From: Ignavibacteriota bacterium
GTDB lineage: Bacteria; Bacteroidota; Ignavibacteria; UBA10030; BY39
DNA: 47,735 nucleotides
NCBI GenBank assembly: GCA_003327435.1
Contig: QOQV01000001.1
Coordinates: forward strand, 463,917 to 511,651
Reading direction: 5' to 3'
The notes below the pieces were generated by a model. It saw only the letters and a list, made by a program, of their open reading frames with translations, was not told the DNA's origin and made no database searches. Below, one piece after another: positions 1 through 47,735 of this stretch (its first letter is position 1; every line of letters begins with the position of its first letter). A program made the translations under genes and the position numbers.

Positions 1-242
1 TCCAAGTTTTCCGGGATATAAGCTATATTGCAGGTAGCTTCAATAACCCGTTCTGCAACATATCTCTCGTTATAAAGAGGTAGTTGTACCGTGACGACAG
101 GAAATTCTTTCAATTCAGGGAGTTTTTCTTCTTTTTTGTTTTTGTGTTTAAAATATTGATAGATCATCACAAAACCACTTGAACCAAACATAAATAATAA
201 TGAAAGCGAAATAAAGTATGTTATAACTACATAATCAGCCAT
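1..242 (-). CDS. GT2-family membrane glycosyltransferase, 5' part only
   Basis: Partial gene: the ATG is at 242-240 on the minus strand and the frame stays open to base 1, giving the first 80 residues. The N-terminus has a hydrophobic segment at about residues 5-28, a lysine-rich stretch, then PVVTVQLPLYNERYVAERVI, which is the nucleotide-sugar-binding start of cellulose-synthase-like GT2 enzymes (strand then P-x-Y/H-N-E). Family knowledge: such proteins are processive or lipid-linked sugar transferases at the inner membrane. It is the last visible gene of the miaB-lptE operon, 33 bases after lptE. The catalytic Asp residues and QxxRW motif lie outside the window, so the substrate cannot be judged. 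Confidence 0.8.
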   Translation of the reverse strand, partial: MADYVVITYFISLSLLFMFGSSGFVMIYQYFKHKNKKEEKLPELKEFPVVTVQLPLYNERYVAERVIEATCNIAYIPENL

Positions 243-275
243 TTAATATACCATCCTATTTTTTATTGTTAATAT

Positions 276-779
276 TTACCATTTAGCAACAACTTCTAAT
301 AAAATATCTTCACTTAGTTTATCGATTGTAGAAGTTATTGCATTTTGTCTGGCTTCAATTCCAGACGATGCGTCATATTCAGTCCAATTCGATAAGCGTT
401 TTTCAAATATCTTTTTCTTTAATTTTAAATCTTGAAAAACCACATTTACATTCATTGTAATTTTCCACTTCTCTACTGTCTCACCTGGAGCAATTACTGA
501 TGGCTCATTGGTGATATTTAAGATTGTACATTCCAGTAAACAATCAGATGTTAATTCATTTGACAATTCCAGACTGTTATCTTTGATGAATAGTTCCTTC
601 ACTTTATTTGTGAAGATTTCCCTCAAGTTAGGTTCCCCAAAACCACTCTGATCATTAAATGTTGGAATAGCTATCGTCTTTAAATGAGGAGGAACCGAAC
701 CACCTTTAAATGAATAACATGCAGATAAGCAAACCAATACAATAAACAAAATTATAATTCTGATATTAGTACTTTTCAT
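276..779 (-). CDS. lptE: LptE-family LPS assembly lipoprotein
   Basis: 167 residues. A lipoprotein signal ends in the lipobox LSAC (Cys21), followed by YSFKGGSVPPHLKTIAIP, the characteristic start of FCB-group LptE proteins. Known role: LptE plugs and assembles the LptD outer-membrane barrel that inserts lipopolysaccharide. The rest alternates beta and helical stretches and ends with a helix of about 25 residues, as in the family; length is normal. Its ATG overlaps the end of the upstream sigma-54 activator by 14 bases, so the two are probably translationally coupled. No lptD is visible here. The family call is from pattern recognition only. Confidence 0.85.
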   Translation of the reverse strand: MKSTNIRIIILFIVLVCLSACYSFKGGSVPPHLKTIAIPTFNDQSGFGEPNLREIFTNKVKELFIKDNSLELSNELTSDCLLECTILNITNEPSVIAPGETVEKWKITMNVNVVFQDLKLKKKIFEKRLSNWTEYDASSGIEARQNAITSTIDKLSEDILLEVVAKW

Positions 780-1941
780 TTAAACCATATTCGTTAATTT
801 TTCTGTACAAAGTTCTTTCGCTGATATTCAACTTCTTAGCAGTTAGACGCCTATTGCCATGATATTTATGTAATATTTTCTTTATATATTCTTTTTCTAA
901 TTCCTGCAATGTTAAATCCTCGTCGGTAGCTTTGTCCGAACTTAAATCAAACGATTCATTAATAGTATTTCTATTATCAGAATAGAGTGCTACATTGTGT
1001 TTTAGTTCTTCGAGATCATTTTTTATTTCCAACAGGGCACGATAAATTAGTTCTCTTTCAACCTGTTCACTTGATTTATGGGTATGCACCGGCAGGTTAC
1101 GGGACGAGGCAATATAACCAACTTCAAATTCTTTCATATTAGGAAGATGTCTTCTAATATCTTCTGGTAAAATTAATTTACCCTGCTTAAGAACAAGTAA
1201 GCTTTCGACTGCATTCTTTAATTCTCTAACATTACCTTCCCAGGTATAATTTTTCAAAACTTCTATCGCATCCTCTGAAAAACCTTCTACTTGAATTTTA
1301 TTTCTTTCAGCAAAACTTTCAGCAAAATGTTTTATAAACAGAGGTATATCTTCTTTCCTATCTCTAAGTGGTGGTATATGGATATTTATCGAACGTAACC
1401 TAAAAAATAAATCTTTTCTAAAATTGTTATTCCTGACTTCCTGTTCTAAATCTCTATTTGTCGCTGCAATCACACGCACATCAACTTTTCTTGGAACATT
1501 AGAACCAACCCTTAAAAATTCACCTGTGTCAAGTATTCTGAGAAATTTTGCTTGTGTACTTAAAGGTAATTCGCCAATCTCATCTAAAAATATTGTTCCA
1601 CCGTCTGAAATTTCAAAATATCCTTTACGGGCTTCCACAGCGCCGGTAAAAGCACCTTTCTCATGTCCAAATAACTCACTCTCAATAATTCCTTCAGGAA
1701 TTGCACCACAATTTACTGTAATCATTGGTTTATGGCTTCTCTTACTGGAATTGTGGATGGCTTTTGCAACCACTTCTTTTCCAACTCCACTTTCACCAGT
1801 TATTAAAACAGTAACATCAGTAGGTGCAACCTGCTGAATAATGCTTACTATTTCCTGAATAATAAAAGAATTTCCTAATATACCATGAAGCTTCTGAAAT
1901 TCTTCTGTAGTCAATTTTCTATTTTTATTGTCTTCGCTCAA
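766..1941 (-). CDS. Sigma-54-dependent transcriptional activator without receiver domain
   Basis: 391 residues. A short N-terminus leads straight into a complete AAA+ activator domain: Walker A GESGVGKE (49-56), sigma-54 contact loop GAFTGA (96-101), Walker B GGTIFLDEI (114-122), the R-finger region FRKDLFFRL, PPLRDRKEDIP and WEGNVRELKNAVE. A Fis-type helix-turn-helix closes the protein (about 344-391, GNRRLTAKKLNISERTLYRK). Known function: remodels sigma-54 RNA polymerase at -24/-12 promoters. There is no phospho-acceptor domain, so activity must be set by expression or a partner. The start is a TTG whose bases overlap the TGA stop of the SPOR gene; no better in-frame ATG lies nearby. It is a plausible activator of the sigma-54-like promoters at 27529-27741 (inference). 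Confidence 0.93.
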   Translation of the reverse strand: MSEDNKNRKLTTEEFQKLHGILGNSFIIQEIVSIIQQVAPTDVTVLITGESGVGKEVVAKAIHNSSKRSHKPMITVNCGAIPEGIIESELFGHEKGAFTGAVEARKGYFEISDGGTIFLDEIGELPLSTQAKFLRILDTGEFLRVGSNVPRKVDVRVIAATNRDLEQEVRNNNFRKDLFFRLRSINIHIPPLRDRKEDIPLFIKHFAESFAERNKIQVEGFSEDAIEVLKNYTWEGNVRELKNAVESLLVLKQGKLILPEDIRRHLPNMKEFEVGYIASSRNLPVHTHKSSEQVERELIYRALLEIKNDLEELKHNVALYSDNRNTINESFDLSSDKATDEDLTLQELEKEYIKKILHKYHGNRRLTAKKLNISERTLYRKINEYGLNEKY

Positions 1942-2726
1942 TATTTCTGAACTGTAATTGATTCAATTTTAAACTTCTGTTTTATCTCATCCTTAAATTT
2001 GTTAGCTTCTTCAGCAGAACGGAAATTTCCCACCCAGACAAGATATAAACTTTTACCAGCTCTAATCTTATTAGTGACCTCAACTTCATAACCAAGATCA
2101 ATGAAATATTTTTCCTGCTTTTTTGCATTTTCAATAGTAGAAAATGCACCTACCTGAACTGTATACACATAATTCTGAGATGTAGGCATCTCAGGTTGTT
2201 TAACATCTGTTAGTTTTGGTGGTGGTTCAGTCGGAACTGGTTGTTCGATGAGCTTTATGGTAGTTTGGCTTTTGGTCGTATCAATCTTGTTCGTCTCAGA
2301 AACTTCATCAGGCATCGATTTTGCATCCTTTGATAATTGTGATCTAAGATATGGTGATTGTGGATATTCCTTTTGTAGGTGTTTCCATTTCAAATCAGCT
2401 GTCCGATACAATCCAACCGCATAATAGTACTGATAGATTTTATAAAGAGCATCATCAGCCCATTCACTTTTTGGAAAATTATCTACAACCGCCTGATAAA
2501 ATTTAAGTGCTTCTATCCCGTCAGTGGATAGTCGACCCTGCAGGTATAGAATTCCAGGATGGTTCGGATTAGAAGAAATTAATTCTCTTGACTCTTCAGA
2601 AGCTCTTTCAAGCTCACCTGATTCAATCATTCTTACATATTTAGCGACCTCCTGATCAATGTTTTGTGAATGCACATAAAACCCTACAAAGAGCACTAAC
2701 AATATTATTTTTATCAATTTTCCCAT
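1938..2726 (-). CDS. Secreted TPR-like protein with C-terminal SPOR domain
   Basis: 262 residues from the chosen start. A hydrophobic signal segment is followed by TPR-like helices (about 25-130), a Pro/Thr-rich linker, and a C-terminal SPOR domain starting near YVYTVQVGAFSTIENAKK. SPOR domains bind denuded septal peptidoglycan, so the protein is probably periplasmic and linked to cell-wall or division sites. An in-frame ATG four codons upstream (2738) exists, but GGAG at 2736-2733 lies inside that extension and sits 6 bases before the ATG at 2726, so 2726 is the better start. It lies between miaB and the sigma-54 activator in the same operon. Confidence 0.85.
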   Translation of the reverse strand: MGKLIKIILLVLFVGFYVHSQNIDQEVAKYVRMIESGELERASEESRELISSNPNHPGILYLQGRLSTDGIEALKFYQAVVDNFPKSEWADDALYKIYQYYYAVGLYRTADLKWKHLQKEYPQSPYLRSQLSKDAKSMPDEVSETNKIDTTKSQTTIKLIEQPVPTEPPPKLTDVKQPEMPTSQNYVYTVQVGAFSTIENAKKQEKYFIDLGYEVEVTNKIRAGKSLYLVWVGNFRSAEEANKFKDEIKQKFKIESITVQKY

Positions 2727-2733
2727 AAATATC

Positions 2734-2738
2734 TCCAT
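2734..2738 (-). promoter_or_regulatory. Shine-Dalgarno deciding the SPOR gene start
   Basis: On the minus strand a GGAG sits 6 bases before the ATG at 2726 and overlaps the first codons of the longer alternative start at 2738. This favours the shorter reading. Such strong sites are uncommon in this window. Confidence 0.6.
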
Positions 2739-2745
2739 AAAATTT

Positions 2746-4068
2746 TTAAATTGTTATTCCGAATAAAGTTACTGAATTGACATTTGTAATTTTAACCCTT
2801 ATGTAATCGCCTATTTCATGACCATTTTTAGGAAAGACAACTTTCTTATTTGTATTTGTCCTACCTTTCATTTGTTCAGCAGATCTTTTACTCAGGCTTT
2901 CGATTAACACATCAACTTCCTTACCCACAAGCTTTAAGTTATTTTCATAAGCGATTTGATTTTGTAACTCAATTATCTCATTCAACCTCCTAAGTTTTAC
3001 TTCTTCAGGAACATCATCAGTCATCTGATATGCTTTTGTATTTTCTCGGGGAGAATATGCAAACATAAACGCCCCATCGAATCGGACATTTTTGAGCAAT
3101 TCAAGAGTTAATTGATGATCCTGCTCCGTTTCAGTTGGAAATCCAGCAATTAAATCAGTCGTAATTGCAACATCTGGTATAAGATTTCTTATATTTTGTA
3201 TTAACTGGTAATAATGTTCGATTGTATGATTTCTGTTCATTAGTTTTAATATCCTATTAGAACCTGATTGAACGGGCAGATGAATGTATTTAGCGATATT
3301 TGGTTCGGATGCGATTGTCTCGATCAACTTAATTGACATATCCTGAGGATGGGAGGTGGTAAACAATATTCTAATGTTCCTATCCACCTGAGCAACATTT
3401 TTTAATAAATCGGCAAAATCACTTTTCCGGTCGTTATATGAATTTACATTTTGACCCAATAATGTAATTTCTTTATACCCGCTTTGAGAAAGTTCTCTAA
3501 CTTCCTGCAAAATACTTTCAAGAGGTCTACTTTTCTCGCGGCCTCTGGTAAATGGCACCACGCAGAATGAACAAAATTTGTCACATCCGCGCATAACTGT
3601 TATCCAGGCACTTATTCCATTAGTACGCAGTGGTGTTATATCGTCATAATTTTCTATCCTGGAAAGTTGAACTGCTATACCTTTCTCCCCATGCCAGGCT
3701 TTGTTTATTAGCGCTGGCAATTTACGATATTCATCTGGTCCTACAATAATATCAGCAACATTTGTATTTTTTGAGTGTGAGAATTCTGGTGAGAAAAATT
3801 TATCCCTCAATCTTTCAGCCATACAACCAAGCACACCGACTACAATTTCAGGATTTTTATTCTTTTTGTTCTTAAAATCACCCAATCTTCCAAGAACACG
3901 CTCCTCTGCATTTTCACGAACGCTGCATGTATTTACAAGGATTACATCAGCAGATTCTATGTCATCAGTGATTTCAAAACCATCAGTTTTCAAGATGCTC
4001 AAAACTACCTCGCTATCTGCAACATTCATCTGACAACCATATGTTTCAATATATACTTTCTTTTTCAT
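2746..4068 (-). CDS. miaB: tRNA-2-methylthio-N6-dimethylallyladenosine synthase
   Basis: 440 residues. The N-terminal methylthiotransferase domain starts KKVYIETYGCQMNVADSE and carries the three cluster-binding cysteines (YGCQMN, NTCSVRENAEER, GVLGCMAERL). The radical-SAM domain has the CxxxCxxC motif in RGCDKFCSFCVVPFTRGREK, and a TRAM domain closes the protein. Known reaction: adds a 2-methylthio group to i6A37 of tRNAs reading UNN codons, using two Fe-S clusters and SAM. Length and motif spacing are normal. A TTG at 4080 would add four residues, but the ATG at 4068 begins the conserved N-terminus. It is the first gene of the minus-strand operon; a candidate promoter lies at 4129-4160 and a hairpin at 4079-4102 falls in its leader. 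Confidence 0.96.
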   Translation of the reverse strand: MKKKVYIETYGCQMNVADSEVVLSILKTDGFEITDDIESADVILVNTCSVRENAEERVLGRLGDFKNKKNKNPEIVVGVLGCMAERLRDKFFSPEFSHSKNTNVADIIVGPDEYRKLPALINKAWHGEKGIAVQLSRIENYDDITPLRTNGISAWITVMRGCDKFCSFCVVPFTRGREKSRPLESILQEVRELSQSGYKEITLLGQNVNSYNDRKSDFADLLKNVAQVDRNIRILFTTSHPQDMSIKLIETIASEPNIAKYIHLPVQSGSNRILKLMNRNHTIEHYYQLIQNIRNLIPDVAITTDLIAGFPTETEQDHQLTLELLKNVRFDGAFMFAYSPRENTKAYQMTDDVPEEVKLRRLNEIIELQNQIAYENNLKLVGKEVDVLIESLSKRSAEQMKGRTNTNKKVVFPKNGHEIGDYIRVKITNVNSVTLFGITI

Positions 4069-4078
4069 ATTAAATAGC

Positions 4079-4102
4079 AAATGTGGCTAAATTGCCACAT
4101 TT
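4079..4102. repeat. Perfect 9-bp inverted repeat in the miaB leader
   Basis: AAATGTGGC (4079-4087) and GCCACATTT (4094-4102) are perfect reverse complements separated by 6 bases. On the minus strand the hairpin ends 10 bases before the miaB ATG at 4068 and lies downstream of the candidate promoter at 4129-4160. It could be an operator or an RNA hairpin that limits ribosome access. No U-tract follows on the minus strand, so it is not an obvious terminator. Confidence 0.55.
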
Positions 4103-4128
4103 TGATTACTTTTTCCAATTTTTCTGAT

Positions 4129-4160
4129 TAAATATAACAAAGCTATGACAAAAAGACAAA
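4129..4160 (-). promoter_or_regulatory. Candidate promoter for the miaB operon
   Basis: On the minus strand TTTG (4160-4157) and TATATTTA (4136-4129) are separated by exactly 20 bases. This resembles the Bacteroidota -33/-7 architecture (TTTG, 19-20 bases, TAnnTTTG), with A in place of the final G. Transcription would start near 4122, leaving a leader of about 54 bases. Confidence 0.45.
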
Positions 4161-4223
4161 TTATATTTATATTTATAAAAACCGAAAGAAAATTTATTCT
4201 GACAAATCGTCATATTCACTTGC

Positions 4224-4255
4224 TTTGGATATTTTTGAATCTTCCTGTATATTTA
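4224..4255 (+). promoter_or_regulatory. Candidate promoter giving a nearly leaderless transcript
   Basis: TTTG (4224-4227) is followed after exactly 20 bases by TATATTTA (4248-4255), the same pattern as upstream of miaB on the other strand. The ATG at 4261 is only 5 bases past the second element, so the transcript would begin at or next to the start codon. It argues against the upstream TTG start at 4225, which lies inside the first element. AT-richness makes chance matches possible. Confidence 0.4.
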
Positions 4256-4260
4256 TAAAA

Positions 4261-4674
4261 ATGGAAATTAAAATAAATACACTTATTGATCAGATCGAAA
4301 CTCACTCTAACAAGAAATTAAATTTCAGACATCTCATTATTCTCTTGATTGAAACAAGCAAAAATTATAATTTAGAAAGTGATTTCGAGAACTTAGTATT
4401 CATTGGAAAATTTCTTTTTAATGTAAAAAGAATATTGACGAGGAATGCCTTAGCAGAAGAAAACTATACAAATCTTTTAGTAGAATTTCAGAATAACTTT
4501 AGTACTTTCATATCAACTTTGAAAAAATTTTCTGATCATTTTTCAAGTAATGATAAAATAGAATTCGAAAATCTTTTCCTTAATAATTCTAAACATGAGA
4601 AACTAAATCTATTAATTGATGATTTCAACGAAATAAAAAATTACGAAATTGATAAAAGGATAAAACTTATTTAA
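4261..4674 (+). CDS. Unrecognised 137-residue cytoplasmic protein
   Basis: I do not recognise this protein. From the ATG at 4261 it is 137 residues, mostly helical, acidic/lysine-rich, rich in Asn, Leu and Ile, with no signal peptide, membrane span or cysteine cluster. A TTG at 4225 would add 12 residues, but it lies inside the candidate promoter, so 4261 is preferred. It is the first gene of the plus-strand group that continues with the 1200-residue TPR protein 8 bases later, so a role linked to that protein is a guess from position only. Confidence 0.6.
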   Translation: MEIKINTLIDQIETHSNKKLNFRHLIILLIETSKNYNLESDFENLVFIGKFLFNVKRILTRNALAEENYTNLLVEFQNNFSTFISTLKKFSDHFSSNDKIEFENLFLNNSKHEKLNLLIDDFNEIKNYEIDKRIKLI

Positions 4675-4682
4675 TTTGAACT

Positions 4683-7600
4683 ATGGAAAAAAATTTAAAC
4701 ATAATAACTCTTTTATTATTGTTAGTAATATTCAATACTCACAATTTGCTTGCGCAGGAAACCAAGGAGCATTCAGAGTTCAATTTAGCACTGAATTTAT
4801 ATAATGATGGTATGTATGAACTCGCAATGGAACAGTTTAAAAATTTTTCCACGATGTACCCATCTAGTAATCAGGTTCCAGAAGCTAAGTTCTACACAGC
4901 ACTCTGCTTACTAAATTTGACAAAATATGATGACGCAAAGTTTGCATTCCAGAACTTTGCACTTTCCTATTCTGAACATCCTAAAGCTCCGGAAGCGTGG
5001 TACAAAGTCGGGGAAATATTTGTTAAACTTGGAAATTTCCAAGAGGCCGCTGTTGCTTTCGAATGGACTCGAATATTCTACCCTAAAAACCAGATTGCCC
5101 CGGAAGCTTTATTTATGGCAGCAAAATATTATAAAATATCAGGTGAAAACCTAAAAGCCAGAAAATCAATTAATACAATCATACAGGAGTATAATAACTC
5201 CGAATTTTTCCAACCAGCACGATTAATCTTAGCTGAGATATTGACCAGTGAAGGAAATATTGACCTTGCTATATCTGAAGTAAAAAAAGTACTGGATACT
5301 TCGGAGAAATATAAACCCGATGCATTACTTCTTCTCGCCAGAATTTATAAAGAAATTTACCAATATACTGAATCAGAAAAATTACTGAATCAACTGATTC
5401 AGAATTACAAAAATAATACAATAAGCGTAGATGCAAACCTTGAATTGGGACTGATATATAAAAAGAATAAAAATTTCAACCAGGCAATTAATCAATTCAA
5501 CACTTTAATTGCAAACAAAACTATTGAAACAGACAAAAGAGAATTTGTACTTTATGAACTTGCACAAACACACATTGAAATAAACGATTTCAAAAACGGA
5601 CTTGAGATCCTGAAAAAAATAATTAAAGAATTTCCGGATACGAAATATAAATTAGAAGTATTGTTTTTATCCGGTTACTGTGCTGAAAACCTTGAGGATT
5701 TTCGAGCTGCACTTTCTTATTATGACGAAATTATTTCACTAAACTCCATTAATCCGGTGGCAGCAAAAGCATATATTCGTGGCTCAATAACGGCAGAAAA
5801 AATTAATAATATTCATTTGGCTATAAATTATTGTGAGAATTATATTAATTCTACAAACCAAAATTTGAACAAACAAGATGCTTATATCAGAATCGCATCT
5901 CTATACCGGAATTACTTAAAAGATTATTCAAGAGCTATAGAATATTATGAAGCTGCCCTAAAATACGCCTCAAGAGCTCATAATCTTACAAAAATTCTTT
6001 TCAACATTGCAGAATGTCAGGAACTTGCAGGTGATTATACTAAAGCACTTCAAAGTTATGAATATATCCTAAATAATTTCCCACCAGCTGATGAAGCTTC
6101 CGTAGCTAAAGAAAAAATTGAATTTATAAAAAATTATAAGATAAAAAATTATGAAAACGCAACTTTAAAAATATCTAAACTTATTTCTAAAATCATAGAT
6201 GAAAATAAACCAACTCTATATTATGATTTAGGAGAAATTTATTTTTATGATTTAAAGAATTATTTACTTGCAGCAGATAATTTCTCCAAAGTCACAAATA
6301 CAGAAAACAAATCTGAACTTCTTGTCGAAGCATTATATAAAAAATCTTTATCTTACGATTGCTATAGCTCCTTTGATAGTACATATAAAGATATCGCAAT
6401 TACAAGTTATAAAGAACTTATTGATAAATATCCGAAACATCCTTTAGTTGATTCAGCAATGCTTAATCTTACGAAACTTTATTACCAAAAGAATGAAATT
6501 ACTGGATTGGAGGAAGCAATAAAAAGATACTATCCCAACAAATTTAAAAATCCATATTATCTTCAAGCTCTGGAAATGCTTTGTGATTTATACTTGAATA
6601 ACAATCGAATCACAGAAGCAATTCAACTATTGAAAACTGGTATTCAACAAAACGATCAGCAACCAAATGAAAGTATATACTGGAAAATCTCACAAATATA
6701 TTTAAAAGAGGGAAATTTTGATTCATCAATAATATATCTGAGAAAACAAATGGAAATATTCCCTAACGGCAACTACGCTGCTAAGGGTGTACTTATATTA
6801 GCGAACCTGTATTTTGATATGCAAAAATATTCCGAAGCTGTTATCTTATTTAAAAAATACTTAAATGATTATTATTTTGCTGAATTACCGGAAAATTTTG
6901 AGAACCAATACCTGAAATCATTAATCGAATCTGAAAATTATTCAGAAAGCATCAAATTAATCCAAAATTTACTAACTGATAGCAGGAACAATCCGTTCAT
7001 AAATAAAGACACATTAAGATACAAATTTTATTTAGCAAGCATATATTACAAAATTGGAGATTTACAAAATGCTTCAAAGAATTTAAGAGAGTTTGTATCA
7101 CAATCGAGTGACATTGAACTTATCAGTGAAGCATATTTAATGCTGGCTGAAATTGCTAAAATTCAAGGTATGTCGGATGCCGCTACTGCATATTATCGTT
7201 CAGCTGGTCAATTAGGAAGTAAAAAGGCAAACCGAGACATTGCTGATTTACTTTACACACAAAACCGATATAATGAAGCTATTTCTCAATATGAATATCT
7301 TTTATCTCAATCTAACAACCTTGACGACCGACAATACTACATGGCACAAATTATAATTTCCAAACTCAAAAGTAACGAAATTAAATCGGCTCAGGATCGA
7401 ATCATTGAGTTCAAGAAACTTTATCCTAAGGATAAGAAATATTTAGCAGAATTTGAATATGAAAGAGCTCTTGCATATTTTCGGAACAAAGATTATAACA
7501 ATGCAAAGAAAACTTTTCAGGAAGTATCCAGTAATTTCGATGGTACGATATACAAACCGCTCGCGGAATTCTATTTAGGTAAAATTATGGAAATAAACCA

Positions 7601-8285
7601 ACAAACACAGGATGCCATAAAAAAATATCAAAATGTTTTAACAAAATTTCCAAAAACTGAAGCTGCATATAGAAGTTTACTGGCTCTTGGAAATATTTAT
7701 TTCAATTCAGAAAAATTTGAAGATGCAATTAAATATTATCAGGAAATTGTTAATGATGGTGAGAAGTCGGGAGAAATATTACAATACGCACTCACAAATT
7801 TAATTGAAGCATATGAATCTGTAAAACTCTATGATGCAGCTCTTAAATTAACAAGAGATTTCATCAACTCATATCCAAATGACAAAACTATTTCTGATAA
7901 AAAAATTAAACTTGGTGTTTTATACACTCGCCTTGGTTACTATGATCAAGCAATATTACACTATCAAACACTTTTAGATGAACTTGATTCAGAGTTTGAA
8001 TCGGAATTGAGATATAATTTAGGAGAAGCTTATTTCTATAAGGGCGACTATCAACAGGCAATTCTTGAATTTTTAAAAATTCCATATATAGTCAGCTCAA
8101 AACAGGATATAGACTGGACAGCTACTGCATTATATATGGCTGGACAATCATATGAAAAATTGGGAAAGTATGACCAGGCAATTTCGATGTATCAGCAAAT
8201 CATAGATAGAAAAGGAATTGATGTAAAATTTAAAGCCGGCGCACAAAAAGAAATTGATAGAGTAAAATCAATAATTAAAAAGTGA
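4683..8285 (+). CDS. Very large secreted tetratricopeptide-repeat protein
   Basis: 1200 residues. A Sec signal peptide (hydrophobic core about 8-24, probable cleavage after NLLA) is followed by TPR helices over the whole length. Recurring signatures include YxxAIxxYxxxL, W or Y at helix-A positions and FPxS/YP turn motifs, e.g. near residues 30-130, 400-480, 690-760 and 950-1190. TPR arrays are protein-binding scaffolds; a periplasmic or outer-membrane-associated scaffold is likely. There is no other domain, lipobox or C-terminal anchor that I can see. It may bridge envelope machinery, but nothing in the sequence names the partner. It is followed 10 bases later by another unrecognised gene and then obgE. 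Confidence 0.88.
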   Translation: MEKNLNIITLLLLLVIFNTHNLLAQETKEHSEFNLALNLYNDGMYELAMEQFKNFSTMYPSSNQVPEAKFYTALCLLNLTKYDDAKFAFQNFALSYSEHPKAPEAWYKVGEIFVKLGNFQEAAVAFEWTRIFYPKNQIAPEALFMAAKYYKISGENLKARKSINTIIQEYNNSEFFQPARLILAEILTSEGNIDLAISEVKKVLDTSEKYKPDALLLLARIYKEIYQYTESEKLLNQLIQNYKNNTISVDANLELGLIYKKNKNFNQAINQFNTLIANKTIETDKREFVLYELAQTHIEINDFKNGLEILKKIIKEFPDTKYKLEVLFLSGYCAENLEDFRAALSYYDEIISLNSINPVAAKAYIRGSITAEKINNIHLAINYCENYINSTNQNLNKQDAYIRIASLYRNYLKDYSRAIEYYEAALKYASRAHNLTKILFNIAECQELAGDYTKALQSYEYILNNFPPADEASVAKEKIEFIKNYKIKNYENATLKISKLISKIIDENKPTLYYDLGEIYFYDLKNYLLAADNFSKVTNTENKSELLVEALYKKSLSYDCYSSFDSTYKDIAITSYKELIDKYPKHPLVDSAMLNLTKLYYQKNEITGLEEAIKRYYPNKFKNPYYLQALEMLCDLYLNNNRITEAIQLLKTGIQQNDQQPNESIYWKISQIYLKEGNFDSSIIYLRKQMEIFPNGNYAAKGVLILANLYFDMQKYSEAVILFKKYLNDYYFAELPENFENQYLKSLIESENYSESIKLIQNLLTDSRNNPFINKDTLRYKFYLASIYYKIGDLQNASKNLREFVSQSSDIELISEAYLMLAEIAKIQGMSDAATAYYRSAGQLGSKKANRDIADLLYTQNRYNEAISQYEYLLSQSNNLDDRQYYMAQIIISKLKSNEIKSAQDRIIEFKKLYPKDKKYLAEFEYERALAYFRNKDYNNAKKTFQEVSSNFDGTIYKPLAEFYLGKIMEINQQTQDAIKKYQNVLTKFPKTEAAYRSLLALGNIYFNSEKFEDAIKYYQEIVNDGEKSGEILQYALTNLIEAYESVKLYDAALKLTRDFINSYPNDKTISDKKIKLGVLYTRLGYYDQAILHYQTLLDELDSEFESELRYNLGEAYFYKGDYQQAILEFLKIPYIVSSKQDIDWTATALYMAGQSYEKLGKYDQAISMYQQIIDRKGIDVKFKAGAQKEIDRVKSIIKK

Positions 8286-8295
8286 GATTAAAAAA

Positions 8296-11425
<3,130 letters not shown>

Positions 11426-12436
11426 TTATCTATCTCTTTGAACAAACTCCTGCATCCAGTATGGATACAATCTTGGTGGTCTACTAATCATATCGATAGA
11501 TTTAATTTCTTCATCAGTTAATTTCCAATTAGAAGCCCGAATGTTATCGAGAAGATGTGCTTTAGTGCGCACACCTATGATGATTGAGCTAACAACATGC
11601 TTTTCTAATAAAAATCTAAGAGCAACTTGAGATACTGTCGCATTATGATTCTTTGCAACACCATCTAGAACTTCGATAATATCGTAACCTTTTTCTTCGT
11701 CAAATTGTAAAAATTGATTTTCAGGGTTACTTCTTCTGGCTCCTTCGGGGCGAGGCATATTTCTTCTATATTTTCCAGTTAAGAACCCTCCTGCCAGAGG
11801 ACTCCATGGTAAAATTCCAATCTTTTGATCCTTACATAGAGGTATTAATTCTAATTCTAATTCTCTTGCCATCAGAGAGTAATAAGCTTGGAGTGTAATA
11901 AACTTTTCAAGATTGTATTTCTCAGAAATAGCAATTGCTTTCATCAGTTGCCAGCCAGTAAAATTTGAACAACCTATATATCTCACTTTACCAGATTTTA
12001 CTAATTCAGTTAACGCATTCAGTGTTTCCTCAAGTGGTGTAAAAGGATCAAAATTATGTACCTGATATAAGTCAATATAATCAGTTTTTAATCTTTTTAA
12101 ACTTGCATTACATGCTTCAATTATGTGATGGCGTGATAATCCAATATCATTTAGTCCGTTGCTCATGCGTCCATAAACTTTAGTTGCAATTATAACATTC
12201 TGTCTTTTTGTTCCAAGCGCTTTACCTAAAATTTCCTCTGCCAAACCGTTTGAGTAGATATCAGCGGTGTCAAAAAAATTGATACCATTTTCTATGGCAA
12301 GCTCTACAAGTTCATTTGCATCAGTCTGATTAGTTGCACCTATATTTTTCCAGTAACCAGTTCCACCAAAAGTCATGGTACCGAAACAAATTTCAGAAAC
12401 TTTTATTCCTGAATTCCCTAAAAATCTGTATTGCAT
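11426..12436 (-). CDS. Aldo/keto reductase
   Basis: 336 residues, a full AKR TIM barrel. It begins MQYRFLGNSGIKVSEICFGT; the catalytic Asp and Tyr are in FFDTADIYSNGLAEE, the catalytic Lys in VIIATKVYG, and the His region is YIDLYQVHNFD. A Ser/Arg NADPH-binding stretch (SSIIIGVRTKAHLLDN) is near the C-terminus. It resembles the YajO/Kv-beta-like branch, which reduces aldehydes and ketones with NADPH; the physiological substrate cannot be read from sequence. It follows the GroES-like gene by 4 bases and is probably co-transcribed with it. Confidence 0.93.
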   Translation of the reverse strand: MQYRFLGNSGIKVSEICFGTMTFGGTGYWKNIGATNQTDANELVELAIENGINFFDTADIYSNGLAEEILGKALGTKRQNVIIATKVYGRMSNGLNDIGLSRHHIIEACNASLKRLKTDYIDLYQVHNFDPFTPLEETLNALTELVKSGKVRYIGCSNFTGWQLMKAIAISEKYNLEKFITLQAYYSLMARELELELIPLCKDQKIGILPWSPLAGGFLTGKYRRNMPRPEGARRSNPENQFLQFDEEKGYDIIEVLDGVAKNHNATVSQVALRFLLEKHVVSSIIIGVRTKAHLLDNIRASNWKLTDEEIKSIDMISRPPRLYPYWMQEFVQRDR

Positions 12437-12440
12437 AAAT

Positions 12441-12818
12441 TTAAAACTCCAATTCTGGTGTTTTTCTTAACAGTATTAAAATTGCAGATTGAGGAACGAT
12501 CAGGTATTTTTTTGACTCAAACTCAATTTCAATTGCCTGATCTTTAAGAAAAAGTGCATAATCCCCTTCTTCTGCTTGCAAAGGGATATATTTTACTGGT
12601 TCTTTTGGAGTGGTTGACCAGGGTTCCTGATCAATATACTGCGGGTTGGGAATCGCATATCCAGGACCTACCTTAATCACATAGCCACCCTGAACTTTTT
12701 CTTTTTCCTTAACAGTTGGTGGCAAATAAAGTCCGTGTTCGGTTCTATCCTTTTCTGTATCTGGAGCTATCAGAACACGGTCACCAACAATTATTATTTT
12801 TTCATTTTTCATTTTCAT
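12441..12818 (-). CDS. GroES-like co-chaperonin family protein
   Basis: 125 residues from the ATG at 12818 (an ATG at 12812 is also possible). The N-terminus KIIIVGDRVLIAPDTEKDRT is the GroES beta-barrel start, then GLYLPPTVKEKEKVQGGYVIKVGPG corresponds to the mobile loop and roof region. An insertion of about 20 residues rich in Pro and Tyr follows (YAIPNPQYIDQEPW...). The protein ends VPQSAILILLRK where GroES ends in a short strand. Standard GroES is about 95 residues and sits beside groEL; here there is no groEL, so this is probably a second, divergent member. It lies 4 bases upstream of the aldo/keto reductase. No Shine-Dalgarno is seen. Confidence 0.75.
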   Translation of the reverse strand: MKMKNEKIIIVGDRVLIAPDTEKDRTEHGLYLPPTVKEKEKVQGGYVIKVGPGYAIPNPQYIDQEPWSTTPKEPVKYIPLQAEEGDYALFLKDQAIEIEFESKKYLIVPQSAILILLRKTPELEF

Positions 12819-12824
12819 ACAATG

Positions 12825-12854
12825 AAAATATAACAATTTTTTCAATAAAACAAT
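12825..12854 (-). promoter_or_regulatory. Possible promoter before the GroES-like gene
   Basis: On the minus strand an ATTG is followed after about 18 bases by TATATTTT (12832-12825), only 6 bases before the ATG at 12818. The layout resembles the one before 4261 and would also give a nearly leaderless transcript. The spacing is shorter than in the other candidates and the region is very AT-rich, so this is weak. Confidence 0.25.
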
Positions 12855-12937
12855 AAAATTATTAAGATACTAATTACCATAATACTAACATAAATCTTCA
12901 ACTTATACTGATTAGGGAAATTATCTTTCGAAAACAT
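12842..12937 (-). CDS. Possible 31-residue membrane microprotein
   Basis: On the minus strand an ATG at 12937 opens 31 codons to a TGA at 12844-12842, just upstream of the GroES-like gene. The product would have a polar N-terminus with lysines followed by one hydrophobic span of about 18 residues rich in Ile, Leu and Val. There is no Shine-Dalgarno and the base composition is that of the intergenic region, so it may be chance. Confidence 0.2.
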   Translation of the reverse strand: MFSKDNFPNQYKLKIYVSIMVISILIILLFY

Positions 12938-13072
12938 TTTAAATAAAAATATTAAGACTAATATTGCAAACTAAAGAATTGGTTTTACAAAAAGAGTTTT
13001 AAATTGTTAATTTTGAGATATGAAACGAAAAAGACAAGACAATTGGAATTGATACATTTTTCATTAATTGGG

Positions 13073-13104
13073 CTTGACAAATTCATTTTTTTTATATAGA
13101 TTTA
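13073..13104 (+). promoter_or_regulatory. Candidate promoter for the protease gene
   Basis: CTTG (13073-13076) and TAGATTTA (13097-13104) are separated by exactly 20 bases, the same spacing as the other candidate promoters here. An alternative sigma-70 reading pairs TTGACA (13074-13079) with TATAGA (13095-13100), but the 15-base spacing is short. The ATG at 13150 would be about 40 bases downstream of the transcription start. Confidence 0.45.
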
Positions 13105-13136
13105 AATCATCAATAATCCCATATAATTAACAACAT

Positions 13137-13142
13137 AAGGAG
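13137..13142 (+). promoter_or_regulatory. Strong Shine-Dalgarno of the protease gene
   Basis: AAGGAG with 7 bases to the ATG at 13150. It is one of few consensus sites in the window, suggesting efficient translation of the secreted protease. Confidence 0.7.
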
Positions 13143-13149
13143 TTAAATC

Positions 13150-14190
13150 ATGCTTAAAAAAATTATTAGTAGCCGTATTTGGTTATTGGGTGTGGTTGTT
13201 CTCAGTATAATTTTCATATTCTCAGCCTGTCAGAAAGATAATCAAACTATACTTAACCCACAAACAGATCAAAAACCGTTAACATTTTCAAAAGAGTCGC
13301 CACAAGTTCGAGCAGTTATGGAAATTCAAAACAAACATACTGATCGTTTACTTAAGCTGGAGGATGTAATTGGAACTGCAACTTCAGTAGATAACGAAGG
13401 AAAACTTGTGATCAAAATTCTAACAAAATCTGAAAAAGCTAAAGGATTGCCATCAATGTTAGATGGAATACCTGTTGTCATAGATAATATCGGCGAGGTA
13501 AAAGCTTTTGCATTAACCAAAAGGTACACACGACCTGTACCAATTGGTGTATCGATTGGTAATATTAATGAATGCGCAGCAGGTACTCTTGGTTGCGCAG
13601 TTGAAAAAGCAGGAACAAGATATATTTTAACTAATAATCATGTCATCGCCAGGGAAAACAAAGCAGCTTTAGGAGAAGCCGTTGTACAACCAGGAAGATA
13701 TGATAACAAACCTGTCTGTGCTTTAAAAACAACTGATATAATTGGCAATCTTGCAGATTTTCAAACAATAGTATTCTCAACCAGTGCAAACAATGTTATT
13801 GATGCTGCAATTGCCACTACCACGCCAGAATATGTTGGTGTTTCCACTTTATCAACATATTATGGTACACCCAGTGCCACTATAGTTGCACCGTCAGTTG
13901 GAATGGCAATAATGAAAGTAGGAAGAACAACTTCACAAACTACAGGTACTATTACAGGAATTAATGTAACAATCAATGTAGGATATTCATCCGGTACAGC
14001 AAGGTTTGTTAATCAGATTATGACATCCAAATCTTTCAGTAAATCTGGTGATAGCGGATCACTTGTTGTAACAAATCCGGGGAAGAATCCTGTGGGCTTA
14101 TTGTTTGCAGGTGCAACTGATGGAACAACATTTTGCAATCCAATTTCAGAAGTCCTTCAAAAGTTTAATGTTTCAATAGCGACACAATAG
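13150..14190 (+). CDS. Lipoprotein with N-terminal prodomain-like module and trypsin-fold serine protease domain
   Basis: 346 residues. A lipoprotein signal ends in FSAC (Cys27), so the protein is membrane-anchored outside the cytoplasm. Residues about 52-120 form a small alpha/beta module (VIGTATS, LPSMLDGIPVVIDNIGEVKAF). From about 145 comes a chymotrypsin-like domain: AGTLGCAV, catalytic His164 in LTNNHVIA, Asp218 in NVIDAAIA and nucleophile Ser302 in KSGDSGSLVV. All triad residues are present, so it should be active. Two cysteine pairs are possible (Cys142/149, Cys190/329). The module before the protease matches the whole mature part of the next small gene, so it probably acts as a propeptide or inhibitor. 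A strong ribosome-binding site precedes it; a hairpin follows the stop. Confidence 0.85.
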   Translation: MLKKIISSRIWLLGVVVLSIIFIFSACQKDNQTILNPQTDQKPLTFSKESPQVRAVMEIQNKHTDRLLKLEDVIGTATSVDNEGKLVIKILTKSEKAKGLPSMLDGIPVVIDNIGEVKAFALTKRYTRPVPIGVSIGNINECAAGTLGCAVEKAGTRYILTNNHVIARENKAALGEAVVQPGRYDNKPVCALKTTDIIGNLADFQTIVFSTSANNVIDAAIATTTPEYVGVSTLSTYYGTPSATIVAPSVGMAIMKVGRTTSQTTGTITGINVTINVGYSSGTARFVNQIMTSKSFSKSGDSGSLVVTNPGKNPVGLLFAGATDGTTFCNPISEVLQKFNVSIATQ

Positions 14191-14199
14191 TAATTTTTT

Positions 14200-14227
14200 A
14201 GAGGCGGATAAATTTTTATCCGCCTCT
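14200..14227 (+). terminator. Perfect 13-bp hairpin between protease and small prodomain-like gene
   Basis: AGAGGCGGATAAA (14200-14212) and TTTATCCGCCTCT (14215-14227) are exact reverse complements with 2 bases between them. The hairpin begins 10 bases after the protease stop and ends 16 bases before the next ATG. A T-run precedes it but none follows on the plus strand, so termination would be weak. A processing, 3'-end-stabilising or attenuation hairpin that lowers expression of the second gene is as likely. Confidence 0.6.
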
Positions 14228-14243
14228 CAATATATGATAGGTT

Positions 14244-14564
14244 ATGAAATTTGCTATCTTTTTAACAATTTCGTTATTGCTATATTTAAATAATTTTACC
14301 TGTCAGGAACAGAATACGAAAGAAAATTTAAAAAACAAAGAATCAAAACACTTGAAATCAATAGAAAAAGTATTAGAAGAACACACACAATATCTAATGA
14401 ACATACCGGGAGTTGTAGGAACTGCAATTGGTGAATGTGATGATGAACCCTGTATCAAAGTTTTGGTAAATACACTGAACGAAGAACTGGAAATGAAAAT
14501 CCCATCATCAATAGAAGGTTACACAGTTGTAATAGAAGAAGTTGGAGATATTAAAGCTTTCTGA
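14244..14564 (+). CDS. Small secreted protein equal to the N-terminal module of the neighbouring protease
   Basis: 106 residues with a signal-like hydrophobic N-terminus (4-19). The Cys at 20 (NFTC) lacks a good lipobox, so anchoring is uncertain. Residues 41-106 align over the whole length with protease residues about 54-120: shared HT, GTA, IK/KVL, IP/LP-S, G-x-x-VVI, VG/IG and the terminal IKAF/VKAF. It ends exactly where the module ends in the protease, and no protease domain follows. A CxxxxC pair (65-70) could form a disulfide. Known precedent from other families: free-standing propeptide homologues inhibit or chaperone their protease. Here that role is an inference. It overlaps the convergent symporter gene by 14 bases. 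Confidence 0.7.
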   Translation: MKFAIFLTISLLLYLNNFTCQEQNTKENLKNKESKHLKSIEKVLEEHTQYLMNIPGVVGTAIGECDDEPCIKVLVNTLNEELEMKIPSSIEGYTVVIEEVGDIKAF

Positions 14565-15948
14565 CATAATTAAACCTTCCTATAAACCAGATAACCACAC
14601 TTGTTAATAATCCTGGAAGCATTGGTTCAATATTTAAAAAATATCTGTTTGGTCCCAAAAACAAAAAAGAACCGATCAGCCAAAATAAAGCAACTAAAAA
14701 GCTAAAGCTCATACAAAAAAAAGCATATTTTGCATCAATTCTCAAATTTTTAAAATAACCTGCAATTAGTGGTATCAATAATCCAGGAATAACTATTGTA
14801 CCTATCGTATACCAGATCTTTATAACGCTTGGTATTATTAAAGCAATAAATACCGAAAAAATAAATGAGAGTATGAGCCCAATTTTAGTCCATATAACTG
14901 AATCTTTCTCACTGATAAAATTTTTACTTCTACTTACAAGATCCCTTCCGAGAGTTTGTGCCGAAACCAATGCCAATGTGTTTAGTGTAGACATAATAGT
15001 AGCTAACATACCAATATAAAACAAACCTTTAGCAATAGGTGGAAGAACGTTCTCTGCTAACATTGGATAAGCCATTACAGGATTTTCTAGGTCAGTAATG
15101 ATTGCGCGTGAATATAACCCAGCAAAAGCAGTCATTGCATCAAATATGAACCAAAAAACTATTGATATAAGAATCCCCTTTTGCGCAGTATTTGGATCTT
15201 TTGCAGCATAACATCTTTGATAAAAAGCTGGATCGACCAGAGTCCATAAAGCAATAAAGAACCAGACAAGAATAAATTGGAAAGAATTTCCACCATGCCA
15301 TGTTAAATGTAGTGTAGGAAGATTTTTTTCTAAAAATTCAAAACCACCATAGTTTATGACACAAAACGGAATTATAATTGCGAACCCTATAAACATCAGG
15401 AAAAATTCAAGTATATCAGTATAAATATCTGAACGAAATCCCCCCCAATACAAATAAGAGACAGCAACAGTAGCCGTTACTAATAAGCTTATAAAAATAT
15501 TCCATTTAAAGAGCAATTGCAAAAATACACTCAACATCAGAACATAAGGTGCTGGTGTCATCAGAATAAAAGTCAAAATGGCTCCAAAAATTGCAGTCCT
15601 CTTATCATAAGTTAAGTGTAGTTTGTCTGGTATGGTAAAAAGATTAGATTCACGAATTTTCTTTGCAAGGAAGAAAGCAAATATTGCAGCAAAAAAATAA
15701 TATGGTAATCCCTGCACGAACCAATTTGAAATTCCATATTTGTAAGAAAATTCCCCAACACCCAAAATTCCACCATACCAAGTTGAAACAAGTGTCATTA
15801 CAAAAATTGGTAGTGTTAGAGATCTACCAGCTAATAGGAAATCATCAGTACTTGTATTAGTTTTCTTGATAGCTCGAAAACCAACATAGATAACACTTAA
15901 AAAGTACACAATTATCAAAAATATATCAATACCAGTAAGCTGAATCAT
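14551..15948 (-). CDS. Sodium:solute symporter, predicted thiamine or thiamine-precursor importer
   Basis: 465 residues with about 12-13 membrane spans. The SSS signature TDDFLLAGRSLTLPIF (34-49) and STWYGGILGVGEFSY follow the first span; a DPAFYQRCYAAKD segment is typical of the family core. Members couple uptake of sugars, vitamins or amino acids to sodium. Substrate is assigned only by context: it is the last gene of the riboswitch-controlled thiamine operon, 3 bases after the pyrophosphokinase. SSS transporters in TPP regulons have been proposed earlier as hydroxymethylpyrimidine carriers (ThiV), so pyrimidine, thiazole or thiamine are all possible. Its 3' end overlaps the convergent small secreted gene by 14 bases. 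Confidence 0.88.
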   Translation of the reverse strand: MIQLTGIDIFLIIVYFLSVIYVGFRAIKKTNTSTDDFLLAGRSLTLPIFVMTLVSTWYGGILGVGEFSYKYGISNWFVQGLPYYFFAAIFAFFLAKKIRESNLFTIPDKLHLTYDKRTAIFGAILTFILMTPAPYVLMLSVFLQLLFKWNIFISLLVTATVAVSYLYWGGFRSDIYTDILEFFLMFIGFAIIIPFCVINYGGFEFLEKNLPTLHLTWHGGNSFQFILVWFFIALWTLVDPAFYQRCYAAKDPNTAQKGILISIVFWFIFDAMTAFAGLYSRAIITDLENPVMAYPMLAENVLPPIAKGLFYIGMLATIMSTLNTLALVSAQTLGRDLVSRSKNFISEKDSVIWTKIGLILSFIFSVFIALIIPSVIKIWYTIGTIVIPGLLIPLIAGYFKNLRIDAKYAFFCMSFSFLVALFWLIGSFLFLGPNRYFLNIEPMLPGLLTSVVIWFIGRFNYVRKL

Positions 15949-15951
15949 CTT

Positions 15952-16575
15952 TTAATCCCGCAATAATCGATAGATTAGTAAATCCCCCTTTTTTAAACTT
16001 ACTTCGACAAACTTACCGGTGGCGATATTATGAGTTCCTTCCCTTACACCAATTTCGAGAGTTTCGCCATTTAATTTATACTTTAAATTTTTTGTCTTTA
16101 CACCAACACATCTATTCAAAGGTATAAGAGAAATGATTTCTCCAATAGATGTTTTTAATCTTACAAACTTATCTATTCCAAACAATATCCCGTTTTCATC
16201 AATCATCCTTAAGTTTGCTAATTTTTTAAATTTTTTGAAACAACCCAAATTCCCCACTGTGTGATCAGTCCTTTTACCTGAGGCACCAACAATATCTATA
16301 TCCGAAATATTATTTTCAATACAATATTTTATAGCTTTTTCAAGATCAGTACTATCCTGATCATTAATTACAATTTGCTGAATGCCTTTAAAATACTTTA
16401 TGGAACTTTTTGCAATCGAGTCGAAGTCACCGATGATCAAATCTGGCAAAATCTTCAACTTTCTTGCAGTGTTGGCACCACCATCCGCGCAAATAACAAC
16501 ATTTACACCTTTAATTAATCTTCGAATAAATTTTTGAGAAGGAATCTCTCCATTGGCTATTATAAGAGCTTTCAT
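15952..16575 (-). CDS. thiN: Thiamine pyrophosphokinase
   Basis: 207 residues. Catalytic-domain motifs are all present: ICADGGANTA (28-37), IGDFDSI (48-54), DQDSTDLEKA (72-81) and GASGKRTDHTVGN (97-109). The C-terminal beta sandwich that binds thiamine follows, ending in GTHNIATGKFVEVSLKKGDLLIY. Known reaction: thiamine + ATP gives TPP + AMP, a cytoplasmic salvage step. It begins 2 bases after the TonB receptor stop and ends 3 bases before the symporter gene. Its presence beside thiL shows the operon can make TPP both from free thiamine and from thiamine monophosphate. Confidence 0.95.
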   Translation of the reverse strand: MKALIIANGEIPSQKFIRRLIKGVNVVICADGGANTARKLKILPDLIIGDFDSIAKSSIKYFKGIQQIVINDQDSTDLEKAIKYCIENNISDIDIVGASGKRTDHTVGNLGCFKKFKKLANLRMIDENGILFGIDKFVRLKTSIGEIISLIPLNRCVGVKTKNLKYKLNGETLEIGVREGTHNIATGKFVEVSLKKGDLLIYRLLRD

Positions 16576-16577
16576 AA

Positions 16578-18851
16578 TTAATAATTAATTTTTATTCCGA
16601 TTTGATAATTTCTCTCAGCAGCAGGGAAAAATGCATTCCCCTCTCCATATGAAAGATATAATTTATTTAAAATATTTCTTACCTTAACAATTAACGACAC
16701 ACTATTAATCCTGTATAAATTTTTAAAATCATAAGTAAAATCAAAATCATAAACATCAAAAGCATCAACTTTATTTTTAGGATTTTTAAGATTATCGGTA
16801 TAGAATTCTCCAACATATTTTCCATAAAGTGAAGCTGATAAATTTCCCAAAGAATACATAATGCGTAAGTTAGCAAGAATATCAGGAAAACCTGCGATTG
16901 GATTATTATCCAGAATTCGATAAACAGAATCTTTATCATCAAAAAATTTATGAGAGATAATACGATTTTTAGAAATAGTAAGATTGCCTATTAGCTCTAA
17001 GTTTTTGATAATTTTATAATTACCATCTATTTCGATTCCAAGATGCCGAGTTTTATTAGCATTGATCAGGATTGAACCTCCAAAGACATCTATTTGGCCA
17101 CTTTTTACCAGCTCATTTTTAAAATCCATAAAATATAAATTGGTAGAAATTCTACCATTGGAAAATTTATAGCTCCCCCCTATTTCGATATTTAAAAGAT
17201 GTTCAGGTTTTGCAAGAGGCTTTTTAAAATCGTAACTTCCATCTGATTTTTTTTCGAATTCCGGGACTGCTCCGAACCAGGCATCCTCTGCAGCATATAA
17301 ATTTCTTAATCGCGGTTCCCTGGATGTATACGCTAATGTAATATATCCATTTAAATTATCATTAAAATTATAATTTAATCCGATTCTTGGATTTATGAAG
17401 AAATATTTAACATCAAATTGATTATTTAAAAACTTTTCGTTCCTTATACCATAACGATTATATGCAAGTTGTAAATTCAACATCAGATTTGTACCCTTAT
17501 TCAACTGATGATTTTGATTGGCATAAATTGATAACATATCTTTCTCACCATTATATTCATAAAATCTAAAATCCAGATCATAAAAAGGATTTGGTAATTC
17601 TGAAGCATTTTGAATTTTTCCCCAGTGAATGGAACGATGAATTCTCACTTCACCACCAATGGTAAGCTTTCCATTTATCTGTTCAATGTCAATTCTTGGT
17701 AGCCAACCGTACTGTTTATTTCCCACAAAGCCTTTTAATAACAAGCTCACAAATTTTTGATCAGTGCCAAATAGCGTATCGTAACCGACATATTTCCTAA
17801 ACCACTCAGTAGCAAAAGGATCATATTGTACCCAATCTCCATCGTAATCAAAGAAACCATCTCCTTGAATATAAAAAAGTGTATTGGATAGGATCAAGTT
17901 CTTTTTAAGTTTGATTTCGTTTATCAGTTCATAATGAGGTTGCGAAAAATTTTCTATAGCATTACTTTTTTGTGGTGTACTATAAGATACTGTATCTCCA
18001 GAAATCTCCCAATAACTATAATTCTCAAGTCGCAACTTTTTATCGTTATTATAATACTTTGGAATTCCAACATATGCATGAGCGTCTTCTATTGGTCCAC
18101 CATAAATATTTATCCGAGTAATCATTTCTTCATCATATTTGATAATACCGAGAAAATAGTTCTGTAAATTTACCCATGAGTGGTTTCTATAACCGTCACT
18201 CGTAATTTTTGATAAATTACCATAGATGAGGAAACTATTATCAATTATACCCGATGAGACATCAACAGATAATTTTTTTGTATTAAGTAGAATTTTTTCC
18301 TTTCCACCAAATTCTTGTAAACCAAAAGTCGAAGATAAAGATACTTCTGGTTTATAATTTATTGGCGTAGTTATGATATTAATCGAACCACCAATTGCTG
18401 GTGGACCATAAAACATACTACCAGCTCCTCTTTGTACCTGAATGTTATTTGTGAATCCAAGTAGATTGGGCATATCTATCCAGTACACTTGATGATCTTC
18501 GGGGTCGTTTTGAGGAATCCCATTTATCATTATAGAAAGGCGCCTTTGATCAAAACCACGCAAATTAATGAAAGAGTATCCGATATCGTTGCCATTAAAA
18601 GAATAATGTAGCATTGATGGCAAATCAGATATAAAAGAAGGGAAATCTTGGTAAGTATAGTATGATTTAATTTTTTCGTATGGCACATCAGAAAACGTAA
18701 CGGGTGTTACCCTTTCAACGGCTCTTGTTGCTGTTACTAAGACTGGTGGCATCTGAAACACTGTATCCCTATCAAGTAATGCAATATCCTGGGAATACGA
18801 TCCAAAAGTCATGATACTCAAATTTATGATTATATAAAATATTTTTTTCAT
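16578..18851 (-). CDS. TonB-dependent outer-membrane receptor, predicted for thiamine or a precursor
   Basis: 757 residues. A Sec signal (1-20) is followed by a TonB-box-like PPVLVTATR (about 35-43), a plug domain (INLRGFDQRRLSIMINGIPQ; VQRGAGSMFYGPPAIGGSIN) and a C-terminal 22-strand-type barrel that ends in an aromatic residue (KINY), as outer-membrane barrels do. Known role: energised import of scarce, large or charged ligands. Ligand is inferred from its place between thiL and thiamine pyrophosphokinase under a TPP riboswitch; TonB receptors in TPP regulons are known from Bacteroidota. An AAAGGAG site lies about 5 bases before the ATG, so it has its own good translation start within the operon. 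Confidence 0.92.
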   Translation of the reverse strand: MKKIFYIIINLSIMTFGSYSQDIALLDRDTVFQMPPVLVTATRAVERVTPVTFSDVPYEKIKSYYTYQDFPSFISDLPSMLHYSFNGNDIGYSFINLRGFDQRRLSIMINGIPQNDPEDHQVYWIDMPNLLGFTNNIQVQRGAGSMFYGPPAIGGSINIITTPINYKPEVSLSSTFGLQEFGGKEKILLNTKKLSVDVSSGIIDNSFLIYGNLSKITSDGYRNHSWVNLQNYFLGIIKYDEEMITRINIYGGPIEDAHAYVGIPKYYNNDKKLRLENYSYWEISGDTVSYSTPQKSNAIENFSQPHYELINEIKLKKNLILSNTLFYIQGDGFFDYDGDWVQYDPFATEWFRKYVGYDTLFGTDQKFVSLLLKGFVGNKQYGWLPRIDIEQINGKLTIGGEVRIHRSIHWGKIQNASELPNPFYDLDFRFYEYNGEKDMLSIYANQNHQLNKGTNLMLNLQLAYNRYGIRNEKFLNNQFDVKYFFINPRIGLNYNFNDNLNGYITLAYTSREPRLRNLYAAEDAWFGAVPEFEKKSDGSYDFKKPLAKPEHLLNIEIGGSYKFSNGRISTNLYFMDFKNELVKSGQIDVFGGSILINANKTRHLGIEIDGNYKIIKNLELIGNLTISKNRIISHKFFDDKDSVYRILDNNPIAGFPDILANLRIMYSLGNLSASLYGKYVGEFYTDNLKNPKNKVDAFDVYDFDFTYDFKNLYRINSVSLIVKVRNILNKLYLSYGEGNAFFPAAERNYQIGIKINY

Positions 18852-18866
18852 TTCTATCTCCTTTTT

Positions 18867-19874
18867 TTATTTTACTAAAAAATGATCATAACCAATAGAT
18901 TTAATACTTGTTTTTTCGCCTCTTAAGTAATAAGAAAAAGAAGATTTACTATCTAGTATTTTTCCTATCATCACAAGCTGGCGTGAGAACTTCCTGGTAA
19001 ACTTATCAGCAATCTCATTAAAATGATTAAAATCAATTGTTACTAATAAGCAATAATCTTCTCCTCCTGTAGCTGCTAATTCATATTTATTCCAATTGTA
19101 CCTATCACATATACGATTAAATTGTGGTGATAACGGCAATGCGTTCAGATAGATTTCAGCACTACAATTTGACATCTCCATTATCCTTTTTATATCTGAA
19201 TCTATCCCATCCGAAACATCCATCATTGAATTTACAGAATCAAATCGAGCAAGCCACATACCTTCCTCCAAATGTGGAACTGGACAATTATGCCAGTTAA
19301 CGAGGTAAGCTTCATCCTGATCAAGGGTTTCTTTATTATTCAAGAGCAATTTTAGTCCAGCTGCTGAATCACCTAAAAAACCGGTCACACACACTGCATC
19401 GCCTATTTTAGCACCAGACCTCAGTTTAAGAAATTTTTTCTCTACAAATCCAACAATTACAATATTAATAATTAGTTTTTCTGGTGATTTAGTTGTATCT
19501 CCTCCAAGTAGAAAAATATCATAACCTTCAATCATTTTTTTCATTCCATTATAGAAATTGTCCAACCATTCAATATCCGTGTCAGAAGGTATACCAAAGG
19601 AAATAAAAGTATAATGAGGTTTTCCTCCCATAGCCGCAATATCACTGATATTTACTGCGATAGATTTTTTTCCTAAATCAAACGGATTGATTTTATTTTT
19701 GATGAAATGTACATCTTCAACAAGCATATCAGTTGTTACCAACATACAACTTGATTTATCATAATCAATAACCGCACAATCGTCACCAATACCAATTATA
19801 TTTGCTGGTATCTTTTTAAAATATTTCGCGATGCGTTTTATAAATTCAAATTCACCTAATTCAGTAATTTTCAT
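18867..19874 (-). CDS. thiL: Thiamine-monophosphate kinase
   Basis: 335 residues. Typical opening ELGEFEFIKRIAKYF, then nucleotide and metal-binding motifs GIGDDCAV (28-35), TTDMLVEDVHF (47-57), NISDIAAMGG (75-84) and LLGGDTT (122-128); ATGGEDYCLLVT near the end completes the AIRS/PurM-like fold. Known reaction: phosphorylates thiamine monophosphate to TPP, the last step of de novo synthesis. Its start overlaps the thiE stop by 14 bases, indicating coupled translation. Confidence 0.96.
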   Translation of the reverse strand: MKITELGEFEFIKRIAKYFKKIPANIIGIGDDCAVIDYDKSSCMLVTTDMLVEDVHFIKNKINPFDLGKKSIAVNISDIAAMGGKPHYTFISFGIPSDTDIEWLDNFYNGMKKMIEGYDIFLLGGDTTKSPEKLIINIVIVGFVEKKFLKLRSGAKIGDAVCVTGFLGDSAAGLKLLLNNKETLDQDEAYLVNWHNCPVPHLEEGMWLARFDSVNSMMDVSDGIDSDIKRIMEMSNCSAEIYLNALPLSPQFNRICDRYNWNKYELAATGGEDYCLLVTIDFNHFNEIADKFTRKFSRQLVMIGKILDSKSSFSYYLRGEKTSIKSIGYDHFLVK

Positions 19875-20523
19875 ATGCTTTTTTATATTTGTTAATAATG
19901 GTTTTCAATTCTCTTGCAGCATTTTCTGGATCATCCGAAGCACAGATAGCAGACACAACCGCAATACCATCAGCACCAGCAGTCAATACTCTCTCAACAT
20001 TAGTGGCATTAATTCCTCCTATTGCAACAAGATATTTATCAGTCAACCTTCTTATTTCCTTCAATCCATCAACACCCCAAAAATTTTGGGCTTCAGGTTT
20101 TGTCGGTGTTAAAAAAACTGGGCTTATACTTACATAATCAACATCACTTGATATTGCTTCCTGTGCTTGAGACATATTTTCAACGGATATACCGATAATT
20201 GAATTATAACCCAGTAAGGTTCTTGCATCCGAGTACAGCATATCACTCTGTCCGATATGAACTCCATCAGCTTGTACAACCTCGGCTACATCAATTCTAT
20301 CATTAATTATTAGCGGGATTTCAAATTTTGATACAATTTTTTTAACTTCACGAGCCAACTCAATAAATTCTCGAGTTGAGCAATCTTTCTCTCTCAACTG
20401 GATTGCAGATACACCACCTTTTATTGCTGCAGTTATAACATCAAAAATGTTTTTTTGACCAATTATTTTTCTGTCAGTAACAAGGTAAAGACTCAAATCA
20501 AATTTCTTTTTCATAGATCTCAA
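19861..20523 (-). CDS. thiE: Thiamine-phosphate synthase
   Basis: 220 residues, a TIM barrel of normal length. Motifs: LYLVTDR (12-18), QLREKD (42-47), PLIINDR (70-76), ADGVHIGQSD (85-94), the flexible-loop region SPVFLTPTKPEA and AIGGINATNV. Known reaction: joins hydroxymethylpyrimidine pyrophosphate with thiazole phosphate to give thiamine monophosphate. The first ATG at 20523 overlaps thiM by 26 bases; an ATG three codons later (20514) would fit equally well. No thiD, thiC or thiG is in the window, so the pyrimidine pyrophosphate must come from elsewhere. Confidence 0.96.
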   Translation of the reverse strand: MRSMKKKFDLSLYLVTDRKIIGQKNIFDVITAAIKGGVSAIQLREKDCSTREFIELAREVKKIVSKFEIPLIINDRIDVAEVVQADGVHIGQSDMLYSDARTLLGYNSIIGISVENMSQAQEAISSDVDYVSISPVFLTPTKPEAQNFWGVDGLKEIRRLTDKYLVAIGGINATNVERVLTAGADGIAVVSAICASDDPENAARELKTIINKYKKAYENY

Positions 20524-21310
20524 TTTTTAATCGTTCTGCTATATCATTTAAATTTAGATTAAACAGGGCATCCAAAAAATTAATTTCCAAACTTCCAGAA
20601 CCTGAGGATTTTTGAGCTGCAATCTCACCCGCAATACCAACTGTAGCCATTGCTTCTGAAGCAGCAATAAAATAATCATTATTAACTGCGGCGAATGCAC
20701 CCGTAATTGCCGTTGCGATGCATCCCATTCCAGTAACTCTTGACATCATCGGATTACCGTTATGCACTTTCATCATTCTATTATTTTTCATAATTATATC
20801 CACACTACCGCTTACTGTAACAGTTAAATCATATTTTCCAGATATTTCTTTAGCAAAATCTATCACTTCCTCTGATGTAGCAATACTATCAACACCTTTA
20901 GTTCTATGAGATTCATAACAAATAGATTTAATCTCCGAGGCATTCCCTCGTAGTATAGTAATTCTAAAATCTTCCAATAACATTTTAATTGTCTCAGTTC
21001 TTAATTTTGTTGCCCCAGCACCAACCGGGTCAACTACAATCGGAATATTTTTTGCGTTGGCAACATATGCTGCTTTGAACATTGCATCTATCCAGCTTTT
21101 GCTCAAAGTACCAATATTTAATACAAGTGCATTAGAGTGGACAACCATTTCTTCAACCTCTTCAATGGCATGTGCCATAACTGGTGATGCACCTATGGCA
21201 AGAAGTGCGTTAGCAGTTGAATGCATTACAACATAATTTGTAATGTTATGTATAAGTGGTGCTCTTTCACGAATTTTTAATATGTCGTTCCAGATAGTAT
21301 CGTAATTCAT
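20498..21310 (-). CDS. thiM: Hydroxyethylthiazole kinase
   Basis: 270 residues, ribokinase-like fold. Motifs: PLIHNITNYVVMHSTANALL (18-37, substrate site), VVDPVGAGAT (ATP/Mg site) and VTGMGCIATAITGAFA (anion hole and catalytic Cys region). Known reaction: phosphorylates the thiazole alcohol from salvage so that ThiE can use it. It is the first gene of the operon. Its ATG lies about 12 bases after the U-tract of the riboswitch terminator, so expression depends on read-through. No strong Shine-Dalgarno is seen. Confidence 0.96.
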   Translation of the reverse strand: MNYDTIWNDILKIRERAPLIHNITNYVVMHSTANALLAIGASPVMAHAIEEVEEMVVHSNALVLNIGTLSKSWIDAMFKAAYVANAKNIPIVVDPVGAGATKLRTETIKMLLEDFRITILRGNASEIKSICYESHRTKGVDSIATSEEVIDFAKEISGKYDLTVTVSGSVDIIMKNNRMMKVHNGNPMMSRVTGMGCIATAITGAFAAVNNDYFIAASEAMATVGIAGEIAAQKSSGSGSLEINFLDALFNLNLNDIAERLKIEIYEKEI

Positions 21311-21322
21311 AGATGTTTCTTT

Positions 21323-21383
21323 AAAATAAAAATGCCATTTTCCTGATCAACACCAGCAAAGGGAGTCGATCAGAAAAATGGCA
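21323..21383 (-). terminator. Riboswitch-controlled intrinsic terminator
   Basis: On the minus strand the arms 21383-21368 and 21348-21333 form a continuous 16-bp stem with a single G-U wobble, followed at once by a U-rich tail (TTTTTATTTT, 21332-21323). The 19-base loop contains CCCTTTGCTGG, which is complementary, apart from its middle, to CCAGCGTAGGG at the 3' edge of the TPP aptamer. That gives a ready anti-terminator when TPP is absent. Confidence 0.9.
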
Positions 21384-21393
21384 ATATTTAATT

Positions 21394-21475
21394 TTCCCTA
21401 CGCTGGTATTATCCAGATCAGGTTATGAGGGTATAATCTCAGCCCCACTCAAAGAGTGAAGCACCCCGTAAGATT
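21394..21475 (-). ncRNA. TPP riboswitch (THI element)
   Basis: Minus strand. All conserved blocks are present in order: GGGGTGC (21467-21461), a short P3 hairpin CACTC-TTT-GAGTG (21458-21446), GGCTGAGA (21444-21437), ATACCC, then ACCTGATCTGGATAATACC and AGCGTAGGGAA, ending at 21394. P1 can form between CTTAC at the 5' side and GTAGG at the 3' side. Known function: binds thiamine pyrophosphate and turns expression down. P3 is short compared with many relatives. It sits between the candidate promoter at 21501-21532 and the terminator at 21323-21383, upstream of thiM. Confidence 0.97.
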
Positions 21476-21500
21476 ATTTTTAAGAACGAAATTTGTGTAT

Positions 21501-21532
21501 TTAATCTAAATACAAAATATTAAAAAAGCAAA
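21501..21532 (-). promoter_or_regulatory. Candidate promoter of the thiamine operon
   Basis: On the minus strand TTTG (21532-21529) and TAGATTAA (21508-21501) are 20 bases apart, as in the other candidate promoters of the window. Transcription would start near 21494, about 20 bases before the riboswitch P1. A small 8-bp inverted repeat, TGTATTTA/TAAATACA (21496-21514), overlaps it and may be a weak terminator for the upstream EPS genes. Confidence 0.45.
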
Positions 21533-21533
21533 T

Positions 21534-23075
21534 TTAAAATTCATTTTTTTTAACTAATAGAAATTTGCCCTTTTCATCAATTCTTATCCACTTATCATTT
21601 TCTTTATCTAATTTTTTATTTATTAAATCTTCTATTTTCCATTTCCAATCACATAACCACTTAATATTTTTTCTTTCCACATATTCAATTAAATTATTTT
21701 TATATTTTATTGCGTCGATATTCATTTTACCATCCAAATTAATCGTATTATCATAAAGGTAACCTAATGTACCAGATTGAAAAGCCCCAACATACTCATT
21801 TCGCGGGACATAATCATTGACTAATGCAAATTGATGAATATAATATTCATTTGGATATTTCCCCTGCCATAGCAGATATACTGACACAGAAACTGGAATT
21901 AAAAATATGACCATCATAATTTTTAATTTTGGTTTTTTAAAAATCAAATAATTAAAAATCATCCCAATAAAAAACACAGAAATTAGTATAAGAGGTGCAA
22001 AATACCTGAAATAGAACCAGGTAGCATAAAAAGAAAAAGTATAATATAAAATAAGAATCAACATCGATATTAAAATAAGTTTAACAAATTGAATTGTCCT
22101 CTGCCAATTATTATTATCAGCAAATTCCTTCCTGTTAATTTTCCAGATCCTAAATAATATAAAAAAAGATAAAATTATTAAGCATATTCTTATAATATTT
22201 GACATTACACCTTCAAGGGTTGCGGTACCCATATATACTAATGGCATCAAATTCTGGGATAAAGCTATATAGGCTTCTCTAACTCTTACATAATTAATTG
22301 ACCAAGACTGTTGGGCTAAACCGCTTGTTGGAATAAAAGAGCCAAAGCAAATATAATTATATAACCACCAGGGTAGGCTAACTAAAAACGATGTCGCTGA
22401 CACTATCGAAAACCTAATAAATTTTTCTTTGAATAAAGCTTTTGATTTAAAAAATTGGCTTAATGAAAACAAAATGACAAAAAACACTGTATCTATTCTG
22501 GTTAATACCAATAATCCAAGGAGGAGAGAATAAATAAACAAATTCTTAATATTATTAATGAAATCTTTTTGATATAGATACCATAATAATGTATACAATA
22601 ATAATAAAAGACCAGTTTCTAGGCCATTTAAGTGAATTAGAAATACTGATATACAAGATATATAAATATAAGAAGTAATCGACAATATATTTACATCTGT
22701 ATCATTGAAAATTGTAATGTTTTTTATTGAATTTTTTGTTATGATCCCCAATAAAACTGCAGTTAGTATATATATAATCCACTGTATGAATAGAATAATT
22801 CTTAAAGAAAAGAATTTATCTCCGTTAGTAAATAAATAAGCAACCGATGCAATTAATGTAAATAGTGGTTGAAAACCATTTGTTTTTCCCTCATTACCTA
22901 CCGTAAAGCCATTCCCCAAAGCTAAATTTCTCGCCACAGTAAAAGAATAATAAGCATCCTCAGTGAATGGACGCCCGGTTAATAAATAATCATCACGGAA
23001 TATAAGAGACAGACTGACTACTGCCAGAAAAATAATATTTACTATGTAAAAATATCGTGAATACTTTTGCAACAT
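21534..23075 (-). CDS. GT-C type membrane glycosyltransferase (GT39/ArnT-like)
   Basis: 513 residues with about 11 membrane spans. The first periplasmic loop carries PFTEDAYYSFTVARNLALG (37-55) with an acidic ED pair where GT-C enzymes keep their catalytic Asp, then TNGFQPLF (65-72). A soluble C-terminal part of about 100 residues follows the last span. Known role of the fold: transfer of sugars from polyprenyl-phosphate donors on the outer face of the inner membrane. It is the last gene of the leftward EPS operon, 27 bases after the initiating transferase, so it may modify the EPS repeat unit or a protein. The family assignment is by topology and motif, not by close similarity. Confidence 0.7.
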   Translation of the reverse strand: MLQKYSRYFYIVNIIFLAVVSLSLIFRDDYLLTGRPFTEDAYYSFTVARNLALGNGFTVGNEGKTNGFQPLFTLIASVAYLFTNGDKFFSLRIILFIQWIIYILTAVLLGIITKNSIKNITIFNDTDVNILSITSYIYISCISVFLIHLNGLETGLLLLLYTLLWYLYQKDFINNIKNLFIYSLLLGLLVLTRIDTVFFVILFSLSQFFKSKALFKEKFIRFSIVSATSFLVSLPWWLYNYICFGSFIPTSGLAQQSWSINYVRVREAYIALSQNLMPLVYMGTATLEGVMSNIIRICLIILSFFILFRIWKINRKEFADNNNWQRTIQFVKLILISMLILILYYTFSFYATWFYFRYFAPLILISVFFIGMIFNYLIFKKPKLKIMMVIFLIPVSVSVYLLWQGKYPNEYYIHQFALVNDYVPRNEYVGAFQSGTLGYLYDNTINLDGKMNIDAIKYKNNLIEYVERKNIKWLCDWKWKIEDLINKKLDKENDKWIRIDEKGKFLLVKKNEF

Positions 23076-23102
23076 GTATATTATGCACAGTAAACAATCA
23101 GA

Positions 23103-25028
23103 TTATTTTTGAATGAATTTTTCCTCAGGTTGGGTAATACTTCTAAAGAATCTTTGTTTTGTTTTATTAATAACTACATCATCCACTACAGTACTAATTC
23201 TTTTCACCCGAATATTGTTTTTAAAGGCAATTTTTATTACCCGCTCAAGTACTTCAGAGTTTACATTATTTGGAAACACCAAAATTTCGTGAACTACATT
23301 GTTATTTAAAATTGTATGTAAATTCCAATGACTTCCTAAAATTTTATAACCATTAACATGCTTACCTTCGAGGTATGGATCATCATCTAAAATTCCAATT
23401 GGCTTATAATCACTATTCCCATTCTGCAAAAAACATTCTAATATATTTACACCATTTGGATGAGGTAGCCCATAAACTAAGACATTTATCTTGCCATCAT
23501 GATTGTTTGCTTTTGCAAAGTAGTGTAATATTTTGAATAATAATCTACCACCTATTATTAATGTAGATAAAATATAGAAATCCAAAATGTACATAGTGAT
23601 GGGAAAGTAAAATGGAGATTGATAAACAATAGAAAACAGAAACCATGAAGTAAAAACTGAAATTGTAACGAGTTTTGCTATTTTAATGACATCCCCAAGT
23701 GCAAATTGTTTCAAAGTAAATTTATAAATTCCCCCCGTCCTTAAAATCACAATTTGTACAGATGAAATTAACACATAATTTAGAAATGATGAGTATCTAT
23801 AAAATTCGTTATGACCTCCAGATAATGTTGCAAAATATGTGCTCGCTAAAAATGCAAACATAATAGAGAAAAAGTCCAATAAAAATTGAAAAGAGGTATT
23901 TTTGACAAGTGGTCGTTCAAATATTGGCAAAAATGTTCCATTCCTTAGTATCGCCATTTCTTTATAACCAAGCTGAGTAATGCCGATGAAAATTATCAGA
24001 GCAATCCCGATTAAAATAGGAACCGCAACAAGAGTATTAACCATTGTTATAGTAAATGCTCCTATACCAAAAATAACAGAAACAATATAAAGTAAAATTA
24101 CTACTTTTCTCTGAGAAAATCCGAAGTTCATTAATTGGTGGTGAATATGATTTTTATCTGGATAGAAAATTGATTTTATGCTATACTTACCATGGGATGA
24201 TGATTGATCTGACTTTAGTGATTTAATAAATCTTCTGAGCATTGAGAGCATAGTATCCATTATAGGTAACCCAAGAACAAGTAACGGAAAAATTACTGAG
24301 AAAGCTGTTGAACTCTTTGTCTTACTAAGGATACTAAATATTGCAAGCGTGAAACCTATTAATAAACTGCCCGAGTCACCTAAAAAGATCTTTGCATTAT
24401 AGAAATTGTATCTCATAAATCCCACAATACCACCTACAAATGTTAAAACAAGTATTGCGGACATTATATCGTCTTTAACAATTGAAATTGAAAAAATAGT
24501 CATACCAGCAATAATAGCCACACCAGCAGCAAGTCCATCTAGGCCATCTATCAGATTAAACGCATTTGTGATACCTACAATCCATAAGAGAGTAATTGGG
24601 TAATCAAGAATTCCAAGATACATCATATCACCTGAGAAAGATGTTACAGTAGATATTCTGAAACCAGCAATATATACAATTGTAGCAGCAATACATTGTC
24701 CTAAAAATTTCTTTCCGGGTTTTAGTTCTCTTATATCGTCCCACATTCCTAACAATAACACAACCGTGGCAGATACAATCAACATAAATACTGTTTTGGT
24801 AGTTATGTATATATTGATAGTTTCGATATAAGATAAAATATACAGGGAAATAACAAAGCTCAGATAAATTGTTATCCCACCTAATCTTGGTATTGGATTT
24901 TTATGTACTTTGCGTTCATTTGGATAATCAATAGCACCCACTAATTTAGCAAATCGGATAACCAACGGTGTTAAACCGAGTGCTAATATTAACGGTATCA
25001 AAAATATTACTATATATTGGTATGTCAT
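23103..25028 (-). CDS. WecA/MraY-type polyprenyl-phosphate sugar-1-phosphate transferase fused to a CapD-type Rossmann domain
   Basis: 641 residues. Residues 1-345 form a complete WecA-like enzyme: GAIDYPNERKVHKNPIPRLG (31-50), LGMWDDIRELKPGKK, NAFNLIDGLDGLAAG (155-169), KIFLGDSGSLLIGF and the histidine motif DKNHIHHQL. Residues about 370-500 add four more membrane spans. Residues about 515-641 form a nucleotide-binding Rossmann module (INVLVYGLPHPNGVNIL; PIGILDDDPYLEGKHVNGYK; EILVFP), as in the N-terminal half of CapD/FlaA1 and WbaP. The catalytic dehydratase half of CapD is missing, so the second part is probably regulatory or a cofactor-sensing module. Known role of the first part: loads the first sugar phosphate on undecaprenyl phosphate. 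Confidence 0.88.
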   Translation of the reverse strand: MTYQYIVIFLIPLILALGLTPLVIRFAKLVGAIDYPNERKVHKNPIPRLGGITIYLSFVISLYILSYIETINIYITTKTVFMLIVSATVVLLLGMWDDIRELKPGKKFLGQCIAATIVYIAGFRISTVTSFSGDMMYLGILDYPITLLWIVGITNAFNLIDGLDGLAAGVAIIAGMTIFSISIVKDDIMSAILVLTFVGGIVGFMRYNFYNAKIFLGDSGSLLIGFTLAIFSILSKTKSSTAFSVIFPLLVLGLPIMDTMLSMLRRFIKSLKSDQSSSHGKYSIKSIFYPDKNHIHHQLMNFGFSQRKVVILLYIVSVIFGIGAFTITMVNTLVAVPILIGIALIIFIGITQLGYKEMAILRNGTFLPIFERPLVKNTSFQFLLDFFSIMFAFLASTYFATLSGGHNEFYRYSSFLNYVLISSVQIVILRTGGIYKFTLKQFALGDVIKIAKLVTISVFTSWFLFSIVYQSPFYFPITMYILDFYILSTLIIGGRLLFKILHYFAKANNHDGKINVLVYGLPHPNGVNILECFLQNGNSDYKPIGILDDDPYLEGKHVNGYKILGSHWNLHTILNNNVVHEILVFPNNVNSEVLERVIKIAFKNNIRVKRISTVVDDVVINKTKQRFFRSITQPEEKFIQK

Positions 25029-25047
25029 ATAATTCTGCTTTCCAGTT

Positions 25048-25842
25048 TCATGTTAATACATTTTTGAACTGAGTAGATTCATTAAAAGTTTGGATATAAC
25101 CTGGTAGATGTTCTATTGAAATAAGGTCAGTATCACACATCATTATCGCATAATTTACGACTTCAAATAATTGTTTAGTATTTCCAGGCCAGTGATAATT
25201 ATTTAAAACTTTATATATTTTTTTTGAAAAACCTTTTATTTTTTTGACAGCTGCCAGGTTCGATTCCTTAAAAAATTTATTTAATAAAAACAAAATATCT
25301 TCTTTTCTTTCTCGTAAAGGTGGAATATTTATGCTAATTGGGCAAAATTTTGAATAAATCCTTTGAAAATCATTTGCCTGGTATAAATATACACCATCTT
25401 TAGTATAAATTCCTGTGATCGGGCGCACATTTATCAAAATATCCTCATATCCTCCAATTCTACGTACCATTTTGGTTTTAAAGGCTAAACTTATCCTATC
25501 TTGAAATTCTGATGGTATTATAGAGAAATTATCAAGAAATATCGTACCACCGCTGGCAGTTTCAAGCAATCCAGGATGCTTTTCTATGCTATTGTTACTT
25601 ATTTTTTCCTCGCCGAAAAGTATTCTTATTAAATTATCAGGATGAACATTTTGACAATCCAGGAAAATAAACTTGTTGTTTCGTCGACTACTCAGATCAT
25701 GAATTAATTTTGCAATCCAGTCCTTTTCAACACCCTGTTCACCTACCAGTACAATACCCATACTATGCATTGAAATCCAATCAATAGCCTGTATAATATT
25801 CTTCATTGAAATACTTCGATAAAAATTTAAATTCTTACTCAT
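25048..25842 (-). CDS. Degenerate sigma-54-activator-type AAA+ protein without GAFTGA loop or DNA-binding domain
   Basis: 264 residues that follow the bEBP AAA+ domain from end to end but with key changes. Walker A reads GEQGVEKD (34-41): the conserved Gly before Lys is Glu. The sigma-54 contact loop is replaced by EEKISNNSIEKHPG (78-91), with no GAFTGA. Walker B is GGTIFLDNF (98-106), Asn replacing the catalytic Glu. PPLRERKEDI (174-183) and WPGNTKQLFEVV (218-229) are kept. The protein stops soon after, so no helix-turn-helix exists. It is unlikely to activate sigma-54 polymerase itself; it might oligomerise with, and dampen, a true activator such as the 766-1941 product. It lies inside the leftward EPS operon. 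Confidence 0.85.
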   Translation of the reverse strand: MSKNLNFYRSISMKNIIQAIDWISMHSMGIVLVGEQGVEKDWIAKLIHDLSSRRNNKFIFLDCQNVHPDNLIRILFGEEKISNNSIEKHPGLLETASGGTIFLDNFSIIPSEFQDRISLAFKTKMVRRIGGYEDILINVRPITGIYTKDGVYLYQANDFQRIYSKFCPISINIPPLRERKEDILFLLNKFFKESNLAAVKKIKGFSKKIYKVLNNYHWPGNTKQLFEVVNYAIMMCDTDLISIEHLPGYIQTFNESTQFKNVLT

Positions 25843-25859
25843 TGTTGTACATAGCCTTA

Positions 25860-26783
25860 TTATTTAGAAAACCTATATGATAATGTCAAATACATTTCCT
25901 TATTACTGATTTTATTAGGATAGTATGCAGCATCAAGAACAAAATTTAAGACCTTAATACCAACACCGAAAGTGGCATATTTCAAAGTATTCGAAACAAA
26001 ATATCCTGCTCTCATTGATATAAATCTGATGGGATATATTTCAAAACCAGTTTTATATCTAGCACCGGCTTCACCGAAAACTTTTTCACTCGATAAAGAA
26101 ATCGAAAAGAGACTCTCTATCAAATTTATTGGGTGTCGCATTGTAATCCCAACTTGTAACCCATTTGGTAAGTTAACACTTCTAAGAATGGTTTCTGTAT
26201 CCGATAAAGAATATTTAATACCAGTACCAATTTCTCCTACCAAAATACTATAACTTATTTCTTCTGTCGGTACATAATAAAATCCAATTGATGTACGATA
26301 AGTCCATAAATTGTTGTAGTTACTCTTAGTATACTGTAATCCAAAAATTCCACCTAAACTTAAGTTATTTAAAATTTCTTTAGAATATGCGACATTATAA
26401 GCAAATTGTATAAACTTTAGTTGTGGTGTATTATTTTTTTTGAAATAACCAGTATTTAATGTGTTTAATGAAAATGCTATCCCTTCACCTGAACCTATAT
26501 ATAAAGGTAACATTATACCTTCCCCATAAGCATTTATAGAACTTTCCTGAAAATGGTTTATCGATATCATATAATTTTTTAAGTATGTGAGACCAGCTGG
26601 ATTAAAATACATTATACCAGTTTCATAATCATCTGCAATGAATGAACCTGCAAGTGATGATAATCTTGCTCCATTATAAATTCTTGAATTATTTAAAAAA
26701 CCAGCATCTTGCGAATATAAATAAGACAAGAACAACAGACTTATAAAAATTATTTTAAAAAAATTAATGTATCTCATAATCAA
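25860..26783 (-). CDS. PorV/PorQ-like outer-membrane beta-barrel protein
   Basis: 307 residues. A Sec signal peptide (about 1-25) precedes GFLNNSRIYNGARLSSLAGS and GIMYFNPAGLTYLKN, the signature N-terminus of the PorV/PorQ (UPF0164) branch of FadL-like barrels. Amphipathic strands continue to the end, which is LTLSYRFSK. Known relatives act in type IX secretion (PorV shuttle) or as general outer-membrane barrels in FCB bacteria. In this operon, directly after the Wza-type lipoprotein (overlap of 4 bases), a role in EPS export or surface attachment is plausible. Context alone does not prove a type IX role. Confidence 0.8.
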   Translation of the reverse strand: MIMRYINFFKIIFISLLFLSYLYSQDAGFLNNSRIYNGARLSSLAGSFIADDYETGIMYFNPAGLTYLKNYMISINHFQESSINAYGEGIMLPLYIGSGEGIAFSLNTLNTGYFKKNNTPQLKFIQFAYNVAYSKEILNNLSLGGIFGLQYTKSNYNNLWTYRTSIGFYYVPTEEISYSILVGEIGTGIKYSLSDTETILRSVNLPNGLQVGITMRHPINLIESLFSISLSSEKVFGEAGARYKTGFEIYPIRFISMRAGYFVSNTLKYATFGVGIKVLNFVLDAAYYPNKISNKEMYLTLSYRFSK

Positions 26784-27487
26784 TTAAATACTCTGAATAA
26801 GCTTAAGAGAAAAATTGCATCTCTAAAAAATTCTGATAATTCCCGGATAATGTTGTGTTTTTTAGGTACATATACCATATCGCCGGGTTTAACTATTGGT
26901 ATATTGCTTATATCACCTTTTTCGATATTTTCAATTAAATCTACTTCTATTGGTTTTGCTCTAAGTCCATTTCTTATTATTTTGACCCTTCTTAAATCTG
27001 CATCCATCGTCACCCCACCTGCCGAAGACAAAACCTCAATCAACGAAACTTCGCTATTAATTGGATAATTATCCTGTCTGTTTACTGCACCCAGAACGGT
27101 AACCCTCTGAACCATTATGCTGGTTATATCAAGATTTAATTTAATCTCTCCTGTGATATAAACTGATAGTTTTTCTTTTAAATTTTCCATAAACTGTTGC
27201 TTTGTCAAACCGGCTGTCAGTAATTCACCAATCAGTGGTAGAGATATAAAGCCGTTTTCTTTTACCTGTACCTGTGCGTTAAATTCTGGGTATCCCCATA
27301 CAACCAAGTTGATTTTATCACCTACTCTTATTACATAATTCTCAGATTCTGTATCGCTTGGTTCCTGAATATTCCCCGTCTGAATCATTTGTGCGACACT
27401 TGATGTGCTTAGCTCCTTAGTAGATGAACATCCATAAAGTGAGAAACAACCCCATATTACAACAAAAAATAATAGATATTTTTTCAT
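26780..27487 (-). CDS. Polysaccharide export lipoprotein (Wza/Poly_export family)
   Basis: 235 residues. The lipobox LYGC gives an acylated Cys20. A Poly_export domain (YVIRVGDKINLVVWGYPEFN, about 50-69) is followed by a SLBB-type domain (RVTVLGAVNRQDNYPI...LIEVLSSAGG). A C-terminal hydrophobic segment (FFRDAIFLLSLFRVF) could be the amphipathic helix that forms the outer-membrane pore in Wza. Known role: outer-membrane channel for capsule or EPS, partnered by a Wzz/GumC protein, here encoded divergently at 27788. It is the first gene of the leftward operon and lies 31 bases beyond the predicted start of a sigma-54-like promoter. Confidence 0.93.
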   Translation of the reverse strand: MKKYLLFFVVIWGCFSLYGCSSTKELSTSSVAQMIQTGNIQEPSDTESENYVIRVGDKINLVVWGYPEFNAQVQVKENGFISLPLIGELLTAGLTKQQFMENLKEKLSVYITGEIKLNLDITSIMVQRVTVLGAVNRQDNYPINSEVSLIEVLSSAGGVTMDADLRRVKIIRNGLRAKPIEVDLIENIEKGDISNIPIVKPGDMVYVPKKHNIIRELSEFFRDAIFLLSLFRVFN

Positions 27488-27528
27488 ATAATTAAATTTT
27501 TAATGAACAGTTTTAATTATTATATCTT

Positions 27529-27544
27529 ACCAAATAATATGCCA
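27529..27544 (-). promoter_or_regulatory. Sigma-54-like promoter, leftward EPS operon
   Basis: On the minus strand TGGCAT (27544-27539), 5 bases, TTGGT (27533-27529). The sigma-54 consensus is TGGCAC, 5 bases, TTGCA/T; the GG at -24 and the TTG at -12 are kept with the exact spacing. Transcription would start near 27518, about 30 bases before the export lipoprotein ATG. Confidence 0.5.
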
Positions 27545-27628
27545 GATGGAAAAAATTTTAATAATCGTTCATATTTTAAAGGAAAAATGAAATTCGCCAT
27601 TTAATATTTAGATTTTATATAAAGATAG

Positions 27629-27672
27629 TGTGTAAAATGTTACTTTTTTATACACATTATTTATATACACAT
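27629..27672. repeat. TATACACAT repeats between the divergent EPS promoters
   Basis: The 9-mer TATACACAT occurs at 27649-27657 and 27664-27672, 15 bases start to start. The inverted core TGTGTA lies at 27629-27634. The group is centred roughly 75 bases upstream of the rightward sigma-54-like promoter and 105 bases upstream of the leftward one. That is the usual place for upstream activator sites bound by sigma-54 activators. The function is inferred from position. Confidence 0.4.
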
Positions 27673-27725
27673 AAACGGATTTTAAAAAAAATCATAGAAA
27701 TCATATCATTTTTAGCTAAAATATC

Positions 27726-27741
27726 TGGCACAATAGTTGAT
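27726..27741 (+). promoter_or_regulatory. Sigma-54-like promoter, rightward EPS operon
   Basis: TGGCAC (27726-27731), 5 bases, TTGAT (27737-27741): the -24 element is a perfect consensus and the -12 element differs at one position (GC to GA). Spacing is exact. Transcription would start near 27752, 35 bases before the TTG start codon at 27788, which has AAAGGA 7 bases upstream. Confidence 0.55.
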
Positions 27742-27787
27742 TCAATGGTATTGAAAATATACAATACATTATTTAAAGGAAATAAAT

Positions 27788-29131
27788 TTGGTTCCAGCAC
27801 AAGTTACAATAAGAGACATCATCACAATCTTCAAAAGAAGAAAACTACTTTTCTTCATACCTGTCGTTTTACTTACTTTAATGAGTATTGGCGGTTCATA
27901 TCTCCTACCAAAGTTATACGAAGTTAATACAGTAATCTTGTACCAGAGAAATGATGTTGCTACACCACTACTCGGTCTAGAATTCACTTCAAATATGGGC
28001 GCAGAAGATAGAATACGGATGTATAGGGAGATATTATTAAGTAGATCGGTTTTAGATAAACTAATTGATAGTTTAGGATGGAGAAAAGATATAAAGTCCG
28101 AGCAACAGCTTCAGGTCATTTTTACATCCATAGCAAAGAGAATAGAAATTGCTAATAGAAGCTCAAATACATTTGTGATTGGTTTTAGCGATAGAGATCC
28201 TTACGTTGCACAACAAACAGTTAAAATTTTAACATCCTTATTGATCGAGACCGTATCCAAAGTTCAGACGCAACAAAATGAAAATGCCGTTGCATTTTTT
28301 GAAGGCAAATTGAAAGAAATCAAAGAAAAATTGGATGAAAATCAGAGAAAATTAATGGCTGTTATTGGTAATCGCGTAAGTAGCTTACCAGAACAAGGTC
28401 GGACTCAATACCTTCAAATAGAAAATATTGACAGACAAATAAATCAGATTGAGAATCAGATTGCAATATATCAACAATCACTTCAAACTTTACAAAAAGT
28501 AACACAACACTTAAACATATCCAAAGATAAAGAAGAACTCTATAATCTTGCAAGAAATGATATTCCCTTTGCACAGGATTTGAATGCACTATTAAAAAAG
28601 TACGATGAGATGCTGTTAAGATACACATCAGAATATCCAGAAGTAAAAAAAATTGAAAATCAAATTATACCCCTTCTACAAAGAATAAAGAACTCAATAG
28701 ATTCTGATTTAATAAAAAAGCAATCACTTAAGAATGAGCAGGAAAAAATCCGTCAACAACTAATAGATAATATGCGGGACTCATATGTAAGTTTAAGATT
28801 AAATGGAGAACAAGAATCTGATTACAACCTGTATAAAAAGCTATACGAAGATATGAAAGTTAAATTAGAACAAGCACGTACAACCCGAGATTTAGGATAT
28901 ACCACAGCTAATCAATTTGTAATATTAGATCCCCCTATTTTACCTACCAAACCGACTAAGCCCAAAAAAACTCAGATAGTAATCGCTGGATTCGGATTAG
29001 GAATATTTTTAGGATTGTTATTTGTAATAATAAGAGAACTACTTGATACTACAATTAGAACACCGCGAGATATTGAAATTTTCCAAAAACCAATAATTGC
29101 ATACTTAACTGATGGAAAAGAAGAAAAGTAA
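27788..29131 (+). CDS. GumC/Wzz-family EPS chain-length and export protein
   Basis: 447 residues. Membrane spans at about 18-40 (RRKLLFFIPVVLLTLMSIGG) and 398-420 (IVIAGFGLGIFLGLLFVII) bracket a large periplasmic part with a long coiled-coil region (about 160-330). The Pro-rich PPILPTKPTKPKK before the second span is the Wzz hallmark. It lacks a fused kinase; the ATPase is the next gene. Known role: sets polymer length and links the inner-membrane polymerase to the Wza channel. The start is a TTG at 27788, supported by AAAGGA at 27775-27780. First gene of the rightward operon. Confidence 0.92.
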   Translation: MVPAQVTIRDIITIFKRRKLLFFIPVVLLTLMSIGGSYLLPKLYEVNTVILYQRNDVATPLLGLEFTSNMGAEDRIRMYREILLSRSVLDKLIDSLGWRKDIKSEQQLQVIFTSIAKRIEIANRSSNTFVIGFSDRDPYVAQQTVKILTSLLIETVSKVQTQQNENAVAFFEGKLKEIKEKLDENQRKLMAVIGNRVSSLPEQGRTQYLQIENIDRQINQIENQIAIYQQSLQTLQKVTQHLNISKDKEELYNLARNDIPFAQDLNALLKKYDEMLLRYTSEYPEVKKIENQIIPLLQRIKNSIDSDLIKKQSLKNEQEKIRQQLIDNMRDSYVSLRLNGEQESDYNLYKKLYEDMKVKLEQARTTRDLGYTTANQFVILDPPILPTKPTKPKKTQIVIAGFGLGIFLGLLFVIIRELLDTTIRTPRDIEIFQKPIIAYLTDGKEEK

Positions 29132-29160
29132 ATAATACCAGCCATAAAATAATAGAAAAA

Positions 29161-29922
29161 ATGGATTTAGAAAAAAACATTGATCAAAACATAGAGGACA
29201 ATAAAAACGATAAAATTGTTCGATTACTAAAAAATATAAATATTAACAAAGAAGTTAGTAATTATATTGATAACACCTTTATACAGCATCGCATTTATAA
29301 TTCATTCAATTATTTTTTCTTATCACGAGAGAATAAAGAGATAAATTTCACTTTAGGAGTTACAAGTGCCAAAAGCGGAGAAGGTAAAACTTTAATAGCT
29401 TCTAATTTGGCAGTATCATTAGCTTTGAGTTCAAAAAAGAATACATTATTAATTGATTTAAATATTGCAAATCCAAGATTAAATAAGATATTCGGTACTC
29501 CAATTTCACCTGGTTTGACAGAAGCACTCAACGAAAGTGAAATTAATGTATTTCAATCATCGATTGATTACTTACACATCATCCCGGCTGGTAAGAAATT
29601 ATTAATTCATGAGAAATTCTTTCAATCCAAAGCAAGCAACACAGGCAAACAACAAAAATTAGAACCTTCACTCGGACTAGAACATTTAGCAAGCTTTAGA
29701 GACATAATCTATACCCTCGAACAAAAATACGAATTTATTATTGTAGATATGCCTGCGATAGGTTCTAATACAATACCACCTTTATTTGCTAATCAGTTTC
29801 ATGGACTTATTATAGTTGTTCGAAGTGAACATACTAAAAAAGAAGACATTGATAGTATATTCCATAAAGTGGGTGAAAGAAACGTCATCGGTTTTGTAAT
29901 TAATAATTTTAAAAAAATTTAA
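29161..29922 (+). CDS. BY-kinase/CpsD-like P-loop ATPase of the EPS system
   Basis: 253 residues. Walker A SAKSGEGKT (69-77), Walker A' LLIDLNIANPRL (96-107) and Walker B FIIVDMPAI identify the CpsD/CapB tyrosine-kinase family. An N-terminal helical stretch (1-55) probably contacts the Wzz partner. The C-terminus ends FVINNFKKI without the tyrosine cluster that is autophosphorylated in CpsD/Wzc, so regulation by Tyr phosphorylation is doubtful. Known role: ATP-dependent cycling that controls chain polymerisation and export. It begins 29 bases after GumC. Confidence 0.9.
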   Translation: MDLEKNIDQNIEDNKNDKIVRLLKNININKEVSNYIDNTFIQHRIYNSFNYFFLSRENKEINFTLGVTSAKSGEGKTLIASNLAVSLALSSKKNTLLIDLNIANPRLNKIFGTPISPGLTEALNESEINVFQSSIDYLHIIPAGKKLLIHEKFFQSKASNTGKQQKLEPSLGLEHLASFRDIIYTLEQKYEFIIVDMPAIGSNTIPPLFANQFHGLIIVVRSEHTKKEDIDSIFHKVGERNVIGFVINNFKKI

Positions 29923-29936
29923 ATCTGAGCCTTCTT

Positions 29937-30110
29937 ATGCTATCAATTTTAGGTACAATCGGATTAATGTTATCATTAATCTTAATTGGTAAGAATTATA
30001 AAGAAATTAGATGGACTTCCTTCTTACTTCTAACAATAATAACCATTATACAAGTCGTTATTATACTTTATGTAATGTATACTACCAAGGCTCCTGAATT
30101 CAAACTTTAA
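29937..30110 (+). CDS. 57-residue two-span membrane microprotein
   Basis: An ATG at 29937 opens 57 codons to a TAA at 30108-30110, filling the only gap between the ATPase and the polymerase genes. The product begins MLSILGTIGLMLSLILIG, has a short basic loop (KNYKEIRW), a second span TSFLLLTIITIIQVVIILYV and a short tail MYTTKAPEFKL. Two hydrophobic helices with a charged loop point to a small inner-membrane protein. Spacing is 14 bases before and 2 bases after, in line with the tight operon. No family is recognised. A role with the neighbouring Wzy or Wzz proteins is a guess from location. Confidence 0.65.
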   Translation: MLSILGTIGLMLSLILIGKNYKEIRWTSFLLLTIITIIQVVIILYVMYTTKAPEFKL

Positions 30111-30112
30111 TT

Positions 30113-31597
30113 ATGTTAAATCAATACCTAAATACAACTACAATATTTAAAAAAGAAACTCTCTGGGCTCTTTCATTTGTGTTACTTTCTATTATTGTTT
30201 CACTAATATATCTTCTCTCAAATGGAAGTGTCTTTACAACTGTCGCCATCATACTATTGATCTTAATAATTACATTAACTTTTTACCGATTAACATGGGG
30301 GTTTTATTTATTCATATGTTTAGTTTTGTTATTTGATCAATTTCCTCCGAGAGGATATGGTATAACGATAATCGGAGTTGAATATTTTTTAAACCTGAAA
30401 TCTCTGAATCTTTTTAAAAACATAGAATTCGCCGTAATAAATCCCTTAGAATTACATTTAATCCTGCTTATTTTAGCCTGGATATTCGTATTCATAACAA
30501 GGAAAAATCTATATTTTCAAAAAATACCAAACTGGTTAGCATTAATTCTTCTATTTTTCTGGTTATCGTTATCACTAATCATTGGCTTATCACGTGGGGG
30601 TGATTTTCTACCAGCACTATGGGAACTTAGAGCACTTTTTTATATGGGTTTCATGATTATCATTACACCTCAAATTATTCAATCGAAAAAAGATTTGATA
30701 AATCTAATCTGGTTTATCATTGTAACTTTAACAATAAAAGCATTTATTGGAATAATTCGCTTAATTAGATTAGGTTTTGATTTTGGCGGGAGGACCGAAT
30801 TAACCAACCATGAAGATCCACTCTTTTTTATTTCACTAATGATACTACTTCTAAGTTTTATTTTATTTAAATATAAATCTTCTCAGAAAACTTTTCTTTA
30901 CTATATTTTCCCTTTGATATTTATCATTTTTCTTTTTTCTCAGAGAAGGGCTGCTTATGCGGCATTCTTTATGGGTATAATCGCATTTCTTTTCCTAATA
31001 CAGAAAGAGCATCTAAAAACTCTTTTAAAATTCTTGATTCCATTTCTGATTATTTTCACAATTTACACAACAATTTTCTGGAACAGCACCGGAACAATTG
31101 CAATTCCAGCGCAATTAGTTAAAGCTTCAATTACTGAACCTAAAAATCCATCCGACTTAAGGTTTTACTCAAACCTATATAGAAAAGTTGAAAATTATAA
31201 TCTTGCTCAAACAGTAGTAAAATCACCTATAATTGGGATAGGTTTTGGGAAAAAATACGATCAACCAATACCATTAGTTCACATCCCTTTCCCACTTCAG
31301 GAATATATTCCGCACAATGAGATATTCTGGATTATGGTTAAGAGTGGAGCAATAGGATTCTTTTTCTTTTTCCTTTTCTTTAATTCTTATATATTTCAAA
31401 TTTCACTTCTATATAAAAAAATTGATGATCCCTACTTAAAATCAATTTGTAGTATGATAATTATAGCAACAATCGGGCAACTTGTAGTTTCGTTTTATGA
31501 CTTGCAATTAACCTATTATCGAAATATGATTTTCCTCGGAACACTATTAGGATTACTACCTACAATCAAAACAATCACGGCATTAAACAATAAATGA
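30113..31597 (+). CDS. O-antigen ligase/polymerase family protein (Wzy/WaaL-like)
   Basis: 494 residues with about 12 membrane spans. The Wzy_C landmark FSQRRAAYAAFFMGIIAFLF lies in the middle, followed by a large periplasmic loop (about 350-420, containing IGIGFGKKYDQP and YIPHNEIFWIMVKSGAIG). This H-N-E-x-F/L pattern after the loop is typical of O-antigen ligases and EPS polymerases. In a locus with Wzx and Wzz, polymerase (Wzy) is the more likely role. Its stop overlaps the next ATG (ATGA). Confidence 0.88.
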   Translation: MLNQYLNTTTIFKKETLWALSFVLLSIIVSLIYLLSNGSVFTTVAIILLILIITLTFYRLTWGFYLFICLVLLFDQFPPRGYGITIIGVEYFLNLKSLNLFKNIEFAVINPLELHLILLILAWIFVFITRKNLYFQKIPNWLALILLFFWLSLSLIIGLSRGGDFLPALWELRALFYMGFMIIITPQIIQSKKDLINLIWFIIVTLTIKAFIGIIRLIRLGFDFGGRTELTNHEDPLFFISLMILLLSFILFKYKSSQKTFLYYIFPLIFIIFLFSQRRAAYAAFFMGIIAFLFLIQKEHLKTLLKFLIPFLIIFTIYTTIFWNSTGTIAIPAQLVKASITEPKNPSDLRFYSNLYRKVENYNLAQTVVKSPIIGIGFGKKYDQPIPLVHIPFPLQEYIPHNEIFWIMVKSGAIGFFFFFLFFNSYIFQISLLYKKIDDPYLKSICSMIIIATIGQLVVSFYDLQLTYYRNMIFLGTLLGLLPTIKTITALNNK

Positions 31598-32382
31598 TAG
31601 AATCTATAACAAATAATTTTTCATTCAAGATGGAATCTGTAAAAATTCTAAATGTAATAATTGATAACATATCTATGGTAGATGCCTTGATTTCAATTGA
31701 ACATTTTATTAAAGAAAGCTATAAATCACACATTGTGACTATAAACCCTGAATTCATAATGCAAGCTCAGACCAATGAAAATTTCAGAAATGTTTTAAAC
31801 AATGCAAGACTTCGATTACCAGATGGAATAGGAATCGTGCTCGCATCAAAAATTATTGGAAAACCCATCAAAGAAAGAGTTACTGGTGTTGATACGGTTT
31901 ACGAACTTGCTCGAATTTCAGCATTAAACGGCTGGCGAATTTTTCTTTTAGGAGCGGCTCCAGGTGTAGCAGAAAAAGCAGCTTCAGAACTTATGAAGAA
32001 ATATCCAACACTACAAATCGCAGGAACTTATGCAGGTTCTCCTCACCCAGATGAAGAAAAAGAAATATGTGATAAAATTAACCAAACATATTCAGATATT
32101 TTACTGGTAGCTTACGGTTCACCAAATCAGGATCTGTGGATTGCGCGAAACCTGGATAAATTAAACATAAAAATTGCAATGGGGGTTGGTGGAACTTTCG
32201 ATTTCATAGCTGGGGTAGCTAAACGTGCACCTCAATGGATACGAAAAATTGGTCTCGAATGGTTTTATAGGTTAATGCGTGAACCATATCGCTGGCGAAG
32301 GATGCTAGCTTTACCAAAATTTGCATTAAAAATTATATTCAGTCGATTAGTAAACAAAAAAAGAGAACTACAATTTGGATAA
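31594..32382 (+). CDS. WecG/TagA/CpsF-family (GT26) glycosyltransferase
   Basis: 262 residues. Family motifs: TINPEFIMQAQ (49-59), LRLPDGIGIVLASK (73-86), RVTGVDTVYEL (95-105), YGSPNQDLWIARN and GVGGTFDFIAGVAKRAPQWI, ending in LMREPYRWRRM. Known reaction: adds the second sugar (ManNAc-type in WecG and TagA) to a polyprenyl-pyrophosphate sugar at the inner membrane. It would follow the WecA-like enzyme at 23103-25028. The ATG at 31594 overlaps the previous stop; an ATG at 31630 (MESVKILNV) is an alternative. Confidence 0.95.
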   Translation: MIESITNNFSFKMESVKILNVIIDNISMVDALISIEHFIKESYKSHIVTINPEFIMQAQTNENFRNVLNNARLRLPDGIGIVLASKIIGKPIKERVTGVDTVYELARISALNGWRIFLLGAAPGVAEKAASELMKKYPTLQIAGTYAGSPHPDEEKEICDKINQTYSDILLVAYGSPNQDLWIARNLDKLNIKIAMGVGGTFDFIAGVAKRAPQWIRKIGLEWFYRLMREPYRWRRMLALPKFALKIIFSRLVNKKRELQFG

Positions 32383-33868
32383 AACGATAGCAAAATCAAT
32401 TTTGAAAAATACAGCTGTTTTAATGAGCTCACAGGTAATTACTTGGACAATGAGTTTTATATTGCTGCTATTTTTACCACGATACCTTGGAACAGTTGAT
32501 TATGGCAGACTCTATGTAGCCGGTTCCATTATGACGATATTCTTACTGTTTATAGATTTTGGAGGAAGATATTCTATCTCAAAAGAAGTTGCAAGAAACC
32601 GTGATAAAGTTGGAGAAATTGCTGTTGACGCTATTGGTATCAGAATTATACTTTGGGCAATCTCTTTCATAATTTTAATAGTGTTTGTAATGTTCACGAA
32701 TTATCACAGATTAGAGAAAGCCCTGATTATAATATATGGCATAAGTATGCTGTGGGAAGGAATAAGGAAGGTTTTGTGGAGTTGTTTCCAGGGTTTTGAA
32801 CAGATGCGATTTCCATCAATAGGAGCCATCACAGACCAAATATTCGTGACAATTGCTGCAATAACCGCATTACTTTTAGGAGCAAATTTCTTAATAATTG
32901 GAATAATATATACGATAGGATCGTTCATTAATTTCTTTATTCATTTAAAATATTCATCTGTAATAATTACCGAAATCCCAAAATTTAATTTCAAGGGAGC
33001 TCTTGGTCTGGTAAAAAAAGGGATACCATATTTCTTCTGGTCAATTTTTGGAATTATTTACTATAGAGTCGATGCAATAATGCTATCCTTTATGACTCCT
33101 GAGACGGTGGTTGGTGCTTACGGTGCAGCATATCGGTTCTTTGATATTTTGATGTTCATTCCAAGCATATTCAGTATAGCTGTGTTCCCAATTTTATCTA
33201 GAATATATAAGGATAAAGAAAACCTGGCTTCAACAACAACTAAAAGCATTGACTTTATCGTTTTAGCTGGAATTCCAGTAAGTATTTTAATTTTTATTTT
33301 TGCACCCAATATTATAGATCTCTTCTACGGCTTGAGACAGTATAGCTCATCTGTGATTATTTTAAAAATATTCTCAGTCGGAGTAATACTTGTATACATT
33401 GATATGATTTTAGGAACTGCAATCTTAGCTTCTGATAAATTAAAAGAGTGGACACTAGTCGCATTTGGTGCTGTGATTTTAAATGTTGGTTTAAATTACA
33501 TAATGATTCCGTATACCCAGCAATATTATCATAATGGCGGAATTGGAGCAGCTATTGCCACACTTGTCACTGAACTATTTGTAATGTTATGGGCATTAAA
33601 AATCACTCCTAAAGAAAATTTTTATGGAGCAAAGCCCATGACAATTATAAAAGCTTTATTTGCTGGCATTATTTTATTTTTAATAGTTTATTCACTTCGT
33701 GAGATTCAAATATTCTGGATATTAGAAGCCATATTTGGTTTTTTCATCTATCTAATTCTTCTATTTTTATTTAAGGTATTTGAACCCAAAGAAGTTGAGT
33801 TTTTTAAAGAATATTCAACACTAAAAAATTTAAAAAATATAATTCTTCCAACAAAAGACATAAAATGA
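32375..33868 (+). CDS. Wzx-type polysaccharide flippase
   Basis: 497 residues with 12-14 membrane spans of the MOP/MATE superfamily. The opening ILKNTAVLMSSQVITWTMSF and the segment PRYLGTVDYGRLYVAGSIM are typical of Wzx-family proteins. Known role: moves the lipid-linked repeat unit across the inner membrane before Wzy polymerises it. The start is a TTG at 32375 overlapping the previous gene by 8 bases. The stop overlaps the next ATG. Confidence 0.93.
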   Translation: MDKTIAKSILKNTAVLMSSQVITWTMSFILLLFLPRYLGTVDYGRLYVAGSIMTIFLLFIDFGGRYSISKEVARNRDKVGEIAVDAIGIRIILWAISFIILIVFVMFTNYHRLEKALIIIYGISMLWEGIRKVLWSCFQGFEQMRFPSIGAITDQIFVTIAAITALLLGANFLIIGIIYTIGSFINFFIHLKYSSVIITEIPKFNFKGALGLVKKGIPYFFWSIFGIIYYRVDAIMLSFMTPETVVGAYGAAYRFFDILMFIPSIFSIAVFPILSRIYKDKENLASTTTKSIDFIVLAGIPVSILIFIFAPNIIDLFYGLRQYSSSVIILKIFSVGVILVYIDMILGTAILASDKLKEWTLVAFGAVILNVGLNYIMIPYTQQYYHNGGIGAAIATLVTELFVMLWALKITPKENFYGAKPMTIIKALFAGIILFLIVYSLREIQIFWILEAIFGFFIYLILLFLFKVFEPKEVEFFKEYSTLKNLKNIILPTKDIK

Positions 33869-35094
33869 TGAAAATATTACATATATTCCCTTACTCACCA
33901 ATACCTCCAACATTCGGAGGTGCACTTCGTGTGTATAATCTTATCAAGCAGATGAGTAAATATAATCAAGTCACATTACTTACATTTGGTGATGAAAACA
34001 TTAAACAGGTATTAAAAAATAATTTCTCTAACACGGTAAATGAAATACATACCTGCTATATTCCCAAGTATCGAAGAAAAAAACGACTTGTTCAACTGTA
34101 TTCTTTATTACGAAATCAGAGTTCCTTTAGTCTTATAGCTTATCACAAGCAGATGCAACATATAATAGATAAACTAACATCAGATAACAAATACGACATA
34201 GTTCAATTCGAATTTCCCCATATGGCAAATTATCGGATAAATTCTGATGCCATTAAAATATTAGATGCACATAATGTTGAACATCTAATTTATTACCATC
34301 AGTGGCAATATACAAATTCAAAATTAAGAAAATTCTTTTATAAAAGAGAATATAAAAAACTATTTCACGACGAGATTTCAGCATGTAAAAACCAGGATGC
34401 ATTATTAGTTACTTCTCAAAATGATGCATCAACATTTGATAAATTTATACCTGAAATTCCAAAATATTTAATACCAAACGGAGTTGATACAGAATATTTC
34501 CATCCAACAGAGGAAAATCATGAACAATATTCATTGGTTTTTACCGGCGCATTATCCTACATACCAAATTCAGACGGAGCAATATACTTTATTGAACAAA
34601 TTTTACCACATATACAAAAGATTTATCCTGATATCAAAATTTACATTGTAGGTAAAAATCCTCCTAATAATTTGCTTGAAAAATCATCAAAAAATGTAAT
34701 CATTACAGGTTATGTAGAGGATGTTAGACCTTATGTCTGGAAATCTGCAATTTTCGTTGTCCCATTAAGGATGGGTAGTGGAACAAGATTAAAAATCCTT
34801 GAAGCTCTTGCAATGAAAAAACCGGTTGTAACTACATCAGTTGGCGCAGAGGGTTTGGATGTTATAAACGGAGAAACTGTCCTGATTGCAGATGATCCAA
34901 AGGACTTCGCTGAAAAAGTTATTAATTTAATTAAAGACAACCAACTACAACAAAAGTTAGTTTCGAACGGCTATGAACTTGCAAAGAATGTATATGATTG
35001 GATTGTTATTGGTGAAAAATTAAATGAGGTGTATAAAACTATATACTCTTTTCACAAAAATTCAAGAGTTAAAAAAACAAATCATAAAAAATGA
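33865..35094 (+). CDS. GT4-family glycosyltransferase
   Basis: 409 residues, GT-B fold. The N-terminal acceptor domain starts [20 protein letters not shown] with the glycine loop. The donor domain has [32 protein letters not shown] and the UDP/GDP-sugar motif [20 protein letters not shown] with the EALA glutamate. Known chemistry: retaining transfer from a nucleotide sugar in the cytoplasm. The sequence style recalls the Stp1 sugar transferases described for exosortase-linked EPS loci. An ATG at 33868 is an equally possible start. Confidence 0.93.
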
Positions 35095-35672
35095 ATATAA
35101 AAGAAATAATATACCGTACACGCCTAAGATTGAAACGTCATTCGCTATATGAGCACATATTAGGGTTTTTACTATCACGTAAATTTACACGAGCTAAAAT
35201 CTTGGTTGTTTCAGGTGGGAAGCCATTCCCCAAGGTAATCAACCAGGGCGGTGAGCTTTACGCTGAAAACTGTCAATTTTATTCAGGCGTAAGATTAGAA
35301 ATTGGTAAAAATGGTAAGTTAATTATAAAAAACGGAACATACTTGAATCGTAATACTCTAATAGTTGCAAATAAATTTGTAGAAATTGGTAAAGATTGTA
35401 AAATCTCCTGGGATGTTATCATAATGGACACTGATCTTCATCCATTACCAGGTCAAACTGAAACCATTGATAAACCTGTTATAATTGGAGACAACGTCTG
35501 GATTGGCTGTCGTGCCATTATCTTAAAAGGTGTAAAAATTGGTAATGGTGCAATCATTGCTGCTGGTTCTGTTATTACAAAAGATATACCTGAATATTCA
35601 ATTGCAGCAGGAGTTCCTGCAAAAGTTATTTCTGTATATAAAAATTCAATGGAGAATGCTAATGTCAGATAA
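35091..35672 (+). CDS. Hexapeptide-repeat (left-handed beta-helix) acyltransferase
   Basis: 193 residues. After about 60 variable residues, hexapeptide repeats run to the end ([57 protein letters not shown]), finishing AAGVPAKVI. The D-T-D-L-H-P segment ([10 protein letters not shown]) holds the catalytic-type His of the WbbJ/maltose acetyltransferase group. Known role: O- or N-acylation of sugars from acyl-CoA in the cytoplasm. The start overlaps the previous stop (ATGA); the end overlaps the deacetylase gene. Confidence 0.92.
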
Positions 35673-36462
35673 TAACAAATCCATTGGAAATTCCAAGAAA
35701 ATTAGAATTCTAATGTATCATCATATCTCAAGGGATAAAAAATTTGTAACGAGACATAAAAATATAGCAGTCCATATTGAAGAATTTAAACTACATCTGG
35801 AAATCTTACAACGATTTGGTTACACAACTATTACTTTTAGAGATTACTCATTATTTAAAGATAATAAGCTTAATCTTCCAAGAAAACCAATTATTCTAAC
35901 ATTTGATGATGGTTATGAATCAATTTATACAGAAGTATTTCCACTGATGGAATATTATGGAATGAAAGGTGTAATATTTATCCTCGGTGATAAAGAAATA
36001 AAATACTCTATGTGGGATTTTCCAGAATTAGAGCCTCTGCCACTTTTAAATGAGCAACAAATTCTCGAACTACACGAAGCCGGTTTCGAAATAGGGGCTC
36101 ATACTTTAACTCATTCTGATTTAACCACACTATCAAGAGAAAAGGCATGGGACGAGATTTCCCGCTCGAGAATGCTCTTAGAAATTCTACTTGGTTCACC
36201 GATTAATACATTTGCTTACACATATGGCAAAGTAAATCCACTCCTAAAGGAGCTTGTTAGAGAAGCAGGTTATAAACATGCTTGCGGTACATATAGTGGA
36301 CCTCCAACTATTGATAAAGATCCGTACGAAATCAGAAGAATATTAATTAATGGAAATCAAAATCTTACCTCATATGTAATGAAACTTCAAAGACCTTATA
36401 TTTATGCTGAGTGGTTATGGTGGAAATATAAAACAATATTCTATAAGAATAACAACAAATAA
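35662..36462 (+). CDS. Polysaccharide deacetylase (NodB/CE4 family)
   Basis: 266 residues from the ATG at 35662. Motif 1 [12 protein letters not shown] contains the metal-binding and catalytic Asp pair (residues 80-85 are TFDDGY), motif 2 [11 protein letters not shown] gives the two zinc His residues (about 147 and 151), and [10 protein letters not shown] is motif 3. Known reaction: removes N-acetyl groups from hexosamine residues. No signal peptide is seen, so it may act on lipid-linked intermediates or be secreted by another route. The frame is open upstream to 35539, but that part lies inside the acyltransferase; GGAGA at 35650-35655 supports the 35662 start. Confidence 0.92.
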
Positions 36463-36467
36463 CATTG

Positions 36468-37799
36468 ATGAAATTACAAATACAAAATAATCAATCAATC
36501 GATACACCATATAAAGAAAAACTGTTAAAAACCAAAATAGTTAATTCAATAGAAGAATTACAGCAATTTAAAACTGACTGGGATAAACTTGTCGACATTT
36601 CAAATGCAACAATTTATCAAAAATCATACTGGTTGTTTAATTGGTGGAAACACTATCACAACCCTGACGCAGATAGAATGCTCATCCTTTTCTTCTATGA
36701 TGATGAGATTTTAGTTGGAATAGCCCCGTTATATATCCACGAAGAAAAATTCTTTGGAAAAACAATTTTTAAAAGATTACTTTTCATCGGAAGTGAAACA
36801 TTACATGGTCAGACCTTTGGATTATTTAACGACAATAGTCCAAGCGATTACCTTGAGATTATTTGCTACCCAAAATATGAAACAAGAATATTTGAGAGTT
36901 TTGTAAATTTCTTAATTAATAACAAAGATCTGTATGATGAAACAATACTCACAAATTTAAATGATAACAATTCTTCATTTAAATATTTACATGAAATCCT
37001 GAAGAATTGTAATTTAAGATTCAAATTTCGGAAAGGAGAAATATGTCCTTATATCAAAACTCCGTCTTCCTTTGAAGATTTTCTTAATAGTAGAACAACA
37101 AGTGTGAAGAGGAGGTTTACTCAATCCTGGAAAGAATCTGGGAAATTATTTAAAATAAAAAAATCTGGTTCATTTGAAGAATTACAGATAGCTTTACGTC
37201 AAATCAAGGAATTACACCAGAACAAATGGAACAAAACTGGATATCCTGGATTCTTTGGTGATTTGAGATACGAAAGGTTTCTTGATGAATTTATAAATTC
37301 ATGTTATAATGATGATGTGATCTGGTGTGGAGTTGCATACAATAATGATAAAGTCATTGCAGGTAGATTAGCATTCAAATACAAAGGAAGATTATATGAT
37401 TATTTATCCGGTATTGATGATACAGCTTTCGAAGCAAAGCGCCGACCTGGACTTGTATTACTGATGCATATGATTAAAGATAGCATTGATGAAAATATCC
37501 CGGTGGTTGACCTCCTTCGCGGAGATGAAGCATATAAAAAAGATTTCACAAATTCCTTTACTACAAATTGGAACTTAAGAATATACAAAGGAAATGTTAA
37601 TGTCAGATATATCTTTGTAATATTTTTACTAATTTTAAAGTTTATTAAGATTCTAATAATTAGAGAAACGATGCTTCTAAAGATCTGGATGAAAGTATAT
37701 AAAATGCCATTATCAATTTATAAATATTCAAGAAACCGTTTTCAATCGCTGGTTAGAAAAATTAAGAATTTCCTAAAAACAAAGAATCAACTGCAATGA
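36468..37799 (+). CDS. FemAB/GNAT-like acyltransferase, subfamily A, copy 1
   Basis: 443 residues. N-terminal GNAT-like half (VNSIEELQQFKTDWDKLVD; YWLFNWWKHY; LVGIAPLYI) and a second half with the PF13480-type core (HQNKWNKTGYPGFFGD, AGRLAFKYKGRLYDYLSGID, PVVDLLRGDEAYKKDF). This is the BioF2-like/FemAB-related fold. Known relatives transfer amino acids from aminoacyl-tRNA or acyl groups to cell-wall or EPS precursors. The GYPGFF motif and the YLSG / LRGDEAYK motifs recur in the product of 42883-44049. The ATG at 36468 is preferred to the TTG at 36465. A C-terminal hydrophobic segment (VRYIFVIFLLILKFIKIL) may tether it to the membrane. Confidence 0.85.
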   Translation: MKLQIQNNQSIDTPYKEKLLKTKIVNSIEELQQFKTDWDKLVDISNATIYQKSYWLFNWWKHYHNPDADRMLILFFYDDEILVGIAPLYIHEEKFFGKTIFKRLLFIGSETLHGQTFGLFNDNSPSDYLEIICYPKYETRIFESFVNFLINNKDLYDETILTNLNDNNSSFKYLHEILKNCNLRFKFRKGEICPYIKTPSSFEDFLNSRTTSVKRRFTQSWKESGKLFKIKKSGSFEELQIALRQIKELHQNKWNKTGYPGFFGDLRYERFLDEFINSCYNDDVIWCGVAYNNDKVIAGRLAFKYKGRLYDYLSGIDDTAFEAKRRPGLVLLMHMIKDSIDENIPVVDLLRGDEAYKKDFTNSFTTNWNLRIYKGNVNVRYIFVIFLLILKFIKILIIRETMLLKIWMKVYKMPLSIYKYSRNRFQSLVRKIKNFLKTKNQLQ

Positions 37800-38875
37800 A
37801 GATCCTGACTTTAATATCAAGTGGGCTTAACAGGCCAGATATCAACAAACTTTTACAAGAAGAAGCTGCTGATAGAATGCCAAGAATATCCCTGTATCAA
37901 CGTGAATTGAACTCTGATATGCTTGATGAAAGATTTTTACAAACAATTCCAAAATGGCGTAAGATAATTTATAAATTTCTACCAATTGTATTACAACAGG
38001 TAATTGAAGCTTATATTATTTGCCATAAATATGATCTTGTAGTCACATGGGCAGAAAGGTTGGCTTACCCATTTGCCTTCTTATTAAAAATTACAAACAG
38101 AAGAGTGCCACATATAACCCTAAATAGCTGGATATCAAATCCAAAGAAATCAAAATTTTTAAAGCTAACAATATCACACATAGATAAAATCTTATTATGG
38201 TCAAGTGTTCAAAAGAATTTTGCACTAAACCACTTAAAAATACCTGAATCAAAAATCGAATTTATCAGGAAATTTGCTGATCAAAAGTTTTTTAGACCGA
38301 TTGAAAGAGAAACAGATTTGATTTGTGCGGTCGGTTCTGAAATGAGGGACTACCCAACATTAGTAGAGGCACTCCGAGGTACGGATATTCCCTGTCATAT
38401 AGCTGCTGGTTTGACTCGTGGTAAACTTTATAATACAGTCAAGGCACTTTATGATATTAAAGAATTACCACCAAATATCACAATAGGCCCGAAATACTAT
38501 TATGAACTTAGAGAGCTTTATGCTCGCTCAAGATTTGTAGTTGTTCCTATCTTGCCTACAGATACTGATAATGGGTTAACATGTATCCTCGAATCAATGG
38601 CAATGGGCAAAGCAGTCATATGCTCCAGAACAGTGGGACAGGTAGATGTAATCCAGGATGGTATTACCGGAATTTATGTACCAGTTCAAGACCCATTAGC
38701 ATTAAGAGAAGCTATCATTTACTTATGGAACAATCCAGAAATAGCAAAAAAAATGGGTTTGGCAGGCAGAAGATATTTAGAAGAACACCATACCTTTGAA
38801 CAATTTATTGAAAGTATGAGAACCATCATTGAAAAAGTAATTATGGAACATAAGCAAAGAAAGAATAATTTATGA
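37796..38875 (+). CDS. GT4-family glycosyltransferase
   Basis: 359 residues, GT-B fold with a divergent N-terminal domain. The donor half holds CAVGSEMRDYPTLVEALRG, RFVVVPILPTDTDNGLTCIL, then ESMAMGKAVICSRTVG, the GT4 E-x7-E region, and ends in a helix GRRYLEEHHTFEQFI. Known chemistry: transfer of a sugar from a nucleotide donor in the cytoplasm. The start overlaps the previous stop as ATGA and the stop overlaps the next ATG, so it is coupled on both sides. Confidence 0.9.
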   Translation: MKILTLISSGLNRPDINKLLQEEAADRMPRISLYQRELNSDMLDERFLQTIPKWRKIIYKFLPIVLQQVIEAYIICHKYDLVVTWAERLAYPFAFLLKITNRRVPHITLNSWISNPKKSKFLKLTISHIDKILLWSSVQKNFALNHLKIPESKIEFIRKFADQKFFRPIERETDLICAVGSEMRDYPTLVEALRGTDIPCHIAAGLTRGKLYNTVKALYDIKELPPNITIGPKYYYELRELYARSRFVVVPILPTDTDNGLTCILESMAMGKAVICSRTVGQVDVIQDGITGIYVPVQDPLALREAIIYLWNNPEIAKKMGLAGRRYLEEHHTFEQFIESMRTIIEKVIMEHKQRKNNL

Positions 38876-40428
38876 AAACATTATATGAATATATACTAAC
38901 AGCAACAAAAAATTATAAAAATAGCACAGCCCTTGTTCAAAATTCAAAACATATATCATATAAAAATTTATTGCAAAAAATTATACTTATTTCTGATCAG
39001 TTAATTCTTGAGGGATTACATAAAGGCGATAAGATAATAATAAATCTCAAAAATCCCTTGAATCAGTTTATTGCTTCAATTGCCGTAATCCGAGCAGGTG
39101 GTGTTGCAGTACCAATAGGACAAAAAACAGATTCATCAGATTGGGATTTAATCATTAAAAATGTTGATCCATTTACTATCATCACCGATCCGAGATCCTC
39201 AGATATTAATCAAATAAAACAATTTAATTTCCCCCATTCAATTTTTTATTGGTCAGAAGAACTATTTAAACATATAGAAGATAGTGATTATATTGAGAAT
39301 ATAGAGCATTTTGAAAATGAAAGTGCACAAAAAATAACCCGATTAATTCAACCAGAAATATCAGATCTTGTTTTCATACATTATGCTAGTGAAACAAAAA
39401 AACTCATTGCCTTCAATCACATTGGTATAATATATCCATCATTATTACTTAACCAGATTCTTTCTGTAAATCCAAGTCATAGAGAACTCATAACCTATTC
39501 ACCAAGTCATATATTGGGATTCATACGTATAATACAAAACCTGATTGCAGGTGCAACAAGTTTTCTAATACAGGACATTGAAGATAAGCTCAACATTCCT
39601 GCGTACATTATGAAACACAAATGCAATACACTGTTTACAGATATTGAATTATTCAATTATCTTTGCAGCAATTTTAAATCCTTAACAATGGAAGCATTAA
39701 AAAATTTTATCATCCTTCAATTGAGCGGTGATAATATATATTCTATTGATGAACTTGTAAAACAAGGACTTTCCGATTTACAAATGACGAAAGTATATTT
39801 AAGTTATAGCCCACTGGAAGCTCCTCTTACAACTATAGTAAATATAAAAGACGTAGATCCTGAAAATTTGTGCATGGGATTACCATTACCTGGAATTAAA
39901 TTAAAAATTCAAAAACAATCCAATGTTGATAATCCTAACGTGGGAATTTTATGTATTAATGGAAATAATACTATGGAAGGTTATTTTAAAGATGGTAATA
40001 TTGATAAAAGTAATTTTTCAGCGGACAATTGGCTTATAACAAACCAGTATGCAATGCTGGATGAAAAAGGAAAACTATACCTTAAGGGGACAAAAGAAGA
40101 TGTTATGTTCATCAATAAAGATATTATCTCATTGCAAGAAATTAATGCCTTAATTGGTAATATACTTTCTGAACTAAATTGCGAATACTATTTGACCTTC
40201 AAAGAAAATATTTACGAACCAGAGAATAAGGTTCCGATCCTCTTTTATGCTACAGGTTATGCTGAAACCATTGAACCTGAAAAAATATATGAAAAAATAT
40301 CAAGCCTTGAGATTGATTGGCTAAAAAATTTACTAATTTTCAAAGTAAAAGAAATACCAAAATCAGGTAATAAAGTCATAAAAAATGAGCTTTTTAAACA
40401 AATAGACAATAAAGATCCCGATTTATGA
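38872..40428 (+). CDS. Degenerate acyl-adenylate-forming ligase homologue (ANL superfamily)
   Basis: 518 residues. Fold markers of ANL enzymes remain: opening TALVQNSKHISYKNLL, AVIRAGGVAVPIG (71-83), MGLPLPGIKLKI, LCINGNNTMEGYF and a C-terminal lid with GTKEDVMFINKDIISLQEI and EIPKSGNKVIKNEL. Key catalytic elements are altered. The Ser/Thr/Gly P-loop reads HYASETKKLIAF (170-181). The ribose-binding TGD is TNQ (390-392). The usual YGxTE becomes YSPLE (312-316). Adenylation as in canonical members is therefore doubtful. Family precedent: acyl-CoA ligase-like genes occur in exosortase-linked EPS loci. It may be a non-catalytic acyl-binding protein or a changed enzyme. Confidence 0.8.
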   Translation: MKTLYEYILTATKNYKNSTALVQNSKHISYKNLLQKIILISDQLILEGLHKGDKIIINLKNPLNQFIASIAVIRAGGVAVPIGQKTDSSDWDLIIKNVDPFTIITDPRSSDINQIKQFNFPHSIFYWSEELFKHIEDSDYIENIEHFENESAQKITRLIQPEISDLVFIHYASETKKLIAFNHIGIIYPSLLLNQILSVNPSHRELITYSPSHILGFIRIIQNLIAGATSFLIQDIEDKLNIPAYIMKHKCNTLFTDIELFNYLCSNFKSLTMEALKNFIILQLSGDNIYSIDELVKQGLSDLQMTKVYLSYSPLEAPLTTIVNIKDVDPENLCMGLPLPGIKLKIQKQSNVDNPNVGILCINGNNTMEGYFKDGNIDKSNFSADNWLITNQYAMLDEKGKLYLKGTKEDVMFINKDIISLQEINALIGNILSELNCEYYLTFKENIYEPENKVPILFYATGYAETIEPEKIYEKISSLEIDWLKNLLIFKVKEIPKSGNKVIKNELFKQIDNKDPDL

Positions 40429-41666
40429 AAATACGCAAAGACAAATTACATCCGGTTATATTGCTTGGCGGCGGACCAATTGCCTTATCAGTCGCTCGAG
40501 CATTAGGTAAAAATAACATATCCTGTTACGTAATCGATGAAGATGATAGTATAGTACACCATTCAAGATTTTGTATTGGTATCAAACATCTTCAAGATGA
40601 GGAGAAAGTTACCTGGCTTGAGTGGTTAATTGAACAGGGCCCGAAACTTCCTCAAAAATTCGTGTTAATGCCATGCTGCGACTACGGATTAAAAATTGTA
40701 ATTGAAAACCGCAAAGCCCTGGAAGAATTTTACATCTTACCAGAGGGAAATGACGAAATAACACTTAAGATGCTTGACAAGTATGAAACATACAAATTAG
40801 CCAAATCTCTAGATATTCCAATTCCAGAAGTATGGAATGTTGAAAATATTTCTGATCTTGAAAAAATTGCTGATGTGATACAATATCCATGTGCGTTGAA
40901 ACCACGAATTTCACACGAGTTTTCTTATAGATTTCATGGTACTAAGATGTTTAAAGTAAAAAACGAAGCTGAACTATATAAATATTATCACATAACCCAG
41001 CAATATAATTTGAAGATGCTAATTACAGAATTAATTCCACTTGGTTCAGAAGGCTACGATGGCTATTACACACACATTGATGAAAATGGAAATCCACTCT
41101 TTCATTTTACAAAACTCAGATTAAGACAGCAACCAAATTTATATGGATTGGGTACTTACAATGTAACAAATTGGAATCCAGAAGTAATAAAGTTAGGTCT
41201 AAAATTCCTTCAAGGTATTAAACTTAGGGGTATTGGAACCTTAGAATTTATGCGTGATGCCAGAGATGGTAAACTCAAATTACTTGAATGTAATCCTCGA
41301 TTTACTGGCACCACCGAGTTGTTACACAAATCTGGACTGAATTGGGCATTATTTGTATATAACCGTTTAGTTGGTTTAACGACTCCAAAGATGGATTACT
41401 ATAAAAGAGGAGTTTATATAATCAAACCATTACCTGATTACTTAGCGTTTCGTGAATTGAAAAAAAATAACAAACTTTCATTTATCGGATGGATCAAAAG
41501 CTTAATGCATACACCACATTTTTATATCTGGAGCTGGTCGGATCCTAAACCATTCATAGTCAACACATATTGCTTCTGGAAGAGACAATTATTAAAACTA
41601 TTTAGAATAATTACACTCAAAAATTTCTTGAAATATAAACCCACTGAAACTAAAAATGTTTCATGA
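40425..41666 (+). CDS. ATP-grasp family carboxylate-amine ligase
   Basis: 413 residues. N-terminal pre-ATP-grasp domain LLGGGPIALSVARALGK (14-30), then the ATP-grasp core: LKMLDKYETYKLAKSLDIPIP, YPCALKPRIS with the ATP-binding Lys, and LECNPRFTGTTELL with the Mg-binding E/N pair. Known chemistry: ATP-driven acyl-phosphate formation and ligation of a carboxylate to an amine, e.g. D-aspartate ligase or PylC. The substrate is not readable. Together with the FemAB-like genes it suggests that an amino acid or hydroxy acid is joined to an EPS sugar or lipid carrier (inference). The C-terminus is hydrophobic/aromatic and basic, perhaps membrane-associated. Confidence 0.87.
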   Translation: MKIRKDKLHPVILLGGGPIALSVARALGKNNISCYVIDEDDSIVHHSRFCIGIKHLQDEEKVTWLEWLIEQGPKLPQKFVLMPCCDYGLKIVIENRKALEEFYILPEGNDEITLKMLDKYETYKLAKSLDIPIPEVWNVENISDLEKIADVIQYPCALKPRISHEFSYRFHGTKMFKVKNEAELYKYYHITQQYNLKMLITELIPLGSEGYDGYYTHIDENGNPLFHFTKLRLRQQPNLYGLGTYNVTNWNPEVIKLGLKFLQGIKLRGIGTLEFMRDARDGKLKLLECNPRFTGTTELLHKSGLNWALFVYNRLVGLTTPKMDYYKRGVYIIKPLPDYLAFRELKKNNKLSFIGWIKSLMHTPHFYIWSWSDPKPFIVNTYCFWKRQLLKLFRIITLKNFLKYKPTETKNVS

Positions 41667-42889
41667 AGAATAAGAACAATACATACGACATTAAAGTTAT
41701 AAGAAGCATTCAGGAATTAAATTCTATTAAACCTGCCTGGGATGAAATAGTGAAGCATTATAATAATGTTTGTCTCACTACCGAATGGATAAGTTGCTGG
41801 TTAAAATGTTTCGTAGACGACAATACTTCTATTAAAATATTAATTGTAAAAAAAAATAACGATGTCATTGCGATTGCACCATTATTATTAAGAAAAGAAA
41901 AATTAATATTTCTACCATACAAAAAAATAGAATTTATTTCGATGGCAGATTACCCAGATTCTCCCACAAATTTATGCCCAGAACTTGATATTATTATCAC
42001 TCCCGGGTATGAGGATGTTTTAGACAAAATATTCGAAGAACTAATGAAAGATGATTGGCATTTTATTCGATTAAACCCAATCCCAGTAGAATCACAAACA
42101 ATCTCTGAAATTAAAAATTTTGCAAGCAACTATAATCTGAAATTTGTAGAACAAGAAGCATTTAAATCTCTTATTATAGATACAAACAGAAGCTGGGAAA
42201 ATTATTATCAATCGTTATCGAAAAGATTCCGCAAACAGCTAAGATATTTTCAAAACAAATTTAAAGAAATTGGAGAAATAAAGTTTGTTTTATTTAAATC
42301 TCCAACAGAGATTAAGGAAAATTTACATCATGTTCTGGATATAGAGAAAAGAAGCTGGAAATGGCAAAAAGGTGTTAGTATCAATTCTATCGGTTATAAA
42401 AACTTTTTCAAAGAGTTCTCGGAACAGGTTTGCCATTTAGAATGGGTACATCTCTGGTTTTTAGAATTGAATGGTAAATACATAGCTTATGATATGAATA
42501 TATGTTACAGAGACAAAGTTATAAACTGGAAAGGTAGTTATGACGAAGAATTTTCAGATTTTGGTCCAGGACAATTGTTATTAGAAAAAGAACTAGAATA
42601 TTATATGAATAACAGTATTTCTGAATTTAATATGTTGTGGGGTCGAACTTTAGCAAAAGAACGTTGGGATCCGAACAATAAATCATTTTCAGAAATATTT
42701 ATCTTTAAGAATAATCAATACTCAATACTACTAAAAATTTTATTAATTGATATTAGTTTTTACAAAATCATTAGAATTTTTAAAAGTTATAAAAACCGAA
42801 TTCTTAGAAAACTCAAAATTAAATCTCAAAAATCTGAGTTGACCAGAGCAGATCAGTTAAAAAATTCAACCATTGGTTCAGAATGGTAA
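41663..42889 (+). CDS. FemAB/GNAT-like acyltransferase, subfamily B, copy 1
   Basis: 408 residues. N-terminal half VIRSIQELNSIKPAWDEIV, TTEWISCWLKCF and IAIAPLLLRKEK; second half SWKWQKGVSINSIGYKNFF, KYIAYDMNICYRDKVINWKG and SYDEEFSDFGPGQLLLEKEL, then FNMLWGRTLAKERW. The K-G-S-I-x-YKNFF, AYD and SYD-x4-FGPG motifs are shared with the product of 44046-45224 and differ from subfamily A. The start overlaps the ATP-grasp stop (ATGA), which suggests linked function. Predicted to transfer an acyl or aminoacyl group; substrate unknown. Confidence 0.85.
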   Translation: MKNKNNTYDIKVIRSIQELNSIKPAWDEIVKHYNNVCLTTEWISCWLKCFVDDNTSIKILIVKKNNDVIAIAPLLLRKEKLIFLPYKKIEFISMADYPDSPTNLCPELDIIITPGYEDVLDKIFEELMKDDWHFIRLNPIPVESQTISEIKNFASNYNLKFVEQEAFKSLIIDTNRSWENYYQSLSKRFRKQLRYFQNKFKEIGEIKFVLFKSPTEIKENLHHVLDIEKRSWKWQKGVSINSIGYKNFFKEFSEQVCHLEWVHLWFLELNGKYIAYDMNICYRDKVINWKGSYDEEFSDFGPGQLLLEKELEYYMNNSISEFNMLWGRTLAKERWDPNNKSFSEIFIFKNNQYSILLKILLIDISFYKIIRIFKSYKNRILRKLKIKSQKSELTRADQLKNSTIGSEW

Positions 42890-44049
42890 TAAAAGTTATC
42901 ACAAACGACAGTGATTTCGCCAGCTTAGAAAAGCACTGGATAAATTTACACGGGAAAATGAATGGAACAGTGTTTCAATCTTTCTTTTGGAATTTTCAAT
43001 GGTGGAAATTCTATAAAAAGGAAAACAACGAACTGTTGATAATTACAGTGTGGAACGATAATGAAATTGTAGGTATACTCCCACTTTTTAAAGAAAACAT
43101 TAAAATCGGACCGCTTAAATTCAATCGATCAAGATTACTATGCGTTTATCAGGCATACGGTGAATATGAACCTTTGATTAATCCAGAATATAAAAATATT
43201 GTGATTGTAAAATTCATAGAGCAGATCAAAGAATTTTTTAAGGATAGAACACTAAAGTGGGCATCATTTTATGGGTTTCCATATATTTCTGAATCAATGT
43301 CTGAAATTATCAAATATTTTAAAGAACATAAATACATTGTTTTACACAAACCAAGAATTGTCACAAGGGTTGTGATGCAACTACCAGATTCATGGGAAGA
43401 ATATATAAATTCATTGACCAATAATGAAAAAACAATGCTCCAAAGGAGAATAAAATCACTCAAAAAGAATAATGTAGAATTAGAAATTTTAAAAGACCAA
43501 GAAATTAAAACAGAAGATTTCAAGGACTTTGTAAGATTACATACTGCTTCATGGGAGAGCAAAGGTTTCCCGGGTTTTTTTAAAGCATCAGAAAACTTTG
43601 AAAAATTTCTCTCGAAAATTGTTACAACAAACAACAATGAAACAATAAGAAAATTGTATTTCTTCAAGAAAGATAGTAGAAGATTTGCAGCTGTATTATC
43701 TTTTTTTAGTCATCCTATTTGTTATTTTTATCTTAGTGGAATGGAACAAAATCACGAATTGAAAAAGTATAGTCCAGGAAAAGTTTTACTAAGTTATGTT
43801 ATTAAGGATGCAATTGAAGCTAATTACAAAATCTTCGATTTCCAAGGTGGAAAGGAAACTTATAAATATCAGCTTGGTGGAAAATCGGATTATTATTCAA
43901 AGGTCGACATTTTTTCGAAAACATTAGCTACTCCAATTTTAGTCACGCTGCATTACCTAATACAATTAAGACAGGTATTACTTACCTTCTACGATTATAA
44001 TAAATTCTCAAGATTATTTCGACGAATGATTGCAAAATTAAAGAGATGA
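42883..44049 (+). CDS. FemAB/GNAT-like acyltransferase, subfamily A, copy 2
   Basis: 388 residues. Opening VIKVITNDSDFASLEKHWIN and FQSFFWNFQWWKFYKKEN match the first subfamily A protein. The core HTASWESKGFPGFFKASE, FYLSGMEQNHELKKYSPG and IFDFQGGKETYKYQL match its HQNKWNKTGYPGFF, YLSGIDD and LLRGDEAYK segments. It overlaps the previous gene by 7 bases (ATGGTAATAA) and the next by 4. The paralogy with 36468-37799 is visible directly; the transferred group is unknown. Confidence 0.85.
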   Translation: MVIKVITNDSDFASLEKHWINLHGKMNGTVFQSFFWNFQWWKFYKKENNELLIITVWNDNEIVGILPLFKENIKIGPLKFNRSRLLCVYQAYGEYEPLINPEYKNIVIVKFIEQIKEFFKDRTLKWASFYGFPYISESMSEIIKYFKEHKYIVLHKPRIVTRVVMQLPDSWEEYINSLTNNEKTMLQRRIKSLKKNNVELEILKDQEIKTEDFKDFVRLHTASWESKGFPGFFKASENFEKFLSKIVTTNNNETIRKLYFFKKDSRRFAAVLSFFSHPICYFYLSGMEQNHELKKYSPGKVLLSYVIKDAIEANYKIFDFQGGKETYKYQLGGKSDYYSKVDIFSKTLATPILVTLHYLIQLRQVLLTFYDYNKFSRLFRRMIAKLKR

Positions 44050-45224
44050 TTATGAATACAGCCAAAAATGAAAATACGCTAGCTGAAGATTATCGAATAC
44101 AAATTATAAATTCATTCGACGAAGCATCAATGTATCGCCAAATCTGGAATAATCTGGTTTTATCATCAGAAAATCCCAACCCATTTTTAATATTCGAGTG
44201 GTTTGAAAGTTGGTGGCAATGCTTTGCATCGAAGGATAAAACTCCTTATATCATCTTCATTTGGAAAGCTCAGGAACTTATAGGGATAGCACCGTTAATG
44301 CTGGTTCAAATAAAAAAATTTGGATTCAAAATTAACAAATTGGAATTTTTATCAATGATGAAATATGCTTATTCCGCTTTAAATTTAGCAGGACACCTGG
44401 ATTTTATCATAAGGCGAGATAATCATAAAATTGCTCTGGAATGTATTTTAAAACATTTAAAAGAAAAAGTTAAAAACTGGGATTACATCAGGCTCCATCC
44501 GATATTGTCTGACTCACAAACACTAAAATCATTACGGGATAACAAAAAATATTATAAATTCGATATATATATTAGACGCGTATTTTTTAGTACAAAGATT
44601 GTGTTTGATAGTACTTGGGAAAATTACTTAACGAAATTAGACAGAGATTTTGTAAAAAAAATCAATAGAAGAGAAAACAAATTAAAAAAAATCGGTAAAT
44701 TTGAAATTTTAAATATCACAAGAATAGATAACATCGAAAAAATATATAGTATTATAGTACAAATAGATAAAGCAAGCTGGAAAGATAAAAGAGGAATTTC
44801 CATATATGACAAGAAGTACAAAAATTTTTTTCAAGCACTTCTAAGAAATCTATCTAACACAGACAATATTTTTATAGGTTTAGCACAAATTGATGATAAA
44901 ACTATTGCATACGATATTATTTTTAAATTTGCACATGTAGCAATTGATTTAAAAACAAGTTATGATTCGAATTACCGTAATTATGGAGTGGGTAACATTG
45001 TGTCTTTTTATAACATCAAAAAAATTTATGAATTAGGTTATAAAGAATTTCACCTGCTATGGGGGAATATTAAAGCTAAATCAGTTTGGAAACCAGAGAT
45101 CGAACAATATGACGAAGTATTTATATTTAATAATAGATTAAAATCGAAATTTCTTAATTTTTTGTATCATAAACTATTATTATACAGAATATTTCGGTTT
45201 ATAAATTATAAATTATTTAATTAA
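44046..45224 (+). CDS. FemAB/GNAT-like acyltransferase, subfamily B, copy 2
   Basis: 392 residues. It has IQIINSFDEASMYRQIWNN, LIFEWFESWWQCFASKD, LIGIAPLML, then SWKDKRGISIYDKKYKNFF, KTIAYDIIFKFAHVAIDLK, SYDSNYRNYGVGNIVSF and FHLLWGNIKAKSVWKP. These segments align with the subfamily B protein at 41663-42889. Two in-frame ATGs (44046, 44052) are possible; the first overlaps the previous stop. The stop overlaps the next ATG by one base. Predicted acyl or aminoacyl transferase of the EPS pathway. Confidence 0.85.
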   Translation: MIMNTAKNENTLAEDYRIQIINSFDEASMYRQIWNNLVLSSENPNPFLIFEWFESWWQCFASKDKTPYIIFIWKAQELIGIAPLMLVQIKKFGFKINKLEFLSMMKYAYSALNLAGHLDFIIRRDNHKIALECILKHLKEKVKNWDYIRLHPILSDSQTLKSLRDNKKYYKFDIYIRRVFFSTKIVFDSTWENYLTKLDRDFVKKINRRENKLKKIGKFEILNITRIDNIEKIYSIIVQIDKASWKDKRGISIYDKKYKNFFQALLRNLSNTDNIFIGLAQIDDKTIAYDIIFKFAHVAIDLKTSYDSNYRNYGVGNIVSFYNIKKIYELGYKEFHLLWGNIKAKSVWKPEIEQYDEVFIFNNRLKSKFLNFLYHKLLLYRIFRFINYKLFN

Positions 45225-46429
45225 TGGTTATTGTATTTCAAATATTAGAAACTTTATTAATAATATTTATTGGAGGTATAGTTCTATATCTCCTATTTTT
45301 AAGTTTGAGTGCATTGAGAAGTTCAAAAGAAAAGATCTTATTTGCAAATAAGTACAATAAGTTTGCATTTATAATACCTGCACATAATGAAGAACTTTCA
45401 ATTACGAGAACTATCAAGAGTATATTACAGATCGATTATCCAGGAGAATTATGGGATCTGTTTGTTATCGCAGACAATTGTACAGATAAAACAGCAGAAA
45501 TCAGCAGTGAGCTTGGAGCGAATGTTTTAATAAGAAACAATCCAACCGAAAGAGGAAAAGGTTATGCACTTAGATGGTGTACAGATATTTTGTTAAAAAG
45601 TCAAAAAAATTATGATGCAATAGTTATTGTTGATGCAGATAGTATTGTTCAACCCAATATTCTGAAAGTTCTAAACACATATCTACAGAATGGTTCACAG
45701 GCTATTCAAGTCGCAGACTTAGTCGAACCACAATATGACTCCTGGAGTTCAGAAGTCACAAGAGTTGGATTTACACTTTATAATTATGTAAGACCCCTTG
45801 GACGGAAGAATTTTAAATTTACAGCTGGTTTAAAAGGAAATGGAATGTGTTTAAGTACATTATTATTGAAAAAGATACCCTGGTCTTCTTGGTCTCTAAA
45901 TGAAGATCTTGAGCATGGATTAATCTTATTATTAAATGGTATAGTTGTAGATTTTGCACCTGAAACTATTGTATTGGCAGCAATGCCAAGAGATCATAAA
46001 AAGGCAGAATCACAAAGATCCAGATGGGAAAGAGGTCGATATCCTGTAATAAAAAATTATACCTTGAAACTATTACGCAAATATCTAAAAACTGGCTCAT
46101 TTGTTTATTTCGATGCTTTAATAGAATTAATTACACCTCCGATTGTCAATTTATTTGTACTCATCACTTTCATGATATTTATTAATGCATTATTAATAAC
46201 TTTAGAAATTAAAGAACTAAATATTTTTTTATATGTATGGCTGGCAATTTTTATGATGGGTATATTACACATACTTATAGGTTTAAAAGCAGCAAATGCA
46301 GATAGAACCCTATATAAAGCTTTTTTCCATATACCGAAATATGTTATTTGGAAAATTTATCTTTATATAAATTTTACCTTTAAAAAATTTCACAACGAAT
46401 GGATCAGAACAAGTCGTGAAACAAACTAA
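45224..46429 (+). CDS. GT2 membrane glycosyltransferase (cellulose/PNAG-synthase-like)
   Basis: 401 residues. One N-terminal span (about 8-28), then a complete GT2 domain: FIIPAHNEELSITRTI (49-64), VIADNCTDKT (81-90), the DxD motif DADS (137-140), the acceptor-site NEDLE (226-230) and QRSRW (264-268), the Q/RxxRW motif of processive enzymes. Two or three C-terminal spans follow (about 305-360). Known role: transfers sugars from UDP donors at the inner membrane, often with polymer extrusion. It may add a side branch or make a second polymer. The ATG overlaps the previous stop by one base (TAATG). Confidence 0.92.
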   Translation: MVIVFQILETLLIIFIGGIVLYLLFLSLSALRSSKEKILFANKYNKFAFIIPAHNEELSITRTIKSILQIDYPGELWDLFVIADNCTDKTAEISSELGANVLIRNNPTERGKGYALRWCTDILLKSQKNYDAIVIVDADSIVQPNILKVLNTYLQNGSQAIQVADLVEPQYDSWSSEVTRVGFTLYNYVRPLGRKNFKFTAGLKGNGMCLSTLLLKKIPWSSWSLNEDLEHGLILLLNGIVVDFAPETIVLAAMPRDHKKAESQRSRWERGRYPVIKNYTLKLLRKYLKTGSFVYFDALIELITPPIVNLFVLITFMIFINALLITLEIKELNIFLYVWLAIFMMGILHILIGLKAANADRTLYKAFFHIPKYVIWKIYLYINFTFKKFHNEWIRTSRETN

Positions 46430-46434
46430 TTCAT

Positions 46435-46440
46435 AAAGGA
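46435..46440 (+). promoter_or_regulatory. Shine-Dalgarno deciding the response-regulator start
   Basis: AAAGGA lies 8 bases before the ATG at 46449, whereas the upstream in-frame ATG at 46440 overlaps the site itself. This supports 46449 as the start. Confidence 0.55.
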
Positions 46441-46448
46441 TGAAGAAA

Positions 46449-46811
46449 ATGGCAAATATATTACTAATAGATGATGATGAACTTCAGCTGGCAATGCAGA
46501 GAGCAATACTAACCGCAGAAGGTCACACTGTTTTTACAACAGCAGATGGACCACACGGTATAGAAATTTTTAAAAGTCGACCTATAGATCTGGTTTTGCT
46601 TGATGTAGGTATTCCCTCAATGAGCGGGTTTGAAGTACTTAAGGAACTCAAAAATATTAATCCAGAAATCAAAGTTATAATAATTACTGCATATCCGTCA
46701 ATTGAATCTGCAAAGCTATCGATGAAATACAATGCTGATGATTATATACAAAAACCATTTGAAGTAGAATATTATTTAGAGAGGATTAAAAATGCTTTAC
46801 AAAATGTTTAA
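46449..46811 (+). CDS. Receiver-only response regulator (CheY/Spo0F-like)
   Basis: 120 residues from the ATG at 46449. All phosphorylation residues are present: acidic triad D8-D10, phospho-acceptor D52 in LLDVGIP, T80 in IIITAYP and K102 in QKPFE. There is no output domain. Known single-domain receivers pass phosphate on, or bind a target protein. It follows the GT2 gene by 19 bases and its end overlaps the start of the repeat protein, so it is part of the EPS transcript. No histidine kinase gene is in the window. Confidence 0.92.
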   Translation: MANILLIDDDELQLAMQRAILTAEGHTVFTTADGPHGIEIFKSRPIDLVLLDVGIPSMSGFEVLKELKNINPEIKVIIITAYPSIESAKLSMKYNADDYIQKPFEVEYYLERIKNALQNV

Positions 46812-47735
46812 TATTTTTAAAAATATAATTGCAAAATTCGTATTGTTGTCGGTATTGCTGTGTACTATTGAAAACATTAGTTTTGGAATTACATATTCAA
46901 ATACGAATCTTGATACAATAATTTATGAGCAATATACCATTACAGCAACAGCTGGGCCTAATGGTCAGATAAATCCGTATGGTGAAGTTATCGTAATTGC
47001 AGGTGAAAGTAAAACATTTTACATGATACCAGATGCAGGATATCATGTTTTCGATGTTATTGTCGATGATATTTCAGTTGGTGCACAAAATGAATATACA
47101 TTCAACAATGTAACTAGCGATCACAGTATTCATGTTGATTTTGCTATCGATACGCTCACAATCACCGCCACGGCTGGTCCGAATGGCTCGATTTCACCTG
47201 CTGGAACAGTCAGAGTCCTCTACGGCTCAAATCAAACATTTACTTTTACTCCTAACACCGGCTACCACATCGATAGTGTCTTCGTTGATGGTGTGTTCGT
47301 AGGTAATGATACTTCTTACACTTTCATCAATGTTACAACCAATCACACTATTTCTGTTAAGTTTAGATTAACAGAATTCATCATAACCGCAACTGCTTCA
47401 GCTGGTGGGACTATTTCACCTTCTGGCAATGTGCCTGTGTCTTATGGTGCTAATCAGACATTTAACTTCACACCTAACACTGGTTATCACATACTCAATG
47501 TACTGGTTGATGGTGCTTCTGTTGGAAGTCCTGCTTCTTACACCTTCACCAATGTGACTGCCAATCATACGATTCATGTTAACTTTGCTATCGATACACT
47601 CACAATCACCGCCACAGCTGGTCCGAATGGCTCGATTTCACCAAGCGGTTTGGTAAAAGTCCTCTACGGCTCTAATCAAACATTTACTTTTACTCCTAAC
47701 ACCGGCTACCACATCGATAGTGTCATAGTTGATGG
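46792..47735 (+). CDS. Large secreted protein with tandem InlB-like repeats, cut by window end
   Basis: Partial; 314 codons are visible and the frame is open at the window end. A signal peptide (hydrophobic core about 11-25) is followed from about residue 49 by tandem 74-residue units of the divergent InlB B-repeat type. Each has TITATAGPNGSISP, then YGSNQTFTFTPNTGYHI, V-DG and YTF-NVT-NHTI-V-F. Known role of such repeats: stalk or filler in surface-anchored, adhesive or carbohydrate-binding proteins. AGAGAGG at 46778-46784 supports the ATG at 46792; an ATG at 46804 would also work. Starting inside the response-regulator gene and after EPS genes, it may be an EPS-linked matrix protein. Its functional C-terminus is not visible. 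Confidence 0.88.
   Translation, partial: MLYKMFNIFKNIIAKFVLLSVLLCTIENISFGITYSNTNLDTIIYEQYTITATAGPNGQINPYGEVIVIAGESKTFYMIPDAGYHVFDVIVDDISVGAQNEYTFNNVTSDHSIHVDFAIDTLTITATAGPNGSISPAGTVRVLYGSNQTFTFTPNTGYHIDSVFVDGVFVGNDTSYTFINVTTNHTISVKFRLTEFIITATASAGGTISPSGNVPVSYGANQTFNFTPNTGYHILNVLVDGASVGSPASYTFTNVTANHTIHVNFAIDTLTITATAGPNGSISPSGLVKVLYGSNQTFTFTPNTGYHIDSVIVD
46936..47735 (+). repeat. Tandem 222-bp direct repeats
   Basis: Units begin at 46936, 47158, 47380 and 47602, each exactly 222 bases apart (74 codons); the fourth is cut at 47735. Units 2 and 4 differ at only 14 of 134 compared bases by my count. Unit 1 is clearly more diverged and AT-rich, and unit 3 is intermediate. Units 2-4 use more GC-ending codons (ACC, GCC, GGC, TAC) than the neighbouring genes. 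Confidence 0.9.

Follow-up and report, generated by a model that had tools for sequence, protein, structure and literature searches.

Four FemAB-like tandem-GNAT transferases in an EPS operon of an Ignavibacteriota bacterium, with a probable role in polysaccharide decoration

The window analyzed here, a stretch of 47,735 nucleotides from an Ignavibacteriota bacterium, contains an EPS locus in which four genes (A1, B1, A2 and B2; Table 1) code for FemAB-like transferases that probably add several amino-acid or acyl groups to the polysaccharide; a decorating role is probable because the four enzymes, which diverged long ago and resemble in build those that attach amino acids to the cell-wall precursors of bacteria, adjoin an enzyme predicted to expose sugar amines. 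By gene content the operon is of the Wzx/Wzy type. The four transferase genes abut or overlap their neighbors on one strand within the Wza/Wzz/BY-kinase/Wzy/Wzx locus, and the order A1, GT4, AMP-binding protein, ATP-grasp, B1, A2, B2, GT2 agrees with that in an earlier note on this DNA. The deacetylase probably has its true start inside the annotated ORF, and has no obvious signal peptide by eye. Positions 46792–47735 of the window encode a protein of ITATAGPNGSISPSG-type repeat units that runs off the end of the contig, which is also the end of the window, and in relatives a small response-regulator-like gene lies between the GT2 and repeat-protein genes (L034:691-1053, L037:17251-17616).

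Table 1. Genes of the EPS locus, with coordinates in the window.
Feature	Coordinates	Strand
Wza-type polysaccharide export protein (PF02563, SLBB)	26780..27487	-
Wzz chain-length protein (PF02706, GNVR)	27788..29131	+
BY-kinase-like ATPase (AAA_31)	29161..29922	+
O-antigen ligase/polymerase family (PF04932)	30113..31597	+
WecG/TagA glycosyltransferase	31594..32382	+
Wzx-type flippase (PF01943)	32375..33868	+
GT4 glycosyltransferase (GT4a)	33865..35094	+
Left-handed beta-helix (hexapeptide) acyltransferase	35091..35672	+
Polysaccharide deacetylase (PF01522; TFDDG and HTLTH motifs), directly 5' of A1	35539..36462	+
A1, PF13480 tandem-GNAT FemAB-like transferase, conserved K357	36468..37799	+
GT4 glycosyltransferase (GT4b)	37796..38875	+
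Degenerate AMP-binding (ANL) protein	38872..40428	+
ATP-grasp ligase	40425..41666	+
B1, PF13480 tandem-GNAT transferase, FemX-like model, K332	41663..42889	+
A2, PF13480 tandem-GNAT transferase, K328	42883..44049	+
B2, PF13480 tandem-GNAT transferase, K345	44046..45224	+
GT2 glycosyltransferase, EpsU-like (249 bits, below the cut-off of 700)	45224..46429	+

All four ORFs predicted in the earlier note to encode FemAB/GNAT proteins are present, and each codes for a full-length PF13480 (Acetyltransf_6) tandem-GNAT protein of 388–443 aa, with the PF13480 domain in the C-terminal half and a basic C-terminus. Their profile scores of 73, 71, 57 (57.5) and 55 (55.5) bits are well above the curated cut-off of 22 bits, and the 2.63-Mb genome has no other PF13480 gene. 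PF13480 corresponds to the InterPro entry IPR038740 (BioF2-like), that of the wps-3 acetyltransferase considered below. The note had also proposed comparison with FemAB models, and here the outcome differs, with no PF02388 (FemABX) match for any of the four among Pfam matches at E up to 0.1. A2 has a sub-threshold match to PF04339 (FemAB_like), the one NCBIfam model that clearly matches B1 and B2 is that of the crotonyl transferase BspF, far under its cut-off, and sequence searches for homologues of solved structure gave nothing convincing for A1, A2 or B.

The transferases form two subfamilies, and most of the motifs first used to distinguish them are present: GYPGFF/GFPGFF, YLSG and EAYK/ETYK in A1 and A2, and AYD and SYD in B1 and B2. 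The spacing of the remaining B motif, given before as KG-x-SI-x-YKNFF, was wrong, and it reads [KR]G-x-S-I-x4-YKNFF (KGVSINSIGYKNFF, RGISIYDKKYKNFF). A1 and A2 are 26% identical (E 5e-22) and B1 and B2 30% (E 2e-49); similarity between A and B proteins is below these levels yet detectable, and an alignment of A2 and B profiles spans 357 columns (E 4.7e-24). Near its C-terminus (window about 42820–42860) B1 has a conserved basic helix followed by SE-x-TR-x-DQ, which is found in B1 orthologues and not in B2.

The A...B-A-B gene order is what led to the earlier proposal that one A-B pair was duplicated as a unit, and in its favor A1/A2 and B1/B2 are the closest pairs in the window. However, in a tree of 47 proteins A1, A2, B1, B2 and a further type, A3, are separate clades, and the orthologous A1, A2, B1 and B2 clades have members in other families and predate the split between families. 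B1 and B2 are close neighbors within families f1 (that of the window's genome) and f2, and their split is far shallower than that of A1 and A2. A joint duplication of the pair in the f1/f2 ancestor would require A2 to group with the f1/f2 A1 proteins, a constraint that lowers lnL by 46.5 and is rejected (AU p = 3.9e-5). The test does not reject a clade of A2 with all A1 proteins (p 0.28), which leaves room for A1 and A2 as sisters at an older node; across the order, A1 is also found without A2. The interleaved order thus does not appear, on this phylogeny, to reflect a simple tandem pair duplication, which we regard as very improbable.

The set of transferases is found in the same order across the window's family. 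Another genome of the same genus (G001) has the complete locus, with 64–89% protein identity, and in a second genus of the family (G004) the order is kept, except that a spermidine-synthase/methyltransferase-like gene of 245 aa separates B1 from A2. Such genes lie amid the transferases in several relatives (L037:12882-13619, L038:8680-9444, L039:15397-16233 and 18839-19591) and are absent from the window's genus. In G003 the cassette is split over two contigs, and its B1 orthologue (L036:5962-6894) has lost, through an internal deletion, the conserved lysine together with most of the C-terminal GNAT domain; B1 may therefore be dispensable, or the G003 assembly may be wrong. In another family, G005 has A1, B1, A2 and B2 plus a fifth copy, A3; G040 and G028 have only A1, B1 and A3, and f4 and f6 genomes have A1 with distant B-like proteins. 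Each gene seems usable alone, because related loci carry A1 alone, or A1, B1 and A3. In an even sample of the phylum, 29 of 148 genomes have a strong PF13480 match, and the multi-copy cassette is uncommon but recurrent, since at least three PF13480 genes in one cluster occur in only four (the window's genome, G092, G117 and G137).

A predicted structure of B1 (pLDDT 71.7, pTM 0.70) has the tandem-GNAT Fem fold; the A2 model has a pLDDT of 36. The best PDB matches of the B1 model are FemX (Z 20.4, with an rmsd of 4.2 over 304 aligned residues), FemA (Z 19.7), tRNA-dependent peptide synthases (Z 18) and MprF (Z 17). Fold likeness cannot separate tRNA from CoA donors, because tandem CoA-using GNATs, at Z about 16, are only a few Z units lower. 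The four lysines listed in Table 1 occupy the same alignment position and are near-invariant, within a motif (D/N-x-x-x-G-...-K-x-x-F/L/W) that resembles D288...K305 and Y302-V-F-K305 of FemXWv. The register against FemX Lys305 rests on a reading of the motif, since hhalign found no sequence homology when A1 or B was compared with FemA alone. The predicted B1 fold and a conserved lysine in a similar motif recall FemX/FemA/FemB and MprF, although the PF02388 match is absent here and the substrate is presumably an EPS repeat unit. An aminoacyl-tRNA donor is plausible given the B1 model; a search for a dedicated tRNA gene in the window found none.

The partners of A1-like genes in relatives suggest a likely acceptor. 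A deacetylase lies directly 5' of A1 in most of the relatives read, and a DegT aminotransferase is fused to A1-like proteins (G092, G137; f7 genomes) or adjoins such a gene (G117, G095, G342; f33 genomes). As both partners would yield free sugar amines, the simplest role that all would share is to N-acylate an amine, in line with what has been suggested for HfsK/HfsH (PMC5362036). A different type of partner is a phosphopantetheine carrier domain, neighboring in G117 and G095 and fused in G031, where a 1214-aa protein (L050:5185-8829) combines two PF13480 transferases, a hexapeptide acyltransferase and the carrier. No carrier gene was found in the window's own EPS cluster, whereas G031 has both an intact ligase and a carrier, which suggests that donor supply differs between lineages.

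A working ligase beside the transferases had also been supposed, and this is not supported: the AMP-binding protein lacks the P-loop TSGTTGxxK and the TGD motif in the window and in the three other f1 genomes read. Two f2 genomes of one genus have a version shortened to about 250 aa, and that of G117 is degenerate; G028, G031 and G058 keep both motifs. Its dN/dS is 0.06 (G000 versus G001), like that of its neighbors, although dS is near saturation and the ratio is rough. The protein is retained under purifying selection but probably adenylates no substrate, and donor activation by it cannot be assumed with the ATP-binding motifs lost. The ATP-grasp enzyme, in which E274 and E288-C-N290 (the metal-binding Glu and Glu-x-Asn) are invariant in 8 orthologues, is intact; its match to PF15632 is sub-threshold (23.9 versus 29.1 bits). 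It occurs as a fusion with B1 in G028 and with A1 in G055; these fusions, each in one genome and possibly an assembly artefact, could tie it to the transferases' step or to an intermediate.

We favor, with some confidence, a cytoplasmic sugar-decoration cassette in which the four Fem-like proteins (amino)acylate amines on lipid-linked repeat units. The deacetylase, possibly with other amine-making steps, would expose amino groups on the repeat-unit sugars. Each transferase, with its own preference for donor or acceptor, would then attach an aminoacyl or acyl group to an amine, ahead of the flipping of the unit by Wzx. Aminoacyl-tRNAs would be the likeliest donors, as for FemX and MprF, with CoA thioesters second; the ATP-grasp enzyme might make a further amide or activate a small acid, and the AMP-binding protein may be a relic or a non-catalytic partner. 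The analysis establishes the gene content, the homology, the conserved order, the separate orthology of the four, the lost ATP loop and the predicted fold of B1, whereas the amine acceptor, the lipid-linked timing, the donor and the division of labor are parts that we infer. Only context and fold support the decoration suggested in the earlier note; a working ligase at 38872 is not supported.

A lesser but real possibility is that the donors are acyl-CoA or acyl-carrier thioesters, and that these are N-acyltransferases installing acetyl, hydroxyacyl or fatty acyl groups rather than amino acids. The BspF match of B1 and B2 points this way, as do the pairing of A1 with an intact-motif ligase (G028, G031, G058) or a carrier (G031, G117, G095), and the Ldh_2 and RraA-like genes of G044, which could make hydroxy acids; in the window's family, however, the ligase is degenerate, its EPS cluster has no carrier gene, and the structural ranking of B1 favors tRNA-dependent enzymes. 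It is rather unlikely that the transferases act one after another so that a short peptide grows on a single sugar amine, the way FemX, FemA and FemB work on lipid II. In favor of this, four diverged paralogues share one operon, B1 is modeled with a Fem fold, and an ATP-grasp ligase could in principle form peptide-like amides; against it, there is no evidence of order, and related loci have A1 by itself or with B1 and A3. Similarly doubtful is a repeat unit carrying a short tRNA-dependent peptide or distinct amino acids, with a dead adenylate-forming protein as structural or regulatory partner.

The favored cassette can be compared with several known systems. In Caulobacter holdfast, the deacetylase HfsH exposes amines that are the proposed targets of acylation by FemX-like HfsK (PMC5362036), and the likenesses include a FemX-like tandem GNAT (here the B1 fold), a polysaccharide pathway with a deacetylase (here directly 5' of A1), several paralogues in the genome, and a C-terminal extension, basic here in all four; the likeness was judged from the B1 fold and the position of the deacetylase gene. 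HfsK is c-di-GMP controlled, the HfsK type being marked by c-di-GMP binding through C-terminal arginines; the window has four paralogues in one operon with an ATP-grasp enzyme and a pseudo-ligase. XrtA/PEP-CTERM clusters (e.g. Rubrivivax, PMC3684757) share the order of nodB-type deacetylase, FemAB-related protein and GT4 in a Wza/Wzz locus, and the AMP-binding protein weakly matches TIGR03098; but they have one FemAB-like gene rather than four, and the window's genome lacks both exosortase (PF09721) and, at E 1, a TIGR03019 match, which 11 A1 orthologues also lack. Membership in this class was rejected and is highly improbable. In Actinoplanes, of another phylum, the wps-3 EPS cluster is a single Wzx/Wzy locus that unites a deacetylase, a DegT aminotransferase and a BioF2-like acetyltransferase, although only one such transferase is named (PMC13390465). 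A literature search for FemAB proteins with ATP-grasp enzymes or with exosortase found no paper in the collection searched. The earlier view that no described pathway has this set may be right for this particular combination, but EPS pairs of FemAB-like protein and deacetylase are described (PMC5362036, PMC3684757), and the cassette is a variation on that theme.

This kind of enzyme is thus known, and four in one operon are unusual. PF13480 proteins occur in many EPS loci, yet little is known of which donors and acceptors they use, as stated for HfsK (PMC5362036). The conserved cassette combines four diverged copies with amine-making partners and natural fusions, which opens the substrate question to genetics and glycan analysis. 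The ligase has repeatedly lost its ATP site next to transferases that stay intact; this suggests a donor switch, one that can be traced across related lineages.
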